Shown: positions 1-64,000 of the stretch, in pieces
How positions within the stretch are numbered: position 1 is the stretch's first letter
How the letters are laid out: the number at the start of each line of letters is the position of its first letter
Source: a virus
IMG/VR virus record: IMGVR_UViG_3300000228_000002
Coordinates: 58,159 to 122,158 of that record
DNA length: 64,000 bases
Direction: 5' to 3' (one strand)
The notes under the pieces: model-generated
What the model saw: the letters and a program-made list of their open reading frames with translations, nothing else
The model's database searches: none
What the model was told of the DNA's origin: nothing
Translations under genes and position numbers: made by a program

Positions 1-29
1 CAACTAGGGGTTACTAGTCAATACTAGTC

Positions 30-59
30 TTGCAAGAATGTGGTGGTTTGTGGTACAAT
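30..59 (+). promoter_or_regulatory. Putative sigma-70-type promoter
   Basis: A TTGCAA hexamer at 30-35 is followed 18 bases later by TACAAT at 54-59. This is close to the bacterial consensus, and the preceding TGTGG gives an extended -10 look. It lies about 20 bases upstream of the ribosome binding site of the first small gene. The similarity is seen; transcription is inferred. Confidence 0.4.
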
Positions 60-78
60 GCATGAAAGGAGGTAAACC

Positions 79-168
79 ATGAAAGATAAAGACACTTTTT
101 TCTCGCAGACCAATTGCGATCGATGTGGGGAGCCTCTGAGTTCCAGACAAAGGTATAAATACTTCTGA
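79..168 (+). CDS. Small cysteine-pair protein, 29 aa
   Basis: A 29-residue reading frame starts at an ATG preceded by a strong AGGAGGT ribosome binding site at 68-74. It holds one CxxC pair (C13, C16) followed by G and E, like half of a zinc ribbon. Small phage proteins with a CDRCG-type knuckle are common and usually have a second cysteine pair. None is present here, so this may be a truncated member. The function is unknown. The strong binding site and candidate upstream promoter support expression. Confidence 0.5.
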   Translation: MKDKDTFFSQTNCDRCGEPLSSRQRYKYF

Positions 169-210
169 TTAAGGTTGTGGCTACATGCCTAAACGTGATA
201 GCTAGGTCCC

Positions 211-405
211 ATGAAGTATGTTTTCTTGGCTTCCCTTTGCCTCTCCTGTGGCAGAGAACAGACTGACCCCAAGGTAACAGAGACTCAGAGCCAAAGGCTC
301 GTGGAGTATCAGAAAACCATTTCTGAGGTATGCAAAGATCAGGAATACCCTCAGACTATCAAGTTGGATGGTAAGGAATACCCCTGTGGGCATCCCGAGG
401 AATAG
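211..405 (+). CDS. Hypothetical small protein with signal-like N-terminus, 64 aa
   Basis: The N-terminus is a short hydrophobic stretch ending in SLCLSCGREQ, which resembles a lipoprotein signal with a poor lipobox. The remainder is polar and contains two further cysteines. The ribosome binding site is weak (AGGTCC just upstream). No family was recognised. It could be a small periplasmic or membrane-anchored protein, such as a lysis or superinfection-exclusion accessory, but this is speculation. Confidence 0.4.
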   Translation: MKYVFLASLCLSCGREQTDPKVTETQSQRLVEYQKTISEVCKDQEYPQTIKLDGKEYPCGHPEE

Positions 406-430
406 GTATTGTGAAAATGTGGCTCCCCTT

Positions 431-438
431 GGTATAAT
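431..438 (+). promoter_or_regulatory. Extended -10 box GGTATAAT
   Basis: GGTATAAT matches the extended -10 element seen at several other gene starts in this window (16871, 61003). It would drive the rightward small genes from 590 to 1019. No convincing -35 hexamer is present. Confidence 0.35.
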
Positions 439-559
439 GTCTTATAACCAAGGGGACATTGAGCGTGACATTGGTAAATCTCTTCGCCTTAAGCAGGTGA
501 ATAAAGTGAAGATGCCTAAGTTCCTTGATGAATACGTTAACATCAAGACAGTAGCATAA
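437..559 (+). CDS. Hypothetical protein, 40 aa (start uncertain)
   Basis: A short basic reading frame of 40 residues. The ATG at 437 lies inside a good extended -10 box (GGTATAAT, 431-438). Either that box is a promoter and translation begins elsewhere, or the ATG is used by transcripts starting upstream. The same frame is open back to 368, overlapping the preceding gene, and an internal ATG also exists. No ribosome binding site stands out. The function is unknown. Confidence 0.33.
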   Translation: MSYNQGDIERDIGKSLRLKQVNKVKMPKFLDEYVNIKTVA

Positions 560-589
560 CAATATTATTTCGAAAACAGAGAGGACTAA

Positions 590-880
590 ATGAGTGAGAT
601 TAAAATTGAATCAATTGAAAATGATATTGAGATTCTTAATTATTATGATCTCACCAGTGAAGAACAAAATGAGATCAAAGATAACTATGAGACTGTATCA
701 GAGAGTAGTTTCTTCAGATATCGTGGCGGTCTTTACGACTTAAATGACTTTATGAAACTTGATAAACACTCTGAATTTATCGGCTGGAATGCCTACCATT
801 CAGACAGTTTTTTTAGTGGTGTAATAATTAAACTTAATAATAGTGGTGAGACGTTAAACGCTGCTATGTACTTTAGTTAG
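590..880 (+). CDS. Conserved-looking phage hypothetical protein, 96 aa
   Basis: The protein starts at an ATG 5 bases after an AGAGGACT ribosome binding site. It is acidic, with a central FFRYRGGLYDLNDFM segment and a C-terminal GW..YHSD.FFSG pattern of a kind I associate with small uncharacterised phage proteins. There are no membrane segments and no cysteines. The same AGAGGACTAAA leader is repeated before the next gene at 894, suggesting co-translation of the two. No function can be assigned. Confidence 0.7.
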   Translation: MSEIKIESIENDIEILNYYDLTSEEQNEIKDNYETVSESSFFRYRGGLYDLNDFMKLDKHSEFIGWNAYHSDSFFSGVIIKLNNSGETLNAAMYFS

Positions 881-893
881 GAGAGGACTAAAA

Positions 894-1019
894 ATGGTTG
901 TTCCATATATCGATCTACCAAGCTTCTTACTAGCGTCCCTTAAGGCAGTAGAAAGAGTGGTATTTTTTGTTCATTCAGATATAGTGAGGACAAGAGATTC
1001 GTATGGTAACGATCTCTAG
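894..1019 (+). CDS. Hypothetical protein, 41 aa
   Basis: A 41-residue frame begins 14 bases after the stop of the preceding gene, with an AGGAGAGGACT binding site. The first half is hydrophobic, with a possible amphipathic or membrane helix, and the end is charged. It overlaps the 3' end of the converging clamp-loader gene by four bases. The good ribosome binding site is the main support. Confidence 0.48.
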   Translation: MVVPYIDLPSFLLASLKAVERVVFFVHSDIVRTRDSYGNDL

Positions 1020-1939
1020 TTCTTACTAGCCAACATTCCCAAATAGGATTCAGTCACACTAGGGTATCTCAGTGATACCAGGTGCAAAAACCTCTGCTTC
1101 TGAGTGATCAGGAATATCAGTGAATTGGCTCTGTTAACTAGCATATCCTGGTAGTTCTCTTTATTGAAGTAACCACCAAGAACAGTTGGATTATCACAGA
1201 TTTGATCACATAGCATCCTGAGATAAGACTCATCAGTATTGAGAAGTTCCCAAGGGTTGGCAGTGCTTCCCTCTTTCGGATTGAAATACTCATGTATGAT
1301 CGTTTGAGCGTTGGTGATGTTAACTGCCAGCTGCTGAATTGCTTGCGGATTCACCAGTCCAACCGATACTGCTTTAACAATATCTCTGGCATGCCCACCA
1401 GACGATAGGTATACTGAGATCATCATTTCTTCTGTGATTTCAGGATTCAAGAATTTCATCAGTGCAAAGGCTTCTGTCTCGGATAGAGTACGAACCTCAA
1501 GGGCTGTACATCTTGATCTGATGGTAGGGATAAGCTTCTGAACATCAGTGGTACAGAAAATGAAGTAAATCCCTTCTTTCGGCTCCTCGATCACTTTAAG
1601 CAGACCCTCCTGGGCTTGCTTAGTCATTGAATGGAACTCATCGAGAATATAAACCTTGGCTGTACCAAAGCCTGCAAATAGTGTATCGTCTGCAATGGCT
1701 CGAACATCGTCGATACCATTGGTGTTAGCAGCATTGATTTCGTGAATGTCAGATGGGTTGCTGGCTAGAACGTTAGCAAGCATTCTGGCAAAAGTCGTCT
1801 TAGTACAACCATATGGACCATGAAATAGGAGTGCTTTAGGAATATCAGTAGGATTGGACAACCATTTGTTGATAATTGGCTTCAGGTGTTCCTGGCCAAA
1901 AACCTCTGATAATTTCGATGGTCTAAATTCCTTACTCAT
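1016..1939 (-). CDS. Clamp loader large subunit (gp44/DnaX/RFC-type AAA+ ATPase)
   Basis: This AAA+ protein (307 aa) would use ATP to open and load the phage sliding clamp (the DnaN-like protein at 32013-33131) onto primed DNA. Visible motifs are the N-terminal RPSKLSEVFGQEHL box, Walker A GPYGCTKT (residues 41-48), Walker B VYILDE (96-101), and the sensor/arginine-finger SRC motif at 142-144. The length fits phage gp44-like subunits. The ATG at 1939 overlaps the end of the upstream gene and is preferred over an upstream in-frame TTG at 1951. No small subunit (gp62-like) was found in the window. Confidence 0.93.
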   Translation of the reverse strand: MSKEFRPSKLSEVFGQEHLKPIINKWLSNPTDIPKALLFHGPYGCTKTTFARMLANVLASNPSDIHEINAANTNGIDDVRAIADDTLFAGFGTAKVYILDEFHSMTKQAQEGLLKVIEEPKEGIYFIFCTTDVQKLIPTIRSRCTALEVRTLSETEAFALMKFLNPEITEEMMISVYLSSGGHARDIVKAVSVGLVNPQAIQQLAVNITNAQTIIHEYFNPKEGSTANPWELLNTDESYLRMLCDQICDNPTVLGGYFNKENYQDMLVNRANSLIFLITQKQRFLHLVSLRYPSVTESYLGMLASKN

Positions 1940-2492
1940 CTGTAGCCCCAACCTTTTTTAACTTATCAACGTTCGGATACCCATCGCCGGTCCATAACCA
2001 ATCGGCAAAATGAACTCTATCAACATTGTAGTGATTTTGGAAATTCTTCTTGAAGTCTTCCATGTCGGAATAAACTCTGGCAAATTTACCATCTGCTTGT
2101 TGGCTCTTTCTACCATTATAAACATGCTCATTATTGGCTTTATTGATCTGGCCCTTGGTGTAGAAACCAAGCTTTTCTGCAATGATGTATGTTATCCTTG
2201 GAACAGCCAATCTAGTTTCAACTTCATGTGCAACACCGGCTGAGAAAACATTCTTGGAAATGTAGAAAACTGCCAAGTCAGCGTTTAATAAGGCAAAATC
2301 GTTGACTCTCATCAAGTAATTGATTCCGACTTCGTTGTTCCCAATATTCTTAGCGTTTGTCCATGCTTTATCTGGTCTGAATATCAGAGATTCCTTGAAT
2401 GAATCGGATTCTTCAAAGATTCTTGTCATTTCATCGAAAGCATTAAGACTGGATGCCAGGTCAATTGCTGCACCTAAATATACTGAACTCAT
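1932..2492 (-). CDS. Nucleoside 2-deoxyribosyltransferase-like protein
   Basis: The 186-residue protein begins with VYLGAAIDL, resembling the first strand of nucleoside 2-deoxyribosyltransferases (M.iYLagPi). It continues with a DLAVFYISK...SAGVAHEVETRLAV segment that matches the family pattern of an aspartate-containing strand followed by a glycine and catalytic-type glutamate in a helix. Such enzymes act in nucleotide salvage. The C-terminal part is longer and was not recognised. It overlaps the clamp-loader start by eight bases in a leftward operon. The gene is certain; the function is moderately likely. Confidence 0.82.
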   Translation of the reverse strand: MSSVYLGAAIDLASSLNAFDEMTRIFEESDSFKESLIFRPDKAWTNAKNIGNNEVGINYLMRVNDFALLNADLAVFYISKNVFSAGVAHEVETRLAVPRITYIIAEKLGFYTKGQINKANNEHVYNGRKSQQADGKFARVYSDMEDFKKNFQNHYNVDRVHFADWLWTGDGYPNVDKLKKVGATDE

Positions 2493-2516
2493 GTAAACCT
2501 TCTTGTAGATTGTGTT

Positions 2517-2873
2517 TTACAGAGTGATGGCTCTGAAGTTGTCTTCGTATCTTTGCTTCAATTGGTCGAATTGCTCTTTCTTTTGTTTATACATTGGTTC
2601 GAAGTCGAACTTCACTTCATATTCTTTACCAAGCGGATGGCTCACACCGGATCCACTTTTCTTCGCAATCTTCAAATCTTCAAATACTGCATTTCCATCT
2701 TTATCTACACGTGTCCAAAATGCATTACCGCCTTGCCACCATAGTTTATCACCAATTTGAATGTTGTGTTCTGGGTCTACATAAATAGCACAGTAATCTC
2801 TAACGTCCAGGGTGTTCACCCATTTGAGATCACCACGATCATAGACTTGTACTACTTTACCACCCACGCTCAT
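2517..2873 (-). CDS. Conserved hypothetical protein, 118 aa
   Basis: The N-terminal GGKVVQVYDRGD...CAIYVDP and the following GDKLWWQGGNAFWT segment look like a small beta-rich phage protein. Tryptophan and glycine are frequent in the middle, and the C-terminus is a charged helix (MYKQKKEQFDQLKQRYED). It lies between the deoxyribosyltransferase-like gene and the exonuclease in the leftward operon, preceded by AAGGAGT. I recognise no function. Confidence 0.75.
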   Translation of the reverse strand: MSVGGKVVQVYDRGDLKWVNTLDVRDYCAIYVDPEHNIQIGDKLWWQGGNAFWTRVDKDGNAVFEDLKIAKKSGSGVSHPLGKEYEVKFDFEPMYKQKKEQFDQLKQRYEDNFRAITL

Positions 2874-2915
2874 ACATACTCCTTAATTGGCGGTAGGAGG
2901 ATCCAAACCTTCAAG

Positions 2916-2978
2916 TCAAAGTTCACGACGACGTGCTTCAACAGGTTGATCAACACCCGCATTTATCAATTTCGCCAT
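2916..2978 (-). CDS. Possible 20-aa peptide
   Basis: In the 131-base gap between two leftward genes there is a 20-codon frame (MAKLINAGVDQPVEARRREL). It begins after a GGTGGG that could act as a weak ribosome binding site. It fits the operon direction and fills the gap. Twenty codons can occur by chance, so this is tentative. Confidence 0.25.
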   Translation of the reverse strand: MAKLINAGVDQPVEARRREL

Positions 2979-3004
2979 CCCACCATTTCGGACATGTTTT
3001 ATAA

Positions 3005-3865
3005 TTAAAAAGGATTGCAGTAATTAGGAAGTTGATTATTGACTACGAAGTAATCGGTAACCCAATCTGGTTTACCAACATCCTTGTACTCTAGTGTGAT
3101 CTCTCCGTTCATAGGGAGATTGGTAGTCTGCAGGAATTCCATCTTCTTCGACTCACGAATTTCTTTTGCCCACACTTTATCATCTGGATTCCAATAGAAC
3201 TTCTCTTTCTTGGCTATGCTCTTAATCTCCTCAAATCTTTGTTTCCGTTCGAAAAAATTCGGTTCTTTATTAGTAGGGAAAGGCCAGCTTGCTCTGATCT
3301 CGATACTGTTAGAATGACAGATGGTTAGTGCTTTGTACAGATCGTAGTTCGAGGCCACTTTGAGCATGCTCATTACATCCGTCACTGCTCTGTGTGGGAA
3401 AGGGTTGATGAAACCGTGTGAATGTTCAAGTGATGCCAGTGCTTTTGATTTCATCTTTCTCGGATATTCAATATCCCAACATGAATCAACCCACACCTTG
3501 GGTTGGAAATATACACCATATCGGGCATAACACATCTTGAGCATTTGATAATCATAATCTGTACCGTTGTGGGCCATGATGACATCAGCACTATTGATGA
3601 GCTCCGATAAGGTAGTAAGTTCTTTAGCTATTAGCTTCGAACCCCACTTTGCTAACAGTTCATCTGTGATACCATTGATCTCAACTACTTCTTCATGGAT
3701 TGGTAATCGACCTGGTTCATCAATGAGTTCTGAGTAGATTTTAACTGGAATACTTTCATCCCAATCCCATAGAACTGCACCAATTTCGGTGATTCTATCT
3801 TCAGGTTGAGGTCCCTTTGTGATGTCTACATTCATTCCCTCAAGATCCAAACCTAAAACGATCAT
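3005..3865 (-). CDS. DnaQ-like DEDDh 3'-5' exonuclease
   Basis: The N-terminus shows the ExoI motif as DLEGMN (D7, E9) after the hydrophobic strand IVLGL. An EINGIT segment and an AHNGTDYDYQML segment (ExoII) follow, and HRAVTDVMSML gives the ExoIII H....D pair. The 286-residue length leaves about 90 residues after the nuclease core with no recognised domain. It probably proofreads or trims phage DNA or RNA ends. It is the second gene of its kind here: an oligoribonuclease-like protein lies at 4393 on the other strand. Confidence 0.88.
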   Translation of the reverse strand: MIVLGLDLEGMNVDITKGPQPEDRITEIGAVLWDWDESIPVKIYSELIDEPGRLPIHEEVVEINGITDELLAKWGSKLIAKELTTLSELINSADVIMAHNGTDYDYQMLKMCYARYGVYFQPKVWVDSCWDIEYPRKMKSKALASLEHSHGFINPFPHRAVTDVMSMLKVASNYDLYKALTICHSNSIEIRASWPFPTNKEPNFFERKQRFEEIKSIAKKEKFYWNPDDKVWAKEIRESKKMEFLQTTNLPMNGEITLEYKDVGKPDWVTDYFVVNNQLPNYCNPF

Positions 3866-3904
3866 CTAATTCTCCCAAATGTGTTGGGAAATTTTTAGCA
3901 TCAG

Positions 3905-4117
3905 CTACTTTTGCTTTCTGTTGATTGTTTTCAAGTACGGGTCTCTGTTTTCCTTGTACTCGGCTATCTCAGGGTTCCCGAAGTAAATAATTGCCAGCCA
4001 CTCTTTCTTACTGGCTTTAGGCGATGGAAATGCTGATAATCTTAACGTGGTTATCACTTTGTGGCCATTAGTTCCACAGGTGCCGGATCCTTGCCAGTTT
4101 TCAAGCAATGGAGGCAT
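3905..4117 (-). CDS. Hypothetical protein, 70 aa
   Basis: The reading frame stays open to 4189, but an upstream start would overlap the tRNA-Ile gene. I therefore place the start at the ATG at 4117, giving a basic protein ending in NRKQK. It sits just downstream of two tRNA genes on the same strand and upstream of the exonuclease. The ribosome binding site is weak. No domain was recognised. Confidence 0.42.
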   Translation of the reverse strand: MPPLLENWQGSGTCGTNGHKVITTLRLSAFPSPKASKKEWLAIIYFGNPEIAEYKENRDPYLKTINRKQK

Positions 4118-4174
4118 ATCCACTTGTAGTGACAAGGTTTGTTTATATACTTTCTCATGACCACTTTTACAAAA

Positions 4175-4251
4175 TGGTGCTCGGAGCACGACTCGAACGT
4201 GCGGCCTCTTCCTTATCAGGGAAGTGCTCTAACCAACTGAGCTACACCCCC
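4175..4251 (-). tRNA. tRNA-Ile (GAT), acceptor stem mispaired; CCA encoded
   Basis: The D arm (GCTC..GAGC), anticodon arm (CTTCC/GGAAG with loop CTGATAA, anticodon GAT) and T arm (GCACG/CGTGC with loop TTCGAGT) all fold correctly, and CCA is encoded (4175-4177). The acceptor stem does not: the 5' strand GGGGGTG (4251-4245) and the 3' strand TCCGAGC (4185-4179) form only two Watson-Crick pairs and one wobble. The molecule looks like a hybrid of two tRNAs or a decayed gene. The text after CCA (ATTTTGTA in genomic sense of the transcript) is shared with the neighbouring tRNA-His. Confidence 0.8.
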
Positions 4252-4268
4252 ACATAAACAATACAAAA

Positions 4269-4357
4269 TGGGGTGACGTGTGAGAATTGAACTCACGACC
4301 TTCAGGCCCACAACCCGACGCTCTACGCCTTTCGGCTCCAACTGAGCTAACGCCACC
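4269..4357 (-). tRNA. tRNA-His (GTG) with D-loop insertion; CCA encoded
   Basis: The acceptor stem GTGGCGT/ACGTCAC pairs fully with one wobble. A G at position -1 faces discriminator C73, the identity signature of tRNA-His. The anticodon stem TCGGG/CCTGA carries loop TTGTGGG with anticodon GTG, and the T arm GTGAG/CTCAC is perfect. The D-loop is enlarged by 12 bases (AGCCGAAAGGCG) that can form a GCC-GAAA-GGC mini-hairpin. CCA is encoded. It lies 17 bases upstream of the tRNA-Ile gene in the same direction and probably shares its transcript. Confidence 0.92.
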
Positions 4358-4392
4358 ATTTAAAAACTTTCGAACTACCAGAAAGAATTATC

Positions 4393-4938
4393 ATGATCGA
4401 TGGCGAATTCAACGGGTTGAACCCAAAGAAGGATGATCTACTCCAATTTGCTATGTTGAAAGCAGTCTTCGATAAAGAGAGTTTCCAGTATTTAGTGTCT
4501 CGCAACACTCTTAACATTTTCATTCACTCTGATGCACAACCAACAAAGAATTTCCATAGAGAACATTTAACTGAGTGTTTTAAACAAGCTAATGCCAGTA
4601 AGATTGACCTTAAGAGAGCCAAGGAATTGGTGGACGAATATGTTGGTGACTGGTGGGGCACTGCATGGCCATGTGGTGATTGTGTAACTACGGATCTGGC
4701 TTTTGCATTCGAGAAAGGTTTATTCAAGAACAATGCCTACGATGATAATGATGTGGAAGTCAAAGGTACAGTTGACTATAGAATTCTTGAAATGAAACCT
4801 CTTAAGGCTCTTGCAGAAACGTTTGGTTGGGAAAAGCCTAAAGATGTGCTACGTGAACACGATGCTAGAAATGATTGTTTCAATCAGATGTATGAATTGA
4901 ACAACTGTCTGGCATTCTTCAAAAAGAAACTCGGTTAG
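4393..4938 (+). CDS. Oligoribonuclease-like DEDDh exonuclease
   Basis: The N-terminal IDGEFNGLNPKKDDLLQFA matches the ExoI motif of oligoribonuclease (W.D.E.tGLd...d.ileia), and the C-terminal EHDARNDCFNQ supplies the H....D of ExoIII. At 181 residues it has the size of Orn. It probably degrades short RNAs or trims 3' ends. It is rightward within a leftward block, begins 36 bases after the tRNA-His gene, and converges with the 4919-5215 gene, overlapping it by 20 bases. Confidence 0.82.
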   Translation: MIDGEFNGLNPKKDDLLQFAMLKAVFDKESFQYLVSRNTLNIFIHSDAQPTKNFHREHLTECFKQANASKIDLKRAKELVDEYVGDWWGTAWPCGDCVTTDLAFAFEKGLFKNNAYDDNDVEVKGTVDYRILEMKPLKALAETFGWEKPKDVLREHDARNDCFNQMYELNNCLAFFKKKLG

Positions 4939-5215
4939 CCTTCAGTTCTATGAAGTGGGCTAGCATCTCGTCTAGCTCACTCATAAGCCTTTCGTCTACT
5001 GGCGATGGCTCGAAATACCAATCTCTGTAGTACAGGTTCCAACTTATTCCACCAAACATTTTCTCATAACAAGTGCAGAAGACATGCTGATTGGTCTTCT
5101 TCACCAGTCTGTCTCGATGTTTTTCGTCACGAACATTCTTCCAAGTTCGACCTGCCCCGTCCATCATCGTTGGTGGAAATCCCTTCTTGCTACATAGACT
5201 GATTTCTCTTGGCAT
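4919..5215 (-). CDS. Hypothetical protein, 98 aa
   Basis: The start is placed at the ATG at 5215, which overlaps the stop of the upstream gene (TAATG), indicating translational coupling. A longer in-frame upstream start would lie inside that gene. The protein is basic at the front and acidic at the end, with several tryptophans and tyrosines. No family was recognised. Confidence 0.6.
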   Translation of the reverse strand: MPREISLCSKKGFPPTMMDGAGRTWKNVRDEKHRDRLVKKTNQHVFCTCYEKMFGGISWNLYYRDWYFEPSPVDERLMSELDEMLAHFIELKANRVSF

Positions 5216-5556
5216 TATAGTTGTCCGATTAATACTTTCATTACATAGAACAGTGCCACAGTAATAAGTACAGTGCAACACCCTTTGAAGTAGTATTCAG
5301 CAAGAGGAAACATACCCTTGGCATAGGCTTCTTCATATTCCCCTTTACTCTTAATTAGACCGAATACTTCTGCAACCCCCATAATAAATATTAGAAATAG
5401 CATCATTTTTTCGAAGGGTAGGTTGTTCAAGTTAGTCGGAAACACTGGTTGTAGAAACCACGAAATTAGACACTGAACCTTATAGGCAAGTGCTGCCGTG
5501 ACTGCAAATATTCCAATTACTGATATCCCGAATTTGCCAAATGCTTGAAGTATCAT
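5215..5556 (-). CDS. Small integral membrane protein, 113 aa
   Basis: Three hydrophobic segments are visible: residues about 8-34 (GISVIGIFAVTAALAYKV and following), 51-66 (MMLFLIFIMGVAEVFG) and 91-108 (CCTVLITVALFYVMKVL). A short charged loop separates the last two. It is translationally coupled to neighbours on both sides (ATGA and TAATG overlaps). The role is unknown. A holin or superinfection-exclusion role is possible, but no lysozyme gene is adjacent. Confidence 0.65.
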   Translation of the reverse strand: MILQAFGKFGISVIGIFAVTAALAYKVQCLISWFLQPVFPTNLNNLPFEKMMLFLIFIMGVAEVFGLIKSKGEYEEAYAKGMFPLAEYYFKGCCTVLITVALFYVMKVLIGQL

Positions 5557-5882
5557 ATTTTCTCCTCAATTAGTACGATTTTAACTGATTTAATATCTTT
5601 GGATGAGACCATTGTTCCAGATTTCTTATCGTAGTACGTCGAACCAGGTGTAAGAATTCCTCTAGCTGCTCTCTCAGCTACGTCTATAGCTTTGATGAAC
5701 TCCGGTATGACGTATTCATATACACCGAAACTTGACAATTCTCGTAATCTCTCGTATTCCCCATGCATGAATGCAGTTCGAGTGCGACAATGGTGGATAG
5801 CTGATGAACCATAACTTTCAGACTCTAAAGACTCAGTATCAGTAGCTACTACAAGTTTGTATTTTTCCTTATTTTCATCCAA
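5553..5882 (-). CDS. Hypothetical protein, 109 aa
   Basis: A soluble mixed-charge protein preceded by a strong AAGGAGG binding site. It has no recognised domain. Its start codon lies just after the stop of the small upstream gene at 5893, and its stop overlaps the start of the membrane protein, placing it inside a compact four-gene leftward operon with the helicase. Confidence 0.65.
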   Translation of the reverse strand: MDENKEKYKLVVATDTESLESESYGSSAIHHCRTRTAFMHGEYERLRELSSFGVYEYVIPEFIKAIDVAERAARGILTPGSTYYDKKSGTMVSSKDIKSVKIVLIEEKI

Positions 5883-5892
5883 GAACTTTTGT

Positions 5893-6027
5893 TCAGCCTC
5901 CTTGAGTGTCTATCTTCTCTGTAATTTCATCTACCATTCGACGAAGCTCATCAATGCTAGGCTTAGACTGTGTTGGTTCAACAGTTGGTTGTTCACTTGT
6001 TAACCACTTGAAGAATTTGATTACCAC
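5893..6027 (-). CDS. Small protein with GTG start, 44 aa
   Basis: The GTG at 6027 overlaps the last codons and stop of the helicase gene, and TAGAGGC a few bases upstream provides a binding site. The 44-residue product starts with a hydrophobic-basic segment (VVIKFFKWL) and ends with a predicted helix (SIDELRRMVDEITEKI). It fills what otherwise looks like a 138-base gap, and its own 3' end contains the AAGGAGG that serves the next gene. The function is unknown. Confidence 0.55.
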   Translation of the reverse strand: MVIKFFKWLTSEQPTVEPTQSKPSIDELRRMVDEITEKIDTQGG

Positions 6028-8807
6028 GTGATAGCCTCTAGGAACCAATTAGGAAAGAGTCCTGGGTTTCTCTGTACGAAATGTCTGAAAGAGTCATCCA
6101 TGATATAGGTATGACTCCAATCTGCTTGATGTCGTGTTGCTCTACCATAGGCCTGCATAACCGTCGTGGCAGTTAGCATCTCATAGTAACCAGAATAAAT
6201 TTCTTTTCTCAACTGGAGCAATGGGTCTCCAAGATACGGATACGGAGTCTTGGCTATAATTTGGAATCTACAGTTTCCGGAAACCACACTTTTTCCGCGT
6301 CTTCTTACCACAATCAATCCAGTACTAACTGTTACACAATATGCGTCCATTTCTGTATCGTACTCTCTATTGATGTAGTTATGCTCACCTCTAACGAATA
6401 GGGAGTAGGGACTATCATACCAATGAACTGCATGCCCATTGAACGTGGTTTTGAAACCCGATATGGCTGCTAAGGCTGCTATGGTATCTAGGTTGGATGG
6501 TAGGGAGCTTGTGTAACTCTTTTTTCTGGTATTTTTCGGGTTAGATCCATTCCAATATGGTAATTCTGCTAGTAGAAGTCTTCTCTGTCTCAAGTCGAGT
6601 CTGAATAAAGACTCAATGTCCCAATGTTTATCTTGGCTCCATTTTCCCAATGTCATCAGTGGAATAATATATGATTTGGGAACATGATAACATTCATCCC
6701 CCCTTTTGTTTACTAAAACGTGATACTTGTATTCGAGTCTATCCAACAGTTCCTTAATTCTTTTTTTCTTCCTGTCTCTTCTAAATGTTAGCCTAACGTC
6801 GGTAACATCTTCACTGGTGACCCAATTACCGTCAGCTTGCATAGCCGCTGCTAGTCTGATCTGATCATCACTAAGGTTTATCTCACTCATATTCTCGTAT
6901 ACACCACCACACACAAATTGAAGGCTTTTACCAGTTGGTGCTTCGCTAGCTTTGGTTAGCCTAGTAGTTCCTGTATCCACCTTTCTCCATAACATGGTGT
7001 GATCCGATGTCACCACTAGGTTATTGGTCATAGTATCGTATTCAGACCACCTCTTAGATTTCGTCCTAACTATTCTTTGTGGGTATTCGAAGTGGATCTT
7101 TTCAGTATTTTGTGTGTATGCAGCTACACGTACACCCTCAACTAGATTAGGAAAGGGTACCCAACCCGACTCCGTTAGAATCTCAGTTTCAGAATCATAA
7201 CAGAGCTCATCTTTTAAATCGATACCTTCAGTCATTGATGGTGAAAGTAGGACAGTGTTTTTGCTCTCTCTATGTCTGGATAGACATTCGTTTTGTTCTC
7301 TACTTGATCTTGCGAACAGTAGTCGAGCTCTCAGGTCTTGTCTGATTCCTGAGTAGATTTGGTTACAAAGGTGGTAAGTCACACCATGGATCATACCTTT
7401 ATAATCCTTATAGTGATCCATCAAATATTCAATTCGATTGATCAACTGTGGGATAACGATTGGGAGGGATTTAGCATTCATCTGGCCTACAGAATAGTTC
7501 AGATAAACAGGTCTAATCTCTTTCGGAAATGGTGACGAAGTTCTAATGATTGCAACATTCTTCTGGTCGATACCTAGCATGTTGCAATAAGTCTCATACC
7601 CAAGAATAGTGGCAGATAAGTGAATCCTAATGGGAGCCAGCTTCTTGATCTTATTGTAATATTTCTCTACTCGAACTGGGTACATCTTGAGTCTCTCAAC
7701 AAGAGTCACATCTTGTTGATTCATTTCATGATCGACCGATAAGTTACCTGAATGCAATTGTCCCTTGATGAACTTGATCTTGTGAACCAGTTGTTCGTTC
7801 TCCTCAGTGAGGGCATCTTCGTCTTCCTGGATTCTCTCTAAGATGTCTTGAAGGAACCCCTCGTACTTGGACGGATTTGCATATTTAGGAATAGAGTTCA
7901 CACCGAAGGGTGTCAGCATCTTGAGACTTAGAGCCAGTCCCACCGAAGAAGACATAACTTCTGGAAAGGAGTGTGCTTCATCAATAATGAGCATTTCTCT
8001 TGGTGATATCTGGTCTGGAACATACACAGCATATGAAATCAGAGTGTGCATATTGAGGAGTGAGAACTTGGAGTCGGATAATGCTCTACTTTTGGCAGTA
8101 CCGTAGTCGCATCTTCCAAAATTCTCTCTACACTCTTTTCTTGATTGCTTTGTCTTGTTACATGGAGAACTACTGCAGTCAAAACCATCATTCACATTGC
8201 ATCGATAGTTTGACTTACCACGAAGATCAGCCAACCAGTTGAATTCTGAAAGGTACTGATCTTGGAGAGCCTTGTTAGCAGTGACCAGATAACCCGAATA
8301 TTGTCTCAAAAGAGAGGCAATTGCAATAGGTGATTTACCTACTCCCGTTGGAGCATCAATGATGATGTCAGTTATGTCCTCATTGGCCAGGTATTCATCC
8401 AATTTGGAGAATATGGCATGCTGCGTGTGACGGATCTCGCTAAATGGGAAAGTATTCTTGTATTCTTTCTGTGGTAGCAATTCTTTGATTTGGCTTTCAT
8501 AAGCATTTGAAACATCTTCTATTCCGGCCACTATGTAACAGAGAGTTCCAGATAAACCCGATCTCATAGCACTGATTACAGACAACATGTGGTTGTGCTG
8601 TTGCTCGGTTGTCTTCTCCCATTCATCTTTTTTGAACATGTCGCCTTTCTTGTAGTCTTGCAATATGTAGTCAAAATTCTGGGAAGTGAAATTGGTTTCG
8701 TTGGCTAGAAAGTCTGTATAAGTATTGAGTGCGTCCTCGAATGGCTTGCTCGACTCGGTTACTTCGAGTAATTTGGAAACAAATTTTCCAATAACAGTAT
8801 CTTTCAT
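6021..8807 (-). CDS. DinG/Rad3-type Fe-S helicase interrupted by an intein
   Basis: This superfamily 2 helicase has Walker A APTGVGKS (residues 152-159), a DEAH box (276-279), and a cysteine cluster between them (C203, C211, C216, C225, C233) like the 4Fe-4S domain of XPD and DinG. A motif III-like HLSAT (396-400) and motif VI-like QAYGRATR (885-892) are also present. Residues 536-845 are an intein inserted just after motif V (EGIDLKDEL). Without it the helicase is 618 residues long. It would unwind forked or recombining DNA during replication or repair. The gene heads the leftward operon at 8807. Confidence 0.93.
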   Translation of the reverse strand: MKDTVIGKFVSKLLEVTESSKPFEDALNTYTDFLANETNFTSQNFDYILQDYKKGDMFKKDEWEKTTEQQHNHMLSVISAMRSGLSGTLCYIVAGIEDVSNAYESQIKELLPQKEYKNTFPFSEIRHTQHAIFSKLDEYLANEDITDIIIDAPTGVGKSPIAIASLLRQYSGYLVTANKALQDQYLSEFNWLADLRGKSNYRCNVNDGFDCSSSPCNKTKQSRKECRENFGRCDYGTAKSRALSDSKFSLLNMHTLISYAVYVPDQISPREMLIIDEAHSFPEVMSSSVGLALSLKMLTPFGVNSIPKYANPSKYEGFLQDILERIQEDEDALTEENEQLVHKIKFIKGQLHSGNLSVDHEMNQQDVTLVERLKMYPVRVEKYYNKIKKLAPIRIHLSATILGYETYCNMLGIDQKNVAIIRTSSPFPKEIRPVYLNYSVGQMNAKSLPIVIPQLINRIEYLMDHYKDYKGMIHGVTYHLCNQIYSGIRQDLRARLLFARSSREQNECLSRHRESKNTVLLSPSMTEGIDLKDELCYDSETEILTESGWVPFPNLVEGVRVAAYTQNTEKIHFEYPQRIVRTKSKRWSEYDTMTNNLVVTSDHTMLWRKVDTGTTRLTKASEAPTGKSLQFVCGGVYENMSEINLSDDQIRLAAAMQADGNWVTSEDVTDVRLTFRRDRKKKRIKELLDRLEYKYHVLVNKRGDECYHVPKSYIIPLMTLGKWSQDKHWDIESLFRLDLRQRRLLLAELPYWNGSNPKNTRKKSYTSSLPSNLDTIAALAAISGFKTTFNGHAVHWYDSPYSLFVRGEHNYINREYDTEMDAYCVTVSTGLIVVRRRGKSVVSGNCRFQIIAKTPYPYLGDPLLQLRKEIYSGYYEMLTATTVMQAYGRATRHQADWSHTYIMDDSFRHFVQRNPGLFPNWFLEAITW
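6273..7202 (-). other. Intein with LAGLIDADG-type homing nuclease domain, in the helicase
   Basis: The 310-residue insert begins with Cys (C536) in a block-A sequence CYDSETEILTESGWVPF. It has the block-B pattern VVTSDHT (598-604) and ends VVSGN followed by Cys (C846) as the +1 nucleophile. The centre carries a LAGLIDADG-like helix (AAAMQADGNW, 653-662) and a second half with WNGS and YTSS motifs, as in inteins with a DOD endonuclease. The penultimate residue is Gly rather than His. Excision would rejoin motif V (EGIDLKDEL-CRFQII). Confidence 0.9.
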
Positions 8808-8883
8808 TTATACGTCCATGGCAGGTGTTTGGGATGGCATTTTACAATAACTGAGCAAGTTTGTCAACCGTGCAGTATATTGT

Positions 8884-9084
8884 TCAACGCTGGAAGTATT
8901 GGTCTACTCTAGTTTTGAAATCGCCTTCGGTTAAAGGCTTGATATAAATACTGATATACATCATTGTTGGGAGCAACCCTAGGAACAATACTTTGATCTT
9001 TTTATCCAGAGATAGATTGCTACACCAGATGTCTCTAATGTAAAGAAGGCCACAGATTTGAAGAACCATTAGGAATTCACCCAT
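8884..9084 (-). CDS. Small membrane protein, 66 aa
   Basis: Two hydrophobic stretches are visible (residues about 4-16 and 31-48, with KVLFLGLLPTMMYISIYI). A charged C-terminus follows (DFKTRVDQYFQR). It lies upstream of the helicase in the leftward transcription unit. No family was recognised. Confidence 0.5.
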   Translation of the reverse strand: MGEFLMVLQICGLLYIRDIWCSNLSLDKKIKVLFLGLLPTMMYISIYIKPLTEGDFKTRVDQYFQR

Positions 9085-9148
9085 GCGTCAAAATAATTTG
9101 TGTGGTGGGTTGTGTAAATGTGATACCACAAGAAACTGGTGAGAGCTT

Positions 9149-9604
9149 CTAAATAATTACTGGGGAATCTGGTTGCATGTTTACTTTGTTCTTACTCTCG
9201 TACTCTTCAGAGATATAGCCCTCTGCCTCAGCACGTTTCATAAACCTCATCATAAGCTTGCATTCAAGTATCATTCTGGAAGGAGTATGTGTCATATCCC
9301 TCATGTGAGATAGTTCATGAGCCAATAGGGATAGCATGTCCAATTTTGAATAGTCTGAGAGTTTGATCTTCAGAGGACGGTACTTCTGAATATTCTGGTA
9401 CTTGGTCATTAATATTATGCGATAGTAGACTGTTTTGTCTTTTTTCTCGTACTGATTGCATATACCAGAGATACGTTGAACTTCCTTGTGACCGGCTTTA
9501 GGAACTCTTGAGATAAGGTGGGTTAGGGTAGCCAATTCCGGAAGGATTGGTTTAGCATCTTCTAAATATGGAATCATCCATTTAAGCGATTTAGATATTC
9601 TCAT
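9149..9604 (-). CDS. Putative zincin-like metalloprotease
   Basis: The 151-residue protein contains LLAHELSHMRDMTHTPSR, i.e. an HExxH zinc-binding and catalytic motif at residues 96-100 followed 14 residues later by Glu114, which could be the third zinc ligand. Such a motif is typical of small zincins (SprT, WLM, ImmA-type). The preceding SKLDMLSLL gives the expected hydrophobic helix. The motif is clear, but activity and target are unknown. ImmA-like or SprT-like roles (repressor cleavage, DNA-protein crosslink repair) are alternatives. Confidence 0.68.
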   Translation of the reverse strand: MRISKSLKWMIPYLEDAKPILPELATLTHLISRVPKAGHKEVQRISGICNQYEKKDKTVYYRIILMTKYQNIQKYRPLKIKLSDYSKLDMLSLLAHELSHMRDMTHTPSRMILECKLMMRFMKRAEAEGYISEEYESKNKVNMQPDSPVII

Positions 9605-9638
9605 ACTTGAGTTACCCTCTCTTTAAATGAAAAATAAT

Positions 9639-10451
9639 TCATTCAGGAGGCGAATACTCCGGCAGTCCCAATTGACCTCTATATTCTCGGGCCTTGTTGA
9701 AAACATCAAACCAGGTGTCGGTCACGGGGTCAGTTATGAAACTATTTCCGATCAGGGCATTCATCGGTCTCTCAAGATCCTTGCTAACGGGTATCTCTTG
9801 ACCCAGAAGAAATCTTCCGAAATCATTGGTACTAATACCACATCTAGGTGCTAGACCTACTATTGGTTCATAATACTTGAGGCTTTCGAACCTATTCATT
9901 AGTTGATCTGCTAACCAGTCTGTTTCTGTAGGGATCATGATACTCTCAGGTAGTCTTATCTCTCTACCACCCTGATTTGCCTTGAGAAGTCTTCCGGCAA
10001 ACGAGTCCCATGGTTTGTACTTTGAATACAAGTTGGCAACCCTTACTGCCCACACGTTCTTCTTGAAGTTGTACTCCAGACGAATTAACTCTTCCATCAT
10101 GGCTTTGGTCACTGCATAGTGTGAGGAAAGGTTCCTGGAGTGATTGTAACTGGATCTGCTTTCAGCTACATAGTTTGTGGAGAAACAGACCAGATTGGAC
10201 TTTGGAAACTTATGAATAAGATCATGAACTCTCCGTACGTGACAATCAAATGCTCCATATGGATCATTTTTGCATTCACTCACTGAACCGAACCCTTCGG
10301 TATTCCATATCCACGTGCTTTCCGAGTCGGTAATTTCTATCTCATTTATCGGTTTCCTATGAAACACTATAGGGGAGGATCCGGTCTTGCGATATACTGC
10401 TCTGTTTAGCGACTGACCGAGATTTCCTCTACCTAAAACCACGTGTTGCAT
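9639..10451 (-). CDS. NAD(P)-dependent sugar epimerase/reductase (SDR, RmlD-like)
   Basis: The N-terminus VVLGRGNLGQSL is a Rossmann nucleotide-binding loop (GxGxxG). Residues around 97-125 include CFSTNYVAE and the catalytic Tyr-x3-Lys pair (HYAVTKAMM) of extended short-chain dehydrogenases. The 270-residue length suits RmlD-type reductases. It may act on nucleotide sugars together with the RmlB-like dehydratase at 22024, for glycan or DNA-base decoration, although the two genes are far apart. Substrate is unknown. Confidence 0.78.
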   Translation of the reverse strand: MQHVVLGRGNLGQSLNRAVYRKTGSSPIVFHRKPINEIEITDSESTWIWNTEGFGSVSECKNDPYGAFDCHVRRVHDLIHKFPKSNLVCFSTNYVAESRSSYNHSRNLSSHYAVTKAMMEELIRLEYNFKKNVWAVRVANLYSKYKPWDSFAGRLLKANQGGREIRLPESIMIPTETDWLADQLMNRFESLKYYEPIVGLAPRCGISTNDFGRFLLGQEIPVSKDLERPMNALIGNSFITDPVTDTWFDVFNKAREYRGQLGLPEYSPPE

Positions 10452-10500
10452 ATATATTGTCCTTGCAATGCTTTATATTACACTGTTTTTAGGAATAATT

Positions 10501-10893
10501 ATGTCAGGAATTCAGGAATTTAACTTCAGGTATAGACAGAAAGAGGATGATTTTTCGAGCTTCTTCAGTCAATTTGAGAGTCCAGAAGAAAAGATTGTTG
10601 AAGATGACCTGACTGAGGAAGAGAAAGAATTAGAAAGAAAGAAACTTCTACACCAAACAAAACAACTCGATCCAAGTAGAACAGTCCTGATAACTCAAAG
10701 TATGAGAGATGTGGTTGAATTCCTACAAGTCAACAGACCGGTGGATAAGAATGCCAAAAAGCAAAAAGGCATCCGTGGATTTGTGGACTATCTCAATATG
10801 AAAATGGGCTACTTGACCCACCTAACTCCAAAAGAGTGGGAAGGCCTGCAAGAAGTCTATAAAGTTGAATTGAATAAGAGACTAAGCACCTGA
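10501..10893 (+). CDS. Hypothetical charged protein, 130 aa
   Basis: The frame is open from 10468, but the ATG at 10501 has a TAGGA binding site and is preferred. The protein is rich in Glu and Lys, with an acidic helical middle (EEEKELERKKLLHQ) and no cysteines. It is divergent from the RmlD-like gene and convergent with the gene at 10882. The function is unknown. Confidence 0.62.
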   Translation: MSGIQEFNFRYRQKEDDFSSFFSQFESPEEKIVEDDLTEEEKELERKKLLHQTKQLDPSRTVLITQSMRDVVEFLQVNRPVDKNAKKQKGIRGFVDYLNMKMGYLTHLTPKEWEGLQEVYKVELNKRLST

Positions 10894-11154
10894 TTTCTGA
10901 TATTTCTCTATTTCTTCTTTCGTAAAGACCTTGACGTTAGTCGGTTTCCCAAGTCCTTTATGTGACTTTCTATAACGAAATACCCATGTTCTAGCTTTGT
11001 TAAGAGCAGTATACTGACTTTCTGTTACATGATAACCATTGTTTTTGGCTTTAATAACTATGTCTTTGACTAATTTCCTCACATCCAACAACTTGATCTC
11101 GTTGACTGTTGTCTCATTGGAGAAGAATTTGACTAATTGCTCTGCTTTCCTCAT
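10882..11154 (-). CDS. Hypothetical basic protein, 90 aa (start uncertain)
   Basis: A lysine- and arginine-rich protein (KARTWVFRYRKSHKG) of a size and charge compatible with nucleic-acid binding. The frame is open upstream to 11262, with other possible starts at 11202 and 11262. The ATG at 11154 follows AAAGGG closely. Its 3' end overlaps the convergent upstream gene by 12 bases. It is the first long gene of the leftward block. No domain was recognised. Confidence 0.5.
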   Translation of the reverse strand: MRKAEQLVKFFSNETTVNEIKLLDVRKLVKDIVIKAKNNGYHVTESQYTALNKARTWVFRYRKSHKGLGKPTNVKVFTKEEIEKYQKSGA

Positions 11155-11194
11155 ATCCCTTTTTATGCTCAGTTTTGTTTTGGGGATGCTGTTT

Positions 11195-11346
11195 GTGTAC
11201 ATGTGCACATACGTCCTGCGGACGATAACGGCACCCCAGAACTGCGATGGATGGATTAACAAGCGGAGCGGGAAAATATCCCACCCATTGAATACTCCCT
11301 TCGGGAGTGTGCACTAAATGAGCCATTACTATGCACAAGTGCATAG
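11195..11346. promoter_or_regulatory. Cluster of GTGCAC palindromes and a hairpin in the divergent region
   Basis: Three sites built around GTGCAC occur within about 150 bases: ATGTGCACAT near 11203, TGTGCAC near 11309, and the 18-bp perfect palindrome CTATGCACAAGTGCATAG at 11329-11346. A hairpin ACTCCC-TTC-GGGAGT lies at about 11294-11308. The symmetry suggests operator sites for a dimeric regulator between leftward and rightward gene blocks. No binding protein can be named. Confidence 0.4.
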
Positions 11347-11502
11347 ATAATAGACTCAAAACTTTAGTGCTTAATATGGGTGGGATTTTGATTAAAAAAT
11401 ACTCTTCGACAAAAGGTTTTCAAAAATTAAAAGAACTTCCGTTCCCCTATTTTCAAATTGACCATGAGAATTACTTCATTATAGATTCATTGTTGTTATG
11501 AA

Positions 11503-11610
11503 TCAATGAAAACTCACCTGGATAGCTACCGCTGGGTTGGAAAAGTAGAGTTTCACTCTCATAAGGGCAAAGAGGAAAAGAGTATAGGCAATAATGCCAA
11601 GATTGTTCAT
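11503..11610 (-). CDS. Small membrane protein with strong ribosome binding site, 35 aa
   Basis: A 35-codon frame preceded by AAAGGAGG 9 bases from the ATG at 11610, one of the strongest sites in the window. The product (MNNLGIIAYTLFLFALMRVK and following) has one hydrophobic helix at its N-terminus, so it is probably inserted in the membrane. A CCTCC-CTTGAGAAA-GGAGG inverted repeat in the leader can hide the Shine-Dalgarno sequence. Its stop overlaps a 7-bp hairpin at 11484-11504. The role is unknown. Confidence 0.6.
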   Translation of the reverse strand: MNNLGIIAYTLFLFALMRVKLYFSNPAVAIQVSFH

Positions 11611-12068
11611 AGGTAAAACCCTCCTTTCTCAAGGGAGGCTACTACTAGATCCTTCTTCATTCAATTCATTTGTCCGGTTGATCCCAAAAATTCATTTTCC
11701 ATCAATTGTGAGTTGATGACAACATAGAAAGCTTGCACCTTCCTGTACCTGTTAAAATTGTTTATTCGACAATTTATGATTCGTAAGATTAGGTCCCTAC
11801 TATCATCATTTAACAGTTTGAAAAAGAATCAAAACAAAACGTCCCCCAGCTCACTGTGTGCCTATCCTTTCTTTTTCATCACCACATATTTTCATATTAG
11901 GAGGTGAATCGGCACTCTATGTGAACCGTCTATACCATTTATACCGTGAATAACTAAATACCATGAGTGTGCCTAAAAAGGTAATGAATTGTCAACCATA
12001 TTTTGGTTTGAATGTTTTTTAGAATATAACATTAGTTGATTCTTTGGCCATGCAGCATAAGGAACGAA
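11611..12068. promoter_or_regulatory. Intergenic control region between leftward and rightward blocks
   Basis: About 460 bases hold no convincing gene. They contain a hairpin overlapping the leader of the 35-aa gene (11619-11638). An orphan Shine-Dalgarno sequence TTAGGAGGTGA (11897-11907) is followed by an ATG-TGA start-stop pair at 11919. Two TATACC motifs (11931-11936 and 11940-11945) read on the minus strand as GGTATA-AAT-GGTATA, the same word that is repeated at 16854-16951. This is a plausible promoter or origin region; function is inferred from position only. Confidence 0.4.
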
Positions 12069-12830
12069 ATGAATAATGAAATCAGTGAAATTGTCAACCA
12101 TCTTGCACAGGGTGACATAGACAAAGCCTTGGCATTATCAAGAGACCTACCAGAGATCAGACAGAAAATCCACTCATCAATTGAATTTTTATCCTATCCC
12201 GAGAAGTACAAGGAATTGTATTCTTCCGATATGGAGGACATCGACGAAAGGAAGCCAGGTCTTTTCATAAATTCAGAGCCAGATTCACGACAACTCAAAA
12301 TTATTGAACACATAGAGCTTTTGAATAATAAATGGAGAATGCTTGATATTGGGTGTGCAGATGGCAGTCTGATATCGTATCTTCTTAAGAGACAGTTGAT
12401 AAGATTTGGCCATGGAGTTGATGCATGGGAATCAGGAATCAAGTATGCCAAGGCATGGGCTAAAGACAAGAATGTTAAAGCAGAATTCACTTGTTCTCTA
12501 GCAGAAGATTTTAATGACACCGACTTGTATGATGTGGTTGTTATGGGTGAAGTTCTTGAACATGTTATTCATCCTGAAACACTGTTTAAAAAAGCTCACC
12601 AACTTATAGGACCACAAAGACACCTGATCATTACAGTGCCAATCGACAGACCACCCGTAACTGAAGAAGAAGCTAAACATCTTCTTTCTGGGAAACCAAA
12701 TCTGCATGTCAGATTGTTCAATATAGACAAAATTTATCACATGTCTAAAAATGCAGGATTCGAGTTTAGAAGACTAGAAATCGAGGGTAGAAACTGGAAG
12801 AATCTAGTAGTTACCATGCAGAAATTGTAA
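12069..12830 (+). CDS. SAM-dependent methyltransferase (class I)
   Basis: The 253-residue protein has motif I MLDIGCADGS (residues 91-100), an acidic residue after the next strand (GVDAW), a VVVMGEVLEHV motif with the E-V-LEH signature of type-11/12 methyltransferases, and a HLIITVP strand. About 85 residues precede the Rossmann core and are unrecognised. The ATG at 12069 follows AAGGA. It is immediately upstream of two radical-SAM genes and presumably belongs to the same cassette. The substrate (peptide, small molecule or nucleic acid) cannot be told from sequence. Confidence 0.85.
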   Translation: MNNEISEIVNHLAQGDIDKALALSRDLPEIRQKIHSSIEFLSYPEKYKELYSSDMEDIDERKPGLFINSEPDSRQLKIIEHIELLNNKWRMLDIGCADGSLISYLLKRQLIRFGHGVDAWESGIKYAKAWAKDKNVKAEFTCSLAEDFNDTDLYDVVVMGEVLEHVIHPETLFKKAHQLIGPQRHLIITVPIDRPPVTEEEAKHLLSGKPNLHVRLFNIDKIYHMSKNAGFEFRRLEIEGRNWKNLVVTMQKL

Positions 12831-12857
12831 TACCTAGTAATACCTAGTAATACCTAG
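12828..12857 (+). repeat. Three tandem copies of TAATACCTAG
   Basis: The ten-base unit is repeated perfectly three times starting at the stop codon of the methyltransferase, and a fourth partial copy (TAATT) follows. The unit encodes stop codons in two frames. It sits 13 bases before the first radical-SAM start and separates the two genes. A similar ATACCTAG occurs at 35358, again after a stop codon. Confidence 0.85.
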
Positions 12858-12870
12858 TAATTGAGGGAAG

Positions 12871-13878
12871 ATGCTAATAGAAAAGAAAAGAAACTCCGAA
12901 GGAGAATTCTTCGTAAATTTTTTCGAGTTCTGCAATATGAGATGCTCATTCTGTTGGCAAGATCATGAGAACCTTGCTGGTGTTGAGACCATAGTGGAAC
13001 GAGCATGGGATATAATCGACAGAGTTAAGAAAGATAAGAGAACTTATTTCATTGTTAACCTGATGGGAGGAGAACTTTTTGCAGATTCTCTACCTGATAG
13101 CATCTTCGACTCTTATAGAGGTCATGTCACGGAGCTCAAGAACAACTTTCCGAGTGGAAAAACATTTCATATTAACTGGGTGACAAACCTAGTGTATTCC
13201 GAGAAGAGACTCAATGAAGTAACAGGTCTTGTAGACTGGTGTAAGAGCCAGGGTGTAAGTAGTAACCTTACTACATCATTCGACTTTGCAGGTAGATTTA
13301 CTAAAGAACAGAAAGAAACATTTCGAGCTAACATTTCAGCAGCTAAACCTTATTTAGGTACTGTGTCTGTGGTTCTAACGAAACCCAATATTGAAAGAAT
13401 GATGAAGGGCAACGATGAACTTTTTCAATGGTTGTATGATAACAACTTTTACATTTACTTCGACTACTACTCACCAGAGAAAAATTTCAAACTCAATGCT
13501 CCACCAGACAAACTTCTTCAAGACGGATTATTGTACCTCTTAAAGAACTATCCAGAAGTTTGGCCTATTAAAGGTTGGAGAGTAAACGACATCAATAAGA
13601 TGACATGTATGAGTTCCATGATTGTTGACCACACTGGATATAAGGGGCAATGTAGAGCACTTCTCACTACCAGTGTTGCTGACAAAATGGTAAGCAAGGT
13701 TGAAATTGAAAACAATTCATCAATGGAGAAGAGTTTCACTAACAAATACAATTGCTTGGAATGTGAATTCTTCCACAAATGTGGAATGGGTTGTTTTCTT
13801 CAGCATGACTTCAAAGGCAAAGAAGAATTGGACGAGTGCCTGTATAAGGAAGTTTTCAGGGAGATTGAGAAGTGCTAG
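12871..13878 (+). CDS. Radical SAM protein with SPASM domain (paralog 1)
   Basis: The N-terminal CNMRCSFC (C21, C25, C28) is the CxxxCxxC ligand set for the radical-SAM 4Fe-4S cluster. A GGE motif for SAM binding is at residues 66-68. The C-terminus has a textbook SPASM set: C246-x9-G256-x4-C261, then C295-x2-C298-x5-C304-x3-C308 and C323, which would bind two auxiliary clusters. SPASM enzymes usually modify peptides or proteins (sactipeptide maturases, PqqE, anaerobic sulfatase maturases). The start has a GAGGGAAG binding site. It is paralogous to the next gene, sharing CNxxCxxCxQDH, LMGGELF and KPNI..M.KG segments. Confidence 0.92.
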   Translation: MLIEKKRNSEGEFFVNFFEFCNMRCSFCWQDHENLAGVETIVERAWDIIDRVKKDKRTYFIVNLMGGELFADSLPDSIFDSYRGHVTELKNNFPSGKTFHINWVTNLVYSEKRLNEVTGLVDWCKSQGVSSNLTTSFDFAGRFTKEQKETFRANISAAKPYLGTVSVVLTKPNIERMMKGNDELFQWLYDNNFYIYFDYYSPEKNFKLNAPPDKLLQDGLLYLLKNYPEVWPIKGWRVNDINKMTCMSSMIVDHTGYKGQCRALLTTSVADKMVSKVEIENNSSMEKSFTNKYNCLECEFFHKCGMGCFLQHDFKGKEELDECLYKEVFREIEKC

Positions 13879-14915
13879 CAGAAAGAATGTTGTCACAGAA
13901 ACAATCGAAAGTAGCTGAGATAGAAATCCATCTCTTCGAAAATTGCAATATTGCCTGCGGTTATTGCTCTCAAGACCACAATGATGCTGGTCCCAACCAA
14001 GAGTCCTTTGATAGAAAGAAAAAGTTGGCTAAACAGTACATGGCAAAGTTGTCTTGGGATAGTGAAAATTGCAGAATTTCCCTCATGGGTGGAGAGTTGT
14101 TCCAGGATAAGTTCGATTCTGCAGTATGGGAAATGTACGAGAAGCTGGTTGTCGATCTTTATACTGAAGCAAAGAAGTGGTTCTCAGGACAAGTAGTAAT
14201 AGGTGCCACTACAAACTTTTTGTTCTCTGATGATTGGCTACTGGAAGTACTCATATATGAGTTGAAGAACAACCACGGTATCGACTTCAGATTAAAGACC
14301 TCATATGATATGAAGGGGAGACCTTTCACTGATAGACTTACTCAGAATTTCATGAAGAACCTGACTCTTTTTCGCAGGTTCACAGACTCGATCTCTGTTT
14401 GTTTACATAAGCCAAACATACAGGCAATGATCAAGGGTGAAGACTCAATACTGAAGCTAATTTCTTATGATACAGAATTATGCTTCGATTGGTACATACC
14501 AGATGGCAAGAACGATGCTAAATATTTTCCTACAGATGAAGAATGTAAACAAGCATTACTTCACATTATGAAAGAGTACCCTGAATCTTCCCCAGTAAGA
14601 GAGATGCTAGCGGGAGAAATAGGGCAAGTTCAATGTTGTTCCGAGAACAGAGTTCTCATACCTGCTAACGAGATCGTATCCAACTGCATATATCTTCCAA
14701 ACCAATATAAAAATCCCATGAATCGGGAAACTACATATGATAAGGCTACAACCTTCATTAAAGAGCAGGGTTGTACCGAATGTCCACACTTTATGAGTTG
14801 TAGCTTGTACTGTTATGCCTCATCGGACTATGCAAAAAGGATTCAAAATGCAAACTGTTTCATTAGAGAAGCTTATGAACAGTCCATCAATCAAAGAGAT
14901 CCAGATCAACAGTGA
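13872..14915 (+). CDS. Radical SAM protein with SPASM-like domain (paralog 2)
   Basis: C25, C29 and C32 form the radical-SAM cluster motif, and GGE is at residues 73-75. The C-terminal cysteines C255/C256, C272, C301-x2-C304-x5-C310-x3-C314 and C329 follow the SPASM pattern, but the glycine of the first half is replaced. The GTG at 13872 overlaps the stop of paralog 1; an ATG at 13887 is the alternative start. Tandem duplication with divergence suggests the two act on different residues of one target or as a heterodimer. The substrate is unknown. Confidence 0.9.
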   Translation: MLAERMLSQKQSKVAEIEIHLFENCNIACGYCSQDHNDAGPNQESFDRKKKLAKQYMAKLSWDSENCRISLMGGELFQDKFDSAVWEMYEKLVVDLYTEAKKWFSGQVVIGATTNFLFSDDWLLEVLIYELKNNHGIDFRLKTSYDMKGRPFTDRLTQNFMKNLTLFRRFTDSISVCLHKPNIQAMIKGEDSILKLISYDTELCFDWYIPDGKNDAKYFPTDEECKQALLHIMKEYPESSPVREMLAGEIGQVQCCSENRVLIPANEIVSNCIYLPNQYKNPMNRETTYDKATTFIKEQGCTECPHFMSCSLYCYASSDYAKRIQNANCFIREAYEQSINQRDPDQQ

Positions 14916-15432
14916 TGGAAGTTTAGAAATTTCGTATGCCCCAAGATCTGCAGAAGCAATTACTATAGCAGTATCTAGAGGACTGTCAATCACTGACGAC
15001 ATAGAGATGATATCCCAGGACAAAGGCAGTGTGGTAGTAGTGTTCGGATCCGAGGAGACAGAAGACCTAATGGATTATCGAGCCATCAAGTACAAAGAAG
15101 ATGGGGAACAAGTAAAGAAGTACTATTCAAAGAAATTTTGGGAGAAACCAAACGTTCAACTACCTATCGGAGCTAGATTGGCAAACCAGTTTGGCATTGG
15201 TTATTATTCTGACAGATCAATTTACGACATGTACTTCTTTCACGAAAATCAGGTAGTTGTGGAGAAGCATTTTGGATTCAAGATTGGTCTTCCGTACAAG
15301 GAAGAACTGCGTTACTACAAGTACGAGTCGGGACTGTATGGTGTGACTTACGACGAAGATTTGCAAGTGCACAATCTCAAGCGATATCTTTACCCATTCG
15401 ACCCATACTGTAAAAACCCTTCATACATATAA
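14848..15432 (+). CDS. Unknown protein in the radical-SAM cassette, 194 aa
   Basis: The start at 14848 has AAGGATTC upstream and lies within the 3' end of the second radical-SAM gene (68-base overlap), implying tight co-expression. An ATG at 14875 is an alternative. The protein has a beta-rich N-terminal part (IKEIQINSDGSLEISY), many tyrosines in the second half, and one cysteine close to the C-terminus. I recognise no family. Its position makes it the natural candidate for the substrate, a leader-binding partner, or a structural protein modified by the SPASM enzymes; this is inference. Confidence 0.75.
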   Translation: MQTVSLEKLMNSPSIKEIQINSDGSLEISYAPRSAEAITIAVSRGLSITDDIEMISQDKGSVVVVFGSEETEDLMDYRAIKYKEDGEQVKKYYSKKFWEKPNVQLPIGARLANQFGIGYYSDRSIYDMYFFHENQVVVEKHFGFKIGLPYKEELRYYKYESGLYGVTYDEDLQVHNLKRYLYPFDPYCKNPSYI

Positions 15433-16848
15433 ATGCGAGACCAAATCATGTCCAAGACAGAGGTAGTTATAGAAGAGGATTTTGAAGATAATTGCATGGA
15501 AATTGCTGCAGACGAAAATCGCACGATTGTAGCCTCTCACCAAAATTGGGTGGGTCACCACCCTGCGGAAATCGCAGCTGCAAAGATTAAGAAAGCATCA
15601 GGTAACTCTGAAGATCAACTACTTCGTGATCTTCGAAAAGACATCTTCACTATACCACTTCTCAAACAAGAGGACTTGGTTCCATTGTTTCATCAATTGG
15701 ATGGTATCATCACTGAGATAGTCAACAGAATTCTATCCTCATCACTTACTATGAGAAGTAGAGTGGTTGACGTGATGGTCAAGGTAGCTGCAGGTAACAC
15801 ATATAACAAGAACATCTACGAAAAAGAAACATCAGCATTAAACGAAAAAAGATCTAGTACATATAAAGACCACGAAATCGACTTCATGAATAGATGCTAC
15901 GATTTCCTCAGAGAGGTTGGCAAGAAAGGCCTTCTCTCGGAAGAATTGGCTAAGCCCCAGTTCATCAGGGGTGTCTACGAAGAAATACTGGAAGAGTTCG
16001 TTGATATGACAAAAGACTATGTGTCAAATCATCACAGTGCACTATATGCCAGATTATTGAACGATACCGACAAGCACTCCAAGCACCTTTCTAATTGCGT
16101 TGCCATTGAGAATAAACTGATGTTCAAAGATCAGTTGGGTTATTCCCTAATCAGAGATGCAGAACAGGCTCATAAGAAATACATCGAAATCAGATCAGTC
16201 ATCATAGCCCCATATCTTAGAGCAGTGTTTTCACTGGCCAAGAACCTAGGTAAAAACGTTCACCAGATTCTCGACAACTTCCAGAATGGCTCAATGGGAT
16301 TGATACGTGCAGTATCTTGTTATTCTATTATTAAGCCAACCTCTTTCTCATCTGTTGCAAAATCCTGGATTAAGCAAATGATGCTTCTTTGTATCAAGGA
16401 AGAAGCCAATTTTGTGAAATTACCTATTGCAACATGGCAGTCATTCACAGCTATGGAGAAAGTGCGACAGAAAGCAGGTTGTGAAATTGACGATTACGAA
16501 TGCATAGCCAAGGCCAATAAAGCCACTCTCGACAAGGTGAAGTCTGTCTATGAGTCGGTAAAGATGTCACAAGTGTTCTCAATCAATAAGACATATGATC
16601 AGAACGAGAAATTGACTCTTGAGGATGTAATTCCAGATGAAAAAGAGTCTTCGGACGACGTGATTATAGGGGAGCTCCGAGAGTATATTGAGAAGGCTAA
16701 TCTGAAATTGCAAGAGAAAAAGGTCATTGCCTTAACTCATGGAATTGCAGATATCATAGTTAGTAAAAGACTAAAAGAAGAAGATATAGAGAAAGAGAAG
16801 CTTGTGCAAGCAGCACGTAAAATAGGTTTCTCGTTATCTTATCTTTAA
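15433..16848 (+). CDS. Sigma-70 family RNA polymerase sigma factor
   Basis: Residues 72-100 (PLLKQEDLVPLFHQLDGII) resemble region 1.2. A long unconserved segment follows, then region 2 at about 255-330: the YLRAVFSLAKNLGKN helix, an LDNFQNGSMGLIRAV segment equivalent to DLIQEGNIGLMRAV, FSSVAKSWIKQMM equivalent to FSTYATWWIRQAI, and KLPIATW for the start of region 3. Region 4 is shortened: EKKVIALTHGI is present, but the chain ends at AARKIGFSLSYL, where a recognition helix would begin. It probably directs host polymerase to phage promoters. The ATG follows the previous stop directly. Confidence 0.85.
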   Translation: MRDQIMSKTEVVIEEDFEDNCMEIAADENRTIVASHQNWVGHHPAEIAAAKIKKASGNSEDQLLRDLRKDIFTIPLLKQEDLVPLFHQLDGIITEIVNRILSSSLTMRSRVVDVMVKVAAGNTYNKNIYEKETSALNEKRSSTYKDHEIDFMNRCYDFLREVGKKGLLSEELAKPQFIRGVYEEILEEFVDMTKDYVSNHHSALYARLLNDTDKHSKHLSNCVAIENKLMFKDQLGYSLIRDAEQAHKKYIEIRSVIIAPYLRAVFSLAKNLGKNVHQILDNFQNGSMGLIRAVSCYSIIKPTSFSSVAKSWIKQMMLLCIKEEANFVKLPIATWQSFTAMEKVRQKAGCEIDDYECIAKANKATLDKVKSVYESVKMSQVFSINKTYDQNEKLTLEDVIPDEKESSDDVIIGELREYIEKANLKLQEKKVIALTHGIADIIVSKRLKEEDIEKEKLVQAARKIGFSLSYL

Positions 16849-16953
16849 TAAGCGGTATAGAAGCATAAATGGTATAATGGTATAAAATCGGTCAGAACAA
16901 AAACTGGCTGTTAACAACGGTATAGTGGTATAATTGGCATATGGAGGTATAGT
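16849..16953 (+). promoter_or_regulatory. GGTATA-repeat control region with extended -10 promoters
   Basis: Six copies of GGTATA lie in about 100 bases (16854, 16871, 16879, 16919, 16927, 16946). Two of them continue as GGTATAAT (16871-16878 and 16927-16934), perfect extended -10 boxes. A TTAACA lies near 16911. The region precedes the ssDNA-binding-protein operon and ends with a GGAGG binding site. It could be a strong multi-start promoter, a regulator-binding array, or both. Confidence 0.6.
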
Positions 16954-17961
16954 ATGCAAGGTATGATGGACAATCGTTACTCGAACATGGGCATTTCAGG
17001 CGGCGGATTCGCAAAAGAAGAACGCTGGGACTCAAAAATCCAATGGTATGAATTAAAACCTGGCACTTGGAATCAAATCCGAATCTTCGGACCCGTATTC
17101 ATCGTTGCTCAGAATTGGTTCACTACTCTGAAAGGCAAAAAATTCGCTCTTTTCTCATTAGCATGGGATCCATTTGAGCGTTCTTACACAAAAACAGACA
17201 ATGATCCTATTTGGCAATTCTTCGGAAACCCATTTGATCATGCAGACGAGAGAATCAAGGCAATTGCTCCTCGTCAACAAGCATATGTACAGGCGTTTAT
17301 TCGCCCTACAGTAGGCATCCCACAAGGTGGAGATTATCGTCCACTTCGTCTCCCTATTTCGGTGATCAACGGTATTCGTAAGGCTGCTGAGTTGAACTTC
17401 AAAATGGATGCTAACAATCAAGTGGTTATTGGACAAGATGGTAAGCCAGAAATTGCAGATCCTACTGATCCACAGTATGGTCTTGATGTACTAGTTTATT
17501 ATGATCCAAGCAAAACCGGATCTGAGAAGTACTCTGTTCAATTGGGCGGTAAATCACCGATCACTCAAGCAGAAGCAGCTTATCAGCCACACTTCATGGC
17601 TTGGCACGAAATTATCAAAATGCCTTCAGTAAACGAAGTGAAAGAAGCTCTCTCACGTAACGGTTACATGGCACTTGCTAACAATGCTGGAGCTAATTCA
17701 TTCGGAAATGTTTCAGAAGTTGGCGGTTCTATGCCTGCTATGAATGTGGGAGCAGCACCTGCAGCTCCGGTAGCACCAGCAGTAGCACCAGGCCCAATGG
17801 CACCTCCTGCTCCTCAAAACATGACTCCTCCTGCACCAGCAGCACCTCCTGCTCCTCAAAACATGACTCCTCCTGCACCAGGCATGGGGGTGGGAATTGG
17901 TCCTGCACCAGTAGCTCCGACACCAACGGTACCAGCACCACCAGCACCGGGAAAGTATTAA
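16954..17961 (+). CDS. Putative single-stranded DNA-binding protein, 0-frame product
   Basis: The 335-residue protein has a globular N-terminal part (to about residue 245) with KPGTWNQIRIFGP and an LQWYELK-like lead, in a setting (next to recombinase and SbcCD) where gp32-like proteins are found. A tail of Pro/Ala/Gly/Met repeats (PPAPQNMTPPAP, twice) follows. Such low-complexity tails occur on ssDNA-binding proteins. The start follows GGAGG. The stop at 17959 comes two codons after a G_GGA_AAG slippery heptamer, so a longer frameshift product is predicted. The ssDNA-binding call is inference; the gene itself is certain. Confidence 0.75.
   Translation: MQGMMDNRYSNMGISGGGFAKEERWDSKIQWYELKPGTWNQIRIFGPVFIVAQNWFTTLKGKKFALFSLAWDPFERSYTKTDNDPIWQFFGNPFDHADERIKAIAPRQQAYVQAFIRPTVGIPQGGDYRPLRLPISVINGIRKAAELNFKMDANNQVVIGQDGKPEIADPTDPQYGLDVLVYYDPSKTGSEKYSVQLGGKSPITQAEAAYQPHFMAWHEIIKMPSVNEVKEALSRNGYMALANNAGANSFGNVSEVGGSMPAMNVGAAPAAPVAPAVAPGPMAPPAPQNMTPPAPAAPPAPQNMTPPAPGMGVGIGPAPVAPTPTVPAPPAPGKY
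17949..17955 (+). promoter_or_regulatory. -1 ribosomal frameshift site GGGAAAG
   Basis: The heptamer is in the exact X_XXY_YYZ register of the upstream frame (G GGA AAG), followed by TAT TAA. The following gene is in the -1 frame, that frame is open across the site, and it has no Shine-Dalgarno before its ATG. GGGAAAG is the heptamer used in the lambda G/GT tail genes. A -1 shift would give a 491-residue fusion (16954-18428) that keeps the Pro/Ala tail continuous and adds a cysteine-rich end. Confidence 0.72.
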
Positions 17962-17972
17962 CCCCTGGACTG

Positions 17973-18428
17973 ATGGCTCCACCGTCGGTACCTGTACAGG
18001 CTCCACAACAAACAACGGTTGCACCACCACAAATGGTGCAACCTGTTCAACCAGTTGTAGAACCGATAGCTCAACCTGTTGCTAGCGCACCAGTAGCTCC
18101 TGCACCAGTAGCTCAACCTGTTGCAAGCGCACCAGTAGCTCCTGCACCAGTAGCTGTTCAGAATACGACACCAGATTCAGGGGAAGCACGGTTCAAGCTA
18201 CCAGGAAAAACTGCCAAAGTTACTGCGGCAGAGTTTCAAATGGTAATTAATGAGTATGCCGAGAAATCTAAAAATACTAGTCCCAAGGTCGACAAATTCG
18301 TGTACCCCCTAAAAGCAGGTACAAAGGATTATGAAGGGGTTAATGTATTTAGTTGTTTTGGCTCTTACAAGTCAGACGAGTACTGCATTAAATGCCCTCT
18401 CAGAAAGAACTGCATTATCAACAGATAG
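17973..18428 (+). CDS. Pro/Ala-rich extension with C-terminal cysteine motif (likely -1 frameshift partner)
   Basis: Residues 1-65 are Pro/Ala/Val/Gln repeats (APVAPAPVAQPVAS, repeated) continuing the composition of the upstream tail. The last 80 residues are a compact domain ending in CFGSYKSDEYCIKCPLRKNC, four cysteines that could bind zinc or a cluster. The ATG at 17973 has no ribosome binding site, the frame is open upstream through the GGGAAAG site, and it is in the -1 register. I therefore regard it as the 3' part of a frameshifted ssDNA-binding-type protein and not an independent gene. Confidence 0.7.
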   Translation: MAPPSVPVQAPQQTTVAPPQMVQPVQPVVEPIAQPVASAPVAPAPVAQPVASAPVAPAPVAVQNTTPDSGEARFKLPGKTAKVTAAEFQMVINEYAEKSKNTSPKVDKFVYPLKAGTKDYEGVNVFSCFGSYKSDEYCIKCPLRKNCIINR

Positions 18429-18437
18429 AAGGTGCTA

Positions 18438-18725
18438 ATGAATCAGATAGGATTAGATCAGTATTTAGAGATCAAAGAAGATATCGAAGTAGGTGTGGTT
18501 GTATTTTTCTTAGAGGAGAAGTACAACCACCTCATTAGTGAGTCTCATTGGCTAAATTTCACTTCACTAGAAGTATATGCAGTTAAGATGAGTGCTGAAG
18601 ATTTCAAGTCTATGGACATAGGTGTCCACCCAAAAACATTCATCATTAAAGATGGCAAAGAAATTTTTGAAATTAATGGCATACCTTCTGAGGATGCTAT
18701 AGGAGAGTTATATGGGTCTAAGTAG
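18438..18725 (+). CDS. Thioredoxin-fold-like small protein, 95 aa
   Basis: Features of a thioredoxin fold are visible. There is a hydrophobic strand VGVVVFFLE, a helix, an EVYAVKMSAEDF strand-helix, a GVHPKTFIIKDGKEI segment like the cis-Pro loop (..PT.lfk.Gk.v), and a final GIPSEDAIGELY helix. The CxxC active site is absent (EEKYNHLI at that place), so it is probably a binding protein and not a redox enzyme. The ATG at 18438 (AAGG upstream) is preferred over a GTG at 18432. The end overlaps the recombinase start by 14 bases. Confidence 0.6.
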   Translation: MNQIGLDQYLEIKEDIEVGVVVFFLEEKYNHLISESHWLNFTSLEVYAVKMSAEDFKSMDIGVHPKTFIIKDGKEIFEINGIPSEDAIGELYGSK

Positions 18726-20109
18726 TTTAGATAACATTTCAGATTTACTAAGTGGAGCAGTTAAAGCAGCAGAGAAAGCTACTAAGCTAACATCTGTTTT
18801 CCAGAATAAGAGATTGGACGGAAAGCTAGTCCGATCGACTGGGTTACTATACCTAGACTACAAGATAGGTGGTGGTATTCCTTCAGGTAAGATCATCGGT
18901 ATTTCGTCTGATGAACACATGGGTAAATCAGCCCTTATGGCAGAAATGACGTGGGAACAATTACAAGATGGTGGTCACACGGTGTATTTCGACGGGGAAG
19001 GTACACAAGATCCAATTTTCTTAGGGAAAAGAGGTATCGATTATCAGTCATACCGTGGAAGAAGAAACAAAAATGGCGACCTTATTCCGGGCCAGAGAGA
19101 TAAAGTGTGGTTCTATCAACCGCATACTGGCGATCAATTCAAAAAATACATTCACATGCTCTGTACTGCACTACCTGAGAACAGAGAATTACAAAAACCA
19201 CCACTATTGTTCGGACTAGATTCGGCACTTTCTATCGTATCTGGTGATATTGCAGAAAATATTGATGGTAACAACACAGCAATGCATGCCAAAATGTATT
19301 CTGAGCTCCTACCCATCGTGAATGCGTCTCTACTTCGTTCGGGTGCTTCTCTGGTCTATACCAACCAACTTCGAGAAGATGTTGGTGCAGGTTTCAAAGG
19401 TATGGGGGACACAAAGTATGAACCAGGTGGTAAAGCACTAGGATTCTTTGCTTCATGTCGTTTGCGCCTTCAGAAATCTAAAGCCAAGATGAATAACGGT
19501 ATAGACGACCATCCTTTCCACGAAGAGTTCATCCCAGATATTAAGCCTAAAGCAGGCGGTGTATGGGAAGAAGGAACAACAATGGAGAAGGACAACAATC
19601 TTGATCGTTCCATTATTGTACAGTTCAAAACAATTAAGAACAAGTTCTTTACACCATTCAAAGTAGGTTACTACAGAATCGTTTTCGAATCTGCAGGTGA
19701 GACTGGTTATGGTTTCTGCCCAGTATTCGATGTGTTCTCTACTCTTCTAGAAATGGGCCTTATTGTTAAGGCTAACAACAAGAAGACATATAAGCTGAAC
19801 TTGGATGAGAAAACCAAAGAAATTGAAAAGTGGTTACCAGCAGTTTTCGATTACTACACACTTAAAGCGGCTATCCTAGCTCATGATAAGCGTGAATTAA
19901 TTCAAGCTATTAGAAGAATCACTATTGAGTCTGGATGGGCTTACGAAGGTGTAGCTGTTGAGGTTTCACCAGAGACAGAAGAATTCGATCCTGCTACTGG
20001 CGAAGTTTACGAAGTTCCTGCAGTGGCATTACCTGTTGGAGCACCACCAGTTCCAGGAGCACCACCAGTTCCAGGCATGGGCATTATGAACAAAGGGAAA
20101 ACCAAATGA
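18712..20109 (+). CDS. RecA/UvsX-family recombinase
   Basis: The 465-residue protein has LYLDYKIGGGIPSGKIIGI (RecA: ..LD..lGGG.p.GriveI), a P-loop at residues 63-73 ending MGKS, a FDGEGTQDP segment (RecA: iDaE.a.dp), a LLFGLDSALSIVS Walker B strand, and VYTNQLRED with the conserved Asn-Gln of the L2 region. It would catalyse strand exchange in recombination-dependent replication with SbcCD-like proteins downstream. The C-terminus has a short GAPPVPGAPPVPG tail. The binding site is GGAGAG, and the gene is coupled to its neighbours on both sides. Confidence 0.93.
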   Translation: MGLSSLDNISDLLSGAVKAAEKATKLTSVFQNKRLDGKLVRSTGLLYLDYKIGGGIPSGKIIGISSDEHMGKSALMAEMTWEQLQDGGHTVYFDGEGTQDPIFLGKRGIDYQSYRGRRNKNGDLIPGQRDKVWFYQPHTGDQFKKYIHMLCTALPENRELQKPPLLFGLDSALSIVSGDIAENIDGNNTAMHAKMYSELLPIVNASLLRSGASLVYTNQLREDVGAGFKGMGDTKYEPGGKALGFFASCRLRLQKSKAKMNNGIDDHPFHEEFIPDIKPKAGGVWEEGTTMEKDNNLDRSIIVQFKTIKNKFFTPFKVGYYRIVFESAGETGYGFCPVFDVFSTLLEMGLIVKANNKKTYKLNLDEKTKEIEKWLPAVFDYYTLKAAILAHDKRELIQAIRRITIESGWAYEGVAVEVSPETEEFDPATGEVYEVPAVALPVGAPPVPGAPPVPGMGIMNKGKTK

Positions 20110-20468
20110 ATATAAGCATTGACTCACAAGATTTGTTAGATATTCTACTTGAAGCCGGAATTCAGACCGTAGATGCCAAGGCTCTAATTCTTGATATTTT
20201 GACTCTTCAGGAAAATGCAAAGAAGCCACCTGAACAGAAGCCTACTGCACCAGCAGCACCTACTGCACCAGCACCAAAACATGAAGTTAGAACTCAAGTA
20301 GCAGAGAATAAAGTCTATGGTGATACTGTACAAGAGGATCAGGAAGGTCATGAGGAAGAAGAGGAACAAAGACCTGCTATCACCCGTGTTCAGGGCAAAT
20401 CAGTAAATGGGTCTCGACCTAAATTTGATGGCTTTGGCGGTGATTCTACGGGAGCACTTCGCAGATGA
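20106..20468 (+). CDS. Hypothetical protein with acidic and Pro/Ala-rich linker, 120 aa
   Basis: An N-terminal helical part (about 40 residues) is followed by a KPPEQKPTAPAAPTAPAPK linker and an acidic stretch (QEDQEGHEEEEEQ). The start overlaps the recombinase stop (ATGA) and the end overlaps the next start. It may be an accessory of the recombinase, but nothing in the sequence proves this. Confidence 0.65.
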   Translation: MNISIDSQDLLDILLEAGIQTVDAKALILDILTLQENAKKPPEQKPTAPAAPTAPAPKHEVRTQVAENKVYGDTVQEDQEGHEEEEEQRPAITRVQGKSVNGSRPKFDGFGGDSTGALRR

Positions 20469-20797
20469 GTAAGAAAAAAAGAGAAAACCAAGATAGCCAA
20501 GCAATAGTTTACGCTTGGCTATCAGATTTTGACCCCAAGACGGTACAAGGCAATGTCTTGGAATCCAATATTGAATATCTAGAGAAGACGATATCAAGAC
20601 TGGAAGGTCTGATGATAAAGTCTAGTGGAGACTCTAAAACAGCCTCCACAGCCAGAGCTCGAGCCATAGCGCGAGACACCGAAAAGAGTGTAGCTGGTTT
20701 AATAAACGGAATCAAGTATGGAATATCATTCCTACTTCATGGTAAAGAGGTCAACTTAGATGAAAACAATTCTAGCCAAGGGGAAGAGCTTCAATAG
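20465..20797 (+). CDS. Hypothetical protein, 110 aa
   Basis: A basic N-terminus (MSKKKRENQD) is followed by helical heptad-like segments (NIEYLEKTISRLEGLMIK). It overlaps the preceding gene by four bases and the following SbcD-like gene by 38 bases, as in a tight replication operon. No family was recognised. Confidence 0.62.
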   Translation: MSKKKRENQDSQAIVYAWLSDFDPKTVQGNVLESNIEYLEKTISRLEGLMIKSSGDSKTASTARARAIARDTEKSVAGLINGIKYGISFLLHGKEVNLDENNSSQGEELQ

Positions 20798-21776
20798 CTT
20801 TATCCAAACTAGCGACATTCATATTGGTGAGTCAAGAAATTATGCAGGTTACTTGGAAAGACACAAAGATGTCCTGTGGCAAATTATTGCTATAGCCAAG
20901 AAGAACAAATGCCCAATACTTATTCCAGGGGACTTATTCCATCGGGATGATACTAAACATGATGAATTAAAACTGGCATATGATTTCATTGCAGAGATTG
21001 AATCTCAAGGCATATACTGTATTATTACACCAGGAAATCATGATCATATTGAGGGAACCAAGACACAATTGGACCCACTTAAAAATCTACCATTCAAATA
21101 CGTTAAAATAGTCACATGGGAAACCGAAATTATCGAGCTTGGAAACATTGGTATCATAGCCATGTCATGGCAAGACTATACTGAAGAACAAATTGAAAAG
21201 ATCGTTAGCCATCATCTGCCTCTAATAGCTGAGTGTGAGCACAAGATTGTCATGGTTCATGAATTCATGTATGGTTCGGTTATGGATAATGGAAAAATCA
21301 TTTCCAAGGGACAGAAGCTTCCTAAGACTCTACCGCAGATTAACTACTGGGCAGTAGGCGACATTCATAAGCATCAACCAGCCGGTATGCCAAATGCATG
21401 GTATGCCGGTTCTCCACTTCAGTTCAAATTTGATGATGTCAGAGAGAAGGGAGTGATTAAAGTAAACTTCCCATTCAGAGAGAAACCAGAATTTATCCAA
21501 CTAAAGTTCAAACCATTCATCACTGTGGAAAGTCCAGATCAGATGACAGAAGATGCATATTACTATCTTAAGGCCGATGCCCAGACAGTAGTTAATGCAT
21601 CCAAAGACAAAAGAATAGTAAGAGCCGAATGGGTACACGAAGAACAAACTGCTACTGCTGGTCTATCCGATATATCTATTACAGATGGTCTGGCAGAGAT
21701 TTTGGCTTCAAAAGGTCTTGGAGAAGATTGGCAGGTAAAGGGTGTTGAATTCGCTAATTCAATAATGAGGCAATAA
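20760..21776 (+). CDS. SbcD/Mre11-like nuclease subunit (gp47-type)
   Basis: All metallophosphoesterase motifs are present: D19-x-H21 (TSDIHIG), G57-D58 in PGDLFHRDD, G92-N93-H94-D95-H96, and a later VGDIHKHQ. The length of 338 residues matches phage gp47 and bacterial SbcD cores. With the SbcC-like ATPase at 26770 it would form a nuclease-ATPase complex that resects or processes DNA ends during recombination-dependent replication. The two genes are separated by about 5 kb, unlike the usual adjacent pair. Confidence 0.93.
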   Translation: MKTILAKGKSFNSFIQTSDIHIGESRNYAGYLERHKDVLWQIIAIAKKNKCPILIPGDLFHRDDTKHDELKLAYDFIAEIESQGIYCIITPGNHDHIEGTKTQLDPLKNLPFKYVKIVTWETEIIELGNIGIIAMSWQDYTEEQIEKIVSHHLPLIAECEHKIVMVHEFMYGSVMDNGKIISKGQKLPKTLPQINYWAVGDIHKHQPAGMPNAWYAGSPLQFKFDDVREKGVIKVNFPFREKPEFIQLKFKPFITVESPDQMTEDAYYYLKADAQTVVNASKDKRIVRAEWVHEEQTATAGLSDISITDGLAEILASKGLGEDWQVKGVEFANSIMRQ

Positions 21777-22027
21777 TGAAACTAGGAATCACAAAGTATT
21801 CACCATTAGATATCGACACACTTTTGTCTGGTACCAAACGTACTTTATCTCCCAATGAGAAATCCGATTATTACATGACTTTTGCAGATAGCGAGGGCTT
21901 CAAATCAAGGGTTTGCATTGTATTCAACTCATTGGAATATTTAAAGAAGAGATCCAACATAACTATTTTAGATGAAGACAACATCACAATAGCAGAAGTT
22001 GTGGAAAAGATAAAGGCTTCCAAATGA
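21776..22027 (+). CDS. Hypothetical protein, 83 aa
   Basis: A small soluble alpha/beta protein between SbcD-like and RmlB-like genes. It overlaps the first by one base (TAATG) and the second by four (ATGA). No motif was recognised. Confidence 0.65.
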   Translation: MKLGITKYSPLDIDTLLSGTKRTLSPNEKSDYYMTFADSEGFKSRVCIVFNSLEYLKKRSNITILDEDNITIAEVVEKIKASK

Positions 22028-23040
22028 AATATTTAATAACCGGTGCAGCAGGGTTCATAGGCTCAAACCTTGTACATCTTCTCAAGAAAAACAAGCCTGA
22101 AGCACAAATACTTATAGTTGATAAGATGGGTGTAGGATCTGACCCTAAGAACATCGAAGAGAGATATAACGGTACGGTAGACTTAAGGGTAGCAGATGTC
22201 ACAGACTACGAGGCTATCAAATGTATTGTAGGAGAATTCAAACCGAATTACCTAGTTCATGCTGCTGCAGAAAGTCATGTAGATCGATCTATTGATCATC
22301 CCCATTCATTTGTTGAGTCTAATATTATAGGAACCCTGAACATTCTGGAAGCTGTTAGGTCTAATGATGACCTAATCCATAGCACAAAAATCACGTTTAT
22401 CTCCACTGACGAGGTCTATGGTCAATTGGGGCCAGAAGATGCACCATTTGTGGAAGGACTCAAACATAAACCAAGTTCGGTGTATTCAGCCTCTAAATCG
22501 GCAGGGGAGGCACTGGTTCATGCCTATATCAAAACGTATGGTATGGATATTAGTATCACCAATTGTTCCAATAATTTTGGGCCTCGTCAACATGATGAAA
22601 AGTTTATACCAAAAACGATCAAGAGTATGCTCCAAGGTGATCCTGTTGAAGTTTATGGAAATGGCTCAAACATTAGAGACTGGATATACGTAGACGATCA
22701 CAACGAAGCACTTTTGAAAGTTATTCATGGTGGTCTGATAGGTAAGAACTACAACATCGGTGGTGGTAACGAGAGGACTAATCTCCAGATCGTTGAGGAT
22801 ATAAGAGAGATCGTATTCTCAGAGCCATACCTAGAATATATTAAAGAATATCACAATATTGAACTGAATCCACTCTCGATTAAGTTCGTTGCAGATCGTA
22901 AGGGTCACGATACCAGATATGCAGTAGACTACACAGCTACATCCAAAGAGCTTGGTTGGAATCCCGACACGAATAAATACAAAGAGAGACTTCAAGATAC
23001 AGTTAAATGGTATGTTGACAAGTTAAGAAACTTGAACTGA
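22024..23040 (+). CDS. dTDP-glucose 4,6-dehydratase (RmlB-like)
   Basis: The protein starts with the NAD-binding ITGAAGFIGSNL, contains the FISTDEVYG segment characteristic of RmlB (Thr-Asp-Glu), the catalytic YSASKSAGE (Tyr-x3-Lys), and the NNFGPRQHDEKFIPKTI substrate-binding stretch. The 338-residue length is right. It converts dTDP-glucose to the 4-keto-6-deoxy sugar, the first step to rhamnose and related sugars. In a phage this suggests glycosylation of DNA, virion or host surface. The other Rml enzymes are not in the window except an RmlD-like protein at 9639. Confidence 0.92.
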   Translation: MKYLITGAAGFIGSNLVHLLKKNKPEAQILIVDKMGVGSDPKNIEERYNGTVDLRVADVTDYEAIKCIVGEFKPNYLVHAAAESHVDRSIDHPHSFVESNIIGTLNILEAVRSNDDLIHSTKITFISTDEVYGQLGPEDAPFVEGLKHKPSSVYSASKSAGEALVHAYIKTYGMDISITNCSNNFGPRQHDEKFIPKTIKSMLQGDPVEVYGNGSNIRDWIYVDDHNEALLKVIHGGLIGKNYNIGGGNERTNLQIVEDIREIVFSEPYLEYIKEYHNIELNPLSIKFVADRKGHDTRYAVDYTATSKELGWNPDTNKYKERLQDTVKWYVDKLRNLN

Positions 23041-23050
23041 TGAGGATAAA

Positions 23051-23293
23051 ATGAAACCTTTTCTAAATGAGATTACTATCTGTGATCAGATACGCCCAAG
23101 AAGAACCTATCTAATCAATGGAAAGCCAGAAAAAATAGTGCGATTTATACCAATGCAAAATAGAGAGGGGATGATCGAAGATATTGAGATTTTGCTAGAT
23201 AAAAAACAAAATCGATATTTTTCATGGAATCTATTTAAAAATGGTAAGTCATGGGTCAAAAATATTTATGAAGTTAAGGTGAGTAGATTATGA
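23051..23293 (+). CDS. Hypothetical protein, 80 aa
   Basis: A basic protein with alternating hydrophobic and charged residues, probably beta-rich. A GATGAGGATAAA leader supplies a weak binding site. It is coupled to the next small gene by an ATGA overlap. No family was recognised. Confidence 0.55.
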   Translation: MKPFLNEITICDQIRPRRTYLINGKPEKIVRFIPMQNREGMIEDIEILLDKKQNRYFSWNLFKNGKSWVKNIYEVKVSRL

Positions 23294-23409
23294 GTAAGAG
23301 AAATCGAATCACTAATGAGGCTCTCTGCGCTCAGGTCAGAGCAAGATCATGTGAGGCTTGCGGTAAATCGGTGGCCGGTGAATGCCATCACATCAAGGAA
23401 GGTAAATGA
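23290..23409 (+). CDS. HNH-nuclease N-terminal fragment or small zinc protein, 39 aa
   Basis: The 39 residues end with CEACGKSVAGECHHIKEGK, a zinc knuckle followed by the first His-His of an HNH motif. The rest of an HNH domain (N and C-terminal CxxC plus H) is missing. It is therefore probably a remnant of a homing endonuclease or a small zinc-binding protein. It overlaps its neighbours on both sides by ATGA junctions. Confidence 0.5.
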   Translation: MSKRNRITNEALCAQVRARSCEACGKSVAGECHHIKEGK

Positions 23410-24224
23410 ATCAACCACAACAGTTCGGAAATTTAAAACTCAAACCTATGACGAACCAGGATATCCAAAATTTGGATCAACCTTTGCCACCAACTCCGGA
23501 TCAACAGCCTGATGAGAATGACATTTTTGTCCAGGCAAGAAAAATGAATCAACCACAACCGGAAGCATCGAAACCTGCACCGAAAAAGAACGATCTAGAG
23601 GATAAAGCAATTAATATGCACCCTGTCCTCAGGAAGCTCAAATCGAAACTGGGTATTGATAGAATCACCGTTCACAAGAAATCTGTGTTGGTTGATGGGG
23701 AAGTGTTTGAGTTTGGTTTCACAGAGTATTCAGAAGACCTCAACATTTGGTGCCTTACTGAGTCTAGAAACCAATTGATCAGAGGCGAAACTGACGAAAA
23801 AGCCATGAGCACATACAACATTCTAAGAGTTGGGTGTTCTCTAGTTTCTATCAATAATTGCCCGTCCTACGAGGTTTATGGGATTGAACCTAGAGAGGGA
23901 GAGATTCCAGCTAGCAGTCAATATTTGTTGTCTGATAGACTTCGCAAAGCCGTAGCTGTCGAATTCAACCAATTCATCACGAAAGAGGGTGTTGCGTTTG
24001 TAGACATCCTAGAGCAATTCTGGCAAGAGAAAATTCTATCTAGGGTTAGCATTATTTCGGGCAATGCACTAGCCCCAAATGAGGGAGCATTCGTCTGCGA
24101 AATAGCAGGTTGTACGTTTGTACACACAGGCTCTACGACTAAAGAACATTATTGTGTCGAACATGGTGTTAAACTCAAAAAGTCGCTAACCCTAGCTGAA
24201 CAGGATTCACTCCCTTTGGCCTAA
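23406..24224 (+). CDS. Unknown protein with zinc-finger-like end; possible tail-assembly chaperone 0-frame product
   Basis: The 272-residue protein has a Gln/Pro-rich N-terminal 60 residues, then a globular part (HPVLRKLKSKLGIDRITVH and onward). A C-terminal cysteine/histidine cluster follows (CEIAGC, a 14-residue gap, CVEH). Its stop is preceded by C_CCT_TTG_GCC, a slippery heptamer in correct register, and the next open frame is in -1. Tail-assembly chaperones of many tailed phages are made in this way. The family itself was not recognised. Confidence 0.7.
   Translation: MNQPQQFGNLKLKPMTNQDIQNLDQPLPPTPDQQPDENDIFVQARKMNQPQPEASKPAPKKNDLEDKAINMHPVLRKLKSKLGIDRITVHKKSVLVDGEVFEFGFTEYSEDLNIWCLTESRNQLIRGETDEKAMSTYNILRVGCSLVSINNCPSYEVYGIEPREGEIPASSQYLLSDRLRKAVAVEFNQFITKEGVAFVDILEQFWQEKILSRVSIISGNALAPNEGAFVCEIAGCTFVHTGSTTKEHYCVEHGVKLKKSLTLAEQDSLPLA
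24212..24218 (+). promoter_or_regulatory. Possible -1 frameshift site CCCTTTG
   Basis: C CCT TTG is an X_XXY_YYZ heptamer in the frame of the upstream gene, followed by GCC TAA. The downstream frame is in -1, is open from 24198, and has no ribosome binding site at its only ATG (24308). The predicted fusion (23406-24718) is 437 residues long. Positioning is exact, but this heptamer is not among those best known to be efficient. Confidence 0.5.
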
Positions 24225-24307
24225 AGGCTACTAACCTCGACCCAGACCTAAAGATTATAGGTCAGTTAGCAGCCAGAGGTGGGTATACACTAGAACAGAT
24301 TTCGCAT

Positions 24308-24718
24308 ATGGATTATGCCGAGATTTTGTATATTCATTATCATCAAGACCTAATGGAACAAGCCAGATACCAACAGCTATTCAAGGCTCTTGGTGTGTTG
24401 TGGAGTAAAGAAGACCTAGCCAAACCTACCAAGAGAGATCCTAATGCCCCCGAGCCAGATGAGGTGTTCATACCTTTATCTATGGTTATCAACCCGAAAG
24501 TACTGGATATAGTTCGGTCGGACAAATCTTCAAATAGAAAAGAGGGTGAGGGAGTCAAGGTATTGTCTGATGGTACCCCTATCGATAAATCGCTTGGGCC
24601 AGTCAAATCTATGTCAGACCTGACTAAGGACGAGTTCTTCAATCTTATTGGACAACCTATGCCATCCAGAATGTCTAAGGAATCCAAAGAGAAAATGAAA
24701 GAGAAGTGGGTAAAGTAG
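24308..24718 (+). CDS. Unknown protein, likely -1 frameshift extension of the preceding gene
   Basis: From its ATG the product is 136 residues. The same frame is open upstream to 24198 and encodes a plausible continuous protein segment (LKATNLDPDLKIIGQLAARG, then a helical YTLEQISHMDYAEI). No Shine-Dalgarno sequence precedes 24308. A helix-rich region with a LEQI..M.Y.EIL pattern resembles second-frame parts of tail-assembly chaperones, but this is by impression only. The C-terminus is lysine-rich. Confidence 0.6.
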   Translation: MDYAEILYIHYHQDLMEQARYQQLFKALGVLWSKEDLAKPTKRDPNAPEPDEVFIPLSMVINPKVLDIVRSDKSSNRKEGEGVKVLSDGTPIDKSLGPVKSMSDLTKDEFFNLIGQPMPSRMSKESKEKMKEKWVK

Positions 24719-24742
24719 TGCGTTCTAGGTTAGATTTATAAC

Positions 24743-25246
24743 ATGCCAATATTACTGCCAAACCATGAAAATTTTTCAATAACAGAGTACAATAGCTGTC
24801 TGGGTAAACCTTATTTAGCAAAGTTTTGGACCAAGATCAGTGGGGCAGGTACAGCAACCTTTAGTATACCGGGTATACAGTTTACTGGGATAAGCACATG
24901 GATGCTTAACTCGTATATCCCTGTAGAAGTGTTCCAAGGATTTTTTGCCAACTTTTCACACCATTCACTTACTGGTGCAGCAACTGTTGCAATAAGTGTT
25001 GAATGCTACGATGACACTAAGGTACTATTAGGTACTAGAAACTGTTTTTTCTCTGGTGCTTCACCAGTAGGATATACTAACGTTCAAGCATTTATCACTG
25101 GTAGCGGAGCCACTGCAACCAATTACATTGCAGGCACGTATTTCATCAGAGTGAAGGTTACAGTATCAGCCAATACTGGTAACTACTTTCTGTACAGACC
25201 ATATTTTGACTACATGCCATATGCCCAACAAGCTCTCTACGTCTAA
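24743..25246 (+). CDS. Putative virion-associated beta-rich protein, 167 aa
   Basis: The sequence is rich in Gly, Ser, Thr and aromatic residues with few charges (FWTKISGAGTATFSIPGIQF), as in beta-sandwich capsid-decoration, fibre or carbohydrate-binding proteins. No cysteine motif or signal peptide is present. It follows the putative frameshift pair and precedes a promoter at 25267. The function is inferred from composition only. Confidence 0.62.
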   Translation: MPILLPNHENFSITEYNSCLGKPYLAKFWTKISGAGTATFSIPGIQFTGISTWMLNSYIPVEVFQGFFANFSHHSLTGAATVAISVECYDDTKVLLGTRNCFFSGASPVGYTNVQAFITGSGATATNYIAGTYFIRVKVTVSANTGNYFLYRPYFDYMPYAQQALYV

Positions 25247-25266
25247 TTTCCTTTCCTAAAAAGCGT

Positions 25267-25272
25267 TATAAT
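25267..25272 (+). promoter_or_regulatory. -10 box TATAAT
   Basis: A perfect TATAAT lies 17 bases upstream of the GAAGGAAAA binding site of the next gene and just after the preceding stop. The -35 region is not obvious. It could start transcription of the primase-SbcC unit. Confidence 0.4.
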
Positions 25273-25288
25273 ACGTGAAGGAAAAGCT

Positions 25289-25840
25289 ATGAGACTTGCT
25301 CTTGTCAGGAATAAAGAAAAGCATAACGGGTTCACCATTAAAGACTTGGATTCGGACACTGAATTCTTCTATTTAGATGGAAATGGTAGTTGTTCCCTTC
25401 CGACTATCATGCTTTCAGTAGATCCACACGTAGTGTATGGTATGAGTCACCCATCTACTGTCACAAGACTATTCCAGGATGGGCCGCAGATTCTTTTGAC
25501 CACAAAAAAGCTAGCTCATACACTCTATGAGCACGGAATGAAAGCCTGTTGGAGCCAAATTGTTCTCGGTAACACCCCAGTGTATACCCAGATGAACACC
25601 TTCTACACAGTTCAGGATGAGTTCGAGTTCTCGCCATATAAAGGCATTACCATTATTGCAAAAGTTCATGGTAAAGAAGACAAACCATTCTTGGAAATTG
25701 TGGTTAAAACTGGTGCAGATCCAGTGTACTACAACAAGGCTTATGTGATTTGCCCTTCTGGCATAAAACCGCAGGTTAATAACCCTGTGGAGAAGTTCAT
25801 AAATCCCGACACAATCATGGATTATGCACTGATAGCTTAA
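25289..25840 (+). CDS. Hypothetical protein, 183 aa
   Basis: A soluble alpha/beta protein with a good AAGGAAAA binding site. It is directly followed by the primase start (stop TAA then ATG). No motif was recognised. Its position between a TATAAT box and primase suggests a replication accessory. Confidence 0.65.
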   Translation: MRLALVRNKEKHNGFTIKDLDSDTEFFYLDGNGSCSLPTIMLSVDPHVVYGMSHPSTVTRLFQDGPQILLTTKKLAHTLYEHGMKACWSQIVLGNTPVYTQMNTFYTVQDEFEFSPYKGITIIAKVHGKEDKPFLEIVVKTGADPVYYNKAYVICPSGIKPQVNNPVEKFINPDTIMDYALIA

Positions 25841-26773
25841 ATGTCTGAGAAGTTAATACATTTAATCATAAACGAATTGAGCGGACTCAATTATCACCCA
25901 GTTAGTGATAAGAGGATCAAAATTCATTGTCCGTTCCACACGGACTCTAACCCATCTCTAAACGTAGCTTTAGGTCACCCAAAGTTACCTCCTGGTTCGT
26001 TCAAATGTTTCTCCTGTGGTGAGAAAGGAACGTGGAACAAGTTAGCCGAAAGGCTCAAGCTCAAAACCTATCATGATGGCGATCTAAAGAAGTACTATGA
26101 TAAATCGCAGAAATTTGATGACGATCCATTTCAGGATTTAGGCAAGGAAATACAAAGAGCCATCGGTGGTGGTGACAATCTTTATGTAAAGGATGGTTTA
26201 GAGGAATTGCCATTTGACTTTCAATGGAGAGGAATAGGCAGAGACTTCTGGATTGGCCTTGGTTGCCAGTATTATTGGGACTACAAAAAGGATCAATTCT
26301 ATCTCTACATGCCAATGACCATGTATGGTAAGTACATTGGATACACTTTATCAGCAATGACACCGGATCCGGATCACGGAGTTCCTAAGTATCAAACATT
26401 TGCCCAGACGGAGTTTGCCCTTCTCAACTACGATAGTCTGGTTCCCAATAGCACAATAGTAATTGTTGAAGGGCATTTTGACACATGGAGAATGATGAGT
26501 TACAGGTTCAACTGTACGGGCATGATAGGAACTGAAAACTGGTCCAAATACAAGACAGCTTCCATTAAGGCAAAACTACCTAAAAGGGTGATAATATGTA
26601 CTGATGGCGATCAACCTGGATACAAGGCCGGAAATATGCTCAATGAGCTATTTACCGCCGAAGGAATCGACACCGTCTATTACAAACTGCCAGAATTTCC
26701 AAAACCTAATGCACTCGACCCAGGCAACATGCCAATAGAGTACATCGAAGATCTTAGAAGGTATATCATATGA
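25841..26773 (+). CDS. DNA primase (DnaG-type, CHC2 zinc ribbon plus TOPRIM)
   Basis: The N-terminal zinc ribbon is HC30-x2-H33...C56-x2-C59 with the conserved PFH.DSNPSL signature. The TOPRIM domain shows VEGHFD (residues 209-214) and DGDQPG (255-260), the acidic metal-binding residues. At 310 residues it is short and lacks a helicase domain. It would lay down primers for lagging-strand synthesis. It overlaps the SbcC-like gene by four bases. Confidence 0.92.
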   Translation: MSEKLIHLIINELSGLNYHPVSDKRIKIHCPFHTDSNPSLNVALGHPKLPPGSFKCFSCGEKGTWNKLAERLKLKTYHDGDLKKYYDKSQKFDDDPFQDLGKEIQRAIGGGDNLYVKDGLEELPFDFQWRGIGRDFWIGLGCQYYWDYKKDQFYLYMPMTMYGKYIGYTLSAMTPDPDHGVPKYQTFAQTEFALLNYDSLVPNSTIVIVEGHFDTWRMMSYRFNCTGMIGTENWSKYKTASIKAKLPKRVIICTDGDQPGYKAGNMLNELFTAEGIDTVYYKLPEFPKPNALDPGNMPIEYIEDLRRYII

Positions 26774-29055
26774 AGTTGAAAAGAGTCACTATCAAGAATA
26801 TCAGAACTTTCAAAGAGGAAACATTTCCTCTTGAGGATAGAGGATTAGTCTCTATCATTGGTATGAACGGTGCCGGTAAGACCACCCTATTCAATGCAAT
26901 ACGAGCCAACCTATTCAATGCAATGAACGACAAGTCAAAATTTGACGACCTTGTCAGAAATAAGAAAGATGCACAGATAGTTGTCGAATTCGAGAATAAC
27001 GGAAAAGAGTACGTGTCCGACTTATCTCGTATCAAAGGCAAGTGGATATACGAAATTCTAGAAGATAGGGTCAATGTCACTCCTCATAATCAGATCGACG
27101 CTAGAAAGATACCAGCTATTGCTATCGGTATCACTGCAGAAGAATGGGATGCGGCTATTCAGCTTTCTCAGAAAGGTTCACATGTTCTAGTTTCAGGGAC
27201 ACCAGCCAAAAGAAAAGAGTACATCTCCGAATTCTTTGGAATCGATGATAAGTACGACGTAATTCAAGACAAATCAAAAGAAGAATTAAAGTCAGTAGAA
27301 GCGGCTATTAGAGAAATCGAGTCTTATTCACACACCAAACAAGCATTAGAAGAAGAACTAAAGCAAACCCACGTTGTTGATGTCAGCACGGAAGAAGCCA
27401 AAGTACAAGAACTTGGAAACAAAATCCAGGAAATCAAGAAGAAAGCAGATGCTCTTAGAGGTGTTCTTACTCTTCAGAGAACTTGGGAGCAGTACTCAGC
27501 CGATGCCTATCCTGCAGAATTTGAGCAGGTAGATGCATCTGCATGGCTACACCACTTCCAAAATGAGAAATTGTCTCTTGAATCAAGAGTAAACAACTAC
27601 AAGAAAGCTAGTGAATATAACACTAGAGTAGAAGTTTCTAATCAGCAATACGACAGTCTTGAGAAGTGGTTGAGTGACAATAGCCTATTAGCATCAAGAT
27701 ATACTGAACCATCAAGCGCATATGTGAACGAGAGAGCAACACTGAGAGCCAAAAAGCAGATTGCTCAATCACGGAACCTTTACACTACCCAATTGAAAGA
27801 ACTTCAACACCTAGAAGGGAAAGTTCTACAAGACACGACTAGCGACGAACGGGCTCTATCGGAAATGAGATCAGAGTATGCTGTTATGTCTGCTAAGTAC
27901 ACGGCCACTATGAACGGTAAATGTCCAACCTGCGGATCTGAGTTTTCTCATGATCATGTTATGGGCGACTATCAAAAGTTAGTAGACCTAGGGAACAAGA
28001 TCACAGAGTACGACCAAAAGATTGCTGCTATCAAAATCGAGAACGTTCAAATAGGGAAATACTCAAGCATTCAACAGCAACTAGCCAACATTCCAGAATT
28101 TACTTCGAATGAAGACCTTCATCTTTCTGGCCTTGAGCAAGATATAGACAAGGTAATCGACTATCAGAACAAGAAGAAAGTCTTTGAAGGTATGACCAAA
28201 TCAGAGCCGATGGATTTAGGGGTTCTACCTACTGAACAAGAAGTGGCTCAAAACAAAGTGAACCTTGACTTCTACCAGAAAATGGTCAATGCTCGATCTA
28301 TCTGTCCTCAGTCTGCCCCATCAGAAATTTCATCTACTGAAATCGAAGCTGAGATTTCAAGAATGTCAAAAGAAGTTCTGCCTCTTGAAGAAGAAATAGT
28401 AGTTCTACGTTCTTCTATTATGGCAGCAGACAAGATGAAACAATCCAAGAAGAGAATTGAGGACCAGATTGAAACTATCAATCAGAAATTTGGAACTCTG
28501 GGTAAACTCCACGAAGAGGAGCTATTCTGGAAATCTATGGTGTTTGCCTATGGTCCTAAGGGTTTAAGAGTTATTCAGTTACAAAAAATTATGGACCTGA
28601 TCCTCTCAGTTCTGCCTGCTTATACTGCCAGAATGTTCAATGGCAAGAGAATATCTTTCTCAACCGAGGTAGATGCTGGTAGTATTTCCATTATTGCCAC
28701 ACGTGAAGATGACGAAGGTACCTATACCAACGATATTTCAAGCTTGTCCGGTGGTGAGGCATCTAAGATGACAGTGTGTCTAATCTTTGCAGTAGCCAAA
28801 GCAAGATTGGCCAAGAAGAAATCCAATATTATCGTCTTGGATGAGGTTGATGCTCAAGTGGATGAAGAAGGGAAATTCTTGTTCGTAAATGAGCTCCTAC
28901 CTATGATGAGAGATGAATTCGAGTCAGTATTCGTTATTTCTCACTCTAAGGACACATCGCAGACAGCAATTTTCGACGAGAACCTGTTGTTCAGCAAGCC
29001 AGAGAATCTTCACTACACTGAAATAAGAAGCTTGGGTAAGTCGATAGGGAACTGA
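26770..29055 (+). CDS. SbcC/Rad50-like ATPase (gp46-type)
   Basis: A Walker A motif GMNGAGKTT lies at residues 31-39, a zinc hook CPTC at C385/C388 in the middle of two long coiled-coil arms, an ABC signature SGGEAS near residue 660, and Walker B IIVLDEVDAQ near 695. The 761-residue length fits. It partners the SbcD-like nuclease at 20760 in DNA-end processing. It is coupled to primase by an ATGA overlap. Confidence 0.95.
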   Translation: MKLKRVTIKNIRTFKEETFPLEDRGLVSIIGMNGAGKTTLFNAIRANLFNAMNDKSKFDDLVRNKKDAQIVVEFENNGKEYVSDLSRIKGKWIYEILEDRVNVTPHNQIDARKIPAIAIGITAEEWDAAIQLSQKGSHVLVSGTPAKRKEYISEFFGIDDKYDVIQDKSKEELKSVEAAIREIESYSHTKQALEEELKQTHVVDVSTEEAKVQELGNKIQEIKKKADALRGVLTLQRTWEQYSADAYPAEFEQVDASAWLHHFQNEKLSLESRVNNYKKASEYNTRVEVSNQQYDSLEKWLSDNSLLASRYTEPSSAYVNERATLRAKKQIAQSRNLYTTQLKELQHLEGKVLQDTTSDERALSEMRSEYAVMSAKYTATMNGKCPTCGSEFSHDHVMGDYQKLVDLGNKITEYDQKIAAIKIENVQIGKYSSIQQQLANIPEFTSNEDLHLSGLEQDIDKVIDYQNKKKVFEGMTKSEPMDLGVLPTEQEVAQNKVNLDFYQKMVNARSICPQSAPSEISSTEIEAEISRMSKEVLPLEEEIVVLRSSIMAADKMKQSKKRIEDQIETINQKFGTLGKLHEEELFWKSMVFAYGPKGLRVIQLQKIMDLILSVLPAYTARMFNGKRISFSTEVDAGSISIIATREDDEGTYTNDISSLSGGEASKMTVCLIFAVAKARLAKKKSNIIVLDEVDAQVDEEGKFLFVNELLPMMRDEFESVFVISHSKDTSQTAIFDENLLFSKPENLHYTEIRSLGKSIGN

Positions 29056-29064
29056 TTTTCGCTC

Positions 29065-29125
29065 CCCGTTAGTTAATTTCTAAGAAAAGCAAGCCACCTC
29101 CCTTGAAGGTGCTTTAACTAATGGG
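29065..29125 (+). ncRNA. Predicted three-way-junction RNA element
   Basis: Between the SbcC-like stop and the next start, 29065-29076 pairs perfectly (one G-U) with 29114-29125 over 12 bp. Inside lie a short stem 77-80/84-87 and a hairpin 92-99/107-113 (seven pairs, one bulged C, loop CCCTTGA). It ends seven bases before the ATG at 29132 and has no following U-run, so it does not look like an ordinary terminator. It could be a cis-regulatory element controlling the downstream gene, or an RNA-processing site. Confidence 0.45.
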
Positions 29126-29131
29126 TTGTTT

Positions 29132-29353
29132 ATGGTCGTTCGTTCTTACTACAAAGATGGAGCTTTATCAGGTATCATCGAAGTCACAAAAATGGTTGAC
29201 TCGAAGCCAGCTCAGTATCAAATGTGCCTGATCCACTCGATCAACGGCATACTGTTAAAGAAAGATTTTGATTCAGCAGACAAGGCCTTTAGTAAGGCTA
29301 CCACTCTCGGCTACATCAGAACGAAATGGAATACTAAAGAGATCAAACTATGA
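29132..29353 (+). CDS. Hypothetical protein, 73 aa
   Basis: The ATG at 29132 is chosen over an in-frame TTG at 29126. The product is a small basic protein with alternating beta-type residues. The ribosome binding region coincides with the 3' strand of the predicted structured element. It is coupled to the following fibre gene by an ATGA overlap. The function is unknown; a fibre assembly partner is possible. Confidence 0.55.
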
Positions 29354-32010
29354 GTACATTGCAAAATGGATATTTAAGAATATATAACCAATTAGTGGCA
29401 TATCCGCTTACTATCAAAATTGATTTGATTGGTGATGTAGCCAAGTCCATTAGTCTGGATGCTAATGGTTACGAAGATATTCCACTGGAAATCTATTTTG
29501 CAGGTGTGTCTGACTTAGTGGTATTGCGTGAACAAGGTCTGATAACCTACGATGATCCAACTTTCATCTCTAATGGTGTTACTGGTCCACGTGGTGCCAC
29601 AGGGCCAGGTGTTGGTGAACAGGGTGTTACTGGTCCACAGGGTATCCAAGGAGAGCAAGGCTCAACTGGGGTCCAAGGTATTCAAGGGAACACTGGATCT
29701 CAAGGTCAAACAGGTATTCAAGGTCTTGGTCAAACTGGTTTACAAGGACCACAAGGTACTCAAGGTCAAACAGGTATTCAAGGTCTTGGTCAAACTGGTT
29801 TACAAGGTGAAACCGGCATTCAGGGACCACAAGGTGATGCAGGGTCTACTGGTATTCAAGGACCAATTGGATCGACTGGTATAGACGGTATTCTAGGAGC
29901 ACAAGGTCCAGCAGGGTCTACTGGTGCAGGAATTCAAGGCCCAACTGGTGCTCAAGGAAATCAAGGACAACAAGGAACTACTGGTCTGCAAGGGCCACAA
30001 GGGTTTATGGGTGTTACAGGAGCACAAGGCCATCAAGGAACTCAAGGTCAGCAAGGTCAACAAGGTACCACTGGCTTCGGAATAACTGGTCAACAAGGTA
30101 CTACTGGTCAATCTGGTATTAACGGATCTCAAGGTCAAACCGGGGTTCAGGGTGTACAAGGTCAAACTGGTGTCCGTGGTGATGATGGGGTAGACGGTGC
30201 AGCTGGCCCTCAAGGACAACAAGGAACAACCGGTGCTCAAGGTGCCAAAGGCTCTACGGGGCTTAAAGGCGACACAGGATCTCAAGGTATTCCGGGTACC
30301 CAAGGACAACAAGGTACCACTGGTTTTGGTATTCAAGGTCAAACTGGTGTCCAAGGCTCACAAGGACCACAAGGGACTACGGGGGTTGGCACAGTAGGGA
30401 CTACGGGACAACAAGGTCCTACGGGTATCTCTGGACTACAAGGAAATACTGGTGTTAAGGGTTCTCAGGGGACAACTGGTGCCACTGGCGATCAGGGGTC
30501 AACTGGTGCGGCTGGAATTCAGGGTCAAACTGGTGCTCAGGGTCAACAGGGTAATCAAGGTGTAACTGGTGCTCAAGGTGAGACAGGTGCCAAAGGTGCT
30601 ACTGGTTTTGGTGTAACCGGATCCAAAGGTGACACTGGTGCACAAGGATCTCAAGGTGAGACTGGATTGGCTGGCACTACAGGTGCTCAAGGTACCACGG
30701 GATCACAAGGCCAACGCGGAGCTACTGGTCTACAGGGTAATGATGGAAGTGATGGAACGACAGGTGTTAAAGGTGTAACTGGTGTACAAGGTGTAACTGG
30801 TGCCACTATATATGGACCAACTGGTCTGCAGGGACCAACAGGTCAACGTGGAGCTACCGGACAGGGAACTCCTGGTACTCAGGGGGCTACTGGTGTCCAG
30901 GGTGACAAAGGTCATACAGGCTTATCAGGAAGCCAGGGGACTACAGGTATCCGTGGAGAGCAAGGCGAAACTGGAACACAAGGGGTACAAGGTACTCAAG
31001 GTGTAATTGGATCTCAAGGTCATACGGGTGTTGTAGGTCAAATAGGAGCAACAGGCGTTGCAGGCAGCATAGGATCACTTGGAGCAACCGGTGTTCAAGG
31101 TTCTCAAGGAACCACGGGTGCTAGAGGACATACAGGAGCATTGGGTGAAACTGGTGTTGCTGGTGAAACTGGTATATCAGGACCGACTGGTGTCCAAGGT
31201 GACACTGGGGTACGTGGTCACACAGGTGCTGATGGTATCGGTATTCAAGGTCAAACAGGTACAGCTGGACCACAGGGTGTCCAAGGAAACGTAGGGTTTA
31301 CAGGACTTCAAGGTGGTCAGGGCGATACTGGTGTTCAGGGTAATACAGGAATTCAAGGACAAACCGGAATTCAAGGACAAACCGGAATTCAAGGTTCTAC
31401 AGGTACTCAAGGTCTAGGAATAACTGGTTTAAGAGGACCCACTGGGCCACAAGGTACAACTGGACCGCAAGGTGTGGGGGCTACTGGTCTACAAGGTATT
31501 CCAGGTGTCCAAGGTGAGCAAGGTGAAACAGGCCCAGCAGGTGTAGGATTCACCGGTTTACAAGGCCCACAAGGTGCCCCAGGAACAATTGGCCCACAAG
31601 GTGAAACTGGTATCCAAGGTGACGACGGTGGTGAGGGTATTCAAGGTCCTATCGGTGCTACGGGTATCCAAGGAACAACTGGTCCTCTCGGGCAAACAGG
31701 TGTTCAAGGAACAACTGGTCCACTAGGTAACACTGGTGTTCAAGGTACAACTGGCCCAGACTTCTCAGCAGACAGAAGAATAGGTGTGACAGCCATTGCC
31801 AATGCTTCTGATACTATAGTTGTAGCATTTACCACTTTAGGTACCACAAATTATTCTGTTTTGGTTGAAGTTCAGAACACGGTAGACCCGACACCATTGC
31901 ATTTCTCACATACTATCATAGCTAAATCGAATACAGGATTTACCATAAAGATGAATGCAGTTACTGATTCGGCAAACTATATTCTGAATTGGCTTGCTAT
32001 AAGATACTAA
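29350..32010 (+). CDS. Collagen-like phage fibre protein, 886 aa
   Basis: Residues 1-75 form a non-repetitive N-terminal domain, presumably for virion attachment. Residues 76 to about 805 are almost uninterrupted Gly-X-Y triplets, mostly GxT-GxQ-G, with a few single-residue interruptions. The last 75 residues are a beta-rich C-terminal domain that could trimerise the fibre or bind receptor. Collagen-like repeats in phage fibres are established. Internal DNA duplications are visible: 29701-29747 is repeated exactly at 29761-29807, and an 18-base unit is repeated around 31348-31392. A second gene of this type starts at 63165. Confidence 0.92.
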
Positions 32011-32012
32011 TC

Positions 32013-33131
32013 TTATACAGTCATTACTGGGAATAAGTATTCTACAACACCAGAAGCACTTTGTTCTTGGTAGTATACTGCTTTCTTATTTCCGTACCAG
32101 AGGAATGTATCTTCAAGCAATTGGGTGAATTCCTCGAACGATTTAGTATGCACGTTGATCACAAATTGAGCAACATTTTCATACATTTCGAGACTATTGA
32201 ATTTGATTCCATTATAGGTAACTCCACCAGACTTAGAATTCGTATACCCTAGATCAAGTTCTTTCGAAGCAGCCTTGATTTTGAGTTGGATATGTGTTAC
32301 TGCCTTCTTATCGTTCGTGCTTCCACTAATCGACTTAATTGCAGAAGTCAGTTCTTTCTTCTCTAAGTTACCACCAAAAGCCCAACTACTGTATCCTTCG
32401 AGAATAGACTGAAATCTATCCACATCGTCGGTAAGTTGAGCAGACACCAGAAGCATGCTACCAGAACGAATTTTGACTGCCATTTCCTGGACTTCAATTG
32501 TGGTAATTCCTTCTTTTTCCAAATACTTGTTAAGGAACGAACTGAGAATGATTCTAGGTATAACCACTTTGAATTCTGGTGTAGACTCGCCTGAAGTAGT
32601 AAATCTGCACAAGCTATAACCATCAGAAGCAGATATTTCTATTCCCTTCTCTGTGGACTTGATCTCCACAGGTGCCTTATTGGCATCCCCACGGTAGAAT
32701 GAATATGGAAGTTTCACTTTTTGAACAGCTTTAAGTAATGCACTATTATTAATAGTGACACTCTCAATTGCCTTAACTTTCCTTTCTCTGAGCTCCTGAT
32801 GTTGGAAGTCAGAGCGAATCTCAACCTTTAGTTTCCCTGAATTGACATAAACCGTGTTACTCATGAAATCAATAGTAGCTTCTTTAGTCGGATATTTAAG
32901 TTTGGCAATGTTCTTGATGTCAAAGCTAAAGCCCTTCATATCGAGCTTGTTTTCTACAACTTCGAACACTCCTATGAACTTCAACTGCACTATTTCATTT
33001 TGCAGAGATATAGACTTGTCCTCAATGTGGACACCGATGACGGATCTCTTTTTGAGAGACATCTCGGAGTATTTCAAGACAATGTCCACTATATTCTGCA
33101 GGTCTTCTACTGCAATTGTTAATTTGAGCAA
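32013..33131 (-). CDS. DNA polymerase sliding clamp (DnaN-like)
   Basis: The 372-residue length equals a three-domain bacterial beta clamp. Recognisable segments are an EIRSDFQHQELRERK stretch, ISASDGYSLCRF (beta clamp: ..aTDghrLa), and the C-terminal VEYLFPVMTV (beta clamp: ..yvvMPmrl). It tethers the phage polymerase to DNA and is loaded by the AAA+ protein at 1016. The start is a TTG at 33131 preceded by AAGGAACCT. It is convergent with the fibre gene and divergent from the next gene, with only 11 bases between start codons. Confidence 0.88.
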   Translation of the reverse strand: MLKLTIAVEDLQNIVDIVLKYSEMSLKKRSVIGVHIEDKSISLQNEIVQLKFIGVFEVVENKLDMKGFSFDIKNIAKLKYPTKEATIDFMSNTVYVNSGKLKVEIRSDFQHQELRERKVKAIESVTINNSALLKAVQKVKLPYSFYRGDANKAPVEIKSTEKGIEISASDGYSLCRFTTSGESTPEFKVVIPRIILSSFLNKYLEKEGITTIEVQEMAVKIRSGSMLLVSAQLTDDVDRFQSILEGYSSWAFGGNLEKKELTSAIKSISGSTNDKKAVTHIQLKIKAASKELDLGYTNSKSGGVTYNGIKFNSLEMYENVAQFVINVHTKSFEEFTQLLEDTFLWYGNKKAVYYQEQSASGVVEYLFPVMTV

Positions 33132-33142
33132 GTGAGGTTCCT

Positions 33143-34354
33143 TTGAAAATATCAGCTATCATAGACAGCAACGTTGTATCAGGTACGATTTTATTGGACG
33201 ACTTAAGTCCTTTGACTCTGACACTTATCCACAGATACATAGACTCTGGTGTTGCCAAGCATCTTACTATAAACACAGTAAATTGTCAACCTCATAAAAC
33301 AGTCTTCGATTTCGCCTTTTTAAATCCTTATTATGTGGAAAATCTTTTTGTTGACGTTAATGGAACACTACAAGAAGTGATGCAACCAGGCACTGATCAA
33401 TTGGACGATACACCTAATCCGTTGAACGACCAGGTTTACACTGAGAATCAAATTCCAGTTCTTGCTGAAGTGGAAATCTTGGAGGTAGAACCGGTCATGA
33501 GGGACTTCAATCAAGAATTTGAAGCTCTGTCTCACTCCCCTGCTCCCAACCTTATCAACATGGAAGATTACTCTGCCAACTCTCATTTCATTTTCGATGA
33601 CAAGGGGATCAGGTTCACTGCAAACGGCCTAGTTACTATAGCCTCAGATGTTTTTGAATTGAACCACTCATCTGAATTGACCGTAGCTATTCTTGGTGAT
33701 GCACCAAATAAAGCACGACTGGTACTGATAAACCAATCAGGGCAGGAAAGAATTGTTCTACTGGAATCACCATATGACCTCTACGATAGGAAATGCTTTT
33801 CTACTTCGGTAGTCTCCTCTACTATGGAAGCCAGAATAGAATTAGACTACGAGACAGAAACAGATGCTAGAAACATCAGAATAAAAGATATTTATGTAGG
33901 CAAGACTGCACAATACTTCGAATCCCCTGATATGGATAACAGAGTTGTGAAAGAAGTGGATATCACCACTTACACATCGACTTCTTTCATATTTGACTTC
34001 GAAAGACTACCACCATTTGGTTTGAGAACTTTACTTGATTTCATAGATCCAAGCGGATTGAAGATTCAATTTTCCAATTCAAGAGTTAGAGTAAGCAAAA
34101 GAGTTAATGGTACTGTGACTCAGACTATTATGTCTCCCATCGTGGATAACACGAAACAGATTGGAGTGGTTATCGACGACTTCGGTCTGAAGATTTACTC
34201 CAACAACATCGTAGTAAAAGAGACACAATTTGAGATGCCAGTGGAACCAGGCGACTATGCAGCCAGTTTGGGGTCAACCCCTTCTGATCCGGACTATGAC
34301 TCCAATACTGTCTTGAAATTGGTAGTAGTTAATAAAAATCCTTTCGAAAGCTAA
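33143..34354 (+). CDS. Hypothetical, probably structural, beta-rich protein, 403 aa
   Basis: The start is a TTG with a TGAGG binding site six bases upstream. The protein is acidic and rich in beta-type residues, with a repeated strand-turn character (FIFDDKGIRFTANGLVTI). No cysteine clusters or enzymatic motifs are seen. It may be a virion or tail component, judged by composition. A conserved family was not recognised. Confidence 0.65.
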   Translation: MKISAIIDSNVVSGTILLDDLSPLTLTLIHRYIDSGVAKHLTINTVNCQPHKTVFDFAFLNPYYVENLFVDVNGTLQEVMQPGTDQLDDTPNPLNDQVYTENQIPVLAEVEILEVEPVMRDFNQEFEALSHSPAPNLINMEDYSANSHFIFDDKGIRFTANGLVTIASDVFELNHSSELTVAILGDAPNKARLVLINQSGQERIVLLESPYDLYDRKCFSTSVVSSTMEARIELDYETETDARNIRIKDIYVGKTAQYFESPDMDNRVVKEVDITTYTSTSFIFDFERLPPFGLRTLLDFIDPSGLKIQFSNSRVRVSKRVNGTVTQTIMSPIVDNTKQIGVVIDDFGLKIYSNNIVVKETQFEMPVEPGDYAASLGSTPSDPDYDSNTVLKLVVVNKNPFES

Positions 34355-34367
34355 TTCAAGAGGTAAC

Positions 34368-34880
34368 ATGCTAACTGTCTTTGCTGGCCCGATGTTTTCG
34401 GGCAAAACTACTGCTCTTATTGAACAATCCAGAAAGCTCACGGTGGATCACATTTGGAAACCAAGAAAGGATACACGTGATGAATCCTCTGTAGTTAGAT
34501 CCCACGATGGTCAGGAGGTTCAAGCATCTATCTTGGACAGTAAACAACAAATACAACACTTGAATTCCGTACTGGTAGACGAATTTCAATTTCTACCCAG
34601 AGATTTGGCCTCAAGTATCATAGATTATTCACGTAATTCAGATGTTTATGTGTCTATGCTGGATATGGACTTTCGTGGTGAGAAATTCGAGAACTTTAAT
34701 CTCATTCTGGACAGTCACGTAGCAAAGAGACTGGAATACAAACGTGCAAGATGTACTGTTTGTGACGGAGAGGCAATGTACTCCTTTAGAAAGGTGAAGT
34801 CTTCCGACTTAATCTTGTGTGGAGCAGGGGAATCATATGAGCCAAGGTGTTCTGACCACTTTTCAGTGCTACAGTTGTAG
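34368..34880 (+). CDS. tdk: Thymidine kinase
   Basis: The P-loop GPMFSGKT (residues 6-13), VDEFQF (Walker B-like, TK signature) and the zinc-site CTVC near residue 121, plus YEPRCSDHF at the end, are all typical of the type II thymidine kinase family. At 170 residues it is slightly short. It phosphorylates thymidine to raise the dTTP pool for phage replication. The binding site is AAGAGG. Its 3' end is overlapped by the HNH gene for 44 bases. Confidence 0.95.
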   Translation: MLTVFAGPMFSGKTTALIEQSRKLTVDHIWKPRKDTRDESSVVRSHDGQEVQASILDSKQQIQHLNSVLVDEFQFLPRDLASSIIDYSRNSDVYVSMLDMDFRGEKFENFNLILDSHVAKRLEYKRARCTVCDGEAMYSFRKVKSSDLILCGAGESYEPRCSDHFSVLQL

Positions 34881-35364
34881 AGAACAATTTCCTTCCATAC
34901 ATCAGCACACCCACCACAAAATACCGCAGTCCTTGGGTGGTAAAGATACGCTTGAGAACTTGGTCAATCTTTGTCCACAGTGCCACGATCTACTACACAA
35001 CATAGCCTACAAGCTCATTTCAAAGAAACAATCTGTCTCTTTTCTCGAAGACATGGTACTTATGATCTTGAAGGATCAGGGGTCAGTCAAGAGATGTATG
35101 GAGCTAGCCTTTCTCGTCCGTGATGAGATGATCATGCAAAAAGAAAAGGAGAGGGATCCGAACGACTTTGCAGATATTTACATAAGGATGAGACTCAAGC
35201 ATAAGAAAAAGCTTCATGAGTGGGCTAAATCATCCAAAATATCACTGGAAGATTTAACCAGGAATATATTGCTCAAGGCATTATCAGATAAATTCAACAT
35301 CACAATAGATCACTCTGGCGAAGCTAAAGCGGTACGTCAAAATAAAAAGAACGGAAATACCTAG
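34837..35364 (+). CDS. HNH homing-type endonuclease, 175 aa
   Basis: The N-terminal part is a classical HNH zinc-binding module: CYSC, THHKIPQSLGG, NLVNLCPQCH. It is followed by a charged helical C-terminal part ending in a possible DNA-binding helix (WAKSSKISLEDLTRNILLKA). The start at 34837 has AGGGGAA upstream and lies inside the thymidine kinase gene. A GTG at 34819 is an alternative. Such free-standing HNH genes spread by homing. Confidence 0.85.
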   Translation: MSQGVLTTFQCYSCREQFPSIHQHTHHKIPQSLGGKDTLENLVNLCPQCHDLLHNIAYKLISKKQSVSFLEDMVLMILKDQGSVKRCMELAFLVRDEMIMQKEKERDPNDFADIYIRMRLKHKKKLHEWAKSSKISLEDLTRNILLKALSDKFNITIDHSGEAKAVRQNKKNGNT

Positions 35365-35377
35365 TTCCGAATGGAAC
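35349..35377 (+). promoter_or_regulatory. Overlapping inverted repeats after the HNH stop
   Basis: CGGAA...TTCCG (around 35352-35369) and GTTCC-GAAT-GGAAC (35364-35377) are alternative hairpins sharing one arm, placed at the stop codon of the HNH gene. The second is followed by an AT-rich stretch. They could form a weak terminator or an attenuator-like switch before the sigma-like gene. Confidence 0.35.
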
Positions 35378-35418
35378 AATATTATTAACAACCCTATTAA
35401 TAATACTACGAGCAATAC

Positions 35419-35454
35419 TGTTCACAATATTGTTCACAATATTGTTCACAATCC
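35419..35454 (+). repeat. Three tandem copies of TGTTCACAATAT
   Basis: Two perfect copies and one with a changed end (TGTTCACAATCC) follow each other with a 12-base period, ending 90 bases before the sigma-like gene. Each junction forms an imperfect palindrome ATATTG-TTCA-CAATAT, as expected for a dimeric regulator site. Flanking AT-rich sequence (AATATTATTAAC) could hold promoter elements. Confidence 0.7.
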
Positions 35455-35543
35455 TATTATTGACAGCTTTATCAAGCTCATGTTCTGATTTTCTGGCTCT
35501 TGCAATTCAACAATTTATTAACCCTAATCAAGGAGAAGTCGAG

Positions 35544-36989
35544 ATGGGTGCTATTCAAGTGAACAAAGATGTTTCTGGTTTAAATCAAGTTAAAGCTACA
35601 AGCAGTGCAAGCTTTCAGCAGAATTTGGAGAGTTTCGTAGAGAGCCTCAATATTTCTGAGAAAGGGAAAGCAAGCTTTCGTCGTGAGGTGGTGAAGTTAG
35701 TTCTCACTATCCAAGACAAAATGGGAGCCACTGTCCTCCGTACCATGATGAAGGACATTGAAGGACATGATTACCTAGAAGACTTTGTTTTCTGGAAGAA
35801 GCAATATCTTGACGTTTCTGCCTACGTTCAGAGAGTTCTGTGGAGAGAAGTAGTTTATTTCATTCAGAAAAAAGACTTTCAAGGGAACGATCCACAGACC
35901 AATAAGGACGTAATGTACTGTATCCGTTGGTTGGCAGATAAAGACATTCAAAAAATAGTTGAAATGAAGATCAACCACAATCTCAATGCTGCTCTCGATC
36001 TCAATGCTGACTCTTTCACTACGGGGAAGACCACACAAAGAGACCTCTATGCCTATGTGAGATCAAAGGCTCAGACACTCAAGTATTTATCTAAATATGA
36101 CTACGGTATAGAGCCTGAAGATTTCGTCCAGGAAGTAGTAGAGGAATTAATCAGAGTTAATAATATCTACAATAGATCGTCTGGTAAGAACCTTGATGAG
36201 TCAGTTAAGATCGACTCTGCAATTAAGGCCTACGTTGAGGTTGCACTTAATAATAAGATCAACCAAGTTAAAGACTATTGGTCTTCTGACTCTCGTAGAC
36301 GTGTGACATCTACTCATGCCGCCGAGTACAGAAAGAGAGCCAATCTAAGAAAAGCCCTTAAGAAAGAAGTTGATTTAGAAAAGATTGCAAAAATCAACAA
36401 GGAACTGGGAGAACTAGAAGAGTTCCTCAGGACTAAGAACCATGACTACTACTCTGTAGTAACTCCACTTGTGAGAAATAACGAGTCTGAGGATCGTGAA
36501 GTTGATGCACAGGAAATCAACCCAAACATCATCATTCCAAACACCACAGATGAAGATATCTGGTCGAATGATCTTATTCTTGACCTTCCTCAACGTGTAT
36601 CAAGGTGTGTATCAATCATCCTTGGAAATCACGATGACGAGTTCTATAATTGGATTAAAGACAATGGTATGAGTGCTGAGGTAGAGAAAGACCTTAATCG
36701 CTATTTCAAAGCAGCTATGGACTTCTGTGGGGTTGAGCGAGATGAATTGCGTTCAAACCCTGTCATCATTCAGGCCCTAAGCACTGCACCTGCTACGAAA
36801 AAATCAGTGTATGTTAAGGGAGCTGATGTAATGGTGCAAAACGTCCAGACTATGAAAATCCATCCTGCCAAACTGGAAGATGAAAGAGAAGATGGAACTA
36901 TAATTTTCAAACTGACTGCAGTTAAAAGTTCTAGAGAGATTGACTCTGCCTTCGATAAAAAGTGGAAGTTAATTAGCAGAATTAACTAA
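35544..36989 (+). CDS. Sigma-factor-like protein (region 2 similarity), 481 aa
   Basis: The ATG at 35544 has AAGGAG nine bases upstream and is preferred over the frame's first start at 35430. Residues 185-202 (YGIEPEDFVQEVVEEL) and 224-256 (SAIKAYVEVALNNKINQVKD then a basic SSDSRRRV) resemble sigma region 2 (..D..QE....l...f....aF..yl...lrn.i.d..R...rr). The rest is unlike known sigmas, and no region 4 is evident. It could be a divergent late-transcription sigma. A structural role is the alternative. Confidence 0.62.
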   Translation: MGAIQVNKDVSGLNQVKATSSASFQQNLESFVESLNISEKGKASFRREVVKLVLTIQDKMGATVLRTMMKDIEGHDYLEDFVFWKKQYLDVSAYVQRVLWREVVYFIQKKDFQGNDPQTNKDVMYCIRWLADKDIQKIVEMKINHNLNAALDLNADSFTTGKTTQRDLYAYVRSKAQTLKYLSKYDYGIEPEDFVQEVVEELIRVNNIYNRSSGKNLDESVKIDSAIKAYVEVALNNKINQVKDYWSSDSRRRVTSTHAAEYRKRANLRKALKKEVDLEKIAKINKELGELEEFLRTKNHDYYSVVTPLVRNNESEDREVDAQEINPNIIIPNTTDEDIWSNDLILDLPQRVSRCVSIILGNHDDEFYNWIKDNGMSAEVEKDLNRYFKAAMDFCGVERDELRSNPVIIQALSTAPATKKSVYVKGADVMVQNVQTMKIHPAKLEDEREDGTIIFKLTAVKSSREIDSAFDKKWKLISRIN

Positions 36990-37501
36990 TGAGATATTGC
37001 GAGTGTGGTTCTGAAATTCCGTACAGAGCTATAATTGATGGCAAGTATAGAAACCTACGTAATCGTACTAGGTGCCTAACTTGCCTACCATTTCTGACTA
37101 GTCCTTATTCCGCCAATGAGGAAGAAAGACAGCAGAGGGCCTTACAGAAAGGTAGAGAGAAGCAGAAGCGTCACTATGATAAGATGAGGGATCAACTTGG
37201 TGAGGGTCCTGTCAAGATAAGACGTAGGGAATTTAAGGAGAAGTTGATAGCTCACTTTGGTGGAAAGTGTATAGGGTGTGGATACAATAAATGTTCAGAG
37301 GTACTCTGTTTTCATCATATAAATCCTGAAGAAAAAGAGTTCTCTCTTTCCAAACGAGAAATGGTCTATTCCTATGATAGGTTATTAGCTGAGGCAAATA
37401 AGTGTGTACTATTGTGTTCCAACTGCCATATGGAACTGCATGCAGGAGAAGAAGACATAAAAGAGATCGTAGAAAAGTGGGACTGTGGTGCAATTGGTTA
37501 G
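36989..37501 (+). CDS. HNH endonuclease overlapping a tRNA gene, 170 aa
   Basis: The protein has an N-terminal cysteine set (CECG...CLTC), a basic helical middle, and a C-terminal HNH module: CIGCGYNKCSEVLCFHHINP, then CVLLCSNCHMELHAG. It overlaps the preceding gene's stop by one base, and its last eight codons lie within the tRNA gene that starts at 37479. It is probably a homing endonuclease inserted next to, and possibly targeting, the tRNA locus. Confidence 0.85.
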   Translation: MRYCECGSEIPYRAIIDGKYRNLRNRTRCLTCLPFLTSPYSANEEERQQRALQKGREKQKRHYDKMRDQLGEGPVKIRRREFKEKLIAHFGGKCIGCGYNKCSEVLCFHHINPEEKEFSLSKREMVYSYDRLLAEANKCVLLCSNCHMELHAGEEDIKEIVEKWDCGAIG

Positions 37502-37556
37502 CGCGGGCCGCTCATAACGGCCGAGTTGGTGGGTTCGAGTCCCCCCGGTCCCACCA
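37479..37556 (+). tRNA. tRNA with CAT anticodon (Met, or Ile2 if modified); CCA encoded
   Basis: The acceptor GGGACTG/CGGTCCC pairs over seven positions with one wobble. The D arm is GTGC/GCGC and the anticodon arm GGCCG/CGGCC with loop CTCATAA (anticodon CAT). The T arm GTGGG/CCCCC has one T-C mismatch, and the discriminator is A followed by CCA. The paired first base (G1-C72) argues against an initiator tRNA. It could be elongator Met or, if lysidinylated, an AUA-reading Ile tRNA. The HNH gene overlaps its 5' end. Confidence 0.92.
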
Positions 37557-37573
37557 TTATTAAGGAACAATAT

Positions 37574-37834
37574 ATGTTTGATTTTTTCAAAAATATCACG
37601 ACTACCAAGATCACCAGAACTATCAATGGTAAGGAAGTCACTGGTGACGAAAACCCAGAGCTTTGGAAGAAGTTTGATATCACTATGGAGAAATTCAATG
37701 ACACCATGACTTCTTTCGATGAGACCATGGAGGAACTCGGTAAAACTACCACCACCAGTTCCAGTTCCGAAGAGGTAGAACTTTATGGTACATCTAAGGA
37801 AGATGCACTTAGTAAAGCAAATGCTATTCCGTAA
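37574..37834 (+). CDS. Hypothetical protein, 86 aa
   Basis: The frame is open into the tRNA gene, but the ATG at 37574 with an AAGGAACAA binding site is the sensible start. The product has an N-terminal amphipathic segment (MFDFFKNI), a helical middle and a Thr/Ser-rich acidic stretch (TTTTSSSSEEVE). The function is unknown. Confidence 0.6.
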   Translation: MFDFFKNITTTKITRTINGKEVTGDENPELWKKFDITMEKFNDTMTSFDETMEELGKTTTTSSSSEEVELYGTSKEDALSKANAIP

Positions 37835-37845
37835 ATGGGTTTAAG

Positions 37846-37911
37846 ATGACTTCTTTGACAGAAGATCATAACCTAAAAGTATGGAAAGCAACAATGAAAA
37901 AGGAATCCTAA
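37846..37911 (+). CDS. Possible 21-aa peptide coupled to next gene
   Basis: A 21-codon frame whose stop overlaps the start of the next gene (TAATG) and whose 3' end carries that gene's AAAGGAATCC binding site. No clear binding site of its own. It is kept as a tentative leader peptide. Confidence 0.22.
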   Translation: MTSLTEDHNLKVWKATMKKES

Positions 37912-38294
37912 TGTCAATGCTTAGAAATCGCTACAAAATTCCAGAAGACAAGTTCACAGAAATCACTCGTATGAGCGAAGAAGAGATCGGGAAACTCATG
38001 GAACAGTATTATGTTAACATGAGACATGAGATGAGTCTAAAGAAGAAAGATCCGGATATTAAGATGATTAAAGATAAGAAGAAGAACTTGTCTAAAGAGA
38101 TTGAGAAAGATCCTAAGGTGATCGAGTTAAAGGCTGAACTCAAGGCAAAAATCTTTGAGCTAACTTCTGAAGAGAAGGCTCGTTTGGATGAGGAACTAAA
38201 AAATGCCTCCTCAGAATACAATCGATCCATAAGAGATTTCAAGAATTTATTTCACACTTGTGCCGACATCAAAACCAAGTATGATGGGGATTAA
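37911..38294 (+). CDS. Hypothetical coiled-coil protein, 127 aa
   Basis: The start at 37911 follows AAAGGAATCC and is preferred over an upstream in-frame ATG at 37881. The sequence is extremely rich in Lys and Glu with long predicted helices (SKEIEKDPKVIELKAELKAK), so a coiled coil is likely. The final part has a single cysteine. It is followed directly by an HNH-type gene. Confidence 0.6.
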   Translation: MSMLRNRYKIPEDKFTEITRMSEEEIGKLMEQYYVNMRHEMSLKKKDPDIKMIKDKKKNLSKEIEKDPKVIELKAELKAKIFELTSEEKARLDEELKNASSEYNRSIRDFKNLFHTCADIKTKYDGD

Positions 38295-38966
38295 ATGTTA
38301 CTAGGTGGTGTCACCGAACTGAAAGAGAGAAACTTGCTATTGGGATTGGACATTTCCAAAATGGGGCCAACCTCGCACACTAAGATTTGGGTTAAGTGTC
38401 TGGATTGTAACGAGGAGTTCGAGAGAATAAGAAGAGATCTCTACAAGAAACATACGTGCCAAATTCATAGGGTGGTTGGAGGCAAGGTCTTCAAATACTG
38501 TAATGGCTGCAGATGTTTCATTATTGGAGAGGATTTTCCTAAGGGTTATTCTGACAAATGGAACTTATCCCACATATGCAAAAAGTGTACCAAGATCAGG
38601 GACGAGAGTAGCACGGATCTTTATATAAGGAACTATCTCAGACTTAAGAAGTCTCTGTGCAAGACCAAACAGAAATATGAGTTTGATCTGGATCTCGATC
38701 ACTTGAAATATCTCTGGCACCAACAGAGGGGCAGATGTTGGTATACGGATAAGATCATGTCGACTAGTAAAGGAAGGTTGGAGTCGGCATCTTTGGATAG
38801 AGTAGACTCCAACCAGGGATATGTTAAGGGAAACGTTGTGTGGTGCACCAAAGCAATTAATGTGTTAAAAGGTGATTCTACTATTGAGGATGTCAGAAAT
38901 TTCTTCAGGACGTTCCGGTTTAGGGAGACTAGCCTCAGAGAAGGAAAGTTAAAAGGAGATATATGA
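38295..38966 (+). CDS. HNH/His-Me-finger homing endonuclease, 223 aa
   Basis: N-terminal zinc knuckles (CLDC, CNGC, CKKC) precede a C-terminal nuclease segment: RCWYTDKIM, SLDRVDSNQGYVKGNVVWC and the NVLKGDSTIEDV helix. The SLDRiD...GY..gN..w pattern is that of phage HNH-like endonucleases related to the gene at 58871. It lies between a coiled-coil protein and dUTPase, with which it overlaps by four bases. Homing activity is inferred. Confidence 0.82.
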   Translation: MLLGGVTELKERNLLLGLDISKMGPTSHTKIWVKCLDCNEEFERIRRDLYKKHTCQIHRVVGGKVFKYCNGCRCFIIGEDFPKGYSDKWNLSHICKKCTKIRDESSTDLYIRNYLRLKKSLCKTKQKYEFDLDLDHLKYLWHQQRGRCWYTDKIMSTSKGRLESASLDRVDSNQGYVKGNVVWCTKAINVLKGDSTIEDVRNFFRTFRFRETSLREGKLKGDI

Positions 38967-39439
38967 AGAAAATTTATTATTCACTAAAGCGTCTTTGGCT
39001 AATTATCAAACCATTCAGTGTCCAGTGGAAGAAATTGCATCCTGATGCTATCAGGCCAACACGGGCATATGATAATGATGCGGCCTTTGACTTATATGCA
39101 GTAGAGGACCTGGTCCTACCTCCTGATGCCCACACCAACTGTGGGTGCGGTGTAGCAGTAATGGTCCCATCCGGTTGGAGTTACGACCTTAGAGGTCGTA
39201 GTTCTCTCAATCGAAATGGCATAATCACTGCTTTAGGACTGTGTGATGCATATTACACTGGCGAACTAAGAGCTGTTCTTTCAAACCTGTCTGGGAAAGA
39301 GTATACCATTAGAAAAGGTGAGCGAATTGGCCAAATCAAGTTCAATCCTGTGTGGGATTTTCCTTGGGAAGAAGTAGAAAAGTTTGAGGCACCAGAAGGT
39401 TCTAGAGGCAGTGCCGGTTTTGGATCTTCGGGGAGGTAG
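38963..39439 (+). CDS. dut: dUTPase
   Basis: All five dUTPase motifs appear in order: AAFDLYA (motif 1), RGRSSLNRNG (2), GLCDAYYTGELRAVLSN (3), GERIGQIKF (4) and RGSAGFGSSGR (5). About 25 extra residues precede motif 1, including a basic-hydrophobic KKIYYSLKRLWLIIK stretch. The enzyme hydrolyses dUTP to dUMP, preventing uracil incorporation and feeding dTTP synthesis together with thymidine kinase. Confidence 0.95.
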   Translation: MKKIYYSLKRLWLIIKPFSVQWKKLHPDAIRPTRAYDNDAAFDLYAVEDLVLPPDAHTNCGCGVAVMVPSGWSYDLRGRSSLNRNGIITALGLCDAYYTGELRAVLSNLSGKEYTIRKGERIGQIKFNPVWDFPWEEVEKFEAPEGSRGSAGFGSSGR

Positions 39440-39442
39440 GTA

Positions 39443-39745
39443 ATGGAAAATTCACCGGCAGAGAAGATATCAGAAGTTCTTACCGAAGTTAAGGGCAAAA
39501 TCAAAGAAGATATGGTGAATAATCCTTCTCATTATGGTGGGAAGGACAATCCTTACGAGGCCATCAAAGTAATCCGAGCTTGGGGTTTAGGTTTCAATCT
39601 GGGGAACACCGTCAAGTATATCAGTCGTGCTGGCAAGAAGTATGGTGATACCAAACTACTTGAGGATTTGAAGAAAGCAAGATGGTACTTGGACGATGAA
39701 ATTGCCGAATTGGAGAGACAAAATGCTTCTAGAAATAAAGCCTAA
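39443..39745 (+). CDS. DUF3310 family protein, 100 aa
   Basis: The core NNPSHYGGKDNPYEAIKVI, a glycine-rich turn, then TVKYISRAGKK and the helix LKKARWYLDDEI match the small phage family DUF3310, often annotated as nucleotide-kinase-like. It lies three bases after dUTPase with an AGGTAG binding site. The biochemical role of the family is not established to my knowledge. Confidence 0.85.
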   Translation: MENSPAEKISEVLTEVKGKIKEDMVNNPSHYGGKDNPYEAIKVIRAWGLGFNLGNTVKYISRAGKKYGDTKLLEDLKKARWYLDDEIAELERQNASRNKA

Positions 39746-39839
39746 ATATCCAGTATTTAAGACTTATGCTACCCATGCAGAAAGAATGGAGGCACAGTGC
39801 TTTACTTTCTCACTGTTGTATGGTGTGAAGCCAAAATAA
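39723..39839 (+). CDS. Hypothetical protein, 38 aa
   Basis: A GAGAGAC binding site six bases before the ATG and overlap with the end of the DUF3310 gene support translation. The 38-residue product (MLLEIKPKYPVF and onward) is basic with one cysteine. No family was recognised. Confidence 0.45.
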   Translation: MLLEIKPKYPVFKTYATHAERMEAQCFTFSLLYGVKPK

Positions 39840-39907
39840 TTTCCGAGATTTAGGTACTTTGTTTAACTAGATTGTCAAAAAACCACTGAAGCATTTTGGT
39901 TTCATAT

Positions 39908-39952
39908 CCTATTGTAACCCACTGAACCACATTTCCACAATAGGTTATTTTT
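39908..39952 (+). terminator. Inverted repeat CCTATTGT...ACAATAGG with T-run
   Basis: Perfect 8-bp arms at 39908-39915 and 39937-39944 with a 21-base loop are followed by TTATTTTTA. This fits a weak intrinsic terminator for the dUTPase unit. The large loop leaves room for an operator function instead. It ends 6 bases before the next start, so it might also affect its translation. Confidence 0.42.
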
Positions 39953-39957
39953 AATCC

Positions 39958-40326
39958 ATGAAAGACGAAAAACTATCAAAAATTAAAGCCCTAGCCCAAG
40001 CCTCAGAATCGATCAATATAGCGATTGCCAATGAGCTTGACGACAGTAACCTTTCACCTAATACAGCTGATGATATATCTGCTCGTTACTGGCTTATGAG
40101 TTGCCTTGAGCCACTTAACCGGAAAGAGCTTAAATCTATTGTTGATGGTTTCTTGGTTCCAATGCTAAATGATGAACAAGCTAAAAAGATCGTCAAATTT
40201 TTATTAGTTAGATTTCCTCATTACTACAAAGAATTCACTGAACCACAACCTGATCCTACAACAGAAGTAAATGTGGTGAAGGTAGAACCTACAAAGATTG
40301 AAGTTCCAAGAGAATTCAAGCCTTAA
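39958..40326 (+). CDS. Hypothetical protein, 122 aa
   Basis: A helical N-terminal two thirds (IKALAQASESINIAIANELD) and a proline- and acidic-rich tail. No Shine-Dalgarno sequence is seen: the inverted repeat with T-run lies just upstream. It converges with the leftward HU block. The function is unknown. Confidence 0.6.
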   Translation: MKDEKLSKIKALAQASESINIAIANELDDSNLSPNTADDISARYWLMSCLEPLNRKELKSIVDGFLVPMLNDEQAKKIVKFLLVRFPHYYKEFTEPQPDPTTEVNVVKVEPTKIEVPREFKP

Positions 40327-40667
40327 AAGCTTTCTACTCTAAACTCGGCTATTGCCTTACCCAATTCCTGGAAGCTTTCAGGTTTAGACCTAAATACACC
40401 ATTTTTGAATAATGAACCATCGGAATTAATTCTGATATCAAGCTTCTTACATGTGGTAGTGATAGCTTCTTCTAAAGAAGGGTGCCACTCAAAGTCTTGG
40501 ACGAAATACCAACTTTTGCTTTTAATGACTTGAATTTGTTCGGGATTGGAATTGCTGATTTTTCGAATTTTCTGAATCTTGCCCTCTTTATCTAAGAGGG
40601 TATCATGAAGAGAATGCTCCCAAAAGTTCATCAAATATTGTACTACTTGTTTCTCTTCTGGGAGCAT
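40323..40667 (-). CDS. Hypothetical protein, 114 aa
   Basis: The start at 40667, five bases after the HU stop, is preferred over an upstream start inside the HU gene. The product is a mixed-charge protein with several aromatic residues (KSKSWYFVQDFEWHP). It converges with the rightward gene and overlaps it by four bases. No domain was recognised. Confidence 0.55.
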   Translation of the reverse strand: MLPEEKQVVQYLMNFWEHSLHDTLLDKEGKIQKIRKISNSNPEQIQVIKSKSWYFVQDFEWHPSLEEAITTTCKKLDIRINSDGSLFKNGVFRSKPESFQELGKAIAEFRVESF

Positions 40668-40671
40668 GATA

Positions 40672-40944
40672 TTACGCGCCTTTAACTGCAGCTTTAAGCT
40701 TAGAACCGGCTTTGAACTTAGGAACATCCGTAGCAGGATATTTCACTTTTGTTCTAGTAGCAGGGTTGAAAGATTCGCGCTCTTTCTTATGTACCTTTTC
40801 GAAAGTACCGAAACCAAGGAATGCTACCTTGTTACCAGCAGCTACTTCCGAAGTAATAGCTTCAAGAACACCTTGAACTAGTTCTTTGGCTGCTTTCTTG
40901 CTGATGTTATGGGCTGTTGCCACTTTTTCTACTACTGCTTCCAT
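40672..40944 (-). CDS. HU/IHF-family DNA-binding protein
   Basis: The 90-residue protein shows the HU helices (VVEKVATAHNISKKAAKELVQGV), FLGFGTFEKVHKKERESFNPATRTKV (HU: l.gFGtFevr.ra.R.grNP.tge.i) and the final FKAGSKLKAAVKG. It would bend or package phage DNA. The ATG at 40944 has a TAGGAGG site and is preferred over upstream in-frame starts. Confidence 0.95.
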   Translation of the reverse strand: MEAVVEKVATAHNISKKAAKELVQGVLEAITSEVAAGNKVAFLGFGTFEKVHKKERESFNPATRTKVKYPATDVPKFKAGSKLKAAVKGA

Positions 40945-40987
40945 TGTTATCCTCCTAAGGATAGGTATATGGTGCTTGTTAATCAAA

Positions 40988-41248
40988 TCACCAGTTATTT
41001 ATTGGACATCGTTCTGCTTTCAATCCGGCTTTAATACTAATAAAGCATCCGCAAACCGTGCACCTTGTCTTATCAAGATGCCGACAGTTTTTACAAATCT
41101 CGATTCTTTTAGAAACCGTACCTTCGTCTGCAACCACTTTACCACTTTTGATGGCACTTGCTATTACATTTGAAACTGATAAAACTAAATTACCGACCTG
41201 CCTTTTTAGAGAAGGCTTTGTTAATTTGGGTTTAGTGCAACATGACAT
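40988..41248 (-). CDS. Zinc-ribbon protein, 86 aa
   Basis: The C-terminal half holds CKNCRHLDKTRCTVCGCFISIKA... with six cysteines and a final CP, matching small phage zinc-ribbon proteins. The N-terminal half is basic. It sits upstream of HU in the leftward block and divergent from the putative small terminase, with 22 bases between the start codons. The function is unknown; DNA or RNA binding is plausible. Confidence 0.75.
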   Translation of the reverse strand: MSCCTKPKLTKPSLKRQVGNLVLSVSNVIASAIKSGKVVADEGTVSKRIEICKNCRHLDKTRCTVCGCFISIKAGLKAERCPINNW

Positions 41249-41270
41249 AATACACCTTTTAGGAAAAGAG

Positions 41271-41951
41271 ATGACTAATAAGAAACATAAACCTGCTGGG
41301 TTATCAATTCAGCCAGTAGAAATAGAGGATAATGCAGACAGATTATCCACGAAAGACTTTATCGACGAGTTTGGTGATTCAGCCCTTGCATCTGCTATGA
41401 GCAATCTCCCAACCACCTCCAATAGTGCTTCTATGGAGGGTGGTCTGCAGGCAGTGATTGATGCTGCTAAAGACCTAATGCGTGAAAGAGAAGCCAGTGC
41501 ACTTTCTAGAGTTGATGTCCTTAAAGAGCAGACCGACTCACTAGGTCGATGTGTCTTTCTAGCCTCTCAAATTTACGAAAATTCGCCTATTCCAGATCAT
41601 GCATACCAACTCTCAGCCCTGACATCTGCATTCAATGCATCGTTAGCACAAGTTGAGAAAATGAATGATCCGGTCCAAACCTTCAATCAGATTAATGAGT
41701 TGATGGAGGCCATGTTCACCGAGTTTGTCTCTAAAATGGCAGTTGGTATTGATAGAGTTAGGAAGGATCTAGGGAAGCAAAATCCTGATCTCATAAATTC
41801 AGTCAATGCACACTTCGAAAGAATGTTAAGAGAAATGTCACCCGAAACAAGTGCAAACTATGATAAATTACAAACAGAACTTAGAAAAATCCTTGGTATC
41901 AGACAAAAGAAACCAGGCAATGGAAGCAATTCTCAAAGTGGGCAACCCTGA
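41271..41951 (+). CDS. Putative terminase small subunit, 226 aa
   Basis: The start at 41271 follows AGGAAAAGAG. Longer in-frame starts would run into the divergent gene. The protein is helical throughout (DAAKDLMREREASALSRVDV) and lies directly upstream of the large terminase. These are the expected position and character of a small terminase that recognises packaging DNA. There is no recognised HTH. The call rests mainly on synteny. Confidence 0.65.
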   Translation: MTNKKHKPAGLSIQPVEIEDNADRLSTKDFIDEFGDSALASAMSNLPTTSNSASMEGGLQAVIDAAKDLMREREASALSRVDVLKEQTDSLGRCVFLASQIYENSPIPDHAYQLSALTSAFNASLAQVEKMNDPVQTFNQINELMEAMFTEFVSKMAVGIDRVRKDLGKQNPDLINSVNAHFERMLREMSPETSANYDKLQTELRKILGIRQKKPGNGSNSQSGQP

Positions 41952-42048
41952 GGTAATACATATCTGGAAGATGGTGTTATCAGACAAGAGGTTATACTTA
42001 GTCGAAGAAAGGGTAGAGAATGGCGGACAGGAAACTCAAAGAATTTGA
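41920..42048 (+). CDS. Small overlapping protein, 42 aa
   Basis: A 42-codon frame overlaps the end of the putative small terminase by 32 bases and the start of the large terminase by 29. It has a modest AGGCA upstream. Its existence would make translation continuous across the junction. It has no recognised motif and could be spurious. Confidence 0.35.
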   Translation: MEAILKVGNPEVIHIWKMVLSDKRLYLVEERVENGGQETQRI

Positions 42049-44920
42049 TCCATCGAAACTAATCACAGATTTTGCTGATGGGGGAATGGATGCCTCTCTC
42101 TTCGAAAATGTGGATGAAAGTTCATTCAAGAAAGCTCCAAACTTTTTGGAGTTCTGCATTGGACCAGACTATCTCAATGCTACAATCCTACCACGACAGA
42201 TAGAAATTGGAACAAAGCTATTTGCTGAATGGTGTCCTAAGTGTTCCACTCCAGGATACATCGATAATCTGTATGACCAAGACATTTCTGAAATCAGGGA
42301 GAATATAACCTTCCTTAAGAACGGGTTATGCCCTTCTTGTGGCTCGAACAGGTTCCAAATGATTTCCGAGGGACTATTGGAAGATTACAACGAGTTAGCC
42401 TGTTGTATGGGTCAGAGATGTATCCCGAAAACGTCGTGGGTATATACTCACAACGGTATCATCAGAATGGACAAGGTTGAGAGGGGAGACATCCTATCCC
42501 ATGGCTATGCCCACGACGTGGTGCAATCTGGGATGCTTAAACAGCTCAAGTTAGAAACCGAAGTAGGGTGGACTCTGGTCGGATCCAGGGATAGCCACAT
42601 TGTACCAGTATATGAGAGTGGTATAGTTATCGATACAAAAATTTCCGATGTCAAGATAGGCGACAAAGTGTTGATCGTTAGTCCAGACCTCTGGCCGTCG
42701 CTAGAATATTCAGTACCAAATAAATACTACAAATTTCCCAGAACTTTTGATAATGCCCTATGCTCATTTCTGGGACTAATCTGCAGAGATCATGTCAGAA
42801 CCGAAAAAGGCATAGAATACACCAATCGTGAAATGCAACCTAATTTCAAAGAGATGCTACACGATCTGTTTGGTATCACTCCTACAAAAATGGAGAATGG
42901 TAACCTATTGATCACGGGCGAATTCGTCGAGTGGTTCGACGCAATCTCCGAGGGAAGTAGAATCCCAGAGGGTATATTCAGAACTACTCAGGAGGCAACA
43001 TCAGCCTTCCTTACTACCTTCTTCAATAGAGATTGGACGCTGGTAGATCCGGAAAATGCAGAGGGGGACCTTTATCTCCAATACAGTATTGACCAAGGTG
43101 TTGATGTTGATCGACTAAAGTTGTTGATGTTGAATCTAGGAGTCATGACCGTAGTTCGAAAGACTGATAATCAGGACTTAATGTTTTCTATATCCATGAT
43201 CACTGAAGATGATAAGATTCTTGAAATGATGAGTCGTGGATATTTCCCTGTAACCGTCACCAACATAGTTGAAGATGTTGAAGTAGAAATGATGGATCTA
43301 GTTGTACCGAATGCCAACGTATACGTGGCTGACGGATTTCTACACCACAACTCAGGTAAATCAAAGCTTGTAGGTCTGATCGCCAACTATGTTACACACT
43401 GGTTCCTAACAATACCTAATCCAATCAGATTGTTCAACCAATCTGCAGGTGACATTATTGGTATATCATTTGCTGGTCTATCTGAGGAAAAGGTAGAGAA
43501 AAACCTTTGGTCTGCATACATTGGCTTCATGGATAGTTCGCCATGGTTTCAAAGGTATCACCAGTTTCTACAAGACAAGGGCAAAGAGAAGAAACAAGAA
43601 TTATTCAAAAAGAGAAACTCATACATTCAATACAACCACAAGAAATTGTGGATCGACTTCTATGGTTCCAAAGGTACGTCTCTTCGAGGTGACACCAGAG
43701 GCATGGGATCTATCGATGAGTTATCATGGTTGTTAACGGACGAAGAGTCGGGCGGTGGTTCTCACGGTAATGCAGATGCTATGCATGAAGCTATGGGTAA
43801 CTCTCTTTCCACATTGAGGGCTAAGAGACTTCAAATTTTCAATGAGAAGAATTACGATATACCGCCAATTTTGATGGTAAATATTTCATCCCCACGATCT
43901 TCTAAAGACAAAATGATGCAGTTGGTGAAGGCTAGTAGAACCGACTCCAACATTTTGGGGTATCAACTTCCTTCATGGTTATGTAACCCAGATTACACTG
44001 AGGTTTCACTTCGCAAGATGTATGCGTCGATTGATGCAGCCAAATTCTATAGAGATTATGGGGCTGAACCACCTATTGAGTCCAACCCATTTCTCAGTGA
44101 ACCCAATCTGATAGATAGAATAGCCCTGGCAGCAAATTGTCCTTATTACTCATTCAAAATAGAGAAGGATATTGACACTCTAGGGGACAAGTTCCTATAT
44201 GCCAAGCTAGATATCAAGCAAAGAGATAATTCCCCGAGACTGTTGTCATTCGATTTAGGTACTACGAACAACGCCTTCACAATGTGCGTATTCAAAGTGG
44301 ATCAAGATGCTAGACCTGTATTGGAACATGGTCTAATTATCAAACCGAAAGACGGTCACAAAATCCATTTTCCTTGGATTTACGACAATGTCACAGTTCC
44401 GTTAATCAAAAACTTCAATGTGAAATTCGTGTTCTTCGATCAATGGCAATCTCTAGATCAAGTTATGAGACTGAGAGACAGTGGAACTGAAGCATTCCAA
44501 TATTCGATGAAGTATGCAGATATCGACCAAGTAAGAGGTATGATATCTAACAGATCGGTATTGATACCCAAGATGAGAAAGACTATGGCAGAGCACCTCA
44601 AGGCCTGGAGAGAGTCGGATGAGTATCTTCCCGACGATCTATCTGGTGCATTGGGGATCCAGCTATTAACTGCTAGAGATATGGGAGTCAGGTTCATCAA
44701 ACCAACTGTTGGTGATGATGACTTTTTCCGTAGTTTCTGTTTAGGGGTGTGTAAGCTTACCGATCTCAAAGTGATTAAGAAACTCATGCAAAAAGAGACT
44801 GGCCAATCTCATAGTGGAGGAATTGGAACAATCATGTCGTTCAAGGGTGGTGGGTCAGTAGTCTCCACTGGTGGTTCGTCTATCGGTATCATAGGTAGTC
44901 GTGGAGGGAAAAGACGGTAG
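42020..44920 (+). CDS. Terminase large subunit interrupted by an intein
   Basis: The extein has two zinc knuckles near the N-terminus (CPKC at 72-75 and CPSC at 104-107). Its P-loop MGQR-SGKSK is split exactly by an intein (residues 134-444), a Walker B GSIDELSW follows, and a C-terminal nuclease domain starts LLSFDLGTTN with a later FFDQW. Without the intein the protein has 655 residues, normal for a packaging ATPase-nuclease. It pumps DNA through the portal encoded downstream (45314). The P-loop is only formed after splicing, so packaging depends on intein removal. Confidence 0.93.
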   Translation: MADRKLKEFDPSKLITDFADGGMDASLFENVDESSFKKAPNFLEFCIGPDYLNATILPRQIEIGTKLFAEWCPKCSTPGYIDNLYDQDISEIRENITFLKNGLCPSCGSNRFQMISEGLLEDYNELACCMGQRCIPKTSWVYTHNGIIRMDKVERGDILSHGYAHDVVQSGMLKQLKLETEVGWTLVGSRDSHIVPVYESGIVIDTKISDVKIGDKVLIVSPDLWPSLEYSVPNKYYKFPRTFDNALCSFLGLICRDHVRTEKGIEYTNREMQPNFKEMLHDLFGITPTKMENGNLLITGEFVEWFDAISEGSRIPEGIFRTTQEATSAFLTTFFNRDWTLVDPENAEGDLYLQYSIDQGVDVDRLKLLMLNLGVMTVVRKTDNQDLMFSISMITEDDKILEMMSRGYFPVTVTNIVEDVEVEMMDLVVPNANVYVADGFLHHNSGKSKLVGLIANYVTHWFLTIPNPIRLFNQSAGDIIGISFAGLSEEKVEKNLWSAYIGFMDSSPWFQRYHQFLQDKGKEKKQELFKKRNSYIQYNHKKLWIDFYGSKGTSLRGDTRGMGSIDELSWLLTDEESGGGSHGNADAMHEAMGNSLSTLRAKRLQIFNEKNYDIPPILMVNISSPRSSKDKMMQLVKASRTDSNILGYQLPSWLCNPDYTEVSLRKMYASIDAAKFYRDYGAEPPIESNPFLSEPNLIDRIALAANCPYYSFKIEKDIDTLGDKFLYAKLDIKQRDNSPRLLSFDLGTTNNAFTMCVFKVDQDARPVLEHGLIIKPKDGHKIHFPWIYDNVTVPLIKNFNVKFVFFDQWQSLDQVMRLRDSGTEAFQYSMKYADIDQVRGMISNRSVLIPKMRKTMAEHLKAWRESDEYLPDDLSGALGIQLLTARDMGVRFIKPTVGDDDFFRSFCLGVCKLTDLKVIKKLMQKETGQSHSGGIGTIMSFKGGGSVVSTGGSSIGIIGSRGGKRR
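42419..43351 (+). other. Intein in the terminase P-loop, degenerate homing domain
   Basis: The 311-residue element starts with Cys (C134, CIPKTSWVYTHNGII), has a block-B-like segment LVGSRDSHIVPV, and ends VADGFLHHN with Ser445 as the +1 residue. Between the splicing blocks the LAGLIDADG-like helices are poorly kept (LGLICRDHV and FLTTFFNRDW), lacking the usual catalytic Gly-Asp context, so the homing nuclease is probably inactive. Insertion in the Walker A motif is a typical intein target. Confidence 0.9.
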
Positions 44921-44945
44921 TTAATTTGTAGGAAAGGACATTTAA

Positions 44946-45293
44946 ATGAAAGCTAAGAATCTTATTTCCATCTACAGCATCAACACGATGAACACTACTG
45001 TAGCCCACATTGAAGAAAGCATTCCGGACATTGAAAAAATGGAACCCGAGAAAGCAGTGGCAGAAATCAAAAAAGTAGTTCTTGCTAACGAGACTCAGTT
45101 AATGCAACAAGAAATCGATAATGCAGAGCTACTCAAAATCTCTAAGTGCAGAATTTGCCAACGTCCAGGTGAACTAATAACCTTAATGAGAAATAGACCC
45201 GTTTATTTTTGTAAAGCCCACAATATTGTAAACCCAATACCAGTGGAAATCATTAAAAAATATGGATTTGATTATACTCCTACTCAAGAATAG
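44946..45293 (+). CDS. Small zinc-finger-like protein, 115 aa
   Basis: The C-terminal part contains CRIC...FCKAH, a CxxC...CxxH arrangement that can bind zinc. The N-terminal half is helical and acidic. It lies between terminase and portal with an AGGAAAGGACA binding site. The role is unknown; a head or packaging accessory is likely from position. Confidence 0.65.
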   Translation: MKAKNLISIYSINTMNTTVAHIEESIPDIEKMEPEKAVAEIKKVVLANETQLMQQEIDNAELLKISKCRICQRPGELITLMRNRPVYFCKAHNIVNPIPVEIIKKYGFDYTPTQE

Positions 45294-45313
45294 TCAAAAC
45301 GGTAAAAGTCTAT

Positions 45314-47389
45314 ATGCTTCTAAAGTTTAACCAACACCCTTATTATGCCGGAAACAACCAACAATCAACAACGGCTGGGGTTGCAAGGCATCGTAGTAAT
45401 CAATCAACCGTAGCAAATAACGGTGGTTATAGAGGCAGTGGTGCCAACATTGATATGTATAACCCGATCTATGATAGACTCGACGAGGGTTCTATTATTG
45501 AGGATTGGATTCCACGGGATGCCTCTGGTCTAAACCAAATGTTTTCTCTCATGTATCATAGAGATCACATTGCCGGTTCTGTTGTGGACATTATTTCCGA
45601 TCTTATTTGGTCTGATTTCGACTTAGTCGGTATCGATGATCCCGAAATTAAGAAAGTTTACCTAGACTCTATGACCAATATGAACATTCTGGCAGCACTT
45701 CCGGCTCTTACTAAGGAATTCTTGGTATTAGGTCGATCTGTTACTTCTATGATCTTCGATTCCAGAAAAGGTGTATTCACTGATTTGATCTCCCACGATC
45801 AGTCTTTCATAAGAATGACTCCGATTCCAGTTTTCGGTTATGACCCTAAACTTGATCTACTTCCATCGCCAGGACTTAAGAAATTCTTAGAATCTTCTGA
45901 CCCTAGGGACTTGGATGCTAAACAGGCTATCCCAGCAGGTTACATACAGGCTATGGCTGGAGGTTCAACTGAGGGTATTCCTCTTGATCCTATCAGTACA
46001 TTGTTTATGCCAAGACGTGTATTCAATTATGACTACGTCGGAACATCTCTATACACAAGACTTATCTCATTTTGGGCACTTGAAAAAGCCCTAATTAATG
46101 CTACTATGTCTGCAGCACGTAGACGATCGAGTCCAATTCTTCACGTCAAGGTTGGCCTTGAGAATCAATGGAGACCTACAGATGGGGAACTTTCTGAAAT
46201 TGCTGGACTTTTCCTTTCAGCTGATCAAGATCCTGTGGGAGCAATTGTCACAACTCGTAACGGAGTTGAAGCCTCGGAAGTCAAATCCGGAACCGATTTC
46301 TACAAATGGTCAGATGAGTGGCAAATGCTTACCGAGGGAAAAATGCGAGCATTGGGAGCCAACGATTCGCTTTTGAGTGGTGAGGCTACTTATACCAATC
46401 AAGAATCAGCCCGATCTTTCCTAATGGAAAAAGCTTCTTCTCTCAGAGATGTAATCACTAACAGAGTATTCTATAGAAAGTTGTTCCCGCTTATTGCACG
46501 TCTTCATGGCTTCGTTAAGAATGGTGGAGAAGTGAAGTCTGGTGTCAAACCAACTCAAAGAGAACTTCTGTCTATTCCTGAATCCGATCTAATTATCCCT
46601 ACAATTGTATGGCGTAAGGATCTAGTCCAGGATGCAAACACTGCCAAACTCGATATCCTTGAAAAGATGGAAGAGAAAGGCGTCCCTATCACTATCAAAA
46701 ACTGGGCTGCTGCAGGTGGTATTAACCTCAACGACCAATTATCTGAGATGGATATTGATACCCAAATTAGAAACAAGATTGCAGAATGGAAGAGAAATTC
46801 AGCAGTTCAGGACTTTGATCCTGCTACTGAAGCTCAAAGAAAATTCATACAAGACCTCAAGACTACTGCTACTGCAGGAATTAAAAAACAGTTGAGAGGA
46901 GTTAAAAACGAGATGGGATCTGCTGCTAGCTATCCTTTCTGGTCTAAAGATGGTACTTTTGCTAACATTACTGCCAAAGAATTAAACACAGTGGTTAAAG
47001 GTATAGACCCATCTTCTGACAATGCAAGAGTATTGCTTGATGCATTAGCCATGAGAAACTACCTAGTTACTATTCTTAAAGATCCGAGCAAAGCGGCTAC
47101 AGCACACTATTTACTCTTCAGAACTGGCCTAACACCTATTGCCCCAGCACTTGAGAAGAACCATATAGGGAAAATCTCTGAGGCCATCGATAAGGCTGCA
47201 GTGGAGTACGTCACTGGTGGTGCATCTGCTATTCAAATGGCAGAAATAGTAAACACTGAGATTAAAACTATCAGGTCATGTGATTCAATTCACAAAGCTG
47301 AAGCCATGAAATCACTTCAATCGACTGTCTCGAAGCTATATGCTACACAAGACAGAGTTTCCGGAAGTAGCCTGTATTCTGGGATGTAA
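45314..47389 (+). CDS. Portal protein
   Basis: The 691-residue protein follows the terminase genes and has the character of phage portal proteins: a DMYNPIYDRLDEGSIIEDW opening, a central domain with alternating strands and helices (RRVFNYDYVGTSLYTRLISF), the long helix-rich region around residue 370 (ALGANDSLLSGEATYTNQES), and a charged C-terminal helical part. Portal dodecamers form the DNA entry vertex and bind terminase. No strict motif exists for the family, so the call relies on synteny plus overall pattern. Confidence 0.85.
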   Translation: MLLKFNQHPYYAGNNQQSTTAGVARHRSNQSTVANNGGYRGSGANIDMYNPIYDRLDEGSIIEDWIPRDASGLNQMFSLMYHRDHIAGSVVDIISDLIWSDFDLVGIDDPEIKKVYLDSMTNMNILAALPALTKEFLVLGRSVTSMIFDSRKGVFTDLISHDQSFIRMTPIPVFGYDPKLDLLPSPGLKKFLESSDPRDLDAKQAIPAGYIQAMAGGSTEGIPLDPISTLFMPRRVFNYDYVGTSLYTRLISFWALEKALINATMSAARRRSSPILHVKVGLENQWRPTDGELSEIAGLFLSADQDPVGAIVTTRNGVEASEVKSGTDFYKWSDEWQMLTEGKMRALGANDSLLSGEATYTNQESARSFLMEKASSLRDVITNRVFYRKLFPLIARLHGFVKNGGEVKSGVKPTQRELLSIPESDLIIPTIVWRKDLVQDANTAKLDILEKMEEKGVPITIKNWAAAGGINLNDQLSEMDIDTQIRNKIAEWKRNSAVQDFDPATEAQRKFIQDLKTTATAGIKKQLRGVKNEMGSAASYPFWSKDGTFANITAKELNTVVKGIDPSSDNARVLLDALAMRNYLVTILKDPSKAATAHYLLFRTGLTPIAPALEKNHIGKISEAIDKAAVEYVTGGASAIQMAEIVNTEIKTIRSCDSIHKAEAMKSLQSTVSKLYATQDRVSGSSLYSGM

Positions 47390-47501
47390 ATCCGAAAACT
47401 TACTTTATTAACAAGTGCTTATAAAGTGGGAAGCATCAAAGTATTCCAACCCGCCATTTTTTAATAGTTAGAAATGGAATACGACATAGTGATGTAGGAT
47501 T

Positions 47502-49607
47502 ATGATAATTCGCAGGTACAATCCTCTTTACATGAAGCCGTCTACGTTGGAACCGTATGTTCCGTATAATCTTCCTATATACTGGGGTCCAGACCCTGCT
47601 GCAGGAATTTCATATGGATCGTACGAAAATGGAGCCAAGTCGGTAGTTGTAACTAAGAAGCAAGACAAAGTATTTTGTCCTGTTACTGGTAAACAAATGA
47701 CCTTCATTGGTGACGTTGAAGTAGTGGATTTCGAGTCGGCAAAGGCAGAAGTATTGAGTCAACACTCAATGACATGTTCTTGCGACCAAAGTTCATTTGC
47801 CAATTTTGATGTTTCAGAAGAAGATGGATTGTATTGTTGGAATTGTGGTAATTCTCTAGGAGAAAAGAAGACTATGAGCAAATCAAAAGAGACGCGGAAG
47901 TCTATTGAGGCTAAGTTGGCTACGGCTAATGATGCCCCGTCAGAGGAGTTCGTCAATATTGACCAGCTTCTGACAGAACTCGACGATGAGGCTGAAAAAG
48001 AAGAAGCCCCTGAGTCTACAACTGAGGAAGCACCTGTTGAGGAATCAACTGAGGCACCAGCTGAACCTATGGAAGCCGTTGAGGCACCTGAGTCAACTGA
48101 AGCACCAGCTGAAGAATCAATTGAAGCACCAGCACTTGAAGCACCTGCTGAGGAATCAACTGAGGCACCAGCTGCTGATCTAGCTCCAGAGGCACCTGCT
48201 ACACCGGCTGAGCAAGCTGCTGAGCAAGCTGCTGAAGAAGTTAGTGAGGAAGTGGCTGAAGAAGTTGCTCAAGAAGTGGCCGAAGAAGTTACTGAAAAGC
48301 TCCAGGATCAGATTGATGATCTTAAAGATGACGAGAAAGAAGAACAGGAAATGGTCGACCTTGACATCGTTTTATCTATGGTAAACGCTGAAAAGGAAGG
48401 CGAGGAACTGATCGACCTCTCTGAAGTAATTGAAATGGCAAAAAACGAAATTAAAACCAATGCTGAGGCAAATATGAAAACTCAAAAAACTGAGAAACAA
48501 AAAACAATAGCACGTATCCGTGCTAAGTCTAGAGCTCGTCTACTCCAAAAGCGTGTTAAAGCTGAATTAGAAGCCAAGAAGGCTCAAGCTGAAGCACCTG
48601 TTCTTGAAGATCTACCAGAAGTAAAAATTCCGGCTGAACAGAAGGAACACAAAGTTGCTGAAGTTCCTAGCAAAGACATTAAAGATGCTGCTGAGTCAGC
48701 TCCTGCTAACGTAGAACTTTCTGACGTTCGTGAACTTGAAGATTCTGAAGGTAAGAAGCTTATGGAAGAAGTAGCTACTGATCCATCAGAGGCTCTTAAG
48801 TACGAATCTGTTGCAAGCTTCGAATCTCTTGCTAACACTTCTAAGAACGATATCGAGCTTATTCTCTTCGGAGAGAAGTCAGAGAATCCTACTTGGGTAG
48901 TTTTCGCTAAGACACTTCCTGTTGCTAAGATCGAGCTTTCTTCTCAAGAACATGCTAAGATCATCCGTCCATCATTCGTTGAAGCTGACTATGCGTCTGA
49001 CTTCATCAATGCTGCTTCTCAAGATGGTCTTGTTAGCACACTGAAGACTGCTAATGCACACTTCTATGCTAACCACATTTCTGATAAAGCAGTAGCTGAT
49101 CGTTACGAAGCTAAAGCTCAAGAAAAAATTGATGCTTTCAAAGCTCAAGCAGAAACAAAACTTCGTGCAGACCTTATGGGTGCACTTGATGTTGTTACTG
49201 TTGGTATGAACAAGAATCTTTACAAAGATGTTGGACATCCGCTTAAAGAAGCTCTTTTCGAGTCAATGGTACTTGCTGGTATGCCAGAAAATACTGCTGA
49301 GTCTGTTATCGATGCCTCTTTCGCTAATGCTTCTTCAGAGTACTACCAAGTAGTTTTCGAGAAAGCTCTTGCTTTCATGAATATGAATGATACTGCTAAG
49401 AATGAAGTAAAAGCTATGATCTCTGATGCAAACATTGTTCAAGCATCTGAGAATCAAGAGCCTGCTACTCTTTCTGAAAGACTTGGTCGTGCTTCTTCTG
49501 TTGCATCTTTGACTGGTGGATATAAGCCATCACTTCAAGTTGAATCTTCAATCAAGATCGACAAAGATGCTTACAAAGCAAGACTTAAGAAAGTTATCAA
49601 GAATTAA
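47502..49607 (+). CDS. Putative prohead scaffold/core protein, 701 aa
   Basis: Residues 1-130 hold two cysteine pairs (CSC and CWNC) and a possible small domain. Residues 130-275 are Glu/Ala/Pro/Thr repeats (EEAPVEESTEAPAEP). Residues 275-390 are coiled-coil like with basic patches, and residues about 430-701 form a helical globular domain. Its place between portal and the abundant head protein, and the acidic low-complexity core, suggest scaffold or prohead core. From about 48600 codons shift to GCT, CTT and TCT, as in highly expressed genes. No protease signature was seen. Confidence 0.7.
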   Translation: MIIRRYNPLYMKPSTLEPYVPYNLPIYWGPDPAAGISYGSYENGAKSVVVTKKQDKVFCPVTGKQMTFIGDVEVVDFESAKAEVLSQHSMTCSCDQSSFANFDVSEEDGLYCWNCGNSLGEKKTMSKSKETRKSIEAKLATANDAPSEEFVNIDQLLTELDDEAEKEEAPESTTEEAPVEESTEAPAEPMEAVEAPESTEAPAEESIEAPALEAPAEESTEAPAADLAPEAPATPAEQAAEQAAEEVSEEVAEEVAQEVAEEVTEKLQDQIDDLKDDEKEEQEMVDLDIVLSMVNAEKEGEELIDLSEVIEMAKNEIKTNAEANMKTQKTEKQKTIARIRAKSRARLLQKRVKAELEAKKAQAEAPVLEDLPEVKIPAEQKEHKVAEVPSKDIKDAAESAPANVELSDVRELEDSEGKKLMEEVATDPSEALKYESVASFESLANTSKNDIELILFGEKSENPTWVVFAKTLPVAKIELSSQEHAKIIRPSFVEADYASDFINAASQDGLVSTLKTANAHFYANHISDKAVADRYEAKAQEKIDAFKAQAETKLRADLMGALDVVTVGMNKNLYKDVGHPLKEALFESMVLAGMPENTAESVIDASFANASSEYYQVVFEKALAFMNMNDTAKNEVKAMISDANIVQASENQEPATLSERLGRASSVASLTGGYKPSLQVESSIKIDKDAYKARLKKVIKN

Positions 49608-49636
49608 GCTGATCTGCCAAGTGTAGAAACAGTCAC

Positions 49637-49660
49637 GGAGACCCCTTAAATGGGGCCTCT
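49637..49660. terminator. Intrinsic terminator-like hairpin
   Basis: GGAG-A-CCCC, loop TTAAAT, GGGG-C-CTCT forms an 8- to 9-bp stem with one A-C mismatch. It is followed by GCTTATTT. It lies 30 bases after the scaffold-like gene and at the 3' end of the converging leftward gene, so it may serve both directions. Confidence 0.6.
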
Positions 49661-49951
49661 GCTTATTTCTGATACGTGTTGTTTATCTCGTCCACAAGTA
49701 CGTATTCCTGATTCCAATATCGTCCTAAGTCGATCAGATTGGACTTGATCGAAAAATATTGGCATACCTGTGGCTTCTAATTCCTGCACTGGCAATTTGA
49801 ACATACCTTTCTCATCACTACGTATGTTCGTTATCACTATGCCCTGCAATTTTGGATTAGACGGAAGTACGTCTCTATAGGCTATAGATAGGGTTAAAGA
49901 GTTATAGTAACCACTCTTCTTTGTAAGAATTTCCAATACTATCTCTTTCAT
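49646..49951 (-). CDS. Hypothetical protein, 101 aa
   Basis: A leftward gene with GGAGGG three bases from its ATG. The alpha/beta sequence has no recognised domain. It overlaps the next leftward gene by four bases. The pair interrupts the rightward head-gene cluster, so it may be an inserted accessory module. Confidence 0.6.
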   Translation of the reverse strand: MKEIVLEILTKKSGYYNSLTLSIAYRDVLPSNPKLQGIVITNIRSDEKGMFKLPVQELEATGMPIFFDQVQSDRLRTILESGIRTCGRDKQHVSEISRGPI

Positions 49952-50187
49952 TTTCCCTCCTTGACTAGGGCTTCTTTTAGCTTGTCATAGTAGTCCAAAT
50001 CACCCCTTTTGGCAATTACAGATCCATTGTCCACCAAAAGCGATAATACACTAAGACCGTCTTTACACTTTGCCAATTTGTGGCCAGCTATAATGGCAGC
50101 ACTTCGAATAGTGTATTCTACAGATTTCCTCAGTCGAAGCATGATATCCTGGATTACCCTTGCATGGTATAGTATTTCGATGTTCAT
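49948..50187 (-). CDS. Hypothetical helical protein, 79 aa
   Basis: The AAGGGG binding site lies a few bases upstream of the ATG at 50187. The protein is helical with a basic N-terminal half (MLRLRKSVEYTIRSAAIIAG) and a lysine-rich end. It is translationally coupled to the 49646 gene and divergent from the head protein gene at 50317. No family was recognised. Confidence 0.6.
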   Translation of the reverse strand: MNIEILYHARVIQDIMLRLRKSVEYTIRSAAIIAGHKLAKCKDGLSVLSLLVDNGSVIAKRGDLDYYDKLKEALVKEGK

Positions 50188-50316
50188 AGATACCCCTTTT
50201 ACACAGTATACAATCCACTATATTTTTCATATTATCTTTTTCATAAATGCTATAGTGTTTATTCTAGGTAAATACAGTAGCCTAAATTTGTTAATTAAAC
50301 TCTATAGGAGAGATTT

Positions 50317-51024
50317 ATGATTGATTTAAAAAGATCACATTCGGACATGAGACTTTCTCGTGCTCTTGCTGCTGGTACAGTAGTTGAGCAAGAAGGTGTA
50401 CTTCTTTGCGCAGTTCTTGAAGATGGTGTTGAAAAAGCCACTATCGTAGCAACTGTTGCTGGTACTGAAAAAGTTATTGGTTTTTCAATGACTGGCGATA
50501 GCCAACCATCTCAGACTTCTAACGTTGAAAGCGTTAAAGTTCCTGCTTCTGGTTCGTACGTTGCTCAGCTTTCAAAGACAAACCTTATTGCTGGTAAAGC
50601 TCGTTTCGTAGCTAACGGTACTGCACTTACTATCATCACTATTGGTGCTCCAGCTGCTGGCGAAGTTCTTGTAAACCTTTCTACAGGCGCTCTTACTTTC
50701 AATGCTGCTCAAGCAGGTGCTACTGTTGTTGCAACATACATCTACGAGCTTACTCTTTCTCAGTCGAAAGCTGCTTTCGGTCAACGTCACATCAACAACG
50801 GCGGGTTGCATGCAGAATTCGGTCAAGTTGAAGTTCAAGCTGGTCACGGCGAACTTTACACAGACCAGTTCAATGCTGCTGCTGACTATTCTACTAACCC
50901 AGCTCTTACGCTTGGTGACAATGGAATCGTTACAGTTGGTGGTGCAGGTGTTGCTCTTAATGCATCAGTTGTGCACGTTCCAAATGCTGAGAATCCACTT
51001 CTTGGTATTCGTTTCCACTTCTAA
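50317..51024 (+). CDS. Abundant head protein (decoration or capsid-type), 235 aa
   Basis: The sequence is rich in Gly, Ala, Val and Thr with regular strands (TVVEQEGVLLCAVLEDGVEKATIVATV). Codon choice is strongly restricted (GCT, CTT, GTT, TCT), a TATAGGAGAG binding site precedes it, and an excellent terminator follows. Together these mark a very highly expressed virion protein. The size and beta-rich character favour a capsid decoration protein. The major capsid protein proper was not identified, and this could be it in diverged form. Confidence 0.7.
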   Translation: MIDLKRSHSDMRLSRALAAGTVVEQEGVLLCAVLEDGVEKATIVATVAGTEKVIGFSMTGDSQPSQTSNVESVKVPASGSYVAQLSKTNLIAGKARFVANGTALTIITIGAPAAGEVLVNLSTGALTFNAAQAGATVVATYIYELTLSQSKAAFGQRHINNGGLHAEFGQVEVQAGHGELYTDQFNAAADYSTNPALTLGDNGIVTVGGAGVALNASVVHVPNAENPLLGIRFHF

Positions 51025-51051
51025 TCATTACGTCCCAGACAATATGATGAA

Positions 51052-51079
51052 AGAAAGACCTCCTTCGGGAGGTCTTTCT
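51052..51079 (+). terminator. Strong intrinsic terminator with TTCG tetraloop
   Basis: A perfect 12-bp stem (AGAAAGACCTCC / GGAGGTCTTTCT) closes a C-TTCG-G tetraloop, 28 bases after the head-protein stop codon. The stem's own 3' side is T-rich. This is one of the clearest terminators in the window and isolates the highly expressed gene. Confidence 0.9.
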
Positions 51080-51127
51080 GTATGTGGATGGGTCTTAATT
51101 TGTCTAAAAGACTCAATGAGAGGCACC

Positions 51128-51832
51128 ATGGAACCAGACTACTTAGTCCGCAAAGATAAAATGGGTACATACCTAGTGACCAAGTGGGAAGGTGGTGCAC
51201 AACCAACTGCTATCTATACTGTTACAGACACCAACAGAGGCATGACGTGTAATTGCCCTGGTTCGTACAGAGACAAAAACTGCAAACATATACAATTAGT
51301 CAAAGAACATATTAAAAATCCTGACAAGACAATGTCAAAAGTCATAACATCTGCTATGATAGGCTTGGTAGTAGAGTCAGCTATGGTTAGCAAATTTCAA
51401 AAAGAACTCGTCAAGCATTTAAGTCAATACAACCCTCAAATAGTTGAGGACTTGCACGTAACACTGGCCCTGATCCCACAAGCCCAAACTCACCAACTTG
51501 ATGAAGCTGTTAAGGATGTAGCTACGTTTGAACCAGAATTTAGGACTCTTGAATTAGAGTTACTTCCTGGGAAAGACTTTGATTATCTAGTATTCAAGTT
51601 GATGCCAGACAGTCATTTCAAAGAGTTGACTGATCTCTTGAAACTCACAGTCGATGCAAAAATAAGACCCGATTTCGTTCCACACGTCTCAATAATGAAG
51701 TTCTCACACGGTAATTTCGACGAAATTCTAGAGAAAGTTCACTCTATCAGAGTTCCAAGCTTCCATTTAGTACCCACCAGTGTTGGTGTCTGGAATTCCT
51801 CTTTCAACATGTTCAAAGAATCCAGAATCTAG
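51128..51832 (+). CDS. SWIM zinc-finger / 2H phosphoesterase fusion protein
   Basis: Residues 39-60 contain C41-x-C43...C52-x-H54, the SWIM zinc-finger pattern. Residues 110-112 (HVT in LHVTLALI) and 186-188 (HVS in FVPHVSIMKF) are the paired H-x-T/S motifs of the 2H phosphoesterase superfamily (2',5'-RNA ligase/cyclic phosphodiesterase, including the phage anti-CBASS nuclease Acb1). The product could hydrolyse cyclic nucleotide signals or 2',3'-cyclic RNA ends. The start has GAGAGGC upstream and sits just after the terminator. Target and activity are inferred. Confidence 0.8.
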   Translation: MEPDYLVRKDKMGTYLVTKWEGGAQPTAIYTVTDTNRGMTCNCPGSYRDKNCKHIQLVKEHIKNPDKTMSKVITSAMIGLVVESAMVSKFQKELVKHLSQYNPQIVEDLHVTLALIPQAQTHQLDEAVKDVATFEPEFRTLELELLPGKDFDYLVFKLMPDSHFKELTDLLKLTVDAKIRPDFVPHVSIMKFSHGNFDEILEKVHSIRVPSFHLVPTSVGVWNSSFNMFKESRI

Positions 51833-51840
51833 GTATAAAA
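51831..51840 (+). promoter_or_regulatory. AGGTATAAAA promoter-like box
   Basis: AGGTATAAAA overlaps the stop of the 2H gene and lies about 40 bases upstream of the methyltransferase. It resembles the TAGGTATAAT box at 61001. No -35 element is evident. Confidence 0.35.
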
Positions 51841-51877
51841 TCTAGTATGGATGATCGACATATCTTAAGGCTGGCCA

Positions 51878-54433
51878 GTGTTTCCAACTTTGAACGTAAG
51901 AGGCATATTCGGAACCATACCTGATACACCGATAAAAGTTCAGGAAGGATTATGCGTAGCTACCAGACACCTAGGAAGAAATGGCTCCCTTCTGTCTGAA
52001 ATAGCTAGCACTATACAGGTAGCTAAGGTACCCCACGTGATTGAAAAAGACATAAGCTTCGTGTGTGGGATACGTAAGAGACTTGAAGATGGGAAATGCA
52101 ACAGTAGAAACTACTCGCAAGGTGAGAGAGTCCATGGCATAGACGGTATTTCACCTTGCCTCTCGGCTCAGATGGGTGGTACTGCTAACGGTAGTGTGTT
52201 AATAGTTGAGGGGATAGACAATATGAAAGAGCTTTCAATGAAGCCAATTAAAAGACCACCCATGGTGGAGAAGTTAAAGAAAAAGCTTAGAGCTATGCCA
52301 GAGGTAAATCTGGTTGACATGGGTATCCCATTCGGTAACAACCAACCGACCTCAAAGTTGAAAGACATTCTCGAAACCAATGTTGAACCCAAATATTATC
52401 TCCGCAAGGAAATCGTCGAGAAAATCGTTAAAGAATCGGGTTTTGAGGAAAGATTGGTAAGTCTCAAGACACCTTACAATAGAGATGAGCCTAAGATGGG
52501 TTCAGATATTTCGTACTGTCTCGATGCCACTTATGTTAAGGGTACCAATACTACTATGAAGTCCAATAGGCAACTGGTAGGAGAAGGTAATCCGGAAATT
52601 GTCACATTGAATGAACCCAAGCATTCAAATAACAAAATTTACTCAGAGGATGGGATATCACCAACACTTACCACTATGGGCGGTAGAAATAGACAACCAT
52701 CCATTTATGAGGATCAAACTACTGTTGCCTATTCTAAGTCAACAAGAGATACTCACGTAGATCACCGAGGTAAAGTTGATGGAGAAGCCAACACTATTTC
52801 TACTGGTGACGGTGGAGGCAACCAAAGTACTCAAAACTTCGTGGTTCAATACAACCGTAAAGATGAAGTAGGGAAAGAGCTTGAAGTTAGTCATACTCTC
52901 AACAGTTCCGATTGGAGAGGCATCAACAGAAACCAAGATCAAAGTGCCGTTCTAGAGTGTCTCACACCAAATGCCAAATATAAGAGCGAAAACGTCTACT
53001 CTGATGAAGGTATTGGACCATGTTTACAAGCTCACCAAGGTGGTACTGCAGGCAAAAGTGCATTGACTACTAACGTGAGTGAACCTTACCGAATTAGAAA
53101 ACTCACCCCTAGGGAGTGTGAAAAACTACAGGGTTATCCAGATGTTCTGCACAAAATTACCTTTAGCCTATGTTCAGACCAAGTAAAGAACTATGTAAAT
53201 GTGGTAAGCAAAAATCCCAGGTTGCAAAGATTTGTAGAGAATGTCGAGTTACAAGAATTACGAAAACTTGTTCATGTGGCAAAAAATTCACTACCACACC
53301 ATCACAAAACTACGTTTCATGTAGTTGAGAATGCCAATACCGAAGCCACACAGGTGGAGTTCAGAAGACAAAGCTCAGAATTGAATGGAACTGTAGACAG
53401 TGTGGTAGCCTCAATTCTACTAGACCATCAAAAGTTAGGGGAAAATTTTGTAACGGAAAGTGTAGTGGCAAGTATCACAGAGGAGCAAATAACACTTCAT
53501 GGAAAGGTGGGATATCGCCACTCAGGGATGTGTATTTCTCCAAACCTCAATGGAGAATCCTTACAGGATATATTAGAAAAAGAGATGGGTTCTCATGTGT
53601 TAAGTGTGGTAGGAAATGCCACGGTAAGAGGGAAAGCCACATCCATCATATCAAACCATTTAAATACACACTTTTTGTATTCAAGCCTAGCAACCTTGTA
53701 CTATTATGCAGAAGCTGCCATGAATGGATTCACTCAACAGGAAACAATGCCAAAGAGTATATCATTGACGATGGAATATACTAGTGGTCACACGGTTTAT
53801 GGTCGTCGTGAGAATGGTGAAGTATATGAGATGACCAACACCCAGAGGTACAGACAATGTGGTAATGGTGTATCATCACCTGTTCCGGCGTATATACTTT
53901 CTAAGCTCATCCCAAAAGATGAACAAATAGAATTATTCTCATTGTTCTCAGGTATTGGTGGTACGGAGCTTGATTTGGATAAAGAGCAATTCAAAACTGT
54001 TGCACTCTGTGAGTGGGATAAGTTTGCCTCGGACGTGTTAAGATATCACCACCCAGAAACCATAAACTTTGGCGACGTAACCAAGGTTCTCGAACGTAGA
54101 GCAGAAGTACCAAGATGTAACATGGTAGCAGGTGGTTTTCCGTGTCAGGCATGGTCATCAGCTGGTCTTAGACAGGGTTTCGACGATGCCCGTGGCCGTG
54201 GGGATATGGTTTTCCGTATGTTCAAGATTATCCAGGAACTGAAGCCAAAATATGTGTTATGTGAGAACGTTAAAGGGCTAATGACCTTTGATGGTGGAAA
54301 TGCTTTCATTGAAATATGTAAGTCTCTATCTGAACTTGGATATGAGTTCGATTTCGAAATACTCAACTCCAAAAATTTCGGGTTGGCCCAAAACCGTGAG
54401 AGAATGTTTCTATTTGGCAGACTGAAGACTTAA
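51878..54433 (+). CDS. Circularly permuted DNA cytosine-5 methyltransferase with repeated recognition segments and an HNH insertion
   Basis: Catalytic motifs occur in permuted order. Motif IX (LTPRECEKLQGYPD, residues 409-422) comes first, then after an insertion motif X (RYRQCGNGV), then motif I (LFSGIGG, 689-695), motif IV with the catalytic Cys (GGFPCQ, C756), motif VI (ENV, 796-798) and motif VIII (QNRERMFLFG). The N-terminal 400 residues hold about six recurring I.PCL/I.PTL...GG-type segments (near 88, 207, 256, 303, 338, 375), like target-recognition parts. Residues 423-636 are encoded by inserted DNA. The start is a GTG at 51878. It probably methylates phage DNA against restriction. 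Confidence 0.88.
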   Translation: MFPTLNVRGIFGTIPDTPIKVQEGLCVATRHLGRNGSLLSEIASTIQVAKVPHVIEKDISFVCGIRKRLEDGKCNSRNYSQGERVHGIDGISPCLSAQMGGTANGSVLIVEGIDNMKELSMKPIKRPPMVEKLKKKLRAMPEVNLVDMGIPFGNNQPTSKLKDILETNVEPKYYLRKEIVEKIVKESGFEERLVSLKTPYNRDEPKMGSDISYCLDATYVKGTNTTMKSNRQLVGEGNPEIVTLNEPKHSNNKIYSEDGISPTLTTMGGRNRQPSIYEDQTTVAYSKSTRDTHVDHRGKVDGEANTISTGDGGGNQSTQNFVVQYNRKDEVGKELEVSHTLNSSDWRGINRNQDQSAVLECLTPNAKYKSENVYSDEGIGPCLQAHQGGTAGKSALTTNVSEPYRIRKLTPRECEKLQGYPDVLHKITFSLCSDQVKNYVNVVSKNPRLQRFVENVELQELRKLVHVAKNSLPHHHKTTFHVVENANTEATQVEFRRQSSELNGTVDSVVASILLDHQKLGENFVTESVVASITEEQITLHGKVGYRHSGMCISPNLNGESLQDILEKEMGSHVLSVVGNATVRGKATSIISNHLNTHFLYSSLATLYYYAEAAMNGFTQQETMPKSISLTMEYTSGHTVYGRRENGEVYEMTNTQRYRQCGNGVSSPVPAYILSKLIPKDEQIELFSLFSGIGGTELDLDKEQFKTVALCEWDKFASDVLRYHHPETINFGDVTKVLERRAEVPRCNMVAGGFPCQAWSSAGLRQGFDDARGRGDMVFRMFKIIQELKPKYVLCENVKGLMTFDGGNAFIEICKSLSELGYEFDFEILNSKNFGLAQNRERMFLFGRLKT
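53144..53785 (+). mobile_element. 642-bp HNH-bearing insertion in the methyltransferase gene
   Basis: The methyltransferase reads QGYPD before 53144 and GHTVYG from 53786, a natural continuation of motif IX. The 642 bases between have a length divisible by three and contain no stop in the methyltransferase frame, so the host ORF stays open. The element is filled by an HNH gene in the -1 frame (53170-53784) with 26 bases before it. There is no room for a self-splicing intron core and no intein end motifs. Confidence 0.78.
53170..53784 (+). pseudogene. HNH homing endonuclease nested in -1 frame, with internal TGA
   Basis: In the -1 frame the sequence reads as a full HNH protein. It starts with MFRPSKELCKCGKQ and zinc knuckles (CRECR, CSCGKKF), and continues through CRQCG and FCNGKC to the nuclease module CVKCGRKC, SHIHHIKP and NLVLLCRSCHEWIH, stopping with TAG at 53782. 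One in-frame TGA interrupts it after NYVSCS (around 53326). TGA is used as a normal stop elsewhere in the window, so recoding is unlikely and the gene looks inactivated. The 3' half (from 53530) could still be made from an internal ATG-less start or ATG at 53530. Confidence 0.8.
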
Positions 54434-54793
54434 TACGATTTGTCTTCGTTGATCTTCACTGAAATATGAGAAGTCTCTGATTTCCTCTATTTCGGATAGG
54501 TTCAACCATAAAGTCTTACCAAGTTCCTTGGCATACTTCCACAGTGGCATAGAGGCTTTTTCTAGGTTGATATCACCAACGAAATTACCATTATTGTCTC
54601 TTGGGTAACATTCATCGAAGTTGGCTTTAATGCAGTCGAAGAATGATATAGAGTCATCCGTTTTCACCAGAGTGCAATTAGCCAAATTCTCAGGCTTGCC
54701 TAGGTCATACGACTTATCTAGGTCCCAACATCCGTAATTGAACTTCTTGAACTTCACAGGTGATTCTAAATTCCGTTTCGTTTCCCAGTGCAT
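54410..54793 (-). CDS. Hypothetical protein, 127 aa
   Basis: The ATG at 54793 follows GGAGG and is preferred over an upstream start that would run into the divergent gene region. The protein is mixed-charge with several Trp, Tyr and Cys residues. It converges with the methyltransferase, overlapping its end by 24 bases, and may be a small accessory. No domain was recognised. Confidence 0.6.
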   Translation of the reverse strand: MHWETKRNLESPVKFKKFNYGCWDLDKSYDLGKPENLANCTLVKTDDSISFFDCIKANFDECYPRDNNGNFVGDINLEKASMPLWKYAKELGKTLWLNLSEIEEIRDFSYFSEDQRRQIVLSLQSAK

Positions 54794-54877
54794 ATAGCCT
54801 CCGATTTCGGATATTTTAACACATAGTATTAGGTTTCCACAAGTTATGTTAAAGGAGTTGACAACAAAGGGAAGAAA

Positions 54878-55567
54878 ATGTCTAAAGAATTGACACTTGA
54901 AATAATGAGAAAGGCTAGGATTGTTAATCCCACAACTGCACAGGTGATCAACTTCATCGTCACTGCCAATCTTTCTCAAGCTGAGAGAAAGGACTTCGAA
55001 AAGCTAGCAGCAAAACTCAACCCTGATATAGAGAAACCGTTCCTCAAGATAGACGACGTTGAGAAAGCATTTGCAGAATCCGAAATACGATACCCGTATG
55101 ATTTCTCCAGGATATCAATGTACCTCAAGGATCTAGCAGACGAGCTGGATCAGAGAAAAAGTATAAGTGGATACGAAAATACTATCAAACTCATCCCCGT
55201 AGAATACCTAAATAAATGGGATCTCCCAAACTTGATCGGAAAGCTACTCTCCCAAAACTTTTGGGAACCTAGAGTTAAAGCTATGTCCAACAAGGTGAAC
55301 AAGGGGTACTTCACTGATAGAACTGGTATTTCTATTGCCGAATTGCCAGAGCTCGGTACTTCCTTCGTAACATACGACGAAGCTCGTAAAGCATATGACG
55401 AAGCAAAAAGCGATGAAGAGAAAGTCCTAGCATTGAAACATATGATTTCCCAGATGGGTGGCAACAATACTGACTATTTGAAGGGAGTGAATAACTTCAA
55501 TGTTCAAGAGCAGTTGAAGTCGCTAACCGAGATGTGGGAATTCTTGAAGTTTACAGCAGGTTACTAG
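54878..55567 (+). CDS. Hypothetical, likely tail or baseplate-associated protein, 229 aa
   Basis: A helix-rich protein with an AAGGGAAGA binding site, at the head of the baseplate gene cluster. It has internal charged repeats (EARKAYDEAKSDEEKVLALK) and no cysteines. Its position before the hub gene suggests a baseplate wedge, tail assembly or tail-tube role, but no motif supports a precise name. Confidence 0.65.
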   Translation: MSKELTLEIMRKARIVNPTTAQVINFIVTANLSQAERKDFEKLAAKLNPDIEKPFLKIDDVEKAFAESEIRYPYDFSRISMYLKDLADELDQRKSISGYENTIKLIPVEYLNKWDLPNLIGKLLSQNFWEPRVKAMSNKVNKGYFTDRTGISIAELPELGTSFVTYDEARKAYDEAKSDEEKVLALKHMISQMGGNNTDYLKGVNNFNVQEQLKSLTEMWEFLKFTAGY

Positions 55568-55593
55568 TAGTTCTAACATAGCTATTTTTAAGA

Positions 55594-57555
55594 ATGGCTT
55601 TCACAAGAGATTACAAGACAAACTTCAAATTTGTAGAACAGTCTAACCAGACTTACTATCACGACATAAGAGTCTTCATCATGGGTGTTGACGTTTCCCC
55701 ATGGCTGATGTCCGATGTGGCAATTACTTATTCGAAGAATGGTGGTATAAATTCTGCGTCATTCACTTTATCCAATCAATACAATGCATTTGTATTAACT
55801 GAGGCAAACCTTATTGGCAATGGCGGTAAAGGAACATGGAGATTGCAGAACCCATATTCCCCTGAGGGCCAGTACTCGGAGCAAGCCAAACACGCAATGT
55901 GGACTCTAAAGAATTCCGACGGTAGAAATGTTGCGCATAGAGTGAGCTCCTTCGGACCTATAAAAGGTAGTGGGCATAGTAAGGCTTCGGTTCTAGAGGT
56001 TGGTAAGAATGCCTCTCAGGCACAATCGTCCGTTACACATAGATACCCGTTTGCTCCAGGAAGCCTAGCAATACACAAATTCGACCATGTTCGGATCTTT
56101 GCTAAGAACCCCCTGACTATGACAAACGAGTGGATGTGTGTCTTTTCTGGTTTTGTAGATTTGAAGCCTTTCAATGAAGACTTAGTCTATGGTATGAGCT
56201 CAATCAAGGTTTCATGTCAGGATATCAGATATGCTATGCAAAGAATGCGCACACAAGCCAATCCAGCAGCATCAATTGGTAATGAGAATGCTTTACAGTT
56301 TTCTAACGGTGGACCTGTAGAGAATAACCCCGATGCCGGGTATTTTAACGATTTAGTAGGTCCCAACTCCATGACCAGCCACGTGCTAGGTGGGGTAACT
56401 TTCCTTGGTACTATTACTTTCCTGTTGCTAGGCGAAACCCCTATTCGAAGTGCCGATTCTACTGCAGGGGAAATATCAGTAGGGAATAGTGACACTACCA
56501 ACGTTAAAAAAGCCTTAAATCAGGTAGGTGAACTAGAACTAGGGGAATCAATAACTTTCGACCCTAGTGCAGCAAATAAAAACCAGATCTTAGAAGAATG
56601 GAATGATTTGGTTCTCTTCCGAGAGTTTGGCATGATGACTGAAGCAGAAATGATTCGGATTGGTCAAGAAACTCACGAATGGGGTCTTTATTCCATATGG
56701 AAAGCAAAAGTTCATATTTTGAGACCAGCCGATGGATTACCAACATCCAACTTGGTGGAAGCATCTATAACGGCAGGGAGGATCGGGGATAAGATTCAGT
56801 GGTCCTCAAGACTTGAACTTCTCCTTGATATATGTGATAACATAGACTATGTATTCTACGTTTCGCCTTGGGGAGACATAATATTTGAGTTCCCTATGTG
56901 GGATTTTTCACCTAAGGACTATGGTTCTAGGTATGAGGAAGTATATAAATTTGTAAACCACATTGTGTCTAGGGACATAAATGATGAGGGTGGCGAAGCG
57001 ATATCAGCATTGACAGTAGAGTCGAGCCAGTTACAGGCCGAGACTAAACCATCTGATGAGACACCCAACAACATTAACGGTTACGCTTCTAATAGAGAAT
57101 TAACTAGAACTATCTTCTCCAATGCACTAGCATCTAGAATTGGAGTACAAGTAAAAACTGTAGTGAAGCCTGGTATTATTAATCAGGATTTGTTGGCACA
57201 GTATGGTCTTATAGAATTTGCCAAGGCTACTGCGGATTACAATAAACACTCCTTCAGAGCTCAGTATAGACCATTTCTTATGTTGAATCGACCAGTCTAT
57301 GACATCGATGCATATAAGATAGGGACTCTAAATAATATGACGACGACATGGAGATTGCGCGAGTCAGTTGATATTGACTTGGATCTGAACTATGTTAGAA
57401 GAGGTGAGATAGGTTCTGAAGGAAACGTCGTCTTCAGATTTATCACCGGTGGGGAAGCCTCTACTATATCTTACAACAAGATCTACACTGATAGGTCTCT
57501 TGGTGGAACAGGAGTAGGCGATACTGGCAATAAAGCCAAAGAGGGCGAAGAATGA
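55594..57555 (+). CDS. Baseplate hub protein (gp27/gpD-like), 653 aa
   Basis: The N-terminal YYHDIRVFIMGVDVSPWLMSDVAITYSKNGGINSASFTL segment, the VRIFAKNP...WMCVFSGFVDLK strand set and the SSIKVSCQDIRYAM segment follow the layout of phage late control D/gp27 hub domains (..V.i..G......G.I...s...). It is followed immediately (ATGA overlap) by a spike-like protein, the usual hub-spike order. It would form the central hub on which the spike sits and the tube assembles. Confidence 0.8.
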   Translation: MAFTRDYKTNFKFVEQSNQTYYHDIRVFIMGVDVSPWLMSDVAITYSKNGGINSASFTLSNQYNAFVLTEANLIGNGGKGTWRLQNPYSPEGQYSEQAKHAMWTLKNSDGRNVAHRVSSFGPIKGSGHSKASVLEVGKNASQAQSSVTHRYPFAPGSLAIHKFDHVRIFAKNPLTMTNEWMCVFSGFVDLKPFNEDLVYGMSSIKVSCQDIRYAMQRMRTQANPAASIGNENALQFSNGGPVENNPDAGYFNDLVGPNSMTSHVLGGVTFLGTITFLLLGETPIRSADSTAGEISVGNSDTTNVKKALNQVGELELGESITFDPSAANKNQILEEWNDLVLFREFGMMTEAEMIRIGQETHEWGLYSIWKAKVHILRPADGLPTSNLVEASITAGRIGDKIQWSSRLELLLDICDNIDYVFYVSPWGDIIFEFPMWDFSPKDYGSRYEEVYKFVNHIVSRDINDEGGEAISALTVESSQLQAETKPSDETPNNINGYASNRELTRTIFSNALASRIGVQVKTVVKPGIINQDLLAQYGLIEFAKATADYNKHSFRAQYRPFLMLNRPVYDIDAYKIGTLNNMTTTWRLRESVDIDLDLNYVRRGEIGSEGNVVFRFITGGEASTISYNKIYTDRSLGGTGVGDTGNKAKEGEE

Positions 57556-58874
57556 AATGGGTTCAGGAGCTTTATCAAGCCGGAAAACAAGAACAATCCA
57601 ATAAACAGGGTCGGGTTCTTCCATATTCTTCATACGTAGACTCTGTTTCTTCAGATACAGAAAAAGCAATCATAAGGAACTGGGCTACCAAGGGTAGAGA
57701 ACTTAGCATATCTCACCCATTCATCTCATCGGGTGCTTGGATTAGAGCACTACCTGAAGAGGGTGCTCAATACATGACTACCAACAGGGCTGATGAATCA
57801 GAACCACAATTGCTCTCTACCATCTCTAAGGGTACGGAAGTAAGGGTACAAGCCTACAGAGACAAAGTGGGTGTTTTCAGGGTTCTATCACCTGGAGAGA
57901 TTGAGATATCATCAAGAGGACTGTCACAAGCATTCTATTCTTCAAGAGCATTCTCATCCACTAGAGCTGGCAATCTCCTAAGGACTATGAATCAGGATGA
58001 ACTGTCCGTCATGGAAAGATCGCCTATTCAACTCAAACAGTTTCTCAACTACAAAGTAGGAGAATTGGGTGACGAACACAGAGTGGGAATTGTTAGCAGA
58101 TATATGAATTCCTGGAAGACCATATTTCCAAAACTGAATGAAAAGTACATGGCTGAAGAATACTTCAGTATGACTAACCCAGCTTTATCTGCTCCAAACA
58201 TTTTGTTCACTATTCAGAGAGGACATGTTACTGACAAACTTGGTGTACCTGTTAACCATAACAAAACCCAATTGCCACTCAGGATGTCTCAAAAATATTA
58301 TGCCAACGATGATACTGCAACATCCTTCGAAATTGATCAGTCTGGAAACTACTTGATCAAGCTAGCCCAGGCCGCTACCGAAGGTATGTATGTGGAAGTT
58401 CCAAACGGAAATTTCCGTTCCGTGGTTGAAAAAGACACCAATTGGACGGTTAATGGAAACTGGTCTCTACTTCTCAAGGGTACAAGATCGGAAGATATAC
58501 AAGGTGCCAAAAAGGTTCTAGTAACCAAAGCTTACTCCCTCAAAGCAGACAGTATAACAGAAGAGTCTGCCAAAGCATATTCGGTAAAAACACAAAGCTA
58601 CAAGATGACAGCAAGTGCTACGTATGATATAACTGCTACTGGCCCAGCCAAAGTGATGTCACAAGCTAAAGCAGAGTTCATAGGAACTGCCGGAACTGAT
58701 GTTGGTAGTCCAGCCAGTATTACAAATGTTAATGGTACTCTAGTTAATTTAGGTACTAACACACCAGCAGTCGGGGTAGCTAGGCTTGGTGATATGAGTG
58801 TTGGTATTGGGAACCTTGGTTTTCCTACAATTAGCACTATTATAACTGCTAGCCCTAAAGTAACCAGTGTATGA
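57552..58874 (+). CDS. Central baseplate spike protein (gp5/gpV-like), 440 aa
   Basis: The N-terminal part (GRVLPYSSYVDSVSSDTEKA ... GAWIRALPEEGAQ) has an OB-fold-like layout with the GAWIRALPeeG motif known from spike proteins (..G.vvP.vGe.V.v.f..G). The C-terminal third (KKVLVTKAYSLKADSITEES...) shows regular 8-10-residue strands, as in a triple beta-helix needle. A Gly/Thr-rich tip follows. No lysozyme domain is present. It would pierce the host envelope on sheath contraction. Confidence 0.78.
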   Translation: MKWVQELYQAGKQEQSNKQGRVLPYSSYVDSVSSDTEKAIIRNWATKGRELSISHPFISSGAWIRALPEEGAQYMTTNRADESEPQLLSTISKGTEVRVQAYRDKVGVFRVLSPGEIEISSRGLSQAFYSSRAFSSTRAGNLLRTMNQDELSVMERSPIQLKQFLNYKVGELGDEHRVGIVSRYMNSWKTIFPKLNEKYMAEEYFSMTNPALSAPNILFTIQRGHVTDKLGVPVNHNKTQLPLRMSQKYYANDDTATSFEIDQSGNYLIKLAQAATEGMYVEVPNGNFRSVVEKDTNWTVNGNWSLLLKGTRSEDIQGAKKVLVTKAYSLKADSITEESAKAYSVKTQSYKMTASATYDITATGPAKVMSQAKAEFIGTAGTDVGSPASITNVNGTLVNLGTNTPAVGVARLGDMSVGIGNLGFPTISTIITASPKVTSV

Positions 58875-59551
58875 CCAAAGTATGTAACGATTGCAATACT
58901 GAAAAGGATATTGAGAAATTTCATATCAAAAAGTACAGAACGTATAGGTCTGGTATATGTGGTACTTGCAAGTTCAGAAGAAAACAAGCAAAAGACAAAT
59001 TCCTGAAGAATAATTCTCCAGAACAATGGAGGAAACTACGAGATGCCGAAAATGAAGCCAATCGAAAGTGCAGATCAAAAAGAGTATGCAATAAACTAGA
59101 GAAACTTCGATCGTCTACTGATAAAGAGTGCAAAAGGTGTGGGCAGACCAAAGCCATTTCCGAATTCGGAAAGTTTACGTCATCGCAAGGGATTAGAATA
59201 AGACATAATTGCAATAAGTGTATTTCGGATGCAAAAAGAGCCAAGGATCACACCATGGCTGGCAGATATAAAAGATACAAATTTGATGCAGCCAACAAAA
59301 GAAGCAGAAAACTAGATTTTGATCTCAGTAAAGAGCAATTCGAGTCTATAGTTACCAAACCTTGCTACATATGTCGTAGAACCGAGCAGGGATGTGGCTT
59401 TGATATGGGAATCGACCGTTACGATAATAACATGGGATATGTTTATAGCAACTGCCGCCCTTGTTGTAGAACATGCAATGAGATGAAACTAAATAGAACG
59501 TTTGATGATTTCATCGACCATATTAGAAAAATAGGTAGAGTATGGCAATAG
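58871..59551 (+). CDS. HNH/His-Me-finger homing endonuclease, 226 aa
   Basis: Zinc knuckles CNDC, CGTC, CKRC and CNKC fill the N-terminal 120 residues. The C-terminal nuclease part PCYICRRTEQGCGFDMGIDRYDNNMGYV...CRPCCRTCNEMK, with F.DFI..I helices, resembles the gene at 38295. It lies between spike and the next structural gene with four- and ten-base overlaps, and has a poor ribosome binding site. The late operon was probably invaded by this homing gene. Confidence 0.82.
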   Translation: MTKVCNDCNTEKDIEKFHIKKYRTYRSGICGTCKFRRKQAKDKFLKNNSPEQWRKLRDAENEANRKCRSKRVCNKLEKLRSSTDKECKRCGQTKAISEFGKFTSSQGIRIRHNCNKCISDAKRAKDHTMAGRYKRYKFDAANKRSRKLDFDLSKEQFESIVTKPCYICRRTEQGCGFDMGIDRYDNNMGYVYSNCRPCCRTCNEMKLNRTFDDFIDHIRKIGRVWQ

Positions 59552-60987
59552 TGTTTACTGATCCACAACTAAGAGAACTCACAGGTCAACTAATCAATGC
59601 AGATGACAAGATAGCAGGTATCCAAGCATCAGGACAGGCTGCAAGTAACAATAAGCAGGACTTCCAGGATTTAGACAATCAAGAAAAAGTCTACTTTGAC
59701 AACTGGTTAAACATTATCGATCAGTTTCATATAGAACTAAAGCTTCTTAATGCATCTCAAAGAACTTTGTACGATCAAGCATTTGTGGACCCAGCCGCTA
59801 GATTATCGCCAGGAAACGTACACTTCTCTAGCTGGGCAGGATATAAGCCAAAGCTAGTTGATTCAAATAATGGTAATCCAATAGCCGCTTATAGCGGTCA
59901 CTATGAAATAGATCGCATTAACAGAATAGTGGAATGGACTGGGAAGATTAAAACTGGATTTACTGGTGCACCAGTCTCAGGAACGGGGCATTCATATTCT
60001 GCTGGCTCTTTCCAAGTGGCATCACCAGTTGTACCGGTAGCCGGACAACCTATAGTTCTGTATCAGGCTAATGCTGCAATTTATGGTATATGCACTGGGT
60101 TTACTTCAATAGTAAACCCTACACCCCCACCAGCATCGACCACTGCAATCACCCTTACTGTCTTGGAGACATACGGTACACTTTCTGGATCGTTTACATT
60201 TGATCAGAATAGTAGTGGATTCTCAAACGCAGTCAGGACTTCAACTAGCAACGATGGCTTTCTTTTGATGTGTAAGCAAATTCTAACTAACACATCTAAC
60301 AACCTTATAACGGTTCTGGATCAAGAGTTAACAGCACTCAATGCTAACGACTCAAAAGAAGACCTCACAGAGATAGACAATGCAAAGACATCAACCAATT
60401 CCATCAAGACTACCGTATCAAATTGGGTGAACCTGATTGATGTCCCAACGTCCAACCAGCTCAAGTACGGCGATACTCAGATTAACCCGTATAACACTGC
60501 TCTCATTACAAGAAGAGACACATACATTCCTAGCAGGGTTTCCCAAATAATTGCCAGTCTTGGGAGCATTACGCAACCTAATACCACTGATGTATCAGGG
60601 AACGGAAGATATAATGACCTATATACTAGCCTCAACATAAGAATACACAAGATATCAGGACATTTGAGAAATTTCTATCAGATGGATTTGGCTGTAGTGG
60701 CATCCCAGGAACAGGTAGATGTCAAATTAGCTGAGGCTACAAGAAACAAAAATTATGCAGTGGTCAAATTATTGATTGAGGAGCCATCCGGTACCAACGT
60801 CATCATAATTAAGGACATTTCAAAATTGAATATCGGAGATGCTGTGAAAGTAATGGACAATGCCGTAGAAGGTGTTCTTGACTTCACGATTACCGACATC
60901 ACCGCTCCGAATATCGTAACCCTTTCAGAAGTCGTTCCCCCGAAATATACTGTAAGTAATCAAGTCCGTCTGGTAAAGATCCTTTAA
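59542..60987 (+). CDS. Putative virion/tail structural protein, 481 aa
   Basis: The start lies inside the end of the HNH gene and has AGGTAGAG upstream. The protein has helical ends (residues 1-75 and 265-400) around a Thr/Ser/Pro-rich beta middle (IVNPTPPPASTTAITLTV). There are no enzymatic motifs. Position after the spike and before the 61035 gene suggests a baseplate or tail-fibre connector. A family was not recognised. Confidence 0.65.
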   Translation: MAIVFTDPQLRELTGQLINADDKIAGIQASGQAASNNKQDFQDLDNQEKVYFDNWLNIIDQFHIELKLLNASQRTLYDQAFVDPAARLSPGNVHFSSWAGYKPKLVDSNNGNPIAAYSGHYEIDRINRIVEWTGKIKTGFTGAPVSGTGHSYSAGSFQVASPVVPVAGQPIVLYQANAAIYGICTGFTSIVNPTPPPASTTAITLTVLETYGTLSGSFTFDQNSSGFSNAVRTSTSNDGFLLMCKQILTNTSNNLITVLDQELTALNANDSKEDLTEIDNAKTSTNSIKTTVSNWVNLIDVPTSNQLKYGDTQINPYNTALITRRDTYIPSRVSQIIASLGSITQPNTTDVSGNGRYNDLYTSLNIRIHKISGHLRNFYQMDLAVVASQEQVDVKLAEATRNKNYAVVKLLIEEPSGTNVIIIKDISKLNIGDAVKVMDNAVEGVLDFTITDITAPNIVTLSEVVPPKYTVSNQVRLVKIL

Positions 60988-61002
60988 CATAGCTTACTTT
61001 TA

Positions 61003-61010
61003 GGTATAAT
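61003..61010 (+). promoter_or_regulatory. Extended -10 promoter GGTATAAT
   Basis: A perfect extended -10 lies 15 bases downstream of the preceding stop and is immediately followed by an in-frame ATG at 61011. Translation more likely starts at 61035, where GGAG is correctly spaced. The upstream TAACATAGCT recurs at 55574-55583 before the hub gene, which may be a shared late-promoter element. Confidence 0.5.
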
Positions 61011-61034
61011 ATGTTTTTCCTCGGAGCAAGGCAC

Positions 61035-62705
61035 ATGAATACCCGACTAATCAAATCGATTCCTCAACTGGCAAAAGCCGGTTTAAATACTCAAGCAGTG
61101 GATTTAATCAATGTGGTTAAGGCCTCATTTGATATCCCACAAGAGTATAAGGATCATGTTAACGCACTACCTCCACACTTTGTCGAGTTGATGTACAACT
61201 TGTTCAGAGACGCTTGTTACGAGGCATGTGACGCAGGTTTCAAATGTGATGATAAAGCTGTCACAGTTCAAAAAATCGAAATGTCTTTCTCAGAGAAGGC
61301 TCAAAAAGCATTAGAAGTTCTTAGTGATACTGCTGGTCTTCTTGGTGCCCTAAGAAAGTCAATCGAGATTTGTTTCGATTGTGGCCTACAGGAAGGTGGA
61401 CATAAGTCAATCCTGGAACAGTCTGTAGAAGAGAAAGTTGAAGAAAAGATCGAAGAAGCCCCAGTGGACATGGATTGCATCGACAATAGCGATACATCTG
61501 TTACTGCATCTATTGAAAACGATGCTATTCAGAACATGATCAACTATGTAAATAGTCTTAATAATGCAGATAAGACAGCACTTGTTTATGCTCTGGGTCT
61601 CCTTAAGTATGTAGACCCTAGCTCATTAAAAGGTGTAGTTCGCAAGTCTACAACAGCTTCTGCTCCTCTTGAAGAAGTAGTAGTTCCTGAAGTTCCTGTT
61701 GTTGAAGATCTTACTGGTCTAGTTCATAATGATCTAGTAGCTCCTCTATCAGAAGAGCAGAAAGAAGACATTGCAGAACAAACAGTGGAAAATAGCGAAA
61801 TGGTTGGGATTTACTCAATTCCAGTTCTATTCCAAAAAATTGAAAACATCATGAAGTCTCACCAGTTTTCCAGTGATACAGAAATGGAATGTGAGACTAT
61901 CGATATTCTTGTTGACGGAATCGACAGCCTGACTATTGATGAAGTATGTCAAATTGCTTCTGATAAGATGAATGTAGATTGTACACCTTGCACTAGCATC
62001 GAGCAAATGCTTGACTGTCTAGATAACCAGGCAGACGTTATCACTAATCTTCTTGGCATTCCGGCTACAGTAATTTTCTTAGTGAAAGACAATGCCCTTA
62101 CACTTTCGGCCTGTTTTTCTAAATTTGATGTAGCTAAGATGCTTGAGACTCACCCGGACAATGCTACTACACCAGTAGTAGGTTCTCACGGTAGAACTCA
62201 AAACCCGATTTCACTCGGAATCAAAAAAGAAGTCGAGTGTCTAGCTCGAATGAATTCTCTTTCTGGTGTCAAGATGAAAGATCTTAAAAAAGGTGCACCA
62301 AGAATGGCACAATACGTGTCAGCATTGGTTGCTGATTTCCGAACCGGTAAGATTTGTGCATGGAGTATGGCTAAATCAGTTAAGAAATCAATGGCAGACC
62401 TTGTAGAAAGCTGTTATGGGGTTGATGCAAAACTTTACTATGATCATCTTAAAGGTGACAAGGTTACAAAGGCTTCTACAAACGTAGCTTACGAGTCCAA
62501 AGACTTCAATGAGATTCAGAATAAGTGGATGATCATTAAGCAAGGCAAGATGGTAGGTGATTCTCCTAAACAGTTTGACATCGTAGATGCATATGTAATT
62601 GTCAATAACAGTGATGATTATGTTGACTGCGAGTACAAAATTGGAAATAAGATCTACACATTAGAAGAGATCAAGGATATTGAAAAGAAAGGCAAAAAGG
62701 TCTAA
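61035..62705 (+). CDS. Unknown large protein of the late region, 556 aa
   Basis: The ATG at 61035 with GGAG nine bases upstream is preferred over 61011, which coincides with the promoter. The protein is acidic, helical, with a Val/Pro/Glu-rich linker (EEVVVPEVPVVEDL, about residue 225) and many cysteines scattered through it. Codon choice resembles the scaffold and head-protein genes, suggesting high expression. It could be an internal head protein or tail component. No family was recognised. Confidence 0.68.
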   Translation: MNTRLIKSIPQLAKAGLNTQAVDLINVVKASFDIPQEYKDHVNALPPHFVELMYNLFRDACYEACDAGFKCDDKAVTVQKIEMSFSEKAQKALEVLSDTAGLLGALRKSIEICFDCGLQEGGHKSILEQSVEEKVEEKIEEAPVDMDCIDNSDTSVTASIENDAIQNMINYVNSLNNADKTALVYALGLLKYVDPSSLKGVVRKSTTASAPLEEVVVPEVPVVEDLTGLVHNDLVAPLSEEQKEDIAEQTVENSEMVGIYSIPVLFQKIENIMKSHQFSSDTEMECETIDILVDGIDSLTIDEVCQIASDKMNVDCTPCTSIEQMLDCLDNQADVITNLLGIPATVIFLVKDNALTLSACFSKFDVAKMLETHPDNATTPVVGSHGRTQNPISLGIKKEVECLARMNSLSGVKMKDLKKGAPRMAQYVSALVADFRTGKICAWSMAKSVKKSMADLVESCYGVDAKLYYDHLKGDKVTKASTNVAYESKDFNEIQNKWMIIKQGKMVGDSPKQFDIVDAYVIVNNSDDYVDCEYKIGNKIYTLEEIKDIEKKGKKV

Positions 62706-62706
62706 T

Positions 62707-63051
62707 ATGAAAGAAAAAATCGTTTTTCTAACTGTAGCATCCCTTGAAGAAGACTTTGCAGAAGGCAAGTCCATGTACCCAGCTGATCTGAGAAGAGCCA
62801 TTGAAAGACACGGAGAAGCAAATGTTGATGATTTCCTAATCGATAATAATGTTTGCTTCAGTACCGATGTTGAAAGTATTGTTAAGATGGAGCTTAATCA
62901 CATCGTAGGGTCGGACTTCTCTGAGTATACACACAATCTACCAATTGCAAGACTTGATGGAGACTATGACAGTATAGTTCTTGAAAGTTCAATGGGGGCT
63001 GGGGAAGAGAACAAAATCACCTGCCGAAAAATCAAAGTTTGTAGATTTTAA
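62707..63051 (+). CDS. Hypothetical protein, 114 aa
   Basis: The start at 62707 follows AAAAGGTC directly after the preceding stop. The acidic protein contains an LRRAIERHGEANVDDFLID helix pair. It is the last gene before a strong terminator. The function is unknown. Confidence 0.62.
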   Translation: MKEKIVFLTVASLEEDFAEGKSMYPADLRRAIERHGEANVDDFLIDNNVCFSTDVESIVKMELNHIVGSDFSEYTHNLPIARLDGDYDSIVLESSMGAGEENKITCRKIKVCRF

Positions 63052-63076
63052 TTCTATCTAAATATTTCTATTGAAT

Positions 63077-63101
63077 AAGAGGCTCCTAATTGGAGCCTCT
63101 T
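63077..63101 (+). terminator. Intrinsic terminator hairpin
   Basis: Perfect 10-bp arms AAGAGGCTCC and GGAGCCTCTT enclose a TAATT loop, 25 bases after the preceding stop codon. The following CTGTATTG is only moderately T-rich. The same stem design is seen at 51052. Confidence 0.85.
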
Positions 63102-63164
63102 CTGTATTGAATTGAAATATCTAGGTTAACTTAGAAAACGAAAACTATCCTAAGGAAGCCTATT

Positions 63165-64000
63165 GTGAGTAATCGATTTTCAGCATCGCTAAATATAAGT
63201 TCTATCCTTGATGTCAATCAACCTTATGCTATTGAAGCACAGTTTGATGACCAACGTGGTATATATGCCGAGACTGGTATCCAGATCGGTATGTCAGTTG
63301 TGGATAAGGGTGGAAATTTGTATCGAGTTGACTCGATCATATCCCTATCTCCACTCAGACTTCGACTAACATATATTGACTCCAATACCCCAGCTGTTCC
63401 TCTAAACGGTTTGGGCATAATCGGGGAGGTTGCAACGGATATTCCTGTCATGGAGATATATCCCTTTGCTGATGGTGAGTTAGCTACCATTGCACTCAAC
63501 TTGAACCAGGTGATAATTCAGCAGTATGCTAACAACCAGGGCAATGGTCAAGGCCCAACTGGTGCCAAAGGAAATCAAGGTTTCCAAGGACAAAAAGGTT
63601 CAACTGGTATTCAGGGACCACAGGGACCAAAAGGTTCAACTGGTATTGCTGGTACTCAAGGGTTTATGGGTGTTACAGGAGCCAAAGGTAACGATGGCTT
63701 TACAGGTATACCAGGTCCCAAGGGCAATCAGGGTTCAACTGGTATCCGAGGCGAAAAGGGTGAAAAGGGAACTACAGGAATTCAAGGAAATGAAGGTCAA
63801 AGGGGTCCAACTGGCCCTCAAGGATCATTAGGTGCCAAAGGTGCCACTGGTACTCAAGGCCCAACGGGTGTTGGAACTGAGGGACCACAAGGTGCCACAG
63901 GTATTGGTGCCCAAGGAGCCACTGGCATTCAAGGATTCCAAGGAAACACGGGTCCGCAAGGAAACGTTGGGTCTCAAGGATCTCAAGGAGCCACAGGCTT
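63165..64000 (+). CDS. Collagen-like fibre protein, N-terminal part (runs off the window)
   Basis: From a GTG at 63165 with AAGGAAG upstream the frame stays open to the end of the window. The first about 120 residues form a non-repetitive N-terminal domain (MSNRFSASLNISSILDVN onward, with ADGELATIAL near its end). Gly-X-Y triplets follow (GPTGAKGNQGFQGQKGSTG and onward), with more Lys than in the 29350 fibre. A 26-base stretch (63657-63682) is identical to 29998-30023 in that gene. It is a second fibre and probably follows the same assembly principle. Confidence 0.88.
   Translation, partial: MSNRFSASLNISSILDVNQPYAIEAQFDDQRGIYAETGIQIGMSVVDKGGNLYRVDSIISLSPLRLRLTYIDSNTPAVPLNGLGIIGEVATDIPVMEIYPFADGELATIALNLNQVIIQQYANNQGNGQGPTGAKGNQGFQGQKGSTGIQGPQGPKGSTGIAGTQGFMGVTGAKGNDGFTGIPGPKGNQGSTGIRGEKGEKGTTGIQGNEGQRGPTGPQGSLGAKGATGTQGPTGVGTEGPQGATGIGAQGATGIQGFQGNTGPQGNVGSQGSQGATG

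Follow-up and report, generated by a model that had tools for sequence, protein, structure and literature searches.

Radical-SAM/SPASM enzymes in a virus record and a probable pathway for C-terminal tail modification of a fibre- or virion-associated protein

The window analysed here is 64 kb of a 122,158-base linear virus record, and further parts of the system described below lie outside it. Four open reading frames, all confirmed, encode a methyltransferase, two tandem SPASM paralogs (rSAM1 and rSAM2) and a 194-aa partner (Table 1); this arrangement is real, and the motifs are exactly those that a sequence-only reading of this DNA had written down. The gene of rSAM1 shares 7 bp with that of rSAM2, which in turn shares 68 bp with the 194-aa gene. 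A sigma-factor gene starts directly 3' of the latter, in the same gene run. This factor is absent from the families that recur at other loci of the conserved module presented below and is a mere neighbour, not a part of the module elsewhere.

Table 1. Genes of the locus (positions in the window)
Feature	Position	Strand	Assignment
Methyltransferase, 253 aa	12069-12830	+	class I SAM methyltransferase, PF13489 E 1.2e-17
rSAM1, 335 aa	12871-13878	+	B-type radical SAM/SPASM; CxxxCxxCxQDH, GGE, seven SPASM Cys
rSAM2, 347 aa	13872-14915	+	divergent B-type radical SAM/SPASM paralog of rSAM1
194-aa module component (family 25)	14848-15432	+	predicted fold resembling ABBA prenyltransferases
Sigma-70-type factor	15433-16848	+	Sigma70_r2 E 1e-6; phrog_351 E 9e-18

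rSAM1 carries the AdoMet-cluster motif C21xxxC25xxC28, G66G67E68 and the SPASM set C246-x9-G-x4-C261 ... C295-x2-C-x5-C-x3-C308 ... C323, and rSAM2 the same motif set with slightly different spacing. The profile search that had been proposed as a check (TIGR04085/SPASM, PF04055) returns matches for rSAM1, but every score lies below its cut-off: 27.0 bits for rSAM1 against PF04055 (cut-off 29.5), 18.2 bits against TIGR04085 (cut-off 27) and 13.9 bits for rSAM2 against PF04055 (cut-off 29.5), with no TIGR04085 match for rSAM2. The SPASM assignment of both proteins is not due to chance, because all ten cysteines and the GGE motif are conserved in their relatives, being invariant in 54 of 54 distinct sequences (both window proteins included). 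This holds for each of the SPASM cysteines 246, 261, 295, 298, 304, 308 and 323, arranged as C-x9-15-G-x4-C...C-x2-C-x5-C-x3-C...C (54/54). Hence, judged from their sequences, rSAM1 and rSAM2, which share 28% identity, are paralogous radical-SAM/SPASM enzymes. The only solved relative matched by profile is the radical SAM protein 5wgg (E 3e-4), which we take to be CteB, a thioether-forming SCIFF maturase.

Scans with single window proteins found no close relatives in viral contigs, where it took profiles to reach relatives. These relatives are not singly scattered homologs without neighbours, an outcome that the sequence-only reading had set as its refutation: they are located in conserved gene clusters of large phages that encode several radical-SAM enzymes, a cupin, 2OG-Fe oxygenases, proteins of unknown function and a substrate-like protein. 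Each cluster has four to six different radical-SAM enzymes, and some also have a tryptophan halogenase or a B12-type radical-SAM enzyme. Gene order is fixed in the viral loci (cupin, rSAM-A, substrate, F3, F2, rSAM-B and so on), and nearly every locus with a B-type relative encodes a CHxSCH-type protein. An independent test, in which loci were fetched by the DNA motif of the substrate tail alone and then checked for radical-SAM genes, gave the same association: 108 of the 115 loci carry radical-SAM genes of these families. rSAM1 and the B-type enzyme of phage Atu_ph07 share 37% identity.

Almost every cluster encodes a protein of 125-300 aa (typically 170-300 aa, and 125-140 aa in a tandem subtype) that ends in CHxSCHxSCHxSRGRR. 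In an alignment of 77 substrates, complete invariance is confined to the C, H and R columns of this tail, in which three Cys-His pairs stand at i, i+4 and i+8 and the H-x-S spacing is kept in nearly all cases. The structural model predicts a confident folded domain (pLDDT 86) followed by a disordered tail (pLDDT about 49). No structural relative of the substrate was found in the PDB; clear matches among viral models are limited to a few phage proteins, including gp170, the substrate of Atu_ph07. In the virion proteome study of this phage, CDS 170-215 were named as a virion-protein cluster (PMC6102473), and gp170 would belong to the virion on the basis of the cluster boundary at CDS 170. The corresponding substrates are gp72 in FLC6 and QTH80265 in DT01. 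As in RiPP systems, the family has a maturase-linked substrate gene with a conserved or variable core segment. In place of the short RiPP precursor with a leader and a cleaved core, the substrate is a folded domain that shows no sign of cleavage.

The methyltransferase, which matches Methyltransf_23 (E 1e-17), has no relatives in the reference phages, in the genome of the closest relative or in any of the fetched clusters. It had been read as a partner of the SPASM enzymes; with zero relatives in any other cluster, it is probably a neighbour outside the conserved module. Searches of Pfam, NCBIfam and PHROGs with the 194-aa protein gave nothing significant, and it has no sequence match in the PDB. 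Nevertheless, it is a true module component and not the substrate that it had been suggested to be: its homologs form a separate family present in about 15 radical-SAM clusters, mostly adjoining family 6 or a radical-SAM gene, and these clusters carry their own separate substrate gene. Moreover, its predicted structure (AF2 pLDDT 82, pTM 0.79) looks enzyme-like, the best Foldseek matches being the ABBA-fold RiPP prenyltransferases PagF (6pgn, E 8.9e-4, prob 1.00) and PatF (4bg2, prob 0.99). The resemblance of this modelled fold to ABBA prenyltransferases such as PagF and PatF is moderate, since the top matches combine probabilities of 0.98-1.00 with TMq values of only 0.41-0.53 and rmsd of 6-7 A for 194 versus about 300 residues. 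The peptide-tailoring context is shared with PagF and PatF, whereas the protein is much shorter than they are and has neither sequence similarity nor a family profile match (Pfam, NCBIfam, PDB).

Besides this locus, the record encodes two more radical-SAM enzymes (rSAM-A and rSAM-C), a cupin, two F2 proteins and two 2OG-Fe oxygenases. Unlike in other phages, the module parts lie dispersed across more than 50 kb, and the rSAM1/rSAM2 pair belongs to this larger dispersed set rather than to the isolated cassette described earlier. A stand-alone cassette, with the 194-aa protein as the target of the methyltransferase and both SPASM enzymes, would agree with the overlapping genes in one run. This is very unlikely given the other module genes in the same record, the absence of methyltransferase relatives from all clusters, the substrate genes already present beside the 194-aa homologs and the predicted enzyme-like, not precursor-like, character of the 194-aa protein.

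The substrate (F4), F3 and F6 were not found in the 122-kb record with profiles and C-terminal patterns in all frames, and neither a CHxSCH motif search nor a reading of all C-termini revealed a substrate in the window or the record. Two tail-like candidates were set aside: a 70-aa ORF with GTRRS between rSAM-A and rSAM-C (record 17795-18004) is disbelieved, having a TTG start inside a stop overlap, and the ...SRGGKRR C-terminus of the terminase (window 44900) is probably a coincidence. The missing families and the dispersal could be taken as signs of a decaying remnant that has lost its substrate gene and retains leftover enzymes. However, all four radical-SAM genes, the cupin, oxygenase and 194-aa genes are open reading frames, and the cysteine motifs of the radical-SAM enzymes are intact. 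Furthermore, the record is probably incomplete, because it is linear and has neither the substrate gene nor a DNA polymerase A or B. Decay is therefore considered unlikely.

We consider it probable that rSAM1, rSAM2 and the 194-aa protein are parts of a RiPP-like pathway acting on a small folded protein associated with the fibre or virion, whose C-terminal tail, typically CHxSCHxSCHxSRGRR, would be modified. This reading is based on co-occurrence, motif invariance, orthology, the further module genes of the record and predicted folds. The folded N-terminal domain of the substrate would serve as a built-in recognition domain. Several radical-SAM enzymes, which here include two of B type, may catalyse cross-links or other C-H chemistry on Cys, His, Ser and Arg of the tail, and its further tailoring might fall to the 194-aa protein, the cupin and the 2OG-Fe oxygenases. 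In this phage, whose record lacks the substrate gene, we infer a tail of this type as the target. The substrate would be made beside tail-fibre or pilus-fibre genes, and the modified tail, exposed on the virion or fibre, would most likely aid binding to the host surface. The earlier suggestion of a peptide- or virion-protein-modifying SPASM system is supported as to protein modification and, given the conserved clusters with a substrate-like gene, a probable virion or fibre link, but not as to the roles of the methyltransferase and the 194-aa protein. Nothing points to a host polymerase or ribosomal protein as the target, which had also been put forward. The absence of F4, F3 and F6 from the record, the dispersal of the parts, the conceivable metabolic chemistry of radical-SAM enzymes and the partial fold match of the 194-aa protein (TM 0.47-0.53) count against the tail-modifying pathway.

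The module enzymes share CxxxCxxC, GGE and the SPASM cysteine set with SPASM RiPP maturases (SCIFF CteB, PapB ranthipeptide, HxsB/HxsC, DynA, FxsB), which give the best weak profile matches, and are likewise encoded close to a substrate whose C-terminus bears a conserved repeat. In contrast to these maturases, all matches are far under the family cut-offs, the genes are phage-borne with four to six radical-SAM enzymes per cluster, and the substrate is a folded protein of 125-300 aa instead of a short leader-core peptide. The run of H-x-S in the tail recalls the His-Xaa-Ser system (HxsA with HxsB/HxsC), and a bacterial variant, CHSSHSSHSSHSSRGRR (L240), matches HxsA TIGR03979 weakly, in the repeat only (E 0.009, 16 bits of 121.65). 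However, the module has Cys in each repeat, a fixed SRGRR end, a cupin and oxygenases; its radical-SAM enzymes reach only 19-26 bits against HxsB (TIGR03978) and HxsC (TIGR03977), versus cut-offs of 370 and 268, and the NCBIfam search of rSAM1 and rSAM2 did not list HxsB or HxsC.

Radical-SAM clusters of large phages have been treated as annotations or given metabolic roles, as for jumbo phage FLC6 and Campylobacter phages CP220/CPt10 (PMC8066314, PMC2853527). The annotated gp70-gp82 cluster of FLC6 (PMC8066314) belongs to the present module; neither that paper nor the Campylobacter one (PMC2853527) names a substrate or modification system. The literature found on phage RiPPs or radical SAM is likewise limited to annotations or a metabolic proposal, the word "radical" is absent from a jumbo-phage survey, and a text search found the string CHSSCHSSCH in no paper. 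In the metabolic view, put forward for Campylobacter phages that have 11-12 radical-SAM genes (PMC2853527), these enzymes would synthesise or modify a cofactor or small molecule used by the infected cell, and 2OG-Fe oxygenases, the cupin and the tryptophan halogenase of some clusters are known also from small-molecule pathways. We regard this as quite unlikely here, since a protein substrate agrees better with the near-constant CH...SRGRR protein, the variation of its core within a fixed frame, the proximity of fibre genes and the conservation of the SPASM cysteines. The invariant tail is a concrete candidate substrate for radical-SAM genes of giant and marine phages that have been classed as metabolic or have had no explanation.

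The only other place where the same tandem rSAM1-rSAM2 pair was seen is a Bacteriovoracaceae MAG, whose locus encodes a substrate ending in CHNSCHSACHNSRGRR, a cupin, F6 and a 194-aa homolog. rSAM1 shares 42% identity with a protein of this MAG, and rSAM2 shares 33% with the second member of its tandem pair; in the tree, rSAM1 groups with L092_664 (98/85) and rSAM2 with L092_1683 (100/99). About a dozen genomes of the same class carry the module on their chromosomes, where the CH...SRGRR frame is fixed and the cores vary, some having lost most cysteines (CHSSHSSHSSHSSRGRR, CHGNFPPPCHGSRGRR). This loss bears on the idea that the tail binds metal, its three Cys-His pairs resembling a metal-binding array, and that the Fe-S enzymes only assemble or load this site without covalent modification of the CH motif. 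Since loading would not call for oxygenases and at least four radical-SAM enzymes either, this idea has very little probability compared with tail modification.

An S74 fibre gene adjoins the module in each of the four tested loci of this class, which suggests a surface-recognition device shared with the phages. This recalls the mosaic adhesive trimeric (MAT) fibres of Bdellovibrio, which have S74 domains (PMC10769870), but the bacterial protein adjoining the module mostly has a prepilin motif at its start, and the MAT paper mentions no radical-SAM enzymes (PMC10769870). The enzyme set is widespread, apparently undescribed and common to large phages and predatory bacteria. More tentatively, and with rather less than even confidence, large phages and predatory Bacteriovoracia may have in common a dedicated RiPP-like pathway by which an attachment-fibre protein receives a heavily modified CH...SRGRR tip, that is, a chemically non-standard receptor-binding or adhesive device forming part of the virus particle. 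Within the literature searched, such complex post-translational chemistry has not previously been tied to a virus particle. The carriers Atu_ph07, FLC6, DT01 and Phosso are cultured phages, which makes mass spectrometry of virions directly feasible.

The sequence-only reading had described a methyltransferase, two SPASM enzymes and a 194-aa partner, and the radical-SAM/SPASM pair is confirmed. Although the two paralogs (rSAM1 and rSAM2) score under the cut-offs of the curated PF04055 and TIGR04085 models, CxxxCxxC, QDH (QEH in one relative), GGE and all seven SPASM cysteines are kept in 54/54 distinct relatives, so that the pair is real and not due to chance. By analogy, these enzymes may work like the SPASM maturases of RiPPs.

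In tblastn searches, rSAM1 and rSAM2 both match one and the same gene per genome, named here rSAM-B, in Agrobacterium phage Atu_ph07, Sinorhizobium phage Phosso, Pseudomonas phage DT01 and Burkholderia phages FLC6, FLC8 and SURPRISE13. There, rSAM-B is one of about 4-6 radical-SAM genes of a cluster that mostly includes a cupin, 2OG-Fe oxygenases and unknown proteins and adjoins virion structural genes. A six-sequence profile matched 133 viral contigs; gene clustering of the 80 fetched revealed a constant order: cupin (F5), rSAM-A, F4, F3, F2, rSAM-B, more radical-SAM and oxygenase genes, and F6. Some clusters also encode a B12-binding radical SAM protein (family 29), which suggests C-methylation, and one group of viral contigs has a tryptophan halogenase (PF04820, E 1e-72) within the module, making halogenated products possible there. 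The FLC6 radical-SAM cluster was reported without a substrate. Campylobacter phages CP220/CPt10 carry 11-12 radical-SAM genes per genome, considered metabolic with no substrate named (PMC2853527); these may represent a related modification system.

Other module genes lie elsewhere in the linear 122,158-base record, of which the window is the final 64 kb. They are clear orthologs of the phage-cluster genes, rSAM-C being 50% identical to that of DT01 and rSAM-A 39% to that of Atu_ph07. A search of all frames of the record detected no F4, F3 or F6. DNA polymerases A and B were not found in it despite primase- and clamp-like genes, and it is therefore probably incomplete. The record ends inside a collagen-like/tail-fibre repeat gene, likely an assembly break.

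Features of the window, of the rest of the record and of related loci (L numbers: fetched viral or bacterial contigs)
Feature	Sequence	Position	Strand	Remark
tRNA-Ile (predicted)	window	4175-4242	-	
Helicase-like protein	window	6021-8807	-	928 aa
Class I methyltransferase	window	12069-12830	+	first of one gene run
rSAM1	window	12871-13878	+	same run; paralog of rSAM2
rSAM2	window	13872-14915	+	same run; paralog of rSAM1
194-aa protein	window	14848-15432	+	same run; start agrees with aligned starts of homologs in L034, L036
Sigma-70-type factor	window	15433-16848	+	same run
Collagen-like/tail-fibre repeat proteins	window	29350-32007, 63165-63998		
tRNA-Met (predicted)	window	37479-37556	+	
Terminase large subunit	window	42020-44917		C-terminus SRGGKRR
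Portal protein	window	45314-47386		
DNA methyltransferase	window	51878-54430		
rSAM-C	record	16690-17724		outside window
rSAM-A	record	18004-19074		outside window
Cupin	record	19398-19937		outside window
Two F2 proteins	record	48318-50358		outside window
Two 2OG-Fe oxygenases	record	50287-51851		outside window
F4 variant	L080	7508-8188		
Tryptophan halogenase	L067	15139-16476		and relatives
Family 29 protein	L241	10572-12308		
NxRHWVKxK protein	L220, L239, L245	1563-2153, 12533-13084, 15915-16496		

The substrate candidate is F4, a protein of 170-300 aa (125-140 aa in a tandem subtype) ending in CHxSCHxSCHxSRGRR and present at nearly every enzyme-fetched locus. In an alignment of 77 sequences (mean column identity 31%), the only fully invariant columns are C, H and R of the tail. 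A scan by DNA motif alone, which itself imposes the CH spacing and thus limits the invariance argument to enzyme-fetched loci, gave 119 loci. The C-terminal tail is encoded in 115 of them, 108 of which have the radical-SAM family, the others mostly having short flanks. One variant shows serial CHSSCHS-type blocks ahead of the final SARGRR. The tail is similar to His-Xaa-Ser substrates, but the module enzymes do not belong to HxsB/HxsC; no paper containing the motif was found among publications other than preprints. In the predicted F4 structure (overall pLDDT 86), a domain folded with confidence precedes a tail that is disordered (pLDDT about 49). No structural relative was found in the PDB; among viral models it matches Atu_ph07 gp170, the CHSSCHASCHNSRSRR protein of that phage. 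Most Atu_ph07 virion proteins fall in three clusters, one being CDS 170-215 (PMC6102473), a numbering consistent with the phage record (gp198 portal, gp204 prohead core). From this boundary, gp170 itself would be among the proteins detected in virions.

Besides this phage, the tandem pair was met once, on a 3.7-kb contig from a Bacteriovoracaceae MAG. Each enzyme clusters with its own MAG counterpart (support 98/85 and 100/99), long branches calling for caution. Other contigs of this MAG encode one set of rSAM-A, F4 (ending in CHNSCHSACHNSRGRR) and F3, and another of 2OG, rSAM-C, rSAM-D, cupin and F6 together with a 194-aa protein homolog, the latter adjoining plainly bacterial genes. Strong rSAM-B matches occur in 12/129 genomes of its class, one on a 4.15-Mb contig. 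The module is found at ten loci of this class, with F4 tails CHSSCHSSCHGSRGRR, CHSACHDNCHSSRGRR, CHSSHSSHSSHSSRGRR, CHSNHCSHSNHGSRGRR, CHGNFPPPCHGSRGRR and CHTNVPTPPPCHASRGRR, which, like RiPP cores, have a variable middle between fixed ends. An S74 intramolecular-chaperone domain is encoded beside the module in 4/4 cases tested (MAG, L239, L243, L245), with a prepilin N-methylation motif in three; Peptidase_G2, a related type, is marginally under the cut-off in one phage neighbour. At bacterial loci, a conserved protein of about 190 aa with C-terminus NxRHWVKxK adjoins the S74 gene; neither of the two copies tested has a Pfam family.

What the data show is linkage, conservation, orthology and predicted folds. 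That the window enzymes belong to this module and that the module modifies a protein tail is fairly probable. The chemistry, order of steps, display and function that we infer are as follows: the disordered CH...SRGRR tail of F4 would be the target of a RiPP-like pathway, the B-type enzymes would carry out one or two radical steps, and the oxygenases and the 194-aa protein would do the tailoring. The product would be shown together with fibre or virion proteins, most likely for surface recognition; a role at the fibre tip is put forward tentatively, and we would not count on it.

The 194-aa protein (family 25) occurs in about 15 clusters, mostly adjoining F6 or a radical-SAM gene, and a profile scan of viral contigs detected no copy outside such clusters. 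The top structural matches of its AF2 model (pLDDT 82, pTM 0.79) are ABBA prenyltransferases, with PagF and PatF of RiPP pathways among them (prob 0.99-1.00, TMq 0.47-0.53). However, it is much shorter than these enzymes, and prenyl transfer is therefore only a lead.

Two further window genes may carry insertions. By eye, the sequence of the helicase-like protein looks as if an intein were inserted in it (CYDSETEILTESGWVPF ... VVSGN). The DNA methyltransferase has PHROG matches over 235-434 and again over 683-850, with a gap between the two blocks, which suggests an inserted element, for instance of the intein or homing type.
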